The notes below the pieces were generated by a model, which ran no database searches, was not told the DNA's origin, and worked only from the letters and a program-made list of their open reading frames with translations. A program made the position numbers and the translations under genes. DNA of 64,000 nt from Pachyseris speciosa (Eukaryota > Cnidaria > Anthozoa > Scleractinia > Pachyseridae): contig JAEMWC010000260.1 of NCBI GenBank assembly GCA_016490735.1, positions 162,501 through 226,500 on the forward strand. Direction: 5' to 3'. Shown here one piece after another: positions 1-64,000 of this stretch (the stretch's first letter is position 1; every line of letters begins with the position of its first letter).

Positions 1-912
1 TGGTGTCCTGAATGGACTCGTATTCGTACAACAATTAACTATGAAAAATATCTATAAACTCGTATTGTCCCCTTACAGGTTTTTATTTGAGTTTCTTTGC
101 TTGTTTATGCAGTCTTTCTGCCTTCAAACAATAACTTAAGATATCTCGCGCTCAATACCAAAACTCACGCAGCAACTCACGTGTCATGTTTCTATTATTA
201 ATTCATTTCACGTGTCAATGACGTTTTAAGGGAGACCTGTGCAAACATTCACTCAATAAAGGAGTTTTGATGTACGCATACGTTTGCAGGGGAGACAAAT
301 ACGAGTAAAGGTTAGAAATGAATTCATAAATATTTCAGATCTGACTAAAACGTCAAAGTGGGCGTAGGAGTCCTCCATGTTGTTATGGTCAGATTGTACA
401 GTTTTGCTGTTCCAGTCTACAGGAAGAAGGAAAAGAGAAAACAAAAAAAACAAAACGCAAAACATAGACTGAGTTAAGTTTCTGTCTCATTAATGCTATT
501 TTGTGCCTAAGTTGTGCGTCCAGCTTTCATGCAAAAGGCTTTTCGTAACGACGAAACTGCACAGCTACACAATCTATGCAGCTTGCAAGTCAGACGTTGC
601 TGAGAAATAGTTCTTCCAAAGTCGCACGCGTGAACGTAGCCGTAGTGGATGCGAGTTGAAGGCCACTTGAAACTACTGCCTCAGCGGTTGATTCGAGTAA
701 AATCAAAATCGTTCACGCTGGAGGAATTGAATCCTGTAATTGAGATTAAATTGCGCGCAATTTCTCTTGAACTAGAGCCATCACCCAAAAGCAAATGAAA
801 ATATAAGTAAATGTTGATCAAAACACTGAATCAACTGAAGCAAACGTGACTAAGATTGTCCCACCTCGATCGACATAGTTTTAAATGGCATATCAAAGAT
901 ATCACTTCCCAA

Positions 913-1335
913 ATGGCGGTGAAAATCTTGTTCCTGAGGTTAATAGCCAAGAAAGTTCAAGTTCATAACCACGGAAAAAATGAACTTCTTCTTGTGCTGG
1001 TCTATTTACTGTATGATCTTGCGATGTCTTGTGGCGAACGAGACATGGCAAAAGAATTGTTTGCCATTCTTTCACATACCTTTCAGCAAAACCATAACTT
1101 GTTTTTACAGAATAGCATCCATGAAAACATTTATTGGAGTCAATTAAAGAACATACATGCATTCACAATGATCCCAATAAACCTTACACGTGAAAGAACT
1201 AAAATTTGTAACCCACTATGGCAAATCTATTCAGAGGGTTGCCCACTCCTTTCAGAAGCAAAGAAACGCAACATTCCTCCTGGATCTTCGCCTTCGAGAT
1301 ATAGAACATTCTCTGTTCTGGAAGTTTTCACCTGA
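913..1335 (+). other. Conserved but doubtful ORF, 141 codons
   Basis: An ATG-started frame beginning MAVKILFLRLIAKK is open here and in unit 3 (37403-37792, 129 codons), with most residues shared. In unit 2 the same region is duplicated and broken: one copy has ATA instead of ATG and the other reaches an early stop. I recognise no domain. Conservation between recent duplicates is expected even without coding, so this is listed only as a candidate, perhaps an exon or a fossil ORF of an old repeat. Confidence 0.15.
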
Positions 1336-2929
1336 AAAAAGGATTGCTGTCCCGTAAGAAGCACACATAAAACAAGTGGAATGTTCTCGGACATAATCTG
1401 TTTTTCCTAATGTATTGGCAGTTTTCTAGCGCACCACGAGATCTTCGAAACCTCGGGAATCTTCGCACTGAAAACTGCATCATTTGGTTGTGGTCATCCG
1501 CTATTTCTTGCACGGGAGCTAACATAAGCGTTCGCTTAATACAGTGGATACATGAAATATGCGAACGAGGTATGAAATTCTAGCCTAACGAGGTATGAAA
1601 TTCTAGTGCTCAACTGAAAAGGTAAAATCAATATTTCAATATTTTTCATGTTGTTAGCACCGGATTCATCTGCTACTGTCTTAAATCTTTAATCTTTAAT
1701 CACAGTTCGTAACCATACTGTCTATGTTGTTTGCATGTAGAAGTGTTTAAAATAGGGTACACAGCAACCAGATTTTCGACTCTTTAAAAAGTCGGCTCAC
1801 TCATTAAATAGTGTCTACAGTATATTTAGCATATATGAGCAAAGTGATGGAAATGGAGTTGTAATTGTTTATATTTGTCTACTCCTTGATATGTCTTTAA
1901 AAAGTGCTCAACATTGACTCAAGAATACAAAACGAGACGAAACCCATGCCTCAAAATGAAATTACAAAAGCTTGATACGACGTGGCAAGGCCGGTTGATT
2001 TTGCATAACCGCGAAATATTGTACATTTTCACCACAATCTATTCAGGTGTATAAGAAAGCCTAGAGAAAAGATCTCAATAATTTTAATTTCAATAAAACG
2101 AGCTGGCATCTCATTCTACTATGAACTCACAATGCGGCGAAAAAATTTCACGTGTTTGAAGGGCGCCATTAAAATCGAATCATGAATCACTTTTGGCGAA
2201 TGACGAAACTATGCCACGTTAAAATTAAAAGATTCTAACGCAGGATTACAAACAAATAAGTCACCTAAGCTGACATCTTGGTGGGAAGGACGATTTAATT
2301 AAGTCTTTATAAACTGCTGCAGTCAAAAGACTTCAATCTAACAAGAGCTGCTGACTACATACAGGCAAGACTTAATTCTGGAATAATTACTTTGTTACTT
2401 TCGTTTCATTTATAGTGAATAGAGGACAGCCCCTGAACTTGTTTTTTGTAGAATATATGCGTAAGCGATCGATTTGAACACAAATGCTGCGTTCAGGTTA
2501 TTCAAAACGAGGTAAGACAAAACCTGCGACCTTTAAAATAAAAGCAGTTCCCGTGCAAATTTAAGAAAAGTCTTCTCAATGTGCATGTTAAGAATATTCT
2601 GACAATAGACTCTTTGACTCTATTCATACTGGCTTTAAAATCATTTTTACAAGTAATACCCCTCCGGCCGCGCGTAACAACCAATCGTTGCAATACCTCT
2701 AAAATACATCTCGTTACCTTTATGTCTATCCTATGTGTAAACAAAAATGATGCATGGCAATTGAGTAAAGGCTTGGCCTATTCAGACACAGACCAAGTTC
2801 CAGATGGCAAAACAAACAGACGATGTATTTTCTTATTCACGAGACCAGTCAGGTTTGGTCCAGTCGGCAAACCAATATCCTATAAGTGCTCAAATCTACG
2901 ACAACAATCAACGTCAAATCCAAAAACGT

Positions 2930-3345
2930 TTAAGGCTCGATTCAGTCGTCGTAATTTTCATGAGCCGAACCTAATGCATTCAATTAAGTACATGAAACGT
3001 TCGGCGTCTGAATCAATTAAGAACGGCTATTTTAATTTAAAACGGCCCAGCCGTTGTTTTCGTCTGGATGAGGCGGACATTTCGACTTTGGAACGCTTTG
3101 ATTCAGACGTCGAACTTTTCGTGTGCCGAACCTAATGCATGAATTATTATAAAATTTTGTATATATCTTAAAGCAGTTTTACTCAGAACTGGAACTGGAA
3201 CTGTATTAGGAACGCCCGTGGGACGGCAAATTGAGTTCGACGTCTGAATCAACAGGCGTAATTTTGTTAATTTGAGTCGGTCCAAATTCGAATAAAGCTC
3301 GGCTCATGAAAAGATCGGCGTCTGAATCGAGCCTAACTGAGGAAT
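2930..3345. repeat. Cluster of the word GATTCAGACGTCGAAC in both orientations
   Basis: The word or close variants occurs several times within about 400 bp, in direct and inverted form (for example near 2940, 2997, 3099, 3236 and 3310), linked to a second recurring word, GCCGAACCTAATGCAT. The inverted pairs can fold into hairpins. The cluster is kept in unit 2 (about 19680-20040) and unit 3 (about 39620-40020). It looks like a decayed minisatellite or MITE nest. Confidence 0.5.
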
Positions 3346-4783
3346 TGTAACACTTTTTCAACCGTTTGTTGACCACAAATCTGTTATACCTCTATCACAC
3401 TTAGACTAATGTCTACTAGTAATCGTACTGCTGGAAATTAGCTCGTCAGTATTCAGCGATCAAGGAACAGTTCGATGTTCTGGCTTTGCGTGTTTTTGAC
3501 CATGACGAAAAAATACACCATTTTGCACTGAGAAACCTGCAAGATTGAATAGCTGAGGTCTATGACCTACACGAAGACTCCCGAGGTTGGCAATAGAAGT
3601 TGCATTCACCTTCATAATTTCGAGAGGCATAAATCAGGTCAAAACTTTACATATATCCTTATATAGTGTATTTTGCAGCAGGTCCTAAACTGGCTCTTCC
3701 ATCTTGCTTAGCTACTGTTCTCTTGAGCACACAGTCACCATTATGTGTTTCAAATCAAATTGCAGATTGTCAAAAGAGATTTATGTCCATTGTCTATTAA
3801 AGCAATACGTCTTAAAATCTGTTACGAGTTATACAACTAATCAAGGACGAAACAAACAAAACGCCGATGTTTAGATTTTTTATCATCTAAATAGCTGCTT
3901 TCCATGGTCCTAGACAAAACAATACATACCTTGTAGTTCAGCCGGAAATGGAAGCGAAGCCACAGTATTTAATTTTAGACACAAAAACTACACGGGTCTG
4001 CGATAAAAGTGATAAAGGAATGATTAAGAAATATTGCAATCGGGTTTGGCTACAAACCAGCTTCGAAGAAGTCCTTTAAAAGGTATCAAAAACGGATACA
4101 GCAGCACCATGCAATCCTTAGTTGCTCTGAAAAGTTTACATGTTTCACAACTTATCATTACGTCAGCTCACTAATGTTTCCCAGTATACATCAGTTATAC
4201 ACAGATTACTAGTGTTGAATCAAGAACTCTTTCTCATGAAGATTAACTGATGTTTCTTGTTCATGTCATGCCTTTTCTAGAGGTTGGAAAAGATAAAACT
4301 TATTCGTGATCTTTATTTGTATTCTAGTGCATCAAGATTGTGCCTTTAAATTTAGAGGGCTTCATCTCGAGCTCGGAGTGAGATGATGGAGTTACGTCCC
4401 CCGGAAGAACTTTATGCTCAGTAGATACAGTAACTCAAAAGAGAAACCTTCGCAAGGCCGCCAATATATTTTCGTTCCTCTCCGTTCTTCACAGGTCACA
4501 GTTCTCAGTTTCTTCAAAGGGTGAGGAAACGTCCAGCTCGTAAAAAATTTTGGTTTGCATGATGACCACTTACCGAAAATTAGAGTTAACTGATCTGCAA
4601 CGGCCATCGTTAGAAGAAAACGCCACTGAAAAATTGTGCAGGATGGTGAACTTTCTGTGGAGCTTTCTGTGTCACCTTTCTTCAGCTCGATAATGTTTAC
4701 AACTTTTCCACAGTGTGAAGAATTGCCAGTTTTGTAAATCGTGATCAGTTAGTGTAGTATAAACAATGCTTCTGACAATCAGT

Positions 4784-5123
4784 TCGCTAACACTCTTTAG
4801 GCCTTAGTGCCTTTTGAGTGGCTTTAGCTTACTTGATCACATTAATTTGTGAAGTATCCTTGTCACTCCAGCCACATCCCACAAGCTTTACGTTTTCATT
4901 GCTTGTTTTATTGATATGTGGGTACTTGAACATGAGCATTAGCTATGCCATGGTGATGAGGCCTAACAAGGCCGAAACAGCTGTTCATGGCTGCCAATGC
5001 TATCTTTGCTTTGTTAGATTAAAGGGGTAATGCCTGCTACCTTGTGGCCTTAGTGCCTTTTGAGTGGCTTCAGCTTACTTGATCACATTACTTTATGCAG
5101 TATCCTTATCGCTAACACTCTTT
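4784..5123 (+). mobile_element. Hammerhead-bearing non-autonomous retroelement (retrozyme-like), with 15-bp TSD
   Basis: A 310-bp insertion (4799-5108) is flanked by identical 15-bp copies of TCGCTAACACTCTTT (4784-4798 and 5109-5123); unit 2 has a single copy of this site with one mismatch. The insert is about 1.25 units of a 246-bp sequence: the block starting at 4801 recurs at 5047. A TSD of this size fits target-primed reverse transcription, and more than one unit per insertion fits copying of a circular or concatemeric RNA. Retrozymes are known as small, tandemly repeated, type-I-hammerhead elements in plants and animals. There is no ORF. Confidence 0.7.
4947..4991 (+). ncRNA. Degenerate type-I hammerhead ribozyme motif
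   Basis: In order: stem I strand GCCATG (4947-4952); core GTGATGA (4953-4959), canonical CTGATGA except for the first base; stem II GGCC, loop TAACAA, GGCC; GAAA (4974-4977); short stem III ACAG/CTGT sharing the last A of GAAA; unpaired T at 4985; then CATGGC (4986-4991), which pairs perfectly with GCCATG. The predicted cleavage point is after 4985. The C-to-G change in the core should abolish or greatly reduce activity of this copy. Confidence 0.65.
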
Positions 5124-8100
5124 GTTCGGCGTAGATAGGACTTCCACTCTTTTTTCTCAGTTCATCACGAAAGAAGGCTGTTAATATAGTAGTTGTTAAG
5201 CGTGACGATTATTTGTCATTCTCATTTGGAAGCGTTAAGCTAGTGCACTAACTAACAAAAATATACTCGTTATTATCTACGACCTTGACGTAAAATGAAA
5301 CGTTGCTTCTACCACGATGATCAGGTTGTATCAACAAGCACAAATACGTGTATGTAACAATTAAGGTCTATTCACCAAACAAATTTCCTCACCGTCATTA
5401 GCCTTCGCTACTTTGTCGTCTCAAGCAATATGGACTCTCAACAATATGTTTAGCACATACACGAATCGATGCTAGATCTTGTCAGGATCTATTGGCGTTT
5501 TAGCCTTGACAAATTAAAAATTATGCATTATAACTTTACGATTGGGATTACACATTATGGTGAAATTTTAATTATCTGCTGAGTATCACTTACTCGATTA
5601 CCAAACAGCCCCAGTAAAGATGACTAAAAGAATTAGCTAGCTTTTAGAACAAATAAACGAACAAAAAAATAAATCATTCAAATGTTTGTTTTGTAGCGCA
5701 CGGCCGTCTTTCACAAATAAAAATAATAAGAAATGAAAATAAAAAAGCGAACGGTTTGCTAGTTGAGTTACAAAACACACACATCGGGATAACAGGGAAT
5801 AAATACTCACAATGCAATAAGAGGCTTTTCTAAGCACCGCGGCCATAAAAGAAGTTAAATCTCCAAGGGATGACTCTGAAATCGGAACTTTATCTGGGCG
5901 TTTCCTCGGTTATTTTGCTTATCACAGTAATTTGCGTTGCTTTTGTTTTCGTATCCTGATGCACACGCCAGCTCTCCATGCTATTGCAGAATTGCCATCT
6001 GAATTCTTGCTTAATTTAGTATTTTAGAACAGTAAAGTTTGTCATAAATTCGCACTGGATTAATCAAACCTAAGATATCTTCTAGCTGTTTATTCACACC
6101 ATAACCCGTTTTTTCCAAACTGTGGCTATGAGTGCGCTGCTAGTGTCGTTTGGTCAACATCTATACAGCACTGACTTTTTTGTCAAATAAGCAGTTACAA
6201 ACATCGGCGCTGCCTGACCATTTACGGGATTTTGTTTATGTTTATTTCTCTAACTGGCTAGCGTGCAATGTTAAGTGAAAATTGATTGTGAACAGGCTCA
6301 GCGCATATAACAGAGCTTTATAACAAGATGAAGCCAAACAACGACAATGTGTGGAGAATGACCGTGCTGGGTGCCTGGTGGACGGGAGAAAACCAGCACC
6401 GTAATGAAAATGCTCTCCAACTGCACGCTGTTACGTTGGAAAGCATCTGTTCTTATATATAAAAGATATTGTATATGCAGCCATTAAAGGTCATTAGATA
6501 TAATTATCCTATCAATTGTTGTCCTTCGATGTACTAAGTCACATTTTATTCGTTACCTCGAAGAGCTTTGTTGTTGCGCTCGACTTTCTTAATGACCTCT
6601 TGGACTTCTATTTTCTGACTAGACAATGAGCGAAAGATATATGTTCTTCTGCACAGATATATGTCTACTCCACAACATACTGCCAGCTACACGGCAGTAC
6701 GGAAGTGCCTGTGCGAGATGCATTCCGGGCAAGATCAGGGCGAAAACATTCGCTGACCACAACGAAACACAATTACGTTTGTGTTTGTCATAAAATAAAC
6801 ATTTCACTATGTTGTTAGAAGCAGCCAAAAAGTTTTAGCTGACGGCGTGGAGCATTCTATGAGTGCCTATGGTGAGACTGAAAATCGTTGACTTTTTCGT
6901 GACCCCTAGTTGGCCTCATTCCACACGCTTCATGCTAAAAAATTCCACTCACTGCAAATCTCACTGACAAGATGTACTACTTATGTTCAAAGAATGCTAA
7001 AATGTAAAGTGATGATTTGGAGTCGAGTGACCTTACTAGACTAGCTACACACTGCGCACAACGAGTAACAGATCTTAACATACTGTCCTATTTGGTCAAT
7101 TAAGTCTACACTACCATTTGCTCCCCAGCATAAAGTGGACCGATGAAGGGTAAATCTAAAATGCATGACACTAAACATATTTTTCTAATCTACTTAAATA
7201 AACCACTCCACATCACAAAATGTGCAATCCACACTAAAGACAATTAAAGAGATCGATCGATCATTAGTCTGAATTAGCTTCAATTAATTTCCTTCATGTC
7301 ACGTAATCACAAGAACCTTGAGGTGCCAGGTTGTTTGCAACACTGTTATATCTCCTTCCTAGCATTTATTAATGACTCATCCCATCGTTCGTTGTGCAGT
7401 GCGGAAGATGAAATCCTTAAGTGCTTAGGATTCCAGTGGTTGGAAGTAAAGTTAATAACTTTTGTGAAGATAATCAACCCGTTAAATAATCTTTACTAGT
7501 TCTGCAATCCATCTATGATAAATGTCTTTGGTTCAGGATAAATCCATTACATTACTATTAGGATTACCATTACCATATCATTAAGAAAATCATTCGAAAC
7601 TAAGTTGCGTTGTGACTGTTAAAAAGGGTATATTACTTGAAGCATTTCTGCTAATCTGTATATAATCCTCTATCTTTCAATTTTATTTGTTCAATTTTCT
7701 TCCTTGCAATGATAAATCCAATTGAGTGCTGTCCTGAAGCGATAGAAGAATAAAAGGCATCCAATCAACAAACCATTCCTTTCTTTTCTTTTCGTTTTCT
7801 TATTACCATAATTTCGTGATAACTTAGTTTACAAAATGTCTTGGAAAATTGCCACGTGATCTAATTCACTTATTGATGAATGAATTTATTTATGTATCAT
7901 TTAATTTATTTGTTTGTTGATCAATTTATTGAGTCGTTTATTTAATCAGTTATCTGACACAAATACAGGACGGAAAATTAAAACTGCTAATTATAGACTC
8001 ACGATCAAGAATTAAAATAAATATCTCAATCAATGAAAGCTAGGCATTAAACGTTTTCTACCTGACATCTGAAACCGAACTGACCTCACGGTAAACAAAT

Positions 8101-9284
8101 CACTTGCGATGTTTACTGTCAAATCCTAACAGATCTAAGAGCAAAATAAGGTTTTCAAAAGAAATAAATCACCTATACAATTCTGTAATGATCCGAACAG
8201 AGGAGGTAATCAAACAGAACTTGAGAAGAGTGCGTTACTTAGTCAGTGACTTAGTGTGCTGTTCGTTACCCCGGCCTGTAAACAGTTGCCTCGGGGCTGT
8301 AGAACACTGTTCGCCTGTTTGTTTTAATTGTGTGAAAGACTTTCCAAACCAAAACGTAAAATCGCAAAATAAACATTTACTTCTTTTTGTAAGAGCAGCT
8401 GTATTGCATGCGTCACCTGGTATGATCTTTAGCAGAGCAAGTGCTCAATTCAAAATTGATGTTATAGCAGACAAATCTTTAGCAAAGCATATGTCTTATT
8501 TTTCAATGAAAACATGCAAAATATCCAACATTTTCCAGAAGAATGCGGTGTGTTGCGAATTTTGTATTCCATCTTCACTTCGAAAGTCAAAAGTTCTGTT
8601 GTCCTACGAAGTTTGAAATTTTAAATTGACCCCTTCAGTGAGGTCGCCTCAGTTTATTTCCCGTTAAACTACGTAGATCTAGAATACTAAGATATCATAA
8701 AATCTGAAATCTGAGGCTTCCTTCGTTCAATTGGTGGAAATATTAATTAAACTTAAATTTTGAATGAGGAGAGGTTATACTGATGTGGCAGCCATAAAAC
8801 CCAAAATTCTGAAAATAAACTGTTTGAAAATCCAAAGAAATATATACACTCACATTTTCCACGCTGCAGTCGCATATCTGCAGTTCAGGGGAGTACGATT
8901 AGTAAAAACCAGACCGCGGCCGGACAACAGCAATTGCACTGCACCCTGAAATTGTGCAAATTTTCCAATTTCCTGGTCATTCGAAATAATTCTTCTATTC
9001 AAACCGTGAATAACCAGCAATGAATGAGACTGTCGGGTCAGTTATCATAGTCCGCATAAATGTTTGCCACGTGCAACCTTCATCAGATGTCCCAATTAGG
9101 AACAAACAACAAGCAGCACGTTCACCCTCACGTTGCGTCTCCACGTGATCATTCACGTGTGAGAGTAAGCAGCGTAAGGGTGCTTACCGGAATAGGAATA
9201 CTTGGAATGGGATTAACGGAATAATATATCTTTCGTTCCGCTCCCGATATCACAATGAACGGAGTCAAAAGAATATGTATTTTT

Positions 9285-9640
9285 CTGCAATCTGGGACAA
9301 TTCAAAAGAGAAATTAAGAGTACCCCCCTCCTTCCCCCCATTTTAATGGTGGAAATAAATGGTGCGTTTTTGGTTGAACGCGAGTTCACCGTTAAAATGG
9401 GGGTGGGGGGGGGAGGGGTGGTCTTGTTTCTCATTTTGTTCTGTCGGAAATTGAAATCTTGGACGATTTAAATTTGAAATTGAGAGAACCCCTCCGCCCA
9501 TTTCATTGATGAAAACATGGCGCGGTTATGGTCGAGTGCGAGTTCATCATTAAAATGGGGAAGGGGTGGTCTCGTTTCGCATTGTATTCTGTCCGAGATT
9601 GTAGGTTCAGGGGCTCAGTCTGGACTATTTCATCGGCAAC
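9285..9640. repeat. Pair of about 190-bp direct repeats with opposed C- and G-runs
   Basis: Two diverged copies each run from a CCCCTCC/CCCATTT segment through a short spacer to AAATGGGG followed by a G-rich tract, so each copy folds back on itself. The G-rich part of the first copy (about 9398-9418) has runs compatible with a G-quadruplex. The arrangement is kept in unit 2, with a longer G-run. Confidence 0.5.
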
Positions 9641-11338
9641 GCCAAGAGATAGAAATGGCTGCTATGGGTTTCTCTAGGATCGTGCAAATAGAACAACTAT
9701 TACAAACATGCTGGTGGGTCAGCCTAGGTGTAATTGCCGAGGTCACGCCAATTTGTAGTAGATTGAGTGCGGTCAGTTTATAACCTTAAATAAACACAGA
9801 ATACTACTCTACTACCTCTTTTACCGACTGAAAGTGTTTTGCAATTTTGCCAAAACAGATGTTTGACAAAAAAGATATCTGTTTTGTGTTGTAAGCCTAA
9901 GAAAAAATGTGAAACCGAGTGAGGTTCATTGCAATTTTAAGCTAATTAGTAAACACAAGAAATTTTCTCAAAAGCCCTAAGCCACTTTTTTAGTTTTACA
10001 CCATAGAGCTTTCATTTTAATTTATTCTGATACATGTTTTTTGTGTATGGGACCGCTGTTTCGCTACTGAGATATCTATTTTACTAGGAGTGCCTCTTTT
10101 TTTTCAGGCATTAAAACTGATTACCATGCTTAGAAAATGTCAGTCACTGTCATAAATCTTAACAGTTTTTGATGATCTTTTCAGCGGTACCAATTCTACT
10201 AATAGTGTATTCCTATAATCACTCAGGTGATTATAGAGATTATCTTGCTCTCATTAATTGGTCAAGAACTGCATGATATGTTGCTTGAGTACCCGTGCGG
10301 GGTGATTATAAATCAGAATAAAAGATTGAAAAGCGCTAAAGATGAAATTTTAAAATAAGTGCGGCACTTTTCAGCGGTAGGATATCAAAGTTTTGCCAGT
10401 GGTAACAGAAAACTATTTATTTTGCATTGGAGTCTCTATCTCAATTTTGATTGGCTAAAAACACGCGGCTAATTACTGCTGGCACTGTTTTCGCTACGTC
10501 ATACCTACAGACATTAGGTTTTCAACTTCCATGTCATTGAAGTAATGTGAAAACTTTAGATTGCCTGTGATATGTATTTTTATTTTTTTGGCCCTCATTC
10601 TTACAAGCAAGTCTCTGAATACTCAGGTGTCGCATGGCTAAAAATGGAAATGGAACATTGAAAAAAAAAATTTTTCTCAGAGCTGGAGTTAGTGCCGAAA
10701 ATCTAATTGAGTATACTTGTGGTTGTCTGCGTTAGTTACGCTCATGGTAGAGGATATATTTTCCCTCATGACGCAAGGCGGTTGCATGCCCACTCAATGT
10801 GCTGGCATTCGATGCGCTTCTTGTGTGAGAGAGCTTGAGAAGATGTATTGCAAAAAGGTGGTCCTTTAATTTGAACTGATTGAGATTCATTCTAAGATTT
10901 GAATAAATATCAGTTAAGTTTGATAAAACATTAAAGCGAGTAGATTTTTCAGTATAATATGACGGTATTATATATTATGACAAAATGTATTATAATTTGA
11001 ATGAGAATTCAATCCTTCTTGCGCTGAAGCAATAATGAACAATGAATAATCCACAAAAAATTAGAAAGAATAATGAATAATTCGAAAAAATTTCCCAAAG
11101 AATAATGAATAATTGAGGTCCAATTATTCAGCTTCCACCCCCGATGTTGAAGGAAACTCGTTCTTTCCTTTCGCTCACAGCAAGTCTTATAAGCAAGAGG
11201 CCTTATTACAGCCGATAGAAATTTAGAAAAGATACGTTTTCCTCTGAAGTTATCGTCATTTGAAACCGGTGAGTGGTTGTCGTCTGAGGACTTGCTTTTG
11301 AAACGTAACGTAAATGACAGCGTTGGTAACGTAAATGA

Positions 11339-13133
11339 CATGCTGCGGGGGGCATTACTAAACCACGAAACAGCGAAACGAAACACCGAAACACCGAAAC
11401 AGCTATTTTTTCCTACTTTTTTCTCAAACACCGAAACAGCTATTTTTTTACCACTTTGATGGTGAATAAAATAGACAGGCAAACACGACTCTCATTGGTC
11501 CTTTAGTGTTATCGTTGACCTTCAAAGTTTGGCTCTTACGAGTATATCTTACTCTAACATTCGAGGATGTCTTTTTCTCCCAGCCAGCAGTGTGAACTCC
11601 ATTAGCCAGACTGCATGGTGCGTTTTCATTAACCCTTTTCCGTTAAACATTAGCCTGCATAGCAGACTTTTTGGTGTACGAACGGTCGTTTAAAGAGCGC
11701 CATTTTGGAAGCCATCCAAGGAGAGAACTGGCGACGGTCAGTGTAAGATATGGATTCCGGACTGCAGACCCGGACTGCGGACTGGGTATAAAACGAGGAC
11801 TGAGTATAAAATATGGACTGAAGGTTGCAGACTGGGTACAAACCGCATACTGAGGACAAAACATTGTGCAAAAAGCACGGAACAACGAAATGTATTACTG
11901 CAATCAAATTCTTGAACTGTAGGAAAGGTGCTTACAATTGCTGTAAATATTACCAGAGTACACAGAAAACCTACCTATTTTCACCTCGAGCTCTTCATGA
12001 TAGGAAAAATGGTGACACTTGTCGGTTATAATGTCATTTACGGTAATTGTGTTGTACCATTTTGGCACGGAAAACCGCTTGTTTAAAATGCTTTTTTTTT
12101 TAAACGCTCAGACTTGTCTGATCGAGAATCCACTTTATTTGATTTATGTTCGCAAATACGGATTTGGACTTTCTCCCAAAACAGAAACGCACCGGTATTT
12201 CCTGTTTTATCTTCTCTGCACCAGTGGCCAGTTGCAGTCGAACGAGCACACATTTCCATTTACAGCATTTATATTTAGATTTGTGACCAGTAATTTTGTG
12301 ATGCACGTCAGTGTAAGGTCCAGTTGCTTTTTATATGCCTTTATGTTTCCATTCTTCCCAATAATAATTTCTTCGACTCCCTCGATCTAGTGTTAAACTG
12401 GTGGAGTAAAGTACAATTTCAGGATAAAGTCTCTACACTTATACTACTTTCTCTAGCTCGGTCGATGTTGGAACTGAGCATTTCGTGTAACTGAGCATTA
12501 CTATGTACGTGACAAATCTTGACACGAAATAAGCAGACTCAAGGCTTTTTTTAACCTGCATCTGGGCCAGTACAATCCTAGTTTTGTTCTATACTCCCTT
12601 TTTTATACTCGGTCCGCTTTTTGTTCCTAGTCTTCAGCCTTCAGTCCGCGTTTTATACCCAGTCCGCAGTCCGGGTCCGCAGTCCGGGTCTGCAGTCCGG
12701 TATCCATATCTTACAATGACCGTCCCCAGTTCTCTCCTTGGATGGCTTCCAAAATGGCGGTCTTTAAACGACCGTTCGTACACCAAAAAGCCAACACGTC
12801 TGCTATACAGGCTAACGTTTAACGGAAAGGGGTTTATGAAAACGCACCAAGCAGTCTGGCTAATGGAGTTCACAATGCTGGCTGGGAGAAAAAGAGATCC
12901 GCGAATGTTAGAGTAAGATATACTCGTAAGAGCCAAACTTTGAAGGTCAACGATACAAAGGACCAATGGGAGTCGTGTTTGGCCTGTCTATTTTATTCAC
13001 CATCAAAGTGGTAAAAAATAGCTGTTTCGGTGTTTGAGAAAAAAGTAGGAAAAAATAGCTGTTTCGGTGTTTCGTTTCGCTGTTTCGGTGTTTCGTTTCG
13101 CTGTTTCGTGGTTTAGTAATGCCCATGCTGCGG
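11339..13133. mobile_element. 1.8-kb foldback element with long inverted arms and 9-10 bp TSD (MULE-like, non-autonomous)
   Basis: The element spans 11349-13124. It starts GGGGCATTACTAAACC and ends with its complement GGTTTAGTAATGCCC; both ends run into repeats of CGAAACACCGAAAC type. ATGCTGCGG lies on both sides (11340-11348 and 13125-13133; 10 bp if the preceding C is counted), and unit 2 has the site once, at about 33963-33975. The arms are about 500 bp (left to about 11870, right from about 12585) and include the GGACTGCAGACCCGGACTG series in opposite orientations. The middle (about 11870-12585) is unique and AT-rich. No transposase is present. TSD length and long TIRs fit Mutator-type foldback elements. 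Confidence 0.8.
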
Positions 13134-14786
13134 TATGGAACAAAATTGGCTCTGTAACACAATTTTGCGTTGATATGAACTAAGTTAACTTGTAATAACA
13201 AAGGCAAGTATATTTTACCCTGGTTTCCTTTAGTTTTGCTTAACTAATAGTTCAAAACACAAAATTTTAGTTATTACAAAAGATTCTGTTATCTGGATCA
13301 CTTACAGACATGCCTAAGTTACTAAGTCACATGCCTAAGGCGCTGTAATTCAAAGGGCTTACAGAGAAAGAAGGCTAAAAAAGGTGAGGCTTTTCAAAAG
13401 CGAGAAAGCGCTAGCAGTCGTCTTATGAAGTATTACACTCCATCGAAAGGATCTAAGTAAACAAGCACTTGACGAAAGGAGAGCAATGAACAGGGAAAAT
13501 GATCGAAAATACAGAGAAAGAAAAGCAGCAGCTGCCAATAGCACGGTCTCACCAAATAGGTCTCCCTTTGAAAATTAAACTCAATTAAACCAGAGTGAAA
13601 AAAAAAGGCAATCAACAAAGCTATCAATCAATAAAGTCTAGTTGACATGTAGGAGAGTTGATCAAAAACTTAACGTCATTACGTCATTTACGTTACTATT
13701 CCTCGAGTACATTAAGATAAAAGAACAAATTTAAATTGTTTGATGATTTTTCTCGATTATGATAAAGTTTTCCTTATAAGTCATGATATTTTGTCGTTTC
13801 TGCTCATTTGATATGATCGCCCTTTCAAGGAAAACCAAACGTAATTTACGTTACCTTGTTTCCAAGGAAATTTTAATTACTGTCATAGGAATTTTCGTAC
13901 GGAATTAATTAAGCATGAAATTTAGGGACCTTATCCATTTAGTGTAAGTATTTTGAAACCGTTTAGTCATTTTATGTAAAAAAAGTAACAAATACTATAT
14001 TTTTCTAGTAAAATCCTATGATGATCATTTACGAAAAATTGAATGTAAAATTAGATTAATTTTCTTAAAGTGCTCCAATTATATGAAAATATACGAGAAT
14101 GTCACATTTCACGAAAAAAAGAATTGATTTAACGAATATGGACTAGCTTTTCTTTTAAAAATGAACAGGGTTTATGATAGTAGTGGGGTTTATGCTCAAC
14201 CTCATAACTTTTTAATGAATAAAGGTTTCGAGGACCCATTTCACACAAGTGTATTTCAAATTATGCCCGATAACCAGGACTACATTTCAAGACGTTTCTG
14301 TGAAAGTGATTTTTCAACATTTTGAACCTTCTATTGCCCTCGTTTACTTAGAATGGCTGAGTTACGAATTGGTCACATCGACACTTGCTAATTGTTGAAT
14401 ACATATTTTCAATTTCTTTTAGTCAGTTCAGAATAAAAGTGCATTTTGCTATTAGCTAAACATCAACAGCCCGGACAATTTTCTTAGCAATACAAAAAAA
14501 ATTTTTAACACGATCCCAGCACTGTTTCTTGTCGTTCTAAAACACTCAGCAATGAAAAGTTGACTTCCATTTGTATTTCGGTTCTAGTTTCGAAATTTCT
14601 ACTCGTTAATTCCGCTGCGAGACGACTAATGTTTTTATGGCTGCCGTTTCGAAAGAAAATTTTATTGAGCTTTCTCTGTTTGCTGAAGCGTTCATTGACT
14701 ATATAAGGTAGTGCAGGTATAGGAGCTGAGAGCATGTGTCCGGCTAATCAATGAAAATGCTGGAAATCTGATATCCGCAGTTCAGT

Positions 14787-14812
14787 TTTTAATAATAATA
14801 ATAATAATAATA

Positions 14813-14851
<39 letters not shown>

Positions 14852-14852
14852 G
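14787..14852. repeat. (AAT)n-(ATT)n palindromic microsatellite
   Basis: A run of AAT triplets is followed directly by a run of ATT triplets, so the whole tract can fold into a hairpin. The unit-2 copy (about 35632-35666) is much shorter and interrupted. Confidence 0.9.
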
Positions 14853-15289
14853 GGCAACTCCGTGGTGGTGGTGGTCGTCGTCGTCATGCGTACGCACCAT
14901 ACCGCTGGCAATGATTACCATGAGAAACACAATTCACGGGTTCCTATAAGTATGGTGCTCCGCTTGGCGGTCTTTCGGGCCGCCGGAGTCCGCTATTAAA
15001 TATTCTGAGTCTGTTTCCATTATAAGCATCGTTTGAAACTTTTCTTTTTAGAAATTCTTATTGTACATAGTTCATCTTAGATCGAGCTTAACATTGTAAG
15101 CCCATTAATATTACTTTAAATGCGCCATAAAGACATTTGACATGCCAAACATCCTCTAAGTCAAATTCGGCTTTAAAACGTTCTATAGTAGTAACATTAA
15201 GCGGGCTTGCTGGATATGAAATTATCATTGCATAACCAAAGAGGCGCGTATCATTTCATACCCAGCGCGGCGCCCTCGATGGATCACTT

Positions 15290-15625
15290 GTGATGGAGAT
15301 AATGATCATAATCAGGAAGAGGAGGAAAGGTGAGATGGATAATGATGAGGCGAAAGATGACTATGCGTGCTAGGGCATAAGGATGAGGATGTTGATGATG
15401 GAAAAGCTCAGGGTGAAAATAATGAAACTGGGAAATAGCGCGAGAATTAAGAGAGGTGTTGTGATTAGCATGAGGGTGGAATGGTAAGGACTAGGGGACG
15501 GGTCATGCAGAGTGAGGATATATAGGGTGAAATGGGGAAAGGGTGAAGGTGAGAACGAGTATGCGAGGGAGATGATGATTATGATGATGATGATGATGAT
15601 GATTATGATGATAATGATGATTGAC
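15290..15625. repeat. Purine-rich GATGA/GAGG tract
   Basis: One strand is almost free of C for about 330 bp and ends in an (ATG)n-type microsatellite. The tract is kept in unit 2 (about 36065-36415) and lies just before the boundary with the next unit. No coding signal. Confidence 0.6.
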
Positions 15626-16489
15626 TTGTGACAGTGGATGTCTTTTGTGGATGTCTTGGTGTTTCTTCATAGCCACCGTCTTTTTCTGAGAAATTCAATT
15701 TTGGTGTCCTGGATGGAATCGTAATCGTACAACAATTAACTATAAAAATTATCTATAAACTCGTATTGCCCCGTTACAGGTTTTTATTTCAGTTTGTTTG
15801 CTTGTTTGTCCAGTCTTTCTACCTTAAAACAATAACTTAAGATACCAAAACATGACAAACGAAAATCACGCGGTATTTTCTCAATTCACGTGTCATGTTT
15901 CTATTATTAATTCATTTCACGTGTCAATGACCTTTTAAGGGAAACCTGTGCAAACATTCACTCAGTAAAGGAGGTTTGATGTACGCATATGTTTGCAGGG
16001 AAGACAAATACGAGTAAAGGTTAGAAAGGAATTCATAAATATTTAAGATCTGCATGATTAAAACTTCTAAGTGAGCTTAGGAGTCCTCTAAACAGATGTT
16101 CTTATGGTCAGATTGCACAGTTTTGCTGTTCCAGTCTACAGGAACAAGCAAAAGGAAAACAAAAACAAAAGAAAAAAACAAAAAACCGCACAAAAAGGAC
16201 TGAGTTAAGTTTCTGTCTCATTAATGCTATTTTGTGCCTAAGTTGTGCGTCCAGCTTTCATGCAAAAGGCTTTTCGTAACGACGAAACTGCACAGCTACA
16301 CAATCTATGCAGCTTGCAAGTCAGACGTTGCTGAGAAATAGTTCTTCCAAAGTCGCACGCGTGAACGTAGCCGTAGTGGATGCGAGTTGAAGACCACTTG
16401 AAACTACTGCCTCAGCGGTTGATTAGAGTAAAAATAATCATTTCAAAATCGTCCACGCTGGAGGAATTGAATCCTGTAATTGAGATAAA

Positions 16490-17680
16490 AATGCGCGCAA
16501 TTCCTCTTGAACTAGAGCCATCATCCAAAAGCAAATGTAAATGTAAAAGCAAAAGTAAATGTTGATCAAAACACTGAATCAACTGAAGCAAACGTGACTA
16601 AGATTGTCCCACTTCGATCAACATAGTTATAAATGGCACATCAAAGATATCACTTCCCAAATAGCAGTGAAAATCTTGTTCCTGGGGTTAATAGCCAAGA
16701 AAGATCAAATTCATAGTCACGGAAAAATGAACTTCTTCTTGTCCTGGTCTGTTAACTGTATGATCTTGCGATGTCTTGTGGCAAACGAGACATGGCAAAA
16801 TAATTGTTTGCCATTGTTTCACTTACCTTTCACCAAAACCATAACTTGCTTTAACGGAATAGCATCCATGAAAAGATTTATTGGAGTCAAAAGAACATAC
16901 ATGCATATATACTCATTGATAACTACAACAAGCTAGAAAAGACATGAAAAGATACAAATTTATTTGTGAGTATATACTTGTGGGTATATACTTGTGCTAT
17001 ATAAGTAAATAAATTGCTATTATTATTTAATATATATCATAATAGCATGTACAATGATCCCAATAAACCGTACACGTGAAAGTGACAATGTGCGCAATTC
17101 TTCCTGATCTAGAGCCATCACACAAAAGCAAATGAAAATGTAACTAAATTTTGATCAAAATACTAAATCAACTGAAGCAAAGGTGATCAGGGTTCTTCCA
17201 CTTCGATCAACATAATTATAACTTGCATGTCAAAGATATCAGTTCTCAAATGGCAGTGAAAATCTTGTTCCTGAGGTTAATAGCCAAGAAAGATCAAGTT
17301 CATAGCCACGGAAAAAATGAACTTCTTCTTGTGCCAGTCTGTTTGCTGTAAGATTTTGCCATGTCTTGTGGAGAACGAGACATGGCAAAAGGATTGGTTG
17401 CTATTGTTTCACATACCTTTTAGTAAAACCATAACTTGTTTTTACTGAATAACATCCACAAAAAGATTTATTAGAGTCAATTAAAGAACATACATGCATA
17501 TATACATATTGATAACTACAACAAGCTAGCAAAGACGTGAAAAGATACGAATTTATTTGTGATCACACCTGGTATATACTTTCACTATATAAGGTAATAA
17601 ATCGTTATTATTATTTAATTTCTATCATGATAGTATTCACAATGATTCCGATAATCCGTACAAGTGAAAGAAATGAAATT
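16490..17680. repeat. Local tandem duplication of about 600 bp in unit 2
   Basis: The block starting with GCGCGCAATTCCTCTTG near 16491 recurs, diverged, from about 17089. Both copies contain the AAATGG/AGCAGTGAAAATCTTG region, GTTTATTGGAGTC-like segments and the CAATGAT(C/T)CC end. Units 1 and 3 have one copy. The divergence between the two suggests the duplication is not recent. Confidence 0.75.
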
Positions 17681-18118
17681 TGTTAGCCACTATGGCAAAT
17701 CTATTCAGAGGGTTGCCCACTCATTTCAGCAGCAAAGAAACGCAACATTCCTCCTGAATCTTAATTCGCCTTCGAGATATGGAACATTCTCTGTTCTGGA
17801 AGTTTCACGTCAAAAATGGATTGCTGTCCCGTAAGATGAACCAATAAAACAAATGGAAAGTTCCCGGACATATTCTGTTTTTGCTAATGTATTGGCAGTT
17901 TTCTGGCGCACCACGAGATCTTCGAAACCTCGGGAATCTTCGTACTAAAAACGGCATCATTTCGTTGTGGTCATCCGCTATTTCTCGCACGGGCACTAAC
18001 ACAAGCGTTCGCTCAATACAGTGGATACATGAAACATGCGAACGAGGTATGAAATTCTAGCCTAACGAGATATGAAATTCTAGTGCTCAACTGAAAAGGT
18101 AAAATCAATATTTCAATA

Positions 18119-18602
18119 TCTTTCATGTTGTTAGCATCCGTTCTCCGGATTCATCTGCTATTGTGTATGTTGTTTGCATGTAGAAGTGTTTAAATAGGGT
18201 GCACAGCAAACAGATTTTCGACCCTTTGCAAAGTCGGCTCACTCATTAAATAATATTTAGCATATATGAGCAAAATGGTGGAAATGGAGTTGTAATTGCT
18301 TATATTTGTCTACTCCTTGATATGTCTTTAAAAAGTGCTCGGCATTGACTCAAGAACACATCTTTCATGTTGTTAGCATCCGTTCTCCGGATTCATCTGC
18401 TATTGTGTATGTTGTTTGCATGTAGAAGTGTTTAAATAGGGTGCACAGCAAACAGATTTTCGACCCTTTGCAAAGTCGGCTCACTCATTAAATAATATTT
18501 AGCATATATGAGCAAAATGGTGGAAATGGAGTTGTAATTGCTTATATTTGTCTACTCCTTGATATGTCTTTAAAAAGTGCTCGGCATTGACTCAAGAACA
18601 CA
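18119..18602. repeat. 242-bp exact tandem duplication
   Basis: Bases 18119-18360 and 18361-18602 appear identical; each starts TCTTTCATGTTGTTAGC and ends CTCAAGAACACA. Units 1 and 3 have one copy. Lack of divergence implies a very recent event or an assembly duplication. Confidence 0.9.
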
Positions 18603-21202
18603 AAACGAGATGAACCGATACTTCAAAATGAAATTACAAAAGCTAGATACGACTTGGCAAGGCCGGTTGATTTTGCATGGCCGCAAAATATTGTACATAT
18701 TCACCACAATCTATTCAGGTGTATAAGAAAGCCTAGAGAAAAGATCTCAATAGTTTTAATTTCAATAAAATGAGGTGACATCTCAGTCTACTATGAAATC
18801 ACAATGCGGCGAAACAATTTCACGTGTTTGAAGGGCGCCATTAAAATCGAATCACGAATCACTGAATGAAAAGAAGTTCCCAGTCTCATTTTAGTGACTT
18901 CTCTGTGGTTAAAACGTTTAATAACTAAACTTGGCCAAAATAATATTTTTGGCGAATGACGAAACTACGCCACGTTAAAATTAAAAGATTCTAACGCAGG
19001 ATTACAAACAAATAAGTCACCTAAACTGAAATCTTGGTGGGAGGGACGATTCAATTCAACTGCTGCAGTCAAAAGGCTTCAATCTAACGAGAGCTGCTGA
19101 CTACATACAGGCAAGACTAAATTCTGGAATAATTACTTTGTTGTTTTCGTTTCAATTATAGTGAATGAATAGAACAGCCCCTGAATTTGCTTTTTGTAGA
19201 ATATATGCGTAAGCGATTGATTTGAACACAACAGCTGCGTTCAGGTTATTCAAAACGAGTTAAGACTAAACCTGCGACCTTTAAAATAATAGCAGTTCCC
19301 GTGCAAATTAAAAAAAGTCTTCTCAATATGCACGTTAACAATATTCGGACAACAGACTCTGTAACTGTATTCATACTGGCTTTGAAATCATTTTTACAAA
19401 TAATGTCCCCCGACCGCGCGTAAAAAACAATCGCAATGGCTATAAAATACATCTCGTTACCTTTATGTCTATCCTATGTGTAAACAAAAATGATGCATAG
19501 CAATTGAGTAAAGGCTTCGCCTATTCAGACACAAACCAAGTTCCAGATGGCAAAATAGACAGACGATGTATTTTCTTATTCACGAGACCAGTCAGGTTTG
19601 GTCCAGTCGGCAAACCAATATCCTATAAGTGCTCAAATCTACGACAACAGTCAACATCAAATCCAAAAACGTTTAAGGCCCGATTCAGTCGTCGTAATTT
19701 TCATGAGCCGAACCTAATGCATTCAATTAAGTACATGAAAAGTTCGGCGTCTGAACCAATTAAGAACGGCTATTTTAATTTGGAACGGCTCAGCCGTTCT
19801 TTTCGCCTGGATGAGGTGGAAATTTCGGCTTTGGAACGGCTTTGATTCAGACGTCGAACTTTTCTTGTGTCAAACCTAATGGATGTATTATTATAATCGT
19901 ATATATCTTAAAGCAGTTTTACTCAGAAATGGAACTGGAACTGTATTAGGAACGCTCGTGGGACGGCAAATTGAGTTCGACGTCTGAATCAACAGGCGTA
20001 ATTTTATTAATTTGGGTCGGTCCAAATACGAGCCTAACTGAGGAATTGTAACACTTTTTCAACCGTTTGTTGACCACAAATCTGTTATGCCTATACCATA
20101 CTTAGACTAATGTCTACCAGTAATCGTACTGCTGGAAATTAGCTCGTCAGTATTCAGCGATCAAGGAACAGTTTGATGTTCTGGCTTTGCGTGTTTTTGA
20201 TCATGACGAAAAAATACACCATTTGCACTGAGAAACCTGGAACATTGAATAGCTGAGGTATATGACCTGCACGAAGACCCCCGAGGTTGGCAATAGAAGT
20301 TGCATTCACCTTCATAATTTCGAGAGGCATAAATCAGGTCAAAACTTTACATATATCCTCATATGGTGTATTTTGCAGCAGGTCCTAAACTGGCTCTTCC
20401 ATCTTGCTCAGCTACTGTTCTCTTGAGCACACAGTCACCATTATGTGTTTCAAATCAAATTGTAGATTGTCAAAAGAGATTTACGTCCATTGTCTATTAA
20501 AGCAATACGTCTTAAAATCTGTTACGAGTTATACAACTGATCAAGGATGCAACAAACAAAACGCCGATGCTTACATTTCTTTTTCGTCCAAATAGCTGCT
20601 TTCCATGGTCCTAGACAAAACAACACATACCTTGTAGTTCAGCCGGAAATGGAAGCGAAGCCACAGTATTTAATTTTAGACACAAAAACTACACGGTTCT
20701 GAGATAAAAGTGAAAAAAGAAGGATTAAGAAATATTGCAATCGGGTTTGGCTACAAACCAGCTTCGAAGAAGTCCTTTAAAAGGTATCAAACGGATACAG
20801 CAGCACCATGCAATCCTAAGTTGCTCTGGAAAGTTTACATGTTTCTCACCTTATCATTACGTCAGCTCACTAATGTTTCCCACTATACATTAATTATACA
20901 CAAGAAGTATCGCTGATCAAGATTACTAGTGTTGAATTAAGAACTCTTTCTCATGAAGATTAACTGATGTTCCTTGTTCATGTCATGTCCCTTCTAGAGG
21001 TTAGAAAAGATAAAAATTATTTGTGATCTTCATTTGTATTCTAGTGCATCAAGATTGTGCCCTTAAATCTAGGGGGCTTCATCTCGACCCCGGAGTGAGC
21101 TGATGGAGTTATGTTTCCCGGACTAACTTCATGCTAGATACAGTAACTCAAAACAGAAACCTTCGCCAGGCCGCCAATATATTTTCGTTCCTCTCCGTTC
21201 TT

Positions 21203-21577
21203 CCCTATGATTGGTTCCACCAAAACCAGGGACTTCTTGTAATTTATGAGATCTATTTATTATTTATCCATGGTATATTAAAATTATGCAATACGCCTTC
21301 AAGATCAAGGTTTTTGTTAAGTTGCCGGTCATTGCTAACATTTCACACGGTCTTGTGTGTCTCTGATTATGCTATAGGCAAGGATAACTGCGGTATTCTT
21401 TGAACAGCAAAAACTGAAAGAAAAAAAAACATGAGTCAAATGTACATCAGTTACCTAAATGCACAGTGTATGGTTGACTATGGCCTTGCAAAACAATAAC
21501 CGGAACTTGAACTCCAAAGAAGTACCTAAGGCAAAAACATAAAATTTATCAAGACAGAGACAAAACATATTCACAGT
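21203..21577. other. Unit-2-specific insertion of about 375 bp
   Basis: Units 1 and 3 read straight from CTCTCCGTTCTTC to ACAGGTCACAGTTC; unit 2 has about 375 bp between them. I see no TIR, poly-A tail or coding motif, so the element class is unknown. Confidence 0.6.
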
Positions 21578-24500
21578 TCACAGTTCTCAGTTTCTTCAAA
21601 GGGTGAGGAAACGTCCAGCTCGTAAAACACTATGGTTTTGATAATGGCCACTTACCGAAAATTAGAGCTAACTGATCTGCAACGGCCGTCGTTAGAAGAA
21701 AATGCCACTGGAAAATTGTGCAGGATGGTGAAGTTTCTGTGGAGATTAAATAGGAAATCATGTTAACAGAGGAACAAATTGTGTCACCTTTCGTCAGCTC
21801 GATAATGTTTACAACTTTTCCACAGTGTGAAGAATTGCCAGTGTTGTAAACCGTGATCGGTAAGTGTTGAGTAGATAAAGAATGCTTAAGAAAATCAGTT
21901 CGCTGACACTCTTTGCTCGGCTTAGAGAGGAATTCCACTCTTTTTTCTCAGTTCATCACGAAAGAAGGCTGTTAATATAGTAGTTGTTAAGCATGACGAT
22001 TATTTGTGATTCTCATTTGGAAGCGTTAAGCTAGTCCACTAACTAACAAAAATATACTCGTTATTATCTACGACCTTGACGTAAAATGAAACGTTGCTTC
22101 TACCACGATGATCAGGTTGTATCAACAAGCACAAATACGTGTATGTAACAATTAAGGTCTATTCACCAGACAAATTTCCTCACCATCATTAGCTTGCGCT
22201 ACTTTGTCGTCTCGACCGATATGGACTCTCTACAATTGTTTAGCACATACACGAATCGATGCTAGATGTTATCAGGATCTATTGGCGTTTTAGCCTTGAC
22301 AAATTAAAAATTATGCATTATAACTTTACGATTGTGATTCCCGTTATGGTGAAATTTTAATTATCTGCTGAGTATCACTTACTCGATTACCAAACAGCCC
22401 CAGTAAAGATGACTAAAAGAATTAGTTAGCTTTTAGAACAAATAAACGAACAAAAAAATAACGCACGGCCGTCTTTCGCAAATGAAAATAATAAGAAATG
22501 ACAATAAAAAACCAAACGCTTTGCTAGTTGAGTTACAAACACATACGTCGGGATAACAGGAAATAAATACTCACAATGCAATTAGTGGTTTTTCTAAACA
22601 CCGCAGCCATAAAGGAAGTTAAATCTCCAAGGGATGACTCTAAAATCGAAACTTTATCTGGGGCTTTCCTCGGTTATTTCGCTTATCACAGTAATTTGCG
22701 TTGCTTTCTTTTCGTATCCTGATGCACACGCCAGCTCTCCATGCTATTGCAGAATTGCCATCTGAATTCTTGCTTAATTCAGTATTTTAGTACAGTAAAG
22801 TTTGTCATAAATACGCACTGGATTAATCAAACCTATTTGTGAGATATCTTCTAGCTGTTTATTCACACAATAACCCTTTTTTTTCCAAACCGTGGCTATG
22901 AGTGTGCTGCCGGTGTCGTTTGGTCAACATCTATACAGCACTTTTCTGTCAAATAACCGGTTACAAACCGACCGGCTCTGCCTGACCATTTACGGGATTT
23001 TGTTTGTTTCTCTAACAGGCTGGTGTAGTCATTTTAAATATAATTAACCTATCAATTGTTGTCCTTCGATGTACTAAGTCACATTTTATTCGTTACCTCG
23101 AAGAGTTTTGTTGTTACACTCGACTTTCTTAATGACCTCTTGGACTTCTATTTTCTGACTAGACAATGAGCGAAAGATACATGTTCTTCTCCACAGATAT
23201 ATGTCTACTCCACAACATACTGCCAGCTACACGGCAGTACGGAAGTGCCTGTGCGAGATGCATTCAGGGCAAGATCAAGGCGAAAACATTCGCTGACCAT
23301 AACGAAACACGATTACGTTTGTGTTTGTCATAAAATAAACATTTCACTATGTTGTTAGAAGCAGCCAAAAAGTTTTAGCTGACAGCGTGGAAGCATTCTA
23401 TGAGTGCCTATGGTGAGACTGAAAATCGTTGACTTTTTCGTGACCCCTAGTTGGCCTCATTCCACACGCTTCATGCTAAAAAATTCCACTCACTGCAAAT
23501 CTCACTGACAAGATGTACTACTTATGTTCAAAGAATGCTAAAATGTAAAGTGATGATTTGGAGTCGAGTGGCTTTACTAGACTAGCTACACACTGCGCAC
23601 AACAAGTAACAGATCTTAACATACTGTCCTATTTGGTCAATTAAGTCTACACTACCATTTGCTCCCCAGCATAAAGTGGACCGATGAAGGGTAAATCTAA
23701 AATGCATGACACTAAACATATTTTTCTAATCTACTAAAATAAACCACTCCACATCACAAAATGTGCAATCCACACTAAAGACAATTAAAGAGATCGATTG
23801 ATCATTAGTCTCAATCAGCTTCAATTATTTTCCTTCACGTCACGTAATCACAAGAACCTTGAGGTGCCAGGTTGTTTGCAACACTGTTATATCTCCTTCC
23901 TAGCATTTATTAATGACTCATCCCATCGTTCGTTGTGCAGTGCGGAAGATGAAATCCTTAAGTGCGGAGGATTCCAGTGGTTGGAAGCAAAGTTAATAAC
24001 TTTTGTGAAGATAATCAAGCCGTTTTAAAATAATCTTTACTAGTTCTGCAATAGATCTATGATAAATGTCTTTGGTTCAGGATAAATCCATTACATTACT
24101 ATTAGGATTACCATTACCATATCATTAAGAAAATCATTCGAAACTAGGTTGCGTTGTGACTGTTAACAAGGGTATATTACTTGAAGCATTTCTGCTAATC
24201 TGTATATAATCCTCTATCTTTCAATTTTATTTGTTCAATTTTCTTCCTTGCAATGATAAATCCAATTGAGTGCTGTCCTGAAGCGATAGAAGAATAAAAG
24301 GCATCCAATCAACAAACCATTCCTTTCTTCTCTTTTCGTTTTCTGATTACCATAATTTCGTTATAACTTAGTTTACAAAATGTCTTGGAAAATTGCCACG
24401 TGATCTAATTCACTTATTGATGAATGAATTTATTTATGTATTATTTAATTCAATTGTTTATTGATTAATTCATTCAGTTGTTTATTAATCAGTTATCAGA

Positions 24501-25892
24501 CACAAATACAGTACGGCAAATTAAAACATTAACTGCTAATTATAGACTCACGATCAAGGATTAAAATAAATATCTCAATCAATGAAAGCATATTCGGACA
24601 AGGCATAAAACCTTTTCTACGTGACATCTGAAACCGAACTGACCTCACGGTAAACAAATCATTTGCGATGTTTACTGTCATATCCTAACAGATCTAAGAG
24701 CAAAATAAGTTTTTCAAAGAAAATAAATCAACTATACAATTCTGTAATGATCCGAACAGAGGAGGTAATCGAACAGAACTTGAGAAGAGTGCGTTACTTA
24801 GTGTCTTGTTCGTTACCCCGGCCTGTAAACAGTTGCCTCGGGGCTATAGAACACTGTTCGCCTGTTTGTTTTTATTATGTGAAAGACTTGCCAAACCAAA
24901 ACGTAAAATCGCAAAAAAGACATTTACTTCTTTCTCTAAGACTAGCTGTATTGCATGCGTCACCTGGTATGATCTTCAGCAGAGCAAGTGCACAATTCAA
25001 AATTGATGTTATAGCAGACAAATCCTTAGCAAAGCATATGTCTTTTTTTCCAGAAAAAAAAAATCAATTATTTTTCAATCAAAACATGCAAAATATCCAA
25101 CACTTTCCAGAAGAATGCGGTGCGTTGCGAATTTTGTATTCCATCTTCACTTCGAAAGTCAAAAGTTCTGTTGTCCTACGAAGTTTGAAATTTTAAATTG
25201 ACCCCTTCAGTGAGGTCGCCTCAGTTTATTTCCCGTTAAACTACGTAGATCTAGAATACTAAGATATCATAAAATCTGAAATCGAAAATAAAGAAAAGTT
25301 TGGGTTCTGCTTAGGCGACCTTCGTTTAATCGGTGGAAATATTAATTAAACTTAAATTTTGAATGATGAGAGGTTATACTGATGTGGTAACCATAAAACC
25401 CAAAATTCTGAAAATACTGCAATAAACTGTTTGAAAATCCAAAGAAATATATACACTCACATTTTCCACGCTGCAGTCGCATATCTGCAGTTCAGGGGAG
25501 TACGATTGGTAAAAACCAGACCGCGGCCGGACAACAGCAATTGCACTGCACCCTGAAATTGTGCAAATTTTCCAATTTCCTGGTCATTCGAAATAATTCC
25601 TCTATTCAAACCGTGAATAACCAGCAATGAATGAGACTGTCGGGTCAGTTATCATAGTCCGTATAAATGTTTGCACGTGCAATCTTCATCAGATGTCCCA
25701 GTTAGGAACAAACAACAAGCAGTACGTTCACCCTCACGTTGCGTCACTACGTGATCATTCACGTGTGAGCGGTAAGCAGCGTAAGGGTGCTTACCGGAAT
25801 AGGAATACTTGGAATGGGATTAACGGAATAATATATCTTTCGTTCTGCTCCTGACAGCAGAATGAACGGAATCAAAAGAATATGTATTTTTC

Positions 25893-26240
25893 TACAATCT
25901 GGGACAATTCAAAAGAGAAATTAAGAGTACCCCCCTCCTCCTCCTCATTTTAATGGTGAAAATAAATGGTGCGTTTTTGGTTGAAAGCGAGTTCACCATT
26001 AAAATTGGGGGGGGGGGGGGGGGAGAAGTGTGGTCTTGTTTCTCATTTTGATCTGTCCGAAGTTGCAATCTTGGACAATTCAAATTTGAAATTGAGAGAA
26101 CCCCTCCGCCCATTTCATTGATGAAAACATGGCGCGCTTTTGGTCGAGTGCGAGTTCATTATTGAAATGGGGAATGGGTGGTCTGGTTTCTCATTGCATT
26201 CTGTCCGAGATTGTAGGTTCAGGGGCTTGGTCTGGACTAT
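25893..26240. repeat. Unit-2 copy of the paired foldback/G-rich repeat
   Basis: It is collinear with 9285-9640. The first copy contains an uninterrupted G-run of about 18 bases near 26005-26022, much longer than in unit 1, showing homopolymer slippage at this site. Confidence 0.5.
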
Positions 26241-27445
26241 TTCATCGGCAACGCCAAGAGATAGAAATGGCTGCTATGGGTTTCTCTAGGATCGTGCAAA
26301 TAGAACAACTATTACAAACATGCTGGTGGGTCAGCCTAGGTGTAATTGCCGAGGTCACGCCAATTTGTAGTAGATTGAGTGCGGTCAGTTTACAACCTTA
26401 AATAAACACAGAATACTACCCTACTACCTCTTTTACCGACTGAAAGTGTCTTGCAATTTTGCCCAAACAGATGTAATGACAAAAAAGATATCTGTTTTGT
26501 GTTGTAAGCCTAAGAAAAAATGTGAAACCACGTGAGGTTCATTGCAATTTTAGGCTAATTAGTAAACACAAGAAATTTTCTCAAAAGCCCTAAGCCACTT
26601 TTTTAGTTTTACACCATAGAGCTTTCATTTTAGTTTATTCTGATACATGTATTTTGTGTATGGGACCATTTTAGTTTATTCTGATACATGTATTTTGTGT
26701 ATGGGACTTCCCTGAGATATCTATTTTGCTAGGAGTGCCTCTTTTTTTTTTTTTCAGGCATAAAAACTGATTACCATGCTTACAAAATGTCAATCACTGT
26801 CATAAATCTTAACACTTATTAATGATCTTTTCAGCGGTACCAATTCTACTAATAGTGTATTCCTATAATCACTCAGGTGATTATAGAGATTATCTTGCTC
26901 TCATTAATTGGTCGAGGACTGCATGATACGTTGCTTGAGTACCCGTGCGGGGTGATTATAAATCAGAATAAAAGATTGAAAAGCGCTAAAGATGAAATTT
27001 TAAAATAAGTGCGGCACTTTTCAGCGGTAGGATATCAAAGTTTTGCCAGTGGTAACAGAAAACTATTTGTTTTGCATTGGAGTCTCTATCTCAATTTTGA
27101 TTGGCTAAAAACACGCGGCTAATTACTGCTGGCACTGTTTTCGCTACGTCATACCTACAGACATTAGGTTTTATACATGTGAAAATGACGTCATATCTAC
27201 AGCCAATAGGTATTGGCCCAAACTTTCACGTGCCCCTGACCAAATTCAAATGTATCCCGACTGGGATACAATCCCGCAGTTGTTGCCCGCGCGCCGGATT
27301 GCCCGCGCGCCGGATACAACAGCACGTGATTAGTGCATGCTGATCTTCAGCACGTACTCACGTCAGCTTGATTGACGAGGGCGGACCTAAGAACTCTGCC
27401 AGTTTTTAGTTGAAACCGGTTTAAACCAACGATAATACAAACGTT

Positions 27446-27583
27446 ATGGAACCAGCTGAGACTAAAAGGAAATGTTTTTCTCCAGTATCAACCGAAGAAA
27501 TTCAGCATCTTATAGGAGGAAAAGATTCGGAAAATACAAGAAAGGCATATTCTACTTTTTCAGGTACTTTTAAACGTTTGTAA
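27446..27583 (+). pseudogene. Orphan first exon resembling the N-terminus of Crypton-type / DUF3504 tyrosine recombinase proteins
   Basis: An ATG in good context opens a 45-codon frame starting MEPAETKRKCFSPVSTEE and continuing to GGKDSENTRKAYSTF. A sound splice donor follows (TTTTCAG|GTACTT at 27563/27564); without splicing it stops at 27583. The K-D-S-E-N-T-(K/R)-K-A spacing recalls the start of the SAM-like N-terminal domain in Crypton-derived animal proteins. That is recognition from memory of the family pattern, not a search. No matching downstream exon is visible, so it is probably an orphaned fragment. A GC-rich island lies about 130 bp upstream and could be its promoter. Confidence 0.4.
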
Positions 27584-27782
27584 ATTATTCATTCAGCAGG
27601 GTTGTGAAAAAAGACGTGTTCTTGTAGTGCCGTCTTTGTTTGTTTGTTTGTTCATTTTGCTGTGATTGTTGAAGGGAAAGTCTCGGTATATAACAAATCA
27701 CTTAAAATATTCAATCATTGCTCAAAGAAGGTGGAACGACTTTCACGTACTCAAGATGTACAAGCCGAAGAAAACAAAAAAC

Positions 27783-27785
27783 ATC

Positions 27786-27853
<68 letters not shown>

Positions 27854-27856
27854 TAA

Positions 27857-27953
<97 letters not shown>

Positions 27954-27990
27954 TACATATACACACATACATACATACATACATATAACA
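27783..27990. repeat. (CA)n / (CATACA)n / (CATA)n compound microsatellite
   Basis: About 200 bp of alternating CACA and ACATAC units, ending in CATA tetramers. Long ORFs over it on both strands are low-complexity artefacts. Confidence 0.97.
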
Positions 27991-28349
27991 TTTTCAGTGT
28001 GACTAGTCACTGGTCGCTGGGAAGATTTTCAATTGTGGATTATTGCTGCAACGTTTAGCTGAAGTCAGATGTTTGTTTAGTTAATTTTGAATAGACTGGC
28101 TCGAGAGCATAGTTCAGCCATTCTACGTAAACGGGTGCAAGTGGTGTCGCATTCCGGAAAATAAAAATTTTAGAGCTGACTTGCGGCTAATTTTTATAGG
28201 ATCTTTATCAACTTCCATGTCATTGAAGTAATGTGAAAACTTTAGATTGCCTGTGATATGTCTTTTTATTTTTTTGGCCCTCATTTTTACAAGCAAGTCT
28301 TTGAAAAATCAGGTGTCGCATGGCTAAAAATAGAAATGAAACATTGAAA

Positions 28350-31300
28350 TCTTACCTTGTTACGCCTTGTTTCTCCTTATTTTATATTTTCTCACTAAAG
28401 TAAAGATCGAGACATAACTCACCAAACCACTAGCGAGCTTTTCGGATGAAATTTTTTTCTAAGTACAATGAAATTACAGTTGTCGCATAGTTTAAGGTAA
28501 TTTACGTTACCAGAAACATGAACAAGCTTAAAAATGTTATTTTTGTTCCTTAACAATGGAAAACATAAATGTAATAGGAGTTGAATCTATAAATGTTCAA
28601 GTTAATTTCAATATGAGACCAGGTTATGGGAATAGCTTGCTAAAATTCTGCTCAGTTGCTCAGTCTGATGGCCATTCACGTTTTCAGTTGTAATTTACGT
28701 TACCATAAATTTGGCTTCCCCCTCTCTGTGTAGAGAGTCAAAGGAGTCTATAGCCTCATTCTATCGACGAGTGTTCGTATACGTTTTGTTGACAAAATGA
28801 AATTTCTCGGGATTCCTCTATACTTTTTTCAAAAAGACATTGCGACCATGCCGATATCATTTACGTTACCGTAACGTAAATTACGCGAATTCGAGGTGTT
28901 AATTTCGAACTTGGTATTAAGCCACTCACAATGGCGATAGATCAAACATCCGGCATCACTGTATTCAGTGTTTGATGACTCAACATGACTAAAATAAAGT
29001 ATTCAATGCAAAATTCTTTCTTTTGAGTTGCTGCCCTCGCGCATTAACTGAGTCAAGGTCAAAAATTAGGTCTGTTGACTCGGGGGTGGAAGCTGAATAA
29101 TGAATAATGAATAACGGGTTTAATTAAAAAATGAATAAAGAATGATTGGGTTTGGAAAATCCCGAATAATGAATAACGCAGCTGTGCCAGTGGAATAATG
29201 AATAACATTTTCTTTTGTTATGTATTTTGTGATATATTCTCAGAAGCATTTTTTTTTTATAATTCGGTAATGTATAAGATGAAACCTCAAAAGATGCGAA
29301 ACGTCTCTCTGCAAAACTTCCAGGTGGAACTATTTCAATTTGCAACAGAACTTGACAGTTTTTCTGTCAAATGTCTTATTATAGTAACATATGACCTCTG
29401 ATACACGTGGACGTTGCCTGGTGGTGTCGATGTGTCAGTGGTGTATCAGGTCAGTTTGTCAACGCTTTAATATTGAGTGATAGAATAAGGAAGAGCAAGA
29501 AGTCTGAATGCTGAAGTTCTGTCTAAAACAACCATCAAAGGTCTTTATGATCCATGTGGTAAGAAAATCTCGTGTATAGAATTCAATTAACAAAATTTGG
29601 ACACTCTGTCATGAGTCAAAGAAAAATCAGGGGTAAGATATATCATTGCCTCTTACCGACAAGGAAGAGAATGATCTGCCTCCAACCAAACCCAAACTGC
29701 TGATCCTTGAATGCTAAATTGACTCGTGCGCTATGATATTGATTTGCTTAATGTCGACAAAACTGTTTTAAAGTTTTGGTATTTAGTCCAATAAGCACTT
29801 TTGCCATGCATTTTGCTCCAGATCCCCTAGTTGTTATGGAAACGGAGCAATGCATTTTTTCAATGGTGTTGGTGGTCACGGGAAAGGAAACTTTGGGGAT
29901 TTCAGTATGCCACCAGCCGAATGGATCGGAAGTCCCAATTTTACGGCTCTTTCAGCCTGAGCCATTTCAGCTATGAGCCCAACGCTCCATGTGATCGACG
30001 TTGTTAAAATTGATGATGTGTGTCGAATGTTCTTTCCATTGAAAGGAACTGAGGCAGTCAGTTTAAAAGGGCAGGCTGTGGTTGGTTTTCTTATTGCTAC
30101 AGCGAGTGATGCTATGGCAATCAAACCAGGTCTTCAGCTTTAGCAGGCTAATGGTATTAATGATCTGGCTAAATGATCCACCTGTGAATATGGCAGATAA
30201 AGTTAAAGAACTGGGACCAGTTGCTCGAGGCATGGTCAGCGCTAACTGGAGATAAATACCATGACAACCTATAGGGTTTCATACATCTTAACCAATGGTT
30301 AGTGCTAACCGTGCTTCGACCAACCCAGCCCTGTTAGTTAAGTCATATACAGAGATATAAAGTAGCCCATCTCATGAAAACATGTAAATTCAACACTCAA
30401 GCCTTAGAAGTGCACCTTACGTCAATGGACGATAAAGTGTCTGGACTAGTTGCTGTGTTTTACGAAGTTTCGCATGGTGGCTGCCAAGTTATACAAGATT
30501 TGCATGAAAAGCTGACCATCATCAATGTTTGTGAAGCATGCCTCATACTGGGCCATTCGACAGACGGGTATTCTTATTAAGAGCGATCGAGATTACTGGA
30601 CCCGTAAACGCGTTTGGGACGTCTCAACACGAGATTCAAAGAATGGCATCCAGCAGGCAGCAACACCCTGTTCTAATTATCTCGAGTTCAGATACGTTTC
30701 AGAATTTTGTAACTTGGCCGGTGCTCCGATTGTCAATCTCGTCAAAAGGCTTTCATGAAGAGGTTATTTGGCCTTTACCCAGAGAGCCTTGAATTTCCCA
30801 TGACAGACCCGCCTCATAATTTGAAACCTGTGCGCTCCACTGTTCTGGTACTGGCTTTTTCTGGATGAAAGACTCATTAACTTGAAGATCAGTGCAGTGC
30901 AAGACTCCCATTCGGCAATTCTACCCAGCAAATGCAATTAACGGTACTGTTATTCCAGTGGCAGTTGCGTTTTTAAAGGACTGACCATTTGCTGCAAACG
31001 GTACCAGAAACGTGGATGGAATTATGGAACATTGCTATCTACCATCGTTTCGTCCCTTATTTTGTCTCATTCGGGAATGTGCCTCGTAGACAACAGTCTC
31101 TTCGAGTCGCGTGATAAATATGCTATATGAAACGTTTCTCATGTGGACTGCAAGGGTCGAGCTCTTTTATGGAAAAGATAATGATCCAGGGAATGGGGAT
31201 GGTGTTGTCTCATCAGCCAGATTTTGTTCCCTTCACGGTATCGCAAACATGAGACGTTCCCTATTTATTTTTGGGACAGTGGAAACAGGGCAATCAGTGT

Positions 31301-31545
31301 AGTCACCAACGCCGAGAGATTTAGTAAACTGTCATCACTTCTGTATCCGTATGCACAGGTATTTGACATTGACCACCACAGATGAGCAGCTAGGTTCTCG
31401 TTTTCGAGGCAATGTCAGTAATAGAGAGATGGGTGGTATTTTTTATGTCCAGGAGAGGACCGGCAGAACATCAACCCAAGGTCCTGACCACGTCGTTTTG
31501 CAACAAGGAGGTCTTTTAAACTGATTCTTGGCAGCTTCAATCTAC
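28350..31545. mobile_element. 3.2-kb unit-2-specific insertion of unknown class
   Basis: Unit 1 reads from CATTGAA straight into an A-run and TTTTCTCAGAGCTGG; unit 2 has about 3.2 kb between. The left half has several GTAATTTACGTTACC motifs (28496-28511, 28690-28704) and a palindrome (28860-28880), plus GGGGGTGGAAGCTGAATAAT near 29082, the inverse complement of a segment lying outside it (near 11125 in unit 1 and 33745 in unit 2). The right half holds a decayed coding region. I could not define TIRs or a TSD. Confidence 0.55.
29776..31530 (+). pseudogene. Decayed coding region of unrecognised protein
   Basis: Short protein-like segments lie in order but in different frames with stops between. 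Examples: PISTFAMHFAPDPLVVMETE (from 29791), VDVVKIDD-type segments near 29995-30140, QALEVHLTSMDDKVSGLVAV and VIQDLHEKLTIINV (30374-30580), HTGPFDRRVF (from about 30541), and RVELFYGKDNDPGNGDGVVS followed by ARFCSLHGIANMRRSLFIFG (31111-31302). Composition and run lengths look like an ancestral ORF of about 580 codons broken by many indels. I do not recognise the family; given the setting it is probably a transposon-borne or retroposed gene. Confidence 0.5.
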
Positions 31546-31759
31546 TAAAAAAATCTTTTCTCAGAGCTAGAGTTAGTGCCGAAAATCTAATTGAGTATAC
31601 TTGTGGTTGTTTGCGTTAGTTACGCTCATGGTAGAGAATATATTTTCCCTCATGACGCAAGGCGGTTGCATGCCCACTCAATGTGGCATTCGATGCGCTT
31701 CTTGTGTGAGAGAGCTTGAGAAGATGTATTGCAAAAAGGTGGTCCTTTAATTTGAACTG

Positions 31760-33108
31760 CAGGGCCGTACCTAGGAGTTTTTGTCTGCGGGGGCAAACTC
31801 CGCACGCCTTCACCGGGGTCTCCCGTATACAGACAGGGTTTCTAGTTGGACGTTTTGTTTTCACCCCTACACAGAAGGTTGCCTCTAAGACCTTTAAGGA
31901 AACCACACTGATGCTTTTTGTTTTAAATTGTCATGATTTATTATGGCATAAACACCTTGTTTAGTTTGAAATTACCCCTGAGGTCAATGATGATTTATAT
32001 ACCATCTTTAACTCAAGCTATACTGTGAACAGCAGCTTAACACTTTGTATTGATGGTTTCAAAAATGGGTTGAAAGCCTTCGTTAGTTTGAACAGAGATT
32101 GGCTTGAAGAAACTTAGCTAAAATTGCAGGTTTCGGTATCAGAATACCAAGTCTCAAAAACGAGTCTATATTAGGCTGTTCTAGATTCTTCTCCAATTTG
32201 ACTTCATGTCATAGATCTCTCTTGGAGTGGGAATGAAGTCCGTTCCGCGATGAATTAACAGCATAGCAAGGCCACATTCATTGATGAGTCCAAGTCCGTA
32301 ACTTCAGACGGCGTAGGGCTGAGAAGGAGCGTTCGCAACTGACGCTTCCGACAGGCGTGGTTAGAAAGATCGACAGCACCTTGTGAATGGCGGGACTGCA
32401 ATCAGGCATTGCTCCCTCTTGTTCTGACTCTGGCTCCATCGCGTGTTTCATCCTACACCTTGCCAGCTGTGCGTCAAAATCAGACTTCTCCGAGAAATCT
32501 AGATGGTTGCTGAAGTAGTTCTTGATCTTCTCGATATGCTTGTCAATTAACTTGGGCAAGTACAAAGGGAACACGTTTTGAGTGGTAATCAGGCCTTGCA
32601 GCATGGTGCTGGATTGAAAATCTAGAGTCAGGTTCACCGACAACGTGATCTATAAATAAATAGAACACATTAATCCTGTAGTAGTCTGATGGCTGATCGT
32701 TGTGTGCGGCGTTTGCTCGATGGTGTTTAACAGTCGTTATACGGGGCTTACCAGGGTGACGTTGATAGAGTCAGCTACCCGGCTGATTCGAATCCACACC
32801 ATTAACTGTTTCCCGCCAAATTCTAAACCACAGGCCGCCCAAATCACATAATCATTAATGTCATAAGAAAACTCGTACTGGCTTTTGCCTCGAAAGATTT
32901 TCCAAAATAATTATTTGGAATTTACATTGAAGCCGACAGGAAGATTTTTCAGTCAATTAGTCGGTTTTCTTGAGATTTCGGCCAATATAGCTACAAGAAA
33001 TAGCCCAGCAAAATCAAACACTACGTTAGAAAAAAAAAACATTTAGTTTTCCTGGCGGGGGCAACTGCCCCCCCCCCCCTCCCTGCCTCCCCGCTATGTA
33101 CGTCCCTG
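31760..33108 (-). mobile_element. hAT-type DNA transposon remnant, 1.35 kb
   Basis: The left end is CAGGGCCGTACCTAGG and the complement of the right end is CAGGGACGTACATAGC, a hAT-style TIR. Unit 1 reads TTGAACTGATTGAG without the insert. The left flank keeps TTGAACTG while the right flank keeps only AAGTG, so the 8-bp TSD is imperfect. Both ends are followed by C/G-runs. It encodes only a piece of a transposase. Confidence 0.85.
32278..32650 (-). pseudogene. hAT transposase C-terminal dimerisation region, truncated and frameshifted
   Basis: Reading from a retained splice acceptor (TTTATTTATAG before 32650), the frame gives ITLSVNLTLDF... and ends with the hallmark TTPVGSVSCERSFSALRRLK of the hAT dimerisation domain, as in ZMYM1-like and related transposases. 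The frame then stops, while the +1 frame continues GLGLINECGLAMLLIHR, which matches the expected next block (RLNGLALLxIHR), so a frameshift has occurred. The catalytic core and N-terminus are missing, so the copy is dead. Confidence 0.85.
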
Positions 33109-33267
33109 AAGTGATTGAGATTCATTCTAAGATTTGAATAAATATCAGTTAAATTTGATAAAACATTAAAGCGAGTAGATTTTTCAGTATAATATGACGG
33201 TATTATATATTATGACCAAATGTATTATAATTTGAATTAGAATTCAATCCCTCTTGCACTGAAGCAA

Positions 33268-33659
33268 TACCGTCGATTGCATCTACCCGTGAACGCACGC
33301 GCCCAAAACATGTTTTCACGTGATGTCAAAGGTCTGCGTTTCAGGTGTCAAACTTTCAAAGTTTTCCCACCCAAATGTGAAGTTCCTTCGGTGTTCTCGT
33401 GGTTCAATTCACTGTCAACGCAGTCAAGAAATCTGAGGAAAGTCAGCGAAAATTCTCTCCCTGATATATATTGAAAGCAGGACGCCTTTTTGACAATTTC
33501 TTACTTTCTTGTTGACTGAAAACATATCCCTGTGAGTAGTGAAACACTGGCTGAAACTTCACATTTGGGCGGGGAAACTTAAAAGTTTGACACCCGAAAC
33601 AACTCAACTGAAAACATGTTTTGGGCACGTGCGTTCACGGATAGATGCAATCGACGGTA
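33268..33659. mobile_element. 388-bp foldback MITE with TA target duplication
   Basis: The element spans 33270-33657, flanked by TA; unit 1 has GCAATAATGAAC uninterrupted. It starts CCGTCGATTGCATCTACCCG and ends with the near-complement, and pairing continues imperfectly through nearly the whole element (for example GGTGTCAAACTTTCAAAG against the complement of the right arm). A TA duplication fits a Tc1/mariner-type transposase acting in trans. No ORF. Confidence 0.85.
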
Positions 33660-36600
33660 ATGAACAATGCATAATCCACAAAAATTTAGAAAGAATAATG
33701 AATAATTTGAAAAACATTCCCAAAGAATAACGATTAATTGAGGTCCAATTATTCAGCTTCCACCCCCGATGTTGAAGGAAACTCGTTCTTTCCTTTCACT
33801 CACAGCAATTCTTATAAGCAAGAGGCCTTATTACACCCGATAGAAATTTAGAAAAGATACGTTTTACTCTGAAGTTATCGTCATTTGAAACCGGTAAGTG
33901 GTTGTCGTCTGAGCACTAGCTTTTGAAACGTAACGTAAGTGACAGCGTTGGTAACGTAAATGGCATGCTGCGGTATGGAACAAAATTGGCTCACTAACAC
34001 AATTTTGCGTTGATATGAACTAAGTTAACTTGTAATAACAAAGGCAACTATATCTTACCCTGGTTTCCTTTAGTTTTGCTTAACTAATAGTTCAAAACAC
34101 AAAATTTTAGTTATTACAAAAGATTCTGTTATCTGGATCACTTACAGACATGCCTAAGTTACTAAGTCACATGCCTAAGGCGCTGTAATTCAAAGGGCTT
34201 ACAGAGAAAGAAGGCTAAAAAAGGTGAGGCTTTTCAAAAGCGAGAAAGCGCTAGCAGTCGTCTTATGAAGTATTACACTCCATCGAAAGAATCTAAGTAA
34301 ACAAGCACTTGACGAAAGGAGAGCAATGAACAGGGAAAATGATCGAAAATACAGAGAAAGAAAAGCAGCAGCTGCCAATAGCACGGTCTCACCAAATAGG
34401 TCTCCCTTTGAAAATTAAACTCAATTAAACCAGAGTGAAAAAAAAAAAGGCAATCAACAAAGCTATCAATCAATAAAGTCTAGTTGACATGTAGGAGACT
34501 TGATCAAAAACGTGTCATTTACGTTACTATTCCTCGAGTACATTAAGATAAAAGAACAAATTTAAATAGTTTGATGATTTTTCTCGATTATGATAAAGTT
34601 TTCCTTATAAGTCATAATATTTTGTCGTTTCTGCTCATTTGATATGATCGCCCTTTCAAGGAAAACCAAACGTAATTTACGTTACCACTTCTCTTGGTAA
34701 TTTACGTTACCTTGTTTCCAAGGAAATTTTAATTACTGTCATAGGAATTTTCGTACGGAATTAATTAAGCATGAAATTTAGGGACCTTATCCATTTAGTG
34801 TAAGTTATTTTGAAACCGTTTAGTCATTTTATGTAAAAAAAGTAACAAATACTATATTTTTCTAGTAAAATCCTATGATGATCATTTACGAAAAACTGAA
34901 TGTAAAATTAGGTTAATTTTCTTAAAGTGCTCCAATTTTATAAAAATATACGAGGATATGTCACATTTAGCGAAAAAAAGAACTGATTTAACGAAAATGG
35001 ACTAGCTTCTCTTTTAAAAATGAACAGGGTTTATGCTCAACCTCATAACGTTTTAATGAATAAAGGTTTCGAGGACCCATTTCACACAAGTGTATTTCAA
35101 ATGATGCCCGATAACCAGGACTACATTTCAAGACGTTTCTGTGAAAGTGATATTTCAACATTTTGAACCTTCTATTGCCCCCGTTTCCTTAGAATGGCTG
35201 AGTTACGAATTGGTCACATCGAAACACTTGCTAATTGTTGAATACATATTTTCAATTTCTTTTAGTTAGTTCAGAATAAAAGTGCATTTTGCTATTAGCT
35301 AAACATCAACAGCCCGGACAATTTTCTTAGTAATAGAAAAAAACTTTTTTAACACGATCCCAGCACTGTTTCTTGTCGTTCTAAAACACTCAGCAATGAA
35401 AAGTTGACTTCCATTTGTATTTCGGTTCTAGTTTCGAAATTTCTACTCGTTAATTCCGCTGCGAGACGACTAATGTTTTTATGGCTGCCGTTTCGAAGGA
35501 AAATTTTATTGAGCTTTCTCTGTTTGCTGAAGCGTTCATTGACGATATAAGGTAGTGCAAGTATAGGAGCTGAGAGCCTGTGTCCAGCTAACCAATGAAA
35601 ATGCTAGAAATCTGATATCCGTAGTTCAGTTTTTAATAATAATAATTATTATTATCATTATTATTGGGAAACTCCGCGGTCGTCGTGGTCGGCGTCAAGC
35701 GTACGCGCCCACCAGCAATACCGCTGGCCATGATTAACAGTATGGTGCTCCGCTTGGCGGTCTTTCGGGCCGTCGGAGTCCGCTATTAAATATTCTGAGT
35801 CTGTTTCCATTATAAGCATCGCTTGAAACTTTTCTTTTTAGAAATACTTATTGTACATAGTTCATCTTAGATCGCGCTTAACATTGTAAGCCCATTAATA
35901 TTACTTTAAATGCGCCATAAAAACATTTGACATGCCAAACATCCTCTAAGTCAAATTCGGCTTGAAAACATTCTATAGTAGTAACATTAAGCGGGCTTGC
36001 TGGATATGAAATTATCATTGCATAACCAAAGAGGCGCGTATCATTTCATACCCAGCGCGGCGCCCTCGATGGATCATTTGTGATGGAGATAATGATCATA
36101 ATCAGGAAGAGGAGGAAAGAGGAGGTGGATAATGATGAGGCGAAAGATGACTATGCGTGCTAGGACATAAGGATGAGGATGTCGATGATGGAAAAGCTCA
36201 GGGTGATAATAATGAAACTGGGAAATAGCGCGAGAATTAAGAGAGGTGTTATGATTAGCATGAGGGTGGAATGGTAAGGACTAGGGGACGGGTCATGCAG
36301 AGTGAGGATATATAGGGTGAAATGGGGAAAGGGTGAAGGTGAGAACGAGTATGAGGGGGAGAAGATGATTATGATGATGATGATGATGATGATGATTATG
36401 ATGATTATGATGATTGACTTGTGACAGTGGATGTCTTGTGTGGATATCTTGGTGTTTCTTCATAGCTGCTGTTTTTTTCTGAGAAATTCAATTTTGGTGT
36501 CCTGGATGGACTCGTACTCGTACAACAATTAACTATGAAAAATATCTATAAACTCGTATTGTCCCGTTACAGGTTTTTATTTGAGTTTCTTTGCTTGTTT

Positions 36601-37402
36601 ATGCAGTCTTTCTACCTTCAAACAATAACTTAAGATATCTCGCGCTGAATACCAAAACATGACAAATCAAAATCACGCAGCAACTCACGTGTCATGTTTC
36701 TATTATTAATTCATTTCACGTCTCAATGACCTTTTAAGGGAAACCTTTGCAAACATTCACTCAGTAAAGGAGTTTTGATGTACGCATACGTTTGCAGGGG
36801 AGACAAATACGAGTAAAGGTTAGAAATGAATTCATAAATATTTCAGATCTGACTAAAGCTTCTAAGTGGGCGTAAGAGTCCTCCATGTTGTTATGGTCAG
36901 ATTGTACAGTTTTGCTGTTCCAGTCTACAGGAAGAAGCAAAAAACAAAACCAACGAAACGCAAAAAATAGACTGAGTTAATTTTCTGTCTCATTAATGCT
37001 ATTTTGTGCCTAAGTTGTGCGTCCAGCTTTCATGCAAAATCATTTTCGTAACGACGAAACTGCACAGCTACACAATCTATGCAGCTTGCAAGTCAGACGT
37101 TGCTGAGAAATAGTTCTTCCAAAGTCGCACGCGTGAACGTAGTCGTAGTGGATGCGAGTTGAAGACCACTCGAAACTACTGCCTCAGCGGTTGATTCGAG
37201 TAAAATCAAAATCGTTCACGCTGGAGGAATTGAATCCTGTAATTGAGATTAAAATGCGCGCAACTCCTCTTGAACTAGAGCCATCATCCAAAAGCAAATG
37301 AAAATATAAGTAAATGTTGATCGAAACACTGAATCAACTGAAGCAAACGTAACTGAAATTGTCCCACTTCGATAACACATAGTTATAGATATCACTTCCC
37401 AA

Positions 37403-37792
37403 ATGGCGGTGAAAATCTTGTTCCTGATGTTAATAGCCAAGAAAGATCAAGTTCATAACCACGGAAAAAATGAACTTCTTCTTGTGATGGTCTGTTTACT
37501 GTATGATCTTGCGATGTCTTCTGGCGAACGAGACATGGCAAAAGAATTGTTTGCCATTCTTTCACATACCTTTCAGCAAAACCATAACTTGTTTTTACAG
37601 AATAGCATCCATGAAAACATTTATTGGGGTCAATTAAAGAACATACATGCTTTCAAACTGATCCCAATAAACCTTACACGTGAAAGAACTAAAATTCGTA
37701 AGCCACTACGGCAAATCTATTCAGAGGGTTGCCCACTCATTTCAGAAACAAAGAAACGCAACATTCCTCCTGGATCTTCGCTTTTGAGATAG
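37403..37792 (+). other. Unit-3 copy of the doubtful conserved ORF, 129 codons
   Basis: It starts at a true ATG (MAVKILFLMLIAKKDQ) and keeps the frame of the unit-1 copy, ending slightly earlier (PPGSSLLR). No domain, signal peptide or membrane segment is apparent. Coding status is unproven. Confidence 0.15.
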
Positions 37793-38403
37793 AGAACATT
37801 CTCTGTTCTGGAAGTTTTCACCTCAAAAAAGGATTGCTGTCCCGTAATCAAATGGAAAGTTCGCGGACATATTCTGTTTTTCCTAATGTATTGGCAGTTT
37901 TCAGGCGCACCACGAGATCTTCGAAACCTCGGGAATCTTCGAACTGAAAACTGCATCATTTCGTTGCGGTCACCCGCTATTTCTCGCACGGGAACTAACA
38001 TAAGCGTTCGCTTGATACAGTGGATACATGAAACATGCGAACGAGGTAAGAAATTCTAGCCTAACGAGGTATGAAATTCTAGTGCTCAACTGAAAAGGTA
38101 AAATCAATATGTCAATATTTTCCATGATGTTGGCATCCGTTCTCTGGATTCATCTGCTACTGTCTATGTTGTTTGCATGAAGAAGTGTTTAAAATAGGGT
38201 ACACAGCAACCAGATTTTCGACTCTTTACAAAGTCGGCTCACTCATTAAATAGTGTCAACAGTATATTTAGCATATATGAACAAAATGGTGGAAATGGAG
38301 TTGTAATTGTTTATATTTGTCTACTCCTTGATATGTCTTTAAAAAGTGCTCGATATTGACTCAAGAATACAAAACGAGACGAAACCCATGCCTCAAAATG
38401 AAA

Positions 38404-38558
38404 TAGGCTAGTTTCGAATTGTGGGAGAACAAAAGAACAGAGTCGAGGTTGAGGGGAATAATTTGCATTTTCTTTTGTCAAAAACAAAGGAAAATGTAAA
38501 TTATTCCCCTCAACCTCGACTCTGTTCTTTTGTTCTCCCACAATTCGAAACTAGCCTA
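38404..38558. mobile_element. 155-bp near-perfect palindromic MITE
   Basis: It starts TAGGCTAGTTTCGAATTGTG and ends with its exact complement; the two arms pair along essentially the full length with only a few mismatches near the centre and almost no loop. It interrupts the sequence AAATGAAATTACAAAAGC of unit 1. The TSD is not clear (TA or a 3-bp variant). Confidence 0.85.
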
Positions 38559-41518
38559 TTACAAAAGCTAGATACGACTTGGCAAGGCCTGTTGATTTTG
38601 CATAAGCGCGAAATATTGTACATTTTCACCATAATCTATTCAGGTATATACGAAAGCCTAGAGAAAAGATCTCAATAATCTTAATTTCAATAAAACGAGC
38701 TGACATCTCAATCTACTATCAACTCACAATGCGGCGAAAAAATTTCACGTGTTTACATTGAAGGGCGCCATTAAAATCAAATCACGAATCACTGAATGAA
38801 AAGGAGGTCCCAGTCTCATTTTAGTGTCTTCTCTGTGGTTAAAACGTTAAATAACTAAACTTGGCCAAGAAAACATTTTTGGCGAATGACGAAACTATGC
38901 CACGTTAAAATTAAAAGATTCTCACGCAGGATTACAAACAAATAAGACACCTAAACTGACATCATGGTGGGAGGGACGATTCAATTCAGTCTTTATAAAC
39001 TGCTGCAGTCAAAAGGCTTCAATCTAACAAGAGCTGCTGACTACATACAGGAAAGACTTAATTCTGGAATAATTACTTTGTTGCTTTCGTTTCATTTATA
39101 GTGAATATAGAACAGCCCCTGAACTTTTTTTTTTGTAGAATATATGCGCAAGCGATCGATTTTAACACAACTGCTGCGTTCAGGTTATTCAAAACGAGTT
39201 AAGACAAAACCTGCGACCTTTAAAATAATAGCAGTTCCCGTGCAAATTTAAGAAAAGTCTTCTCAATATGCATGTTAACAATATTCTGACAATAGACTCT
39301 GTGACTCTATTCATACTGGCTTTAAATCATTTTTACAGGTAATACCCCTCCGGCCGCGCGTAAAAACCAATCGCTTGCAATGGCTCTAAAATACATCTCG
39401 TTACCTTTATGTCTATCCTATGTGTAAACAAAACTGATGCATGGCAATTGAGTAAAGGCTTCGCCTATTCAGACACAAACCAAGTTCCAGATGGCAAAAC
39501 AGACAGACTATGTATTTTCTTATTCACGAGATCAGTCAGGTTTGGTCCAGTCGGCAAACCAATATCCTATAAGTGCTCAAATCTACGACAATAATCAACG
39601 TCAAATCCAAAAACGTTTAAGGCTCGATTCAGTCGTCGTAATTTTCATGAGCCGAACCTAATGCATTCAATTAAGTACATGAAACGTTCGGCGTCTGAAT
39701 CAATTAAGAACGGCTATTTTAATTTAAAACGGCTCAGCCGTTGTTTTCGTCTGGGTGAGGCGGAAATTTCGACTTTGGAACGCTTTGATTCAGACGTCGA
39801 ACTTTTCCTGTGCCGAACCTAATGCATGAATTATTATAATTGTATAAGTCTTTAAGCAGTTTTACTCAGAACTGGAACTGGAACTGTATTAGGAACGCCA
39901 GTGGGACGGCAAATTGAGTTCGACGTCTGAATCAACAGGCGTAAGTTTGTTAATTTGAGTCGGTCCAAATTCGAATTAAGCTCGGCTCATGAAAAGATCG
40001 GCGTCTGAATCGAGCCTAACTGAGAAATTGTAACACTTTTTCAACCGTTTGTTGACCACAAATCTGTTATGCCTACATCACACTTAGACTAATGTCTACT
40101 AGTAATCGTACTGCTGGAAATTAGCTCGTCAGTATTCAGCGATCAAGGAACATTTCGATGTTCTGGCTTTGCGTGTTTTTGACCATGACGAAAAAATACA
40201 CCATTTTGCACTGAGAAACCTGCAAAATAGAATAGCTGAGGTATATGACCTACACGAACACCCCCGAGGTTGGCAATAGAAGTTGCATCCACCTTCATAA
40301 TTTCGAGAGGCATAAATCAGGTCAAAACTTTACATATATCCTCATATAGTGTATTTTCCAGCAGGTCCTAAACTGGCTCTTCTATCTTGCTTAGTTACTG
40401 TTCTCTTGAGCACACAGTCACCATTATGTGTTTCAAATCAAATTGCAGATTATCAAAAGAGATTTATGTCCATTGTCTATTAAAGCAATACGTCTTAAAA
40501 TCTGTTACGAGTTATACAACTGATCAAGGATGAAACAACCAAAACGCCGATGTTTAGATTTTTTATCATCCAAATAGCTGCTTTCCATGGCCCCAGACAA
40601 AACAACACATACCTTGTAGTTCAGCCGGAAATGGAAGCGAAGCCACAGTATTTAATTTTAGACACAAAAACTACACGGTTCTGAGATAAAAGTGAAAAAG
40701 GAATGATTAAGAAATATTGCAATCGGGTTTGGCTACAAACCAGCGTCGAAGAAGTCCTTTACAAGGTATCAAAAACGGATACAGCAGCACCATGCAATCC
40801 TAAGTTGCTCTGGAAAGTTTACATGTTTCACACCTTATCATTAGGTCAGCTCACTCATGTTTCACACTATACATCAGTTACAGTACACACAAAGGGGTCT
40901 CGCTGATAGGGATTACTAGTGTTGAATTAAGACTCTTTCTCATGAAGATTAACTGATGTTCCTTGTTCATGTCATGTCTTTTCTAGAGGTTGGAAAAGAT
41001 AAAACTTATTCGTGATCTTCATTTGTATTCTAGTGCATCAAGATTGTGCCTTTAAATTTAAAGGGCTTCATCTCGAGCTCGGAGTGAGATGATGGAGTTA
41101 CGTCCCCCGAATAACTTTTTGCTCAGTAGATACAGTAACTCAAAAGGGAAACCTTCGCAAGGCCGCCAATATATTTTCGTTCCTCTCCGTTCTTCACAGG
41201 TCACAGTTCTCAGTTTCTTCAAAGGGTGAGGAAACGTTCAGCTCGTAAAACACTATGGTTTGCATAATGACTACTTACCGAAAATTAGAGCTAACTGATC
41301 TGCAACGGCCGTCGTTAGAAGAAAACGCCACTGGAAAATTGTGCAGGATGGTGAACTTTCTGTGGAGCTGAAAAAGGAAATCATGTTAACAGAAGAACAA
41401 ATTGTATCACCTTTCTTCAGCTCGATCATGTTTACAACTTTTCCACAGTGTGAAGAGTTGCCAGATTTGTAAATCGTGATCAGTTAGTGTAGTGTAAAGA
41501 ATGCTTCTGACAATCAGT

Positions 41519-41860
41519 TCGCTAACACTCTTTAGGCCTTAGTGCTTTTTGAGTGGCTTCAGCTTACTTGATCACATTAATTTGTGAAGTATCCTTGTCA
41601 CTCCAGCCACATCCCACAAGCTTTACGTTTTCATTGCTTGTTTTATTGATATGTGGGTACTTGAGCCTAAGCTGTAGCTATGCCATGCTGTTGAGGCCTA
41701 ACAAGGCCATGCTGTCCATGGCTGCTAATGCTTGGGTTCAATCTTTGCTTTGGTAGATTTAAGGGGTAATGCCCGCTACCTTGTGGCATTAGTGCCTTTT
41801 GAGTGGCTTTAGCCTACTTGATCACATTAATTTGTGAAGTATCCTTATCGCTAACACTCT
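41519..41860 (+). mobile_element. Unit-3 copy of the retrozyme-like element
   Basis: It is orthologous to the unit-1 insertion at the same site: the insert spans about 41534-41847, with the 5' TSD intact and the 3' TSD shortened by two T. The internal repeat starts at about 41536 and again at 41786 (period 250). It differs from the unit-1 copy by substitutions and small indels, so the insertion predates the split of these two units. Confidence 0.65.
41682..41722 (+). ncRNA. Broken hammerhead ribozyme motif (GAAA lost)
   Basis: Stem I strands GCCATG (41682-41687) and CATGGC (41717-41722) and stem II with loop TAACAA are kept. The core reads CTGTTGA (the consensus C is present, one internal A is T), and the GAAA box after stem II is deleted. 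This copy keeps the core base mutated in unit 1, so the ancestor probably had the full CTGATGA...GAAA core. Confidence 0.55.
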
Positions 41861-41985
41861 GTTCGGCGTAGATAGGAATACCACTCTTTTTTCTCAGTTC
41901 ATCACTAAAGAAGGCTGTTAATATAGTAGTTGTTGAGCATGACGATTATTTGTGATTCTCATTTGGAAGCGTTAAGCTAGTCCAC

Positions 41986-42214
41986 GAGTGTCGCTCATGG
42001 GTATGGGCTGAGGTCTGGTTGTTCCCGTTCTGATTTCCGCCTTGTCAGAACGGACCGCCTTAGTAGTTTCGTTACTCACTGTTATAATAGGGTTTAATTG
42101 TTTTTGCCTTCTGCGTCAAGTGTAATTATGCTTTTTTGTGTAGAATTGACCATCTCCCTTGCAATTTAGTGTTATACACTACCAAAGGGTTAAATAAACT
42201 GATTATTTATTCAT
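41986..42214. other. Unit-3-specific segment with 9-bp hairpin and poly-A signal-like end
   Basis: About 230 bp replace about 30 bp of units 1 and 2. It contains the hairpin CCGTTCTGA...TCAGAACGG (about 42029-42058) and ends in TTAAATAAACTGATTATTTA, which looks like the 3' end of a retroelement or transcript. Class unknown. Confidence 0.45.
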
Positions 42215-43356
42215 CTACGACCTTGACGTAAAATGAAACTTTGCTTCTACCACGATGATCAGGTTGTATCAACAAGCACAAATACGTGTATGTGACAATT
42301 AAGGTCTATTCACCAAACAAATTTCCTAACCGTCATTAGCTTGCGCTACTTTGTCGTCTCGAGCGATATGGACTCTCTACAATATGTTTAGCACATACAC
42401 GAATCGATGCTAGATCTTGTCAGGATCTATTGGCGTTTTAGCCTTGACAAATTAAAAATTATGCATTATAACTTTACGATTATGATTCCCGTTATGGTGA
42501 AATTTTAATTATCTGCTGAGTATCACTTACTCGATTACCAAACAGCCCCAGTAAAGATAACTGAGATAATTAGTTAGATTTTAGAACAAATAAACGAACA
42601 AAAAAATACATCATTTAAATGTTTAAGTTTTGTAACGCACGGCCGTCTTTCGCAAATAAAAATAATAAGAAATGACAATAAAAAACCAAACGGTTTGCTA
42701 GTTGAGTTACAAAACACACACGTCGGGATAACAGGAAATAAATACTCACAATGCAATCAGTGGTTTTTCTAAGCACCGCGGCCATAAAGGAAGTTAAATC
42801 TCCAAGGGATGACTCTGAAATCGGAACTTTATCTGGGGCTTTCCTCGGTTATTTCGCGTATCACAGTAATTTGCGTTGCTTTTGTTTTCGTATCCTGATG
42901 CACACGCCAGTTCTCCATGCTACTGCAGAATTGCCAACTGAATTCTTGCTTAATTCAGTATTTTAGTACAATAAAGTTTGTCATAAATTCGCACTGGATT
43001 AATCAAACCTTTGATATCTTCTAGCTGTTTATTCACACCATAACCCGTTTTTTTCCAAACCGTGGCTATAAGTGTGCTGCTGGTGTCGTTTGGTCAACAT
43101 CTATACAGCACTTTTTCTGTCAAATAAGCAATTACAAACACCGGCTCTGCCTGATCATTTACGGGATTTTGTTTATGTTTATTTCTCTAAACGGGCTGGC
43201 GTGCAATGTTAAGTCAAAATTAATTGTGAACAGGCTAAGCGCACATAACAGAGCTTTATAACAAGATGAAGCCAAACAACGACAATGTGGAGTATGACCG
43301 TACTGGGTGCCTGGTGGACAGCAGAAAACCAGCACCGTAATGAAAATGCTTTCCAA

Positions 43357-46300
43357 GGGTGTCTGGAAAACTCAGACCTAGAAAACTCAGACCTCAGACC
43401 TCAGACCTAGAAAACTCAGACCCCCCCAATCTGGAAAACTCAGACCCCCTCATAACTTTACAAATTTTCAAAGTCAAATAAACGTGGGCAAAATGAATTA
43501 TCGCCGTTCAGTGCGCTGAAATGTTACACCCTCCGTTTATCGCAGATAACAAACACTTCACCTTTGTCGTCCCATGTTATTATAATCGGCTCCGGAGCAC
43601 AAGACCTAGAAAACTCAGACCCCCCCAATCTGGAAAACTCAGACCCCCTCATAACTTTACAAATTTTCAAAGTCAAATAAACGTGGGCAAAATGAGTTAT
43701 CGCCGTTCAGTGCGCTGAAATGTTACACCCTCTATTTATCGCAGATAACAAACACTTCACCTTTGTCGTCCCATGTTATTATAATCGGCTCCGGAGCACA
43801 AGACCTAGAAAACTCAGACCCCCCAATCTGGAAAACTCAGACCCCCTCATAACTTTACAAATTTTCAAAGTCAAATAAACGTGGGCAAAATGAATTATCG
43901 CTGTTCAGTGCGCTGAAATGTTACGCCCTCTATTTATCGCAGATAACAAACACTTCACCTTTGTCGTCCCATGTTATTATAATCGGCTCCGGAGCACAAG
44001 ACCTAGAAAACTCAGACCCCCCAATCTGGAAAACTGAGACCCTCTCATAACTTTACAAATTTTCAAAGTCAAATAAACGTGGGCAAAATGAGTTATCGCC
44101 GTTCAGTGCGCTGAAATGTTACACCCTCTATTTATCGCAGATAACAAACACTTCACCTTTGTCGTCCCATGTTATTATAATCGGCTCCGGAGCACAAGAC
44201 CTAGAAAACTCAGACCCCCCCAATCTGGAAAACTCAGACCCCCTCATAACTTTACAAATTTTCAAAGTCAAATAAACGTGGGCAAAATGAATTATCGCCG
44301 TTCAGTGCGCTGAAATGTTACACCCTCTATTTATCGCAGATAACAAACACTTCACCTTTGTCGTCCCATGTTATTATAATCGGCTCCGGAGCACAAGACC
44401 TAGAAAACTCAGACCCCCCCAATCTGGAAAACTCAGACCCCCTCATAACTTTACAAATTTTCAAAGTCAAATAAACGTGGGCAAAATGAATTATCGCTGT
44501 TCAGTGCGCTGAAATGTTACGCCCTCTATTTATCGCAGATAACAAACACTTCACCTTTGTCGTCCCATGTTATTATAATCGGCTCCGGAGCACAAGACCT
44601 AGAAAACTCAGACCCCCCCAATCTGGAAAACTCAGACCCCCTCATAACTTTACAAATTTTCAAAGTCAAATAAACGTGGGCAAAATGAATTATCGCCGTT
44701 CAGTGCGCTGAAATGTTACACCCTCCGTTTATCGCAGATAACAAACACTTCACCTTTGTCGTCCCATGTTATTATAATCGGCTCCGGAGCACAAGACCTA
44801 GAAAACTCAGACCCCCCCAATCTGGAAAACTCAGACCCCCTCATAACTTTACAAATTTTCAAAGTCAAATAAACGTGGGCAAAATGAGTTATCGCCGTTC
44901 AGTGCGCTGAAATGTTACACCCTCTATTTATCGCAGATAACAAACACTTCACCTTTGTCGTCCCATGTTATTATAATCGGCTCCGGAGCACAAGACCTAG
45001 AAAACTCAGACCCCCCCAATCTGGAAAACTCAGACCCCCTCATAACTTTACAAATTTTCAAAGTCAAATAAACGTGGGCAAAATGAATTATCGCTGTTCA
45101 GTGCGCTGAAATGTTACGCCCTCTATTTATCGCAGATAACAAACACTTCACCTTTGTCGTCCCATGTTATTATAATCGGCTCCGGAGCACAAGACCTAGA
45201 AAACTCAGACCCCCCCAATCTGGAAAACTCAGACCCCCTCATAACTTTACAAATTTTCAAAGTCAAATAAACGTGGGCAAAATGAATTATCGCTGTTCAG
45301 TGCGCTGAAATGTTACGCCCTCTATTTATCGCAGATAACAAACACTTCACCTTTGTCGTCCCATGTTATTATAATCGGCTCCGGAGCACAAGACCTAGAA
45401 AACTCAGACCCCCCCAATCTGGAAAACTGAGACCCTCTCATAACTTTACAAATTTTCAAAGTCAAATAAACGTGGGCAAAATGAGTTATCGCCGTTCAGT
45501 GCGCTGAAATGTTACACCCTCTATTTATCGCAGATAACAAACACTTCACCTTTGTCGTCCCATGTTATTATAATCGGCTCCGGAGCACAAGACCTAGAAA
45601 ACTCAGACCCCCCAATCTGGAAAACTCAGACCCCCTCATAACTTTACAAATTTTCAAAGTCAAATAAACGTGGGCAAAATGAATTATCGCCGTTCAGTGC
45701 GCTGAAATGTTACACCCTCTATTTATCGCAGATAACAAACACTTCACCTTTGTCGTCCCATGTTATTATAATCGGCTCCGGAGCACAAGACCTAGAAAAC
45801 TCAGACCCCCCCAATCTGGAAAACTCAGACCCCCTCATAACTTTACAAATTTTCAAAGTCAAATAAACGTGGGCAAAATGAATTATCGCCGTTCAGTGCG
45901 CTGAAATGTTACACCCTCTATTTATCGCAGATAACAAACACTTCACCTTTGTCGTCCCATGTTATTATAATCGGCTCCGGAGCACAAGACCTAGAAAACT
46001 CAGACCCCCCCCAATCTGGAAAACTCAGACCCCCTCATAACTTTACAAATTTTCAAAGTCAAATAAACGTGGGCAAAATGAATTATCGCTGTTCAGTGCG
46101 CTGAAATGTTACGCCCTCTATATTTATCGCAGATAACAAACACTTCACCTTTGTCGTCCCATGTTATTATAATCGGCTCCGGAGCACAAGACCTAGAAAA
46201 CTCAGACCCCCCCAATCTGGAAAACTCAGACCCCCTCATAACTTTACAAATTTTCAAAGTCAAATAAACGTGGGCAAAATGAATTATCGCCGTTCAGTGC

Positions 46301-49300
46301 GCTGAAATGTTACACCCTCTATTTATCGCAGATAACAAACACTTCACCTTTGTCGTCCCATGTTATTATAATCGGCTCCGGAGCACAAGACCTAGAAAAC
46401 TCAGACCCCCCCAATCTGGAAAACTCAGACCCCCTCATAACTTTACAAATTTTCAAAGTCAAATAAACGTGGGCAAAATGAATTATCGCCGTTCAGTGCG
46501 CTGAAATGTTACACCCTCTATTTATCGCAGATAACAAACACTTCACCTTTGTCGTCCCATGTTATTATAATCGGCTCCGGAGCACAAGACCTAGAAAACT
46601 CAGACCCCCCCAATCTGGAAAACTCAGACCCCCTCATAACTTTACAAATTTTCAAAGTCAAATAAACGTGGGCAAAATGAATTATCGCTGTTCAGTGCGC
46701 TGAAATGTTACGCCCTCTATATTTATCGCAGATAACAAACACTTCACCTTTGTCGTCCCATGTTATTATAATCGGCTCCGGAGCACAAGACCTAGAAAAC
46801 TCAGACCCCCCCAATCTGGAAAACTCAGACCCCCTCATAACTTTACAAATTTTCAAAGTCAAATAAACGTGGGCAAAATGAGTTATCGCCGTTCAGTGCG
46901 CTGAAATGTTACACCCTCTATTTATCGCAGATAACAAACACTTCACCTTTGTCGTCCCATGTTATTATAATCGGCTCCGGAGCACAAGACCTAGAAAACT
47001 CAGACCCCCCCAATCTGGAAAACTCAGACCCCCTCATAACTTTACAAATTTTCAAAGTCAAATAAACGTGGGCAAAATGAATTATCGCCGTTCAGTGCGC
47101 TGAAATGTTACACCCTCTATTTATCGCAGATAACAAACACTTCACCTTTGTCGTCCCATGTTATTATAATCGGCTCCGGAGCACAAGACCTAGAAAACTC
47201 AGACCCCCCCCAATCTGGAAAACTCAGACCCCCTCATAACTTTACAAATTTTCAAAGTCAAATAAACGTGGGCAAAATGAATTATCGCTGTTCAGTGCGC
47301 TGAAATGTTACGCCCTCTATATTTATCGCAGATAACAAACACTTCACCTTTGTCGTCCCATGTTATTATAATCGGCTGCGGAGCACAAGACCTAGAAAAC
47401 TCAGACCCCCCCAATCTGGAAAACTCAGACCCCCTCATAACTTTACAAATTTTCAAAGTCAAATAAACGTGGGCAAAATGAGTTATCGCCGTTCAGTGCG
47501 CTGAAATGTTACACCCTCTATTTATCGCAGATAACAAACACTTCACCTTTGTCGTCCCATGTTATTATAATCGGCTCCGGAGCACAAGACCTAGAAAACT
47601 CAGACCCCCCCAATCTGGAAAACTCAGACCCCCTCATAACTTTACAAATTTTCAAAGTCAAATAAACGTGGGCAAAATGAATTATCGCTGTTCAGTGGGC
47701 TGAAATGTTACGCCCTCTATTTATCGCAGATAACAAACACTTCACCTTTGTCGTCCCATGTTATTATAATCGGCTCCGGAGCACAAGACCTAGAAAACTC
47801 AGACCCCCCCAATCTGGAAAACTCAGACCCCCTCATAACTTTACAAATTTTCAAAGTCAAATAAACGTGGGCAAAATGAGTTATCGCCGTTCAGTGCGCT
47901 GAAATGTTACACCCTCTATTTATCGCAGATAACAAACACTTCACCTTTGTCGTCCCATGTTATTATAATCGGCTCCGGAGCACAAGACCTAGAAAACTCA
48001 GACCCCCCCAATCTGGAAAACTCAGACCCCCTCATAACTTTACAAATTTTCAAAGTCAAATAAACGTGGGCAAAATGAATTATCGCCGTTCAGTGCGCTG
48101 AAATGTTACACCCTCTATTTATCGCAGATAACAAACACTTCACCTTTGTCGTCCCATGTTATTATAATCGGCTCCGGAGCACAAGACCTAGAAAACTCAG
48201 ACCCCCCAATCTGGAAAACTCAGACCCCCTCATAACTTTACAAATTTTCAAAGTCAAATAAACGTGGGCAAAATGAATTATCGCCGTTCAGTGCGCTGAA
48301 ATGTTACACCCTCTATTTATCGCAGATAACAAACACTTCACCTTTGTCGTCCCATGTTATTATAATCGGCTCCGGAGCACAAGACCTAGAAAACTCAGAC
48401 CCCCCCAATCTGGAAAACTCAGACCCCCTCATAACTTTACAAATTTTCAAAGTCAAATAAACGTGGGCAAAATGAATTATCGCTGTTCAGTGCGCTGAAA
48501 TGTTACGCCCTCTATATTTATCGCAGATAACAAACACTTCACCTTTGTCGTCCCATGTTATTATAATCGGCTCCGGAGCACAAGACCTAGAAAACTCAGA
48601 CCCCCCCAATCTGGAAAACTCAGACCCCCTCATAACTTTACAAATTTTCAAAGTCAAATAAACGTGGGCAAAATGAATTATCGCTGTTCAGTGCGCTGAA
48701 ATGTTACACCCTCTATTTATCGCAGATAACAAACACTTCACCTTTGTCGTCCCATGTTATTATAATCGGCTCCGGAGCACAAGACCTAGAAAACTCAGAC
48801 CCCCCCAATCTGGAAAACTCAGACCCCCTCATAACTTTACAAATTTTCAAAGTCAAATAAACGTGGGCAAAATGAATTATCGCCGTTCAGTGCGCTGAAA
48901 TGTTACACCCTCTATTTATCGCAGATAACAAACACTTCACCTTTGTCGTCCCATGTTATTATAATCGGCTCCGGAGCACAAGACCTAGAAAACTCAGACC
49001 CCCCCAATCTGGAAAACTCAGACCCCCTCATAACTTTACAAATTTTCAAAGTCAAATAAACGTGGGCAAAATGAATTATCGCCGTTCAGTGCGCTGAAAT
49101 GTTACACCCTCCGTTTATCGCAGATAACAAACACTTCACCTTTGTCGTCCCATGTTATTATAATCGGCTGCGGAGCACAAGACCTAGAAAACTCAGACCC
49201 CCCCATTCTGGAAAACTCAGACCCCCTCATAACTTTACAAATTTTCAAAGTCAAATAAACGTGGGCAAAATGAATTATCGCCGTTCAGTTCGCTGATATG

Positions 49301-49330
49301 TTACACCCTCCGTTTATCGCAGATAACAAA
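43357..49330 (+). repeat. Left terminal inverted repeat and array of about 30 copies of a 199-bp satellite
   Basis: After a composite end built from AGAAAACTCAGACC and CTCAGACC words, the 199-bp unit repeats about 30 times with very high identity. Copies differ at a few sites: C-run length (6, 7 or 8), TTACACC/TTACGCC, CTATTTATC/CCGTTTATC/CTATATTTATC and ATCGCCG/ATCGCTG. The TATATTTATC variant recurs about every 600 bp (near 46116, 46715, 47315, 48510) and the 8-C variant at 1.2 kb, a higher-order pattern. The innermost copies decay (from about 49298), and a degenerate half-copy persists to about 49500. Confidence 0.93.
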
Positions 49331-50846
49331 CACTTCAGCTTTGTCGTCTCGGCTCTGTGATCAGAACACAAGACCTAGAAAAGTTAGAGCGCCCTCCCCC
49401 CCCCCCAACAAAAAAAATTAAATAAATAAATATTTAAATAAAAGAAAGGAAAAAAAACCCGGAAAACTCAGATCTCTCGCAAAACTGTATAATTTGAACA
49501 GAAAAAGAAAGTTGAGTACATTAATTTACGTTGTCCATTAAGGTGAAATGTCAGGCAGACCCAACAACATAACAAAAACAACAACTTTATTGAATTCTTT
49601 TACATATGGTAATACCCTAATAAAAAAACGTTATATTTAATGCGGTTATTGATAACCTCTTTCTCGTAAGGCTTCGTATACAAAATAACCCAATTTCGTT
49701 CAGATAAAGGGGCTGTTAAAAACAAATAAGTATTTTGTTAATTAGTGTGATTTAGAAGATCATACTTGTAACGCACCTTAATTGTATTTGGATTTGATTG
49801 TCGGAGTAGGTGGAGTGCAATTAGAAATAACATCAACGCCACTTTATTGTTTCAATAGAGCTATTTAAAACGATAATTTCGAATATGAGAATCAACCGAA
49901 TGTGAGGTCGAAGTTGATTAATTAATAGCTACAATCTATGCACCACTTAGGAACCACCAATGAACTCAATACAAGTCGCGGGATTCTTGTCTCATCTCTT
50001 GCTTGAAGTGGATTTTAGTCCTTCTGATGTGGGTAACACATAATCGTTGTCGTTGTTGTCATCATAATCATTTTCAACGATGCAACGACTTACACAACAG
50101 CTGTTAATGGTAACTTCTTTGAACGCTTGATTTAAATGTTCCAATCAATAAAACTATTTTAATTGTGTTTTTGATGATTTAAGACCAATGACTTTGTGAA
50201 CATTCCCCCATGCAGCCACCAATTCCTACAACAACGTATTGTCGTATTAATTCCCGCTTTTGTTGTCAAAATCAACTATGTATCACTGGTTATTTTACAA
50301 AGCTTTTAACTTGAACAATGCTTTTAAACAATGCTAGTATCATATCACTGGTTATTTTTAAAAACCTTTAATTAACTTGAACAATGCTATTATTTCAAGC
50401 TATTTCAGTCGACTTAATATGTTTTCATTAACGTGTTGGTTCTGATGGAACTTAGTAATTATTTGTTGGGCCTTTAAATTTTTTTAAAGGCGTTCCTAAG
50501 CTCGTTTTTTTCACGTCGCGATAATTAAGTACTTATTTGAAAGCAAAACGGCGAAAGCTAACGCTGAACCTCGGCCGAGGTTGGAAAAGACATGCTGAAA
50601 TGACTAAATTGTTCGACACAATATGAAAACGATTTCGCATTTAGTTTACCGCATATGGAAAAGGAGAGGAACGACCAAGTTTTGCTGCTTGGTCTTTATC
50701 ATTTCTTCTGAAACATGTAATCCACAGCCCGAAGGAGAATGTGCAGAGGCTATATCAACCATAACCGAGAAAATGAATTTGGTATCAATCTCGCAACTAG
50801 ACAAATTCCCTTGTGCCAGCGATACGAGAATGGTATAACGTAAATA
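49331..50846. other. AT-rich spacer between left array and transposase gene
   Basis: It begins with a degenerate satellite half-copy (CCCGGAAAACTCAGATC near 49458). No coding region is supportable. As it lies 3' of the minus-strand gene it probably includes the 3' UTR and poly-A site; AATAAA on the minus strand occurs near 49842 and 49583, rather far away. Confidence 0.5.
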
Positions 50847-51068
50847 GGGAGTTTAAGCAAAGCCTTTTTTAAGCGACGTACGTCAACCGGAAGTGTGCAT
50901 TTTTTATATTTAAGCAGTGGTTGTGCACATATTTTCAAATAAATCGTCTCTATTAGAGTAAAGACACTTGGTAATGCAAATCTGGTAGCACCAAGACGGG
51001 TAAAAGAGAAAATACCTCACTTCCGGTTGACGTTGGTCGCTCAAAAACGGCTATGCTTAAACTTCCTA
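50845..51068. mobile_element. 220-bp TA MITE nested in the giant element
   Basis: The element spans 50847-51066 between TA dinucleotides. The left end GGGAGTTTAAGCAAAGCC and the complement of the right end GGAAGTTTAAGCATAGCC match with few differences, and pairing continues through CGTCAACCGGAAGTG, giving arms of about 50 bp. It lies 35 bp past the stop codon of the transposase gene, so it may supply part of the 3' UTR. Confidence 0.8.
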
Positions 51069-51100
51069 ATGTCAGTTGCTACACCTCGCTATGCCCAACT

Positions 51101-53797
51101 TCATGGATTGTATTGAAGTTCGTCTTCGAGGAGATCGAAGTGGGACTTCTGTAAACGTGAATGAGCCTCTGTATGAATCTGCAATAAGGATGGATCAAAG
51201 TATGGAAAACGGGTTTCTATGCAGGATTTCTTGACGCAGTAGAATTTTGTGGTCAGTCTTGCCGATGGAAGTTTGCAACGAGGATCATCGGGTGCTGGAT
51301 ACAACCACTTCTCTTCGTGCGACAGGACAATATCGAAGGGTGTTATCTTTTGCCTTCGCGGAAATTCGATGCGGCATTGCCTGCACTCCTGCGCTTTTGG
51401 CACATCGTCGAGAAAGCATACGACGAAAGGCTTGTTGTTGTGGTGTACTTCGGTAAAGGGACGTCCACTGGTTGTTTGAGGCGTTTCCACCGTGGCCTGC
51501 CTGCTTGGTCGCCATGGGTTCCTGTGGCTGCCACCTTTCTTCCCTTGAGCTGCTTTTGCAGGCTCGAGAAGGTCACCTTTCAACGGAGCTTTGCGCTTTG
51601 GCGATTTTTTCAGGAAGTCCAAGTGTTCCTTCAAGACTCCTACCGTCTCTGCAACGCAGATACTGTGCTTACAGAGGTTGTTGTATTTATAGCACGGACA
51701 GGAACAGCTTACGTGATCACTGTAGACGGAGCATTGGTACATTCCCTTTTGGCAATTCTTTGCAGCAACCAGATAGGTTTCCCTAGAGGGAGATGTCAGT
51801 GATGGCATCTTCTGTATGGCGTCTTTGACGTTTAGCAGTGCTTCTGCTTCCTTCACAATAGTGGCTACCAGACCGTCTGTCCAGCTCTTCAAGGACTTTA
51901 ACATCATTCCCACGTCAACAGAAAACACTTTGTACTCTACGTCTTCAACGTTAGGTACCCGAGTAGCCCTTATGGGCTTTCCCTTCAGGGCGTCATCGAC
52001 AGACATTTTGTTGAACTCTTTCATGTAGGCTTGTCGTTCACCTACAGTCATGTCAAACCACTGGTCTGGGGTAACTTCCAAATGGGCAACGACGTCTGCC
52101 AGTTGATACTCGCCGCTTAGTCCACAAATCGCCAACGTTAGCTCCTCTTGTTGATGGCTGTCAACTTCCTCCCAAACATCCTTCGTAAATTGTAACTTCG
52201 TCATATCCACTTTGCTCTTGTCATTCTTTGCTATAGCCTCTTTCTGTCGGGTCAACTTGTTGTTTATGCTTTCTGACTGGTTCGTGTAGCTCTTGAGGGG
52301 TTTCCCCGACTTGTCAGTAGGCATCCCCGCTTTCTTTCTTGCAGTTGCAATCATGCATTTCTTCATCATTTTCTTATGACTTTGCAGGTAGCTCCAAAAT
52401 TCAGGCGTTTCTTTTCCGGTCAGCTTTACCTCCTCGGCGTCTAACGGTTCTTTCGCTGCCATCATGCATGCTTTGAGGTCAGATTTCTGATCTGCATCTA
52501 AAATACCTCGGGACGTTGCACTTCCAAAGATGGTTTCTATAAAGAATTTCTGTTCCGTAGGCTTTCTAATTCCAAGGTTGTGTAGCTTGTCACGACAATT
52601 CTGTTGGAAGTGTCGGAAACATCTTAAGCCTGTGGCATGCCGCATTACCTCGCCTAGAGCACTGTAAAGGGACTCTTCGCCATCTGTAATAAAACCCTTT
52701 CCTTTCTGGGCAAGATTGGGACTGGAATTGGCGACAGCATGAACGATCTTCTTATATACACTCTTGTGTTTGCTGTAATGAATAGCTGTTGGTCCTAGAA
52801 ATGATGGGGCACCACCAGTTCGTTTGCAGGTCAGGAACAGGTGTTTGTATGTGAATGGAGTGACCTCAAATTTGCCGAAATTAAACGTTGGGTCCACACT
52901 CAGCGGGTAACTCAATTTTTCAGAGGTACAGAACCTCGATAAGTCCATTGTCATGTGGGGCTTAGCTAATACCCATAGGTCCTCTGGAACGTCGTGATGT
53001 TCGAGCACGACTGGTTCTTCGGCGTGCTTAGCGTATTGGAGCAGCTCGTCGACGTCATCAGTTTTCTTCAGTTTGTTTTTAAGATTGTACAATTGTTGTT
53101 TGGAGCGTGGCAACTCCCCCGGCTCTGTGGCACCCAAAGCTCCACCTGCAGATACTGACACGTTACGAAAGGCCACGGCAGATGAGTTAGAGTGCATTTC
53201 GTCTTTAATGGCTTGCAGAGTGCTCTTCTTTGTGGGATAGAAAGGCTTTCGTTTTTGGCACTTGCTATTTCCATGCGATGATACTTCAAAAACCACTTCA
53301 TTACATCCTTCCTTCGCCATTGTATACTGAAGCAAGATAGTGGAATTTACAATTTCTCCATCTCGTCCTCTTAGCAAGAAGAGTGAACGACACAAGCCCG
53401 CCTTATTCCGCATTGAATTTGTGTAAACATGGAATGCTCTATCGGTTTTCAATTCGGTCTTCTTCTTTTCGAGAGTCTCCACGTTATTTTCTTCGTCAAC
53501 TACCACCGTCCACGTACAAATGCGCAACGTGTCAGAATAGACGCCATTCATGTCACTTTTAACGTCTTGCCAGCATTTGTATTTTGTGACATCAACAAGA
53601 AAGGATAGGTTTTTCCTTGTTTTCAAGGGGGTCTTTGTGCATTTCGATTCTTGTGGTTGTTCACTCAAGAGAATTTTTATCGCTTCTCTGATGGTGTATC
53701 TTCCTTTTTTTCCACATTCAAAGATAGGCAGGTGTGTGTCATTATTGTACAACAACGGGGTGGACACTTGTGTCTTAGTCTCCAAGTATTTTTCTTT
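51101..53797 (-). CDS. Exon 8 of the fusion: MULE transposase with SWIM zinc finger
   Basis: The exon encodes 898 residues, starting KEKYLETKTQ right after a TTTTAG acceptor whose TAG is in frame; the first internal ATG lies about 80 codons in. Counting from LETK as 1: MULE core about 290-510, with VDPTF (Asp298), TDGEE (Asp368), a CFRHF block (Cys389, His392) and NQSESINNK (Glu505) as the likely D-D-E set; SWIM finger CSC...CKH at 694-707 (C-x-C-x8-C-x-H); basic linker; C-terminal cluster C801xxC804, C850, C855, H871, H875 that may bind zinc. It resembles the MULE transposases common in invertebrate genomes. It should cut and join DNA at the element ends in the nucleus. No frameshift or lost residue, so it is probably active. 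Confidence 0.92.
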   Translation of the reverse strand, partial: KEKYLETKTQVSTPLLYNNDTHLPIFECGKKGRYTIREAIKILLSEQPQESKCTKTPLKTRKNLSFLVDVTKYKCWQDVKSDMNGVYSDTLRICTWTVVVDEENNVETLEKKKTELKTDRAFHVYTNSMRNKAGLCRSLFLLRGRDGEIVNSTILLQYTMAKEGCNEVVFEVSSHGNSKCQKRKPFYPTKKSTLQAIKDEMHSNSSAVAFRNVSVSAGGALGATEPGELPRSKQQLYNLKNKLKKTDDVDELLQYAKHAEEPVVLEHHDVPEDLWVLAKPHMTMDLSRFCTSEKLSYPLSVDPTFNFGKFEVTPFTYKHLFLTCKRTGGAPSFLGPTAIHYSKHKSVYKKIVHAVANSSPNLAQKGKGFITDGEESLYSALGEVMRHATGLRCFRHFQQNCRDKLHNLGIRKPTEQKFFIETIFGSATSRGILDADQKSDLKACMMAAKEPLDAEEVKLTGKETPEFWSYLQSHKKMMKKCMIATARKKAGMPTDKSGKPLKSYTNQSESINNKLTRQKEAIAKNDKSKVDMTKLQFTKDVWEEVDSHQQEELTLAICGLSGEYQLADVVAHLEVTPDQWFDMTVGERQAYMKEFNKMSVDDALKGKPIRATRVPNVEDVEYKVFSVDVGMMLKSLKSWTDGLVATIVKEAEALLNVKDAIQKMPSLTSPSRETYLVAAKNCQKGMYQCSVYSDHVSCSCPCYKYNNLCKHSICVAETVGVLKEHLDFLKKSPKRKAPLKGDLLEPAKAAQGKKGGSHRNPWRPSRQATVETPQTTSGRPFTEVHHNNKPFVVCFLDDVPKAQECRQCRIEFPRRQKITPFDIVLSHEEKWLYPAPDDPRCKLPSARLTTKFYCVKKSCIETRFPYFDPSLLQIHTEAHSRLQKSHFDLLEDELQYNP

Positions 53798-54104
53798 CTA
53801 AAAGAGGAAAAAAAGCATCGTTATATTTGGCGTTTGCTCAGATATGTAGCAGGCTAACAATTTCACAGTAATCGGGCAATAAGATTTAGGCGGGCTTTTG
53901 TTTACTTGTTTATCGAATCGCACGGCAAAAGAATCAAATCAAAATCAAATCAATTCACGATTTATTTAAGCTGGATAGCGTAGGGAGTGGTTGCCCAATC
54001 TCTCGAGCCGGGGCTCATGTATTGAACGTCCGAGCATTCCGGATCGAATGCGAATTTAGAAGTGCTGGTTTTTGAGGAGAGGGAAAAATCGAAAAATCCG
54101 ATGG

Positions 54105-54144
<40 letters not shown>

Positions 54145-57100
54145 AACCCACATATGACGTTGAGTCCGGGAATTTGTCTCGGGTAGATCAGTACTTACCC
54201 ATACGTGAACTAAATTAATGTCATTCGCTCAACGGAAGGTTATTTTTTTTTTAAACCTTGCCAGTATCTCTGAAAGAAAGACTCTACATCTAACCTAAAA
54301 CTATATCATTCGTGCGACCTACCTCTGTGGTTTCCTCTTCAGATGAAGAAAGGTCGATAGAATGTGGTGGTGAGCCAGGTTTTCTCTTGGTAGGCGTAAC
54401 CTAGAAATAACAATTTTGTTACAATGACATCATTTATACTAAAATACGAGCTTGTTCTTAATACGAGTGTTGTGTTAACTTTGCATTTGCCATATCACAC
54501 ACTTTCTGACCTTCTACAAAGCCAGTAAAAATTACTGAAACTTGGTATTGATACTGGTGCAGATTTTTCCTCCAAGTTATCAATAATGTCGGCTTGTCTT
54601 TTTTCACACCAATGCCCAGTTTAAGGTGTCTACTTAATTATAATTTTATTAGGTTCTTCATCACTCAGTAGCCACTTAATAATCACAAGGTCCTACTGAC
54701 ATGGAAACTGAAAACCTAACACGGGGCGATTTTTCGCCCGAAGCGAGGAAATGTAAGTTTTTTTTTTGGCGCACCTGTCCACTATAATGTGCCATTCCAG
54801 TAGCCAGTACATCCAAAAAGTCTTGTACTTGCCCGGATGTACGGTTATTATCAAATCGTTGTTGTTGTTGTTTTTTTGTCAGTTATGTACGACTTACCTG
54901 GGTGATTGGCTCTCCACAGGAAGAAAGGTCAATGTCAATGGAATATTGTGGTGGGCCCGCTTTTCTCTTCGCGGTTGCTCTAGCCTGGAAGAAAAAGCAC
55001 TTTTTACACCGCTCATTTTCTACTCATGATCAAACCTCCATTTTAAATTCATCTCTTGCCTTTACAACAATTTGGCACATTATTCACCTGAGCTGTCTGT
55101 TCTTCTTGAGAAAGATCAATAACAACTGGTGCGGTTTGCCTCCTATTCCTTGTATCCTTAGAGATTAAAAACAGTTTAATTAGTTAACAATGCTGTAGTT
55201 CTTGCTTAAGTTGTCTTTTTTAACACGAAGTAACTCTCGTGATCTACGATTGCATGACGGTTAACTTGAAAATCATAGACCAATTAGAACTCACGGAAGT
55301 TTCCCAAAGGCCTTTCAGTGCTGAGCTCTCTCTGACTACGGGACGTTTGAAAGGTGGAGAATTTGTGATAGCTCGGGAGTGGCAAATCAGGCCTATTTCC
55401 ACCTATGACAAGTGCAAGACTTACATACATACATGCATACTTTATTGAACCTCCCCAAAGGGGCTTTTCTTGATTCTAGATGAACATAACATCTTGGAAA
55501 TATGTCCAAACGGTTTTCGCAACACTCCAAACTTAATTTTGCATCCAACGACTTTCTTGCTTTCACTCATGAATGTGCAAGCAAAAGCATCGCGAAAACA
55601 ACAACTTGTATTGAAAAGTAATTGAATGCATGGGGTTATAGATATGCGCATACCTGGTCAGATATGGGTCCCCCGTCATTTTCCTTGACATGAAGTGGGT
55701 CCATACCAAACGAAGCAGCTGCTCCAAAGTCGATTGCCTCCTAAAGCCAATTAAATCAAATTTAAAGGACAGCAACGTATAGGGAATTTCTTTAGTAAAT
55801 GCAACATTGGAAGCTCAGTTAACTATGATATATTAATTCCTAGCACGAAGTTTTCAGAAAGATATGAAAGTGGTTTGGGATCTACCTGATCTATGTTCTC
55901 ATCTTGAGACAAGTCGTTAGAAGGTGATTTTACAGTTTGTGTCTTGCCGCTTGCAGCCTGAAAGCAAAAGAATATAATAACATTTGGCAGGCTAACGAGG
56001 TTGTTAATGCCACACTGCTAGAAATTTCAATTGGGTACATAACAAGTTCTTATTACTTCGATTTGAAACTGTGTAACGGAGACATTTTTTTACAAGTGTA
56101 TTTCCAACGTAATTCGAGTACGATGTTCCATTGGAGGCGCCTGTGTTTCACGCGTCAAACAGACTGAAACAGTTTCACCCCGAACAGAATGGACTCGTTC
56201 ACTGTACCTTATCACCACTCTTTCCCTGGCAGCTTCGTTTGCCCTGCATTTGTTCATTAGGTAAGGGTACTTCGCATTTTCTCTTTGTGGAACCTTTTGA
56301 TCTAGGAGGTTCTTCTGAAGATGAGCTGCAATTTGAATCCCGTTTGTCAGCCGGTGTTTGGTTGTTATTTCCATCACTGCTATAAACGAACCCATTAACA
56401 CAAGAAAATTAAACATTTCACCGACACACTGGAAACAACGCAAAATACCTATCATACGTTACTCGTAGAGGGCGTCCAGTACTTTTCAGCAAGGTAACGG
56501 TACGTTACATGCTGCGTACATATATAGAAATCACACCAAAAATTCAGATTACAGAAATTGTGAGGATATAAAACAGGAAATGGACATTCTTTTCATTAAC
56601 AGTTGTGTTGGAGCATTAAAATGGAAAACGCGCGAGGGTAACAGTAATTAACACACAGCGAAGGAAGACAGCATTTCAATAAATGGATTGGTGGTGTGCC
56701 TGGAAGTTTTCTTTAGCGCAACGAGCCTTTCGTTCAAATCAATACGAATGAAATTGTCGTAAAGGTACAGTGGGTTGACATGGCACGTTCAGTTCAGCCT
56801 ACACTCCCCACCCACCTACCACCCCGTTTAATAGCTAGACTGTCATCTCATTTCCAGATCAATACAAAATCATGTACGTTCATTCTAATTACCTTGCTGT
56901 TGGTTTCATGACAGAAAGAGACTGGCTTGTACCCTCCTTTACACCAGCACTCAAGAGTCTGTCCCAGAGCCAGATACAAAGTGATCTCCATGTCGAATCG
57001 GTGTTGTTTCTTCCCACTATCAGGGAGCCAGTGTGTGTGTCGATAAGGAACGGCCTTTCCCCGGTGCAGCCGATAAGTAAGATATACGGAACACTGGAAA

Positions 57101-58631
57101 AAATGGCAGTGAAGGCGTTCTCTCCAAGGGTACATAATTTGTCATGCAGCCTCTTCCTTGACTCAAAACTGTATATGCAATCTGCATATGGCAGCTCTTC
57201 AAAAAACTCATATCTGGAATTAAGAACTTTTATCTGTGACAGAATTGAGTACGCTTCTAACACATCGTACAGCCTGGCCACGTCGCGATGGTCATTTACT
57301 TTTTCGGGCAAACACCAAATAACTTCTTCAACCATTTCAGCTACGGAAACAGTGTCTGATATGTTCCCGTCAAGTTCATGAATTATCCTGTCACCAATTT
57401 TTACAGAAAGAAAGGCGCAGGCATTAGTGCCCTCATTGGAAACATTGACTGGACCGGGTGACTGGTTCTGATTCTGTATACGGTTGGCAATTTCGCGGTC
57501 CGCCTGTTCGATGGCAGTGCCTTGTGTAACACTTAACTTCACAACGTCACAGGTTTTATAGACGTCGTATTTCCCATCTAGTACCTCATCGATATCACAC
57601 AGGGTAAATCGCTTGCTGGGGTCGAAGTTAGTGCAGCCAAGGTACACTTCCTCTAGGTAGGACCAAGCAGTCGCGCGGCTTTTATTGTACTTGCCATCCG
57701 ACTTGGGAAGTTTCTTGTTGCGGAGAAGGTTGCTTACAAACTTCTGGACATCCCCCTGCGTTGCAATGGTTTCTTTTGATGATCTTATCTCCAGCAAATA
57801 GGGACACTTGAGGCTTGGATTTATCATCGTAAAGAAGGTCATACCAAGAGCCCAGATGTCAGACGCCATCAGATTGTGGAGAGATGCTTCAAAAGTGCTG
57901 TTATCCTGGACCAGGAGTTCAGGAGACATGTAGACCGCAGTGCCTCGATCTACGCGTTTGGTTTTTGTGGCGAGAACAGTGTTTGTTTGAACACTGTGTG
58001 AACGGCTTTCCCCGAAATCCGTGAGCTTGCAGACTATAGGGCGTGTGGTAAAATGCACTCCAATCTGATCTTCGCCGCTTAATGTAGAGTAATGTTGGTT
58101 GCTTGCCAAAACATTAGCTGGTTTTAGATCCCGATGAGCAACGCCATTAGCGTGGAGGTAGGCCAGTCCACGTACAATATCTCTAGCAGCGAACATAAGC
58201 AGGTCTTCAAACCCTTCAAAGCTGTACTCAGCGTCAATGTGAAGCAGGAGGTCATCTAGAGAACTCACTCGTTTATTCTCTCCAAAAGGAATAAAACTGA
58301 AATACAGATACTCCAGCATTAAGGCGCAGGGTTTGTAGCAAACCCCTTTCATATGTACAACGTTTGCATGATCCAAACCTTTGAGAAGAGCGACTTCTTT
58401 AAGGAAAAGCTTCCTTTCTTCCGCGTCAAGTGCTCTGATTGCTTTCTTGATTACCACTGTTTCGCTAAAAGGTTGTCGAGGATCCACGTGTTCTGCTGTG
58501 TAAACCTCACCAAAACTTCCTTGGCCGATCCTGTTCTTGACTTTCAGTCGATTAGGGTCAAACACTGGCACTCCTGCAATGCTTGTAGTATTGTGGTTTC
58601 GAAAAACCGGTAGTTTGAATTGTTTAGACAT
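51101..58631 (-). CDS. Fused protein kinase / Cys-His domain / SIM-repeat / MULE transposase, 8 exons, 1,666 aa
   Basis: Model: exons 58631-56893, 56379-56208, 55957-55886, 55740-55654, 55156-55088, 54984-54898, 54400-54323 and 53797-51101. All introns are GT-AG, exon 1 ends in phase 2 and every later junction is phase 0; the total is 5,001 nt with no internal stop. Order: protein kinase (about 25-350), Cys/His domain (about 390-560), acidic and SIM-bearing linker (580-768), MULE transposase with SWIM finger (769-1666). The start is the ATG giving MSKQFKLPVF; a good acceptor (CCCTTTCAG) lies 9 nt upstream, so a 5' UTR exon is possible. The alternative, two separate genes, is unlikely because the last exon lacks an initiating ATG and is preceded in frame by TAG. 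Probable role: mobilising this element, with extra domains acting on host phosphorylation or SUMO pathways (inference). Confidence 0.8.
54323..56379 (-). CDS. Exons 2-7 of the fusion: linker with repeated SUMO-interaction-like motifs
   Basis: Six short exons, found by hand from splice sites and frame. Exon 2 (56379-56208) gives an acidic/basic segment with SNCSSSSEEPPRSK and STKRK. Exon 3 (55957-55886) has SNDLSQDE. Exon 4 (55740-55654) starts EAIDFGAAASFGMD. Exon 5 (55156-55088) has VVIDLSQEE. Exon 6 (54984-54898) has TAKRKAGPPQYSIDIDLSS. Exon 7 (54400-54323) has TKRKPGSPPHSIDLSSSEEE. Hydrophobic-hydrophobic-D-L followed by Ser and acids is the classic SIM form. Exons 6 and 7 share KRKxGxPPxxSID and look like an exon duplication. 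The KRK blocks could be nuclear localisation signals. Exons 3-7 are 69-87 nt and symmetric (phase 0), so each could be skipped or duplicated without breaking the frame. Confidence 0.75.
56893..58631 (-). CDS. Exon 1 of the fusion: active-looking protein kinase plus C-terminal Cys/His domain
   Basis: Kinase landmarks, numbered from the ATG: glycine loop GQGSFGEV (36-43), VVIKK with Lys62, helix-C Glu79 (FLKEVALL), catalytic loop HRDLKPANV (166-174), DFG at 205-207, YMSPE (Glu238) in place of APE, SDIWALG (Asp258), and the late Arg341 (PSKRF). All catalytic residues are present, and HRDLKPAN fits Ser/Thr specificity. The rest of the exon (about 390-560) holds EGTNACAFLSV (Cys405) and, 128 residues later, FLIDTHTGS (Asp531, His533). 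The Cys and D-x-H spacing resembles papain-fold deubiquitinase-like proteases, but this is a pattern-level guess. The exon ends in AG at the donor GTAATT; read through, the frame stops at once. Confidence 0.88.
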
Positions 58632-59039
58632 GATTAGCGCCTGAAAGGGAACGACGCTGAACGATGTGACCTTGCACTGCTTGTAGCCAAAATGCAAAAT
58701 TTCGCGCCAAATTATCACGTGTTGTTTGCCTCGTGTGACCGTCACACAACTACCACTAGTATAAAATGCTTTTTATTACTTATGATCGATTATAAGATAT
58801 GTAGCAGCCCTTTATTCCCTTCGTTTCCTCTTCACACAAATCAGCTACAAAAAGTCGACTCGTAACATATGACCTGGTCTTAGTATTTTTGATCTGCGAA
58901 ACATTTCACCCCAATCCTGAAACGCGTACGTCACTCATGGTTTATTTTTAGAGCACAAAGATAATCTCTCTAATGAGACAACAAGGACGTTCAATGTTTG
59001 TTATCTATTCAATTCAGTACAGAAATTGTACAAACAGAG
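58632..59039. other. 5' spacer between transposase gene and right satellite array (likely promoter region)
   Basis: About 400 bp upstream of the minus-strand ATG. It contains the candidate acceptor at 58641 and an open but ATG-less extension of the kinase frame to 58745. I could not identify a TATA box or other defined promoter element. The region next to 59040 shows decayed satellite. Confidence 0.35.
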
Positions 59040-60605
59040 GGTGTAACATTTCAGCGCACTGAACGGCGATAATTCATTTTGCCCACGTTTATATGACTTT
59101 GAAAATTTGTATAGTTTTGAGGGGGTCTGAGTTTTCCAGAATGGGGGGGTCTGAGTTTTCTAGGTCTTGTGCTCCGGAGCCGATTATAATAACATGGGAC
59201 GACAAAGGTGAAGTGTTTGTTATCTGCGATAAATAGAGGGTGTAACATTTCAGCGCACTGAACGGCGATAATTCATTTTGCCCACGTTTATTTGACTTTG
59301 AAAATTTGTAAAGTTATGAGGGGGTCTGAGTTTTCCAGAATGGGGGGGTCTGAGTTTTCTAGGTCTTGTGCTCCGGAGCTGATTATAATAACATGGGACG
59401 ACAAAGGTGAAGTGTTTGTTATCTGCGATAAATAGAGGGTGTAACATTTCAGCGCACTGAACGGCGATAATTCATTTTGCCCACGTTTATTTGACTTTGA
59501 AAATTTGTAAAGTTATGAGGGGGTCTGAGTTTTCCAGATTGGGGGGGTCTGAGTTTTCTAGGTCTTGTGCTCCGGAGCTGATTATAATAACATGGGACGA
59601 CAAAGGTGAAGTGTTTGTTATCTGCGATAAACGGAGGGTGTAACATTTCAGCGCACTGAACGGCGATAATTCATTTTGCCCACGTTTATTTGACTTTGAA
59701 AATTTGTAAAGTTATGAGGGGGTCTGAGTTTTCCAGAATGGGGGGGTCTGAGTTTTCTAGGTCTTGTGCTCCGGAGCCGATTATAATAACATGGGACGAC
59801 AAAGGTGAAGTGTTTGTTATCTGCGATAAATAGAGGGTGTAACATTTCAGCGCACTGAACGGCGATAACTCATTTTGCCCACGTTTATTTGACTTTGAAA
59901 ATTTGTAAAGTTATGAGGGGGTCTGAGTTTTCCAGATTGGGGGGTCTGAGTTTTCTAGGTCTTGTGCTCCGGAGCCGATTATAATAACATGGGACGACAA
60001 AGGTGAAGTGTTTGTTATCTGCGATAAATAGAGGGCGTAACATTTCAGCGCACTGAACGGCGATAATTCATTTTGCCCACGTTTATTTGACTTTGAAAAT
60101 TTGTAAAGTTATGAGGGGGTCTGAGTTTTCCAGATTGGGGGGGTCTGAGTTTTCTAGGTCTTGTGCTCCGGAGCCGATTATAATAACATGGGACGACAAA
60201 GGTGAAGTGTTTGTTATCTGCGATAAATAGAGGGTGTAACATTTCAGCGCACTGAACGGCGATAACTCATTTTGCCCACGTTTATTTGACTTTGAAAATT
60301 TGTAAAGTTATGAGGGGGTCTGAGTTTTCCAGATTGGGGGGGTCTGAGTTTTCTAGGTCTTGTGCTCCGGAGCCGATTATAATAACATGGGACGACAAAG
60401 GTGAAGTGTTTGTTATCTGCGATAAACGGAGGGTGTAACATTTCAGCGCACTGAACGGCGATAATTCATTTTGCCCACGTTTATTTGACTTTGAAAATTT
60501 GTATAGTTATGAGGGGGTCTGAGTTTTCCAGATTGGGGGGGTCTGAGTTTTCTAGGTCTGAGGTCTGAGGTCTGAGTTTTCTAGGTCTGAGTTTTCCAGA
60601 CACCC
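59040..60605 (-). repeat. Right terminal inverted repeat and array of about 8 copies of the 199-bp satellite
   Basis: It is the same unit in opposite orientation, about 7.7 copies, followed by the same composite end. The CATTCTGG variant seen only in the innermost left copy (near 49204) is also in the inner right copies (near 59136, 59338, 59738), so the arms are homologous position by position and the left one has expanded. The innermost copy carries extra changes. Confidence 0.93.
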
Positions 60606-61497
60606 TGCTTTCCAACCGCACGCTGTTACGTTGGAAAGCATTTATTCTTATATATAAAAAATTGTGTATATGCAGCCATGAAAGGTCATTAAATATAATT
60701 AACCTATCTATTGTTGTCCTTCGATGTACTAAGTCACATTTTATTCGTTACCTCGAAGAGTTTTGTTGTTACGCTCGACTTTCTTTATGACCTCTTGGAC
60801 TTCTATTTTCTGACGAGACAAAGAGCGAAAGATACATGTTCTTCTCCACAGATATATGTCTACTCCACAACATGCTGCCAGCTACACGGCAGTACGGAAG
60901 TGCCTGTGTGAGATGCATTCAGGGCAAGATCAAGGCGAAAACATTCGCTGACCACAACGAAACACAATTACGTTTGTGTTTGTCATAAAATAAACATTTC
61001 ACTATGTTGTTAGAAGCAGCCAAAAAGTCTTAGCTGACAGCGTGGAAGCATTCTATGAGTGCCTATGGTGAGACTGAAAATCGTTGACTTTTTCGTGACC
61101 CCTAGTTGGCCTCATTCCACACGCTTCATGATAAAAAATTCCACTCACTGCAAATCTCACTGACAAGATGTACTACTTAGGTTCAAAGAATACTAAAATG
61201 TAAAGTGATGATTTGGAGTCGAGTGGCCTTACTAGACTAACTACACACTGCGCACTACAAGTAACAGATCTTAACATACTGTCCTATTTGGTCAATTAAG
61301 TCTACACTATCATTTGCTCCCCAGCATAAAGTGGACCGATGAAGGGTAAATCTAAAATGCATGACACTAAACATATTTTTCTTTTCTGCTAAAATAAACC
61401 ACTGCACATCACAAAATGTGCGTACCACACTACAGACAATTAAAGAGATGGATCGATCATTAGTCTCAATTAGCTTCAATTAATTTCCTTCGCGTCA

Positions 61498-62690
61498 CGT
61501 AATCACAAGAACTTTGAGGTGCCAGGTTGTTTGGAACACTGTTATATCTCCTTCCTAGCATTTATTAATGACTCATCCCATCGTTCGTTGTGCAGTGCGG
61601 AACATGAAATCCTTAAGTGCGCAGGATTCCAGTGGTTGGAAGTAAAGTTAATAACTTTTGTGAAGATAATCAAGCCGTTTAAATAGTCTTTGCTAGTTCT
61701 GCAATCGATCTATGATAAATGTCTTTGGTTCAGGATAAATTCATTCCATTACTATTAGGATTACCATTACCATATCATAAAGACGATTATGTTGGCACAC
61801 CTTTCCTAATCAAAAAATTTCAAAATAATCACTCAAAGTAGCTTTATCTAACTGCAATTGTTGTCTTATATGTTTATTTACTTATTTATTTATTTACTTA
61901 TTTATTTATTTATTCTATATATCTATTTATTTATTTATTTATTTATTCTACGTGCATGTATATCTATTTTATCTCTTCACTTATCCCATACTCACAATTA
62001 TTATACTTTAACTCTTTAAACAGTCCTACCCGCTACCCGCCTAGATTAGCCTTAGCTATTTGCGGGTTAGCGCTGTTCTGTATTATGTCGTTAATTTTAA
62101 TAAACGTGAACTTGAACTTGAACTTGAAAGAAAATCATTCGAAACTAAGTTGCGTTGTGACTGTTGAAAAGGGTATATTACTTGAAGCATTTCTGCTAAT
62201 CTCTATATAATCCTCTATCTTTCAATTTCATTCGTTCAATTTTCTTCCTTGCAATGATAAATCAAATTGAGTAATCACAAGAACCTTGAGGTGCCAGGTT
62301 GTTTGGAACACTGTTATATCTCCTTCCTAGCATTTATTAATGACTCATCCCATCGTTCGTTGTGCAGTGCGGAACATGAAATCCTTAAGTGCACAGGATT
62401 CCAGTAGTTGGAAGTAAAGTTAATAACTTTTGTGAAGACAATCAAGCCGTTTAAATAATCTTTACTAGTATGATAAATGTCTTTGGTTCAGGATAAATCC
62501 ATTCCATTACTATTAGGATTACCATTACCATATCATTAAGAAAATCATTCGAAACTAAGTTGCGTTGTGACTGTTAAAAAGGGTATATTACTTGAAGCAT
62601 TTCTGCTAATCTCTATATAATCCTCTATCGTTCAATTTCATTCGTTCAATTTTCTTCCTTGCAATGATAAATCAAATTGAGTGCTGTCCT
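61498..62690. repeat. Local tandem duplication in unit 3
   Basis: The block beginning GTAATCACAAGAAC at about 61499 restarts at about 62272 (junction ATTGAG|TAATCACAAG). The first copy carries the LINE-like insertion at 61781-62128; the second does not. Units 1 and 2 have a single copy. Confidence 0.85.
61781..62128 (+). mobile_element. LINE-like 3' end with (TTTA)n tract and (GAACTT)n tail
   Basis: About 350 bp inserted in the first copy of the local duplication; the second copy has the empty site CATATCATTAAGAAAATC. It contains TTTA/TTTC-type tetranucleotide repeats (about 61865-61945) and ends TTAATAAACGTGAACTTG plus further ACTTGA hexamers, as in many CR1/L2-like elements with short tandem 3' tails. 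AAAGA on both sides may be a short TSD. 5'-truncated, no ORF. Confidence 0.6.
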
Positions 62691-64000
62691 GAAGCGATAG
62701 AAGAATAAAAGGCATCCAATCAACAAACCATTCCTTTCTTTTCTTTTCGTTTTCTGATTACCATAATGTCTTGGAAGGTTGCCACATGATGTAATTTACT
62801 TGTTGATGAATGAATGTATTTATGTATTATTTAATTCATATGTTTGTTGATTAATGTATTCAGTCGTTTATTTAATCAGTTATCTGACACAAATACAGTA
62901 CGGCAAATTAAAACTTAGACCCACGATCAAGAATTAAAATAAATATCTCAATCAATGAAAGTATATTCGACAAGGCATAAAACCTTTTCTACCTGACATC
63001 TGAAACCGAACTGACCTCACGGTAAACAAATCATTTGCGATGTTTACTGTCAAATCCTAACAGATCTAAGAGCAAAATAAGTTTTTCAAAGGAAATAAAT
63101 CAACTATACAATGCTGTAATAATCCGAACACAGGAGGTAATTGAACAGAACTTGAGAAGAGTGCGTTACTTAGTGTCCTGTTCGTTACCCCGGCCTGTAA
63201 ACAGTTGCCTCGGGGCTACAGAACACTGTTCGCCTGTTTGTTTTCATTGTGTGAAAGACTTGCCAAACCAAAACGTAAAATCGCAAAATAAACATTTACT
63301 TCTTCCTCTAAGAGCAGCTGCATTGCATGTGTCACCTGGTATGATCTTCAGAAAAACAAGTGCACAATTGAAAAGTGATGTTATAGCAGACAAATCTTTA
63401 GCAAAGCATATGTCTTTTTTTCCAAAAAAAAAATCAATTATTTTTCAATCAAAACATGCAAAATATCCAACATTTTCCAGAAGAATGCGGTGCTTTGCGA
63501 ATTTTGTATTCCATCTTCACTTCGAAAGTCAAAAGTTCTGTTGTCCTACGAAGTTTGAAATTTTACACTGACCCCTTCAGTGAGGTGGCCTCAGTTTATT
63601 TCCCGTTAAACTACGTAGATCTAGAATACTAAGATATCATAAAATCTGAAATCGAAAATGAAGAAAAATTTGGGTTAGATACTGTTTCTCTGAGGGGTCC
63701 TTCGTTTAATCGGTGGAAATATTAATTAAACTTAAATTTTGAATGATGAGAAGTTATACTGATGTGGCAACTATAAAACCCAAAATTCTGAAAATACTGC
63801 AATAAACTGTTTGAAAATCCAAAGAAATATATACACTCACATTTTCCACGCTGCAGTCGCATATCTGCAGTTCAGGGGAGTACGATTGGTAAAAACCAGA
63901 CCGCGGCCGGACAACAGCAATTGCACTGCACCCTGAAATTGTGCAAATTTTCCAATTTCCTGGTCTTTCGAAATAATTCTTCTATTCAAACCGTGAATAA

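Follow-up and report, generated by a model that had tools for sequence, protein, structure and literature searches.

Does the gene at positions 51101 to 58631 of this coral DNA encode one protein, in which a protein kinase is joined by splicing to a transposase, or are two proteins made there? The question arose from an original prediction made on the window, i.e. the whole stretch of 64,000 nucleotides of Pachyseris speciosa DNA analysed here. Our preferred reading, to which we assign a probability of about 60%, is that a single spliced gene encodes a multi-enzyme transposase composed of a kinase, a VTD-like deubiquitinase, a SUMO-binding-like linker and a DDE (MULE) domain with a SWIM zinc finger.

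The element and its gene

The window contains a Mutator-like cut-and-paste transposon that is complete, was recently mobile and has a single spliced gene. The features of the element, the gene and the protein domains are the following.

43357-60605, Mutator-like element, whole and complete, 17,249 bp
43347..43356, no strand, left copy of the target-site duplication TGCTTTCCAA
60606..60615, no strand, right copy of the target-site duplication TGCTTTCCAA
43357..49348, no strand, left terminal inverted repeat: GGGTGTCTGG terminus, then a 199-bp unit x29.8
59032..60605, no strand, right terminal inverted repeat: inverted 199-bp unit x7.7
56893..58631, minus, exon 1 (1739 nt): protein kinase and VTD-like domain, phase-2 donor
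57591..58544, minus, protein kinase domain (Pfam Pkinase, score 117 bits, cut-off 31.7)
58113-58136, minus, kinase HRDLKPAN
58011-58019, minus, kinase DFG
56934..57449, minus, VTD-like domain (Cys ... Asp-x-His)
57417-57419, minus, Cys405 of the VTD-like domain
57033-57041, minus, D-T-H of the VTD-like domain
56208..56379, minus, exon 2 (172 nt): linker, basic and serine-rich
55886..55957, minus, exon 3 (72 nt): linker
55654..55740, minus, exon 4 (87 nt): linker
55088..55156, minus, exon 5 (69 nt): linker with VVIDLSQEE
54898..54984, minus, exon 6 (87 nt): linker with SIDIDLSS
54323..54400, minus, exon 7 (78 nt): linker with HSIDLSSSEEE
51101..53797, minus, exon 8 (2697 nt, phase 0): DDE transposase of MULE type and SWIM zinc finger, ending in TGA
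52598..52804, minus, Pfam MULE (PF10551) stretch, sub-threshold for the window copy
~52894, 52684 and 52273, minus, exon-8 catalytic residues D302, D372 and E509 (positions calculated from residue numbers)
51644..51739, minus, SWIM zinc finger (PF04434), sub-threshold for the window copy

The sequence GGGTGTCTGG is present at each end of the element, the arms of its inverted repeats are 97-100% complementary (25 of 44 pairs shown), and the 10-bp target-site duplication is perfect. A second copy (C579), 99.96% identical to the window over 8,004 bp covering the gene, lies in an element of 15,061 bp flanked by its own perfect 10-bp duplication, GTGTGTACTG. Terminal inverted repeats, and a duplication of 10 bp in both of the copies read at both ends, are what is expected of Mutator-like elements, for which Table 1 of PMC6446971 gives target-site duplications of 8 to 11 bp. 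The original prediction had spanned the gene only, while the element takes up 43357-60605. An Rfam search of positions 43000-61000 returned 0 matches, and no relatives were found in the viral-contig and genome-contig collections searched.

The gene runs on the minus strand from 58631 to 51101, and its eight exons join to 5,001 nt, coding for 1,666 aa without internal stop. Recomputation reproduced the predicted exon lengths exactly (1739, 172, 72, 87, 69, 87, 78 and 2697 nt), as well as the GT-AG borders of all seven introns, their phases (2 for intron 1, 0 for the others) and the terminal codon as the sole stop. It was likewise borne out that exon 1 is a kinase ending in a splice donor, with an immediate stop (AGG TAA) on read-through, and that exon 8 has no early start, the first ATG being codon 83 and an in-frame TAG standing at its acceptor. 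In all 10 aligned near copies, GT is kept at 7/7 donors and AG at 7/7 acceptors; as these copies are only 0-5% diverged, and four of them apparently represent a single locus, this conservation is weak evidence if taken alone. A phase-2 donor is found at the same place in the divergent copies C206 (AG/GTAAAT), C87 (AA/GTGAGT) and C17 (CG/GTAAGT), so that the donor with its built-in stop is kept in three of the four divergent copies read, while that of the fourth, C695, gives none. The D-T-H motif occurs in 43 of the 70 exon-1 relatives read, and in 26 of the 43 the end comes exactly 8 residues past QS[LFIM], just as in window exon 1 when it is read through.

These stops bear on the possibility that two proteins are made, namely a free kinase-deubiquitinase from exon 1, with intron 1 kept or polyadenylated, and a transposase from exons 2-8 with another start; the exon-1 donor would then be a switch, as splicing is in the P-element. 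The built-in stop of the donor in the window, C206, C87 and C17 fits this possibility, and so do C1547, C1616 and C1794, whose exon 1 is full-length and stop-free but whose exon 8 is interrupted by a stop at codon 242. However, a phase-2 GTRA donor always yields a stop, which for this reason is in itself no sign of regulation, and the C695 donor yields none. Moreover, none of exons 3-7 breaks the frame, the length of each being divisible by three, exon 8 lacks a start up to codon 83 and has a stop directly upstream, and the relative P0052 holds every domain in a single ORF. In the remaining copies with the codon-242 stop (C2186, C536, C1942 and C1107), exon 1 is either damaged or absent; since the copies with this stop and an undamaged exon 1 are all one locus, we have lowered our estimate and now consider two separate proteins unlikely. 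From the sequence of the window copy, we infer a fused kinase/VTD-like/transposase protein.

Domains of the predicted protein

The window kinase possesses K62, HRDLKPAN and DFG. In the corresponding alignment (A1; 45 rows selected from 134 matches), the kinase Lys is present in 34/34, the HRD Asp in 39/39 and the DFG Asp in 40/40 aligned rows, the remaining rows being gaps, and the Lys, Glu, HRD Asp and DFG by which eukaryotic protein kinases are recognized are invariant among the aligned rows. Judged by these residues, the domain appears to be an active-looking kinase of conventional fold.

The second domain of exon 1, predicted as a Cys/His domain, shows a Cys followed by Asp-x-His in all 18 rows of its own alignment (A3; selected from 39), and in the aligned rows of A1 the Cys is found in 43/43 and Asp-x-His in 36/36 (remaining rows, gaps). 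On a linear reading, the His falls at about position 159 of PF04843 in P0135, in P0147 and in one canonical VTD of the same genome. None of the three profile comparisons (PF04843, 8adb, hhalign) gave significant similarity to VTD proteins. PF04843 matched 3 of the 18 domain members, with a best, sub-threshold E of 0.032, and the unrelated family PTPS_related scored better in one member (E 0.0097). The PDB entry 8adb was retrieved at E 0.34, ranked under an unrelated GTPase (E 0.18), and in a further search at E 0.18, ranked under an unrelated protein (E 0.018); a search with another domain member found no protease. When profiles of the domain and of 14 canonical VTDs from this genome were compared by hhalign, no valid alignment resulted (probability 1.7%, wrong register). 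Because profile similarity is not significant and unrelated families score better, we call the domain VTD-like and not a VTD member. The better scores of unrelated families in the same searches also led us to lower our estimate for a VTD fold, which we still find reasonably likely; the domain is probably a VTD-type deubiquitinase.

The SIM motifs predicted for the linker could be sustained only in part. Three [VI]D[LIV][ST] cores are indeed present, against 0.03 expected, and 0 of 20,000 shuffles reach three, whereas the general SIM pattern is not significantly enriched in the window (p 0.08) and is absent from P0052. In addition, exons 6 and 7 are duplicates (72% alike over 83 nt), and the cores are therefore not independent. 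SUMO-binding by the linker is thus suggested at the level of motifs only.

As for the transposase, PF10551 was found at E <=1 in 32 of 38 selected members (best 2.3e-5), the value for the window copy alone being 0.036, under the cut-off. In the A2 alignment (38 rows selected from 53 matches) the catalytic residues are present in 37/37 (D), 38/38 (D) and 35/35 (E) aligned rows. The SWIM profile PF04434 reached E <=1 in 23 of the same 38 (best E 3e-4), with the first Cys in 34/36 aligned rows and the other three positions in 35/35. A PDB profile search with the transposase gave no useful match.

Relatives and co-inheritance

The predicted fusion of kinase, Cys/His domain and transposase is upheld by its relatives. 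P0052, which shares 30% and 32% identity with the halves of the window protein, contains all three parts within a single ORF of 1,484 aa. Five divergent copies from three families of the same genome (C206, C87, C17, C1503 and C695) have the order and strand of the window, with exon-1 identities to it of 41-51% in C206, C87 and C17. Of the 14 near-family contigs, 12 have kinase and transposase on one strand, with the kinase at the 5' side. Kinase and transposase identities are correlated (Pearson 0.97, Spearman 0.85, for 28 pairs of 8 sequences, the pairs not being independent), and parts of the two trees match. The P0052 ORF, the order and strand shared by the divergent copies, the recurring donor and the joint divergence indicate that the fusion is more than a peculiarity of one locus. 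At C1503, open frames of 2,745-2,779 aa were rejected as a gene because they coincide with a run of 7,500 N.

Between the window and C844, both intact, there are 4 silent and 0 changing substitutions in the kinase and 2 and 0 in the VTD-like domain, and dN/dS of the transposase is 0.27. This shows purifying selection on kinase and transposase between these copies. Older pairs are not all constrained, the VTD-like domain having a dN/dS of 1.1 (C1547-C95) and 2.6 (C95-C1172).

Capture of gene fragments by Mutator-like elements has been described (PMC6431247), and a similar picture could in principle arise, with a coincidental splice model, if a single element had taken up a host kinase gene or if such a gene happened to lie next to it. 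Against this stand the recurrence of the architecture in P0052 and three divergent families, its maintenance in the near-family contigs and the selection on the kinase. We regard such a capture as highly improbable; a chance splice model with a neighbouring host kinase is contradicted by the P0052 ORF, the order in the divergent copies and the matched divergence.

Kinase-less relatives, which according to the original prediction would speak against the fusion, were encountered in an equivocal form. C1942 and C1107 (98% identical) do lack exon 1, but both match from intron 2 on and carry the exon-8 stop. No exon-1 match was found for the transposase relatives on 23 contigs (<=50% identity).

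The kinase-VTD cassette might also be an independent effector, counter-silencing or repair-modulating, traded among mobile elements, with the MULE as one carrier. At eight places in the same genome, kinase and VTD-like matches lie in frames of one reported length, from 591 to 1,948 aa, and none of the eight is among the listed transposase contigs. At C85, the sole place read, the frame runs on to encode a RecQ-like helicase, with DEAD at 78.5 bits, Helicase_C at 55.9 bits and RQC at E 0.009, the last under the cut-off. The same genome has 26 PF04843 matches, and VTD domains have been described in Helitrons (PMC9741609). However, the kinase matches at these places are weak (27-28% identity over ~150 residues, E ~3e-5 to 9e-5), the C85 helicase ORF was read in part, with mobility judged by copy number alone, and the joint divergence of kinase and transposase in eight sequences favours stable co-inheritance inside the MULE. 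We give an independent cassette appreciable, though less than even, chances. Slightly more doubtful is the general proposition that animal DNA transposons possess a kinase-deubiquitinase cassette, swapped among unrelated elements (MULE, RecQ-like helicase ORF), by which the phosphorylation and ubiquitin signals of the host are rewritten where transposition takes place; if true, a eukaryotic transposon would carry a counter-defence or repair-hijacking module inside its transposase polypeptide.

Proposed function and known systems

If the gene produces one multi-enzyme transposase, as we prefer to think, its transposase half would bind the inverted repeats, and the other two enzymes would reach the transposition complex along with it. 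There the deubiquitinase could remove ubiquitin from the transposase, or from nearby chromatin or repair proteins, so that the transposase is spared destruction, while the kinase may phosphorylate the transposase or host repair and silencing proteins, and in this way license excision or reinsertion. The linker might anchor the protein at SUMO-rich chromatin. Given the in-frame stop in the exon-1 donor, retention of intron 1 could yield an additional, free kinase-deubiquitinase protein.

The window element resembles Mutator-like elements (MULE/MuDR) in its 10-bp duplication, in its long inverted repeats and in a DDE transposase that has CxxH and a SWIM finger; it differs from them by the N-terminal kinase and VTD-like domain in the transposase protein. 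Plant KI-MULEs carry a ULP1-like SUMO protease, i.e. a cysteine protease of the ubiquitin/SUMO family; they are, like the window element, MULEs with a cysteine protease, although of a different class, and are not known to have a kinase. Table 1 of PMC6446971 lists OTU (MuDR-6_HM) and SET among other MULE motifs, and the main text of that article has 0 mentions of "kinase". The Mutator-related Rehavkus also has a minisatellite adjoining its inverted repeat, but it encodes a PHD finger and its inverted repeats measure 26-400 bp, while those of the window are satellite-built and 1.6-6 kb long (PMC6446971).

The VTD deubiquitinases found in Helitrons and in herpesviral tegument proteins share with the window the Cys ... 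Asp-x-His signature and the association with transposons (PMC9741609), and in corals and sea anemones VTD domains are fused to other regions, including transposon-associated domains (Erven 2022, PMC9741609; 0 mentions of "kinase" in its main text). Unlike the Helitron VTDs, the VTD-like domain of the window is carried by a cut-and-paste MULE, and its sequence similarity is sub-threshold. The nearest precedent found is given by the fungal IS3EU transposons, which are also DNA transposons with a kinase; theirs, however, is an alpha-kinase encoded by a separate gene in opposite orientation to the transposase, whereas the window kinase has a conventional fold (PMC12730594). The original prediction knew of no kinase-transposase fusion in eukaryotic transposons, and none was found in the open-licence literature searched.

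The usual view is that transposases depend on kinases and ubiquitin signals supplied by the host. One with its own kinase and a probable deubiquitinase would extend cut-and-paste elements by a new class of accessory enzyme and would make phosphorylation and ubiquitin control of transposition testable in one protein, and the near-identical copies make a transposition assay realistic.

Gene structure and mobility of the element

The original prediction of a gene fusing a protein kinase and a Cys/His domain to a transposase proved correct in its model, with eight minus-strand exons running from 58631 to 51101 (5,001 nt, 1,666 aa), and its splice sites and phases were confirmed, every intron being GT-AG and the phases being 2, then 0.

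Domain content of the minus-strand gene, window 58631 to 51101
Exon 1: protein kinase (Pfam Pkinase, 117 bits) and Cys/His domain
Exons 2-7: short linker
Exon 8: transposase of the Mutator-like element (MULE) type with a SWIM finger

In the window copy alone, the MULE (E 0.036) and SWIM (E 0.03) matches are both under the Pfam cut-off, while among 38 aligned relatives of exon 8, at E up to 1, MULE is matched in 32 (best 2.3e-5) and SWIM in 23 (best 3e-4). An imperfect palindrome (about 224 bp, 72%; window 50845-51068) follows shortly after the stop codon. Its outer arms of 51-59 bp are 86-90% alike in near copies of the element, and it may fold into a hairpin within the 3' UTR or represent a small insertion.

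The gene lies inside a complete element of 17,249 bp (43357-60605), which reads GGGTGTCTGG inward from both ends and is flanked by TGCTTTCCAA, a perfect 10-bp duplication. Each inverted repeat consists of repeated 199-bp units, 29.8 of them in the left array and 7.7 in the right, and the arms are 97-100% complementary among the 25 of 44 pairs listed. An inverted copy of the duplicated target, TTGGAAAGCA, occurs within 35 bp of the flank (window 60606-60640), implying insertion in or beside a small palindrome.

Copies were searched for in the window's own genome (984 Mb), where exon 8 has at least 55 matches and exon 1 at least 78. The copy on contig C579 is 99.96% identical to that of the window across 8,004 bp of the gene, and belongs to an element of 15,061 bp with C in place of the first G at its left end; since its flanks are unlike those of the window and it has a duplication of its own, GTGTGTACTG, it represents a separate, recent insertion. 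Of the 14 near-family contigs that we counted (exon 8 matched at 74% identity or more), 12 carry the kinase 5' of the transposase and on its strand; the count omits C1504 (a 60% match beginning at the contig's second base) as well as C1905 and C1133 (kinase without an exon-8 match, in C1905 at the end of the contig). The exceptions, C1942 and C1107, match the element from intron 2 onward only. Independent insertions are fewer than contigs, because C1547, C1616, C1794 and C2186 appear to be a single locus: the flanks of the first three are 99.3-99.9% alike across 0.7-1.5 kb, and shorter pieces of C2186 match them at 97.6-98.2%. Three plus-strand ORFs that resemble one another (173-181 aa, TNHLRCLLS...; window 8095-8616, 24654-25196 and 63026-63571) are apparently copies of one repeat family.

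Conservation of the fusion

The kinase-Cys/His-transposase fusion is old. The database protein P0052 (1,484 aa) combines the kinase, an NACAF...DTH domain and the transposase within a single open frame, and its identity is 30% with exon 1 and 32% with exon 8; it starts within the kinase domain and is found on four contigs, the longest of 6,341 bp. The same order and strand are kept at five loci of the window's genome (C206, C87, C17, C1503 and C695), which count as three families, since C87, C1503 and C695 are 82-94% alike. Most of these loci carry frameshifts, and in C1503 a 7.5-kb gap of N separates the kinase and transposase halves. The exon-1 donor was compared in the other four: its place, phase 2 and stop are kept in C206, C87 and C17, and C695 has the GT with no stop after it.

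D-T-H is present in 43 of the 70 exon-1 relatives read, and 26 of the 43 end exactly 8 residues past QS[LFIM], like the window's exon 1 when read through; these would stop there at a donor. P0146, an Acropora millepora gene model, runs beyond this end point into IDL(S/T) motifs. The longest contig has 81,610 bases for both P0013 (transposase) and P0156 (kinase), which suggests that they lie on one contig. Kinase and transposase identities covary (Pearson 0.97, Spearman 0.85; 28 non-independent pairs from 8 sequences), and the kinase and transposase trees share the groups (window, C95) and C206 plus (C695, C87, C1503); C17 and P0052 are long branches of unsure placement. In C17 (stretch L030), tandem matches to the N-terminal part of the transposase (reverse-complement 5761-6363 and 6764-9403) are a possible domain duplication.

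Between the window and C844, silent and changing differences number 4 and 0 in the kinase, 2 and 0 in the VTD-like Cys/His domain, and 17 and 17 in the transposase (dN/dS 0.27); with C1547, dN/dS is 0.36, 0.07 and 0.17, respectively. Over eight pairs, it ranges from 0 to 0.55 in the kinase, 0.17 to 0.56 in the transposase and 0 to 2.6 in the VTD-like domain, where it exceeds 1 in two pairs that include decayed copies (C1547-C95, 1.1; C95-C1172, 2.6). In exon 8, 5 of 10 aligned copies share a stop at codon 242, which cuts off the catalytic part of the transposase. Exon 1 is full-length and stop-free in C1547, C1616 and C1794 (one locus) and damaged in C2186 and C536; the five copies are possibly non-autonomous.

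The 189 linker residues contain three [VI]D[LIV][ST] cores against 0.03 expected from shuffling, those of exons 6 and 7 not being independent because these exons are duplicates. A broader SUMO-binding motif pattern gave p 0.08 in the window and no match in P0052.

Assignment of the Cys/His domain

N-x-C-x-F and D-T-H are invariant among 18 diverse members, and an Asp-x-His motif, with the Asp first, characterizes VTD deubiquitinases (PMC9741609). Of these members, 3 matched Herpes_teg_N (PF04843), at best with E 0.032, as did 2 of 10 full proteins, with E 0.061 and 0.14, and the His falls at about profile position 159, on a linear reading, in P0135, P0147 and one canonical VTD of the same genome. 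PDB 8adb, named as a deubiquitinating enzyme and presumably a Waddlia VTD, was reached by the profile at E 0.34 and by a single member at E 0.18, the active-site Cys being aligned in both cases. However, an HflX GTPase (E 0.18) scores above it in the profile search and a molybdenum cofactor protein (E 0.018) in the single-member search, and one member matches PTPS_related at E 0.0097. No protease was found with another member as query, and hhalign against 14 canonical VTDs gave a probability of 1.7% in the wrong register. Sequence support for the assignment is weak; we regard the domain as VTD-like, and put a true deubiquitinase fold at roughly two chances in three. Canonical VTD domains occur at 26 places in the genome, four of them in ORFs longer than 2,700 aa that are probably Helitrons.

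Relatives, precedents and possible function

By our count, transposase matches of at most 50% identity occur on 28 contigs, 23 of which have no exon-1 match, an absence that is soft because the exon-1 search scored 75 of 229 candidates; the C3 and C444 loci were read across 4 kb. Such relatives imply that the kinase was either acquired inside the group or lost by some of its lineages. With P0137 as query, eight places showed a weak kinase match (27-28%) together with a VTD-like match, in frames between 591 and 1,948 aa long.

Places matched by P0137 in the window's genome
Kinase and VTD-like frames: C85:564281-568000, C95:1511705-1513417, C2347, C178, C789, C1171, C779, C241
VTD-like match only: C678, C2359

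The places form a repeated family; at C85 the frame extends into a RecQ-like helicase, which suggests that the kinase-VTD cassette has been shared among element types. Named relatives include Acropora millepora, Desmophyllum pertusum, Paramuricea clavata and Actinostola, suggesting a coral-like host. Transposase relatives in the sea cucumber Holothuria leucospilota (P0029, P0044) and kinase relatives in the ribbon worm Lineus longissimus (P0149, P0160) suggest that the elements reach past Cnidaria.

No kinase-transposase fusion was found in the open-licence literature searched. IS3EU transposons carry an alpha-kinase as a separate gene (PMC12730594), and corals are said to possess VTD domains fused to transposon-associated domains (PMC9741609). 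The element is classed as a MULE with a predicted multi-enzyme transposase. The tethered kinase and deubiquitinase may act at transposase binding sites. There, the deubiquitinase would protect the transposase, or the chromatin nearby, against ubiquitin signals. The kinase would license the transposase or modify repair or silencing by the host, and the linker would keep the protein where SUMO is abundant. If intron 1 were retained, the product would be a free kinase-deubiquitinase.
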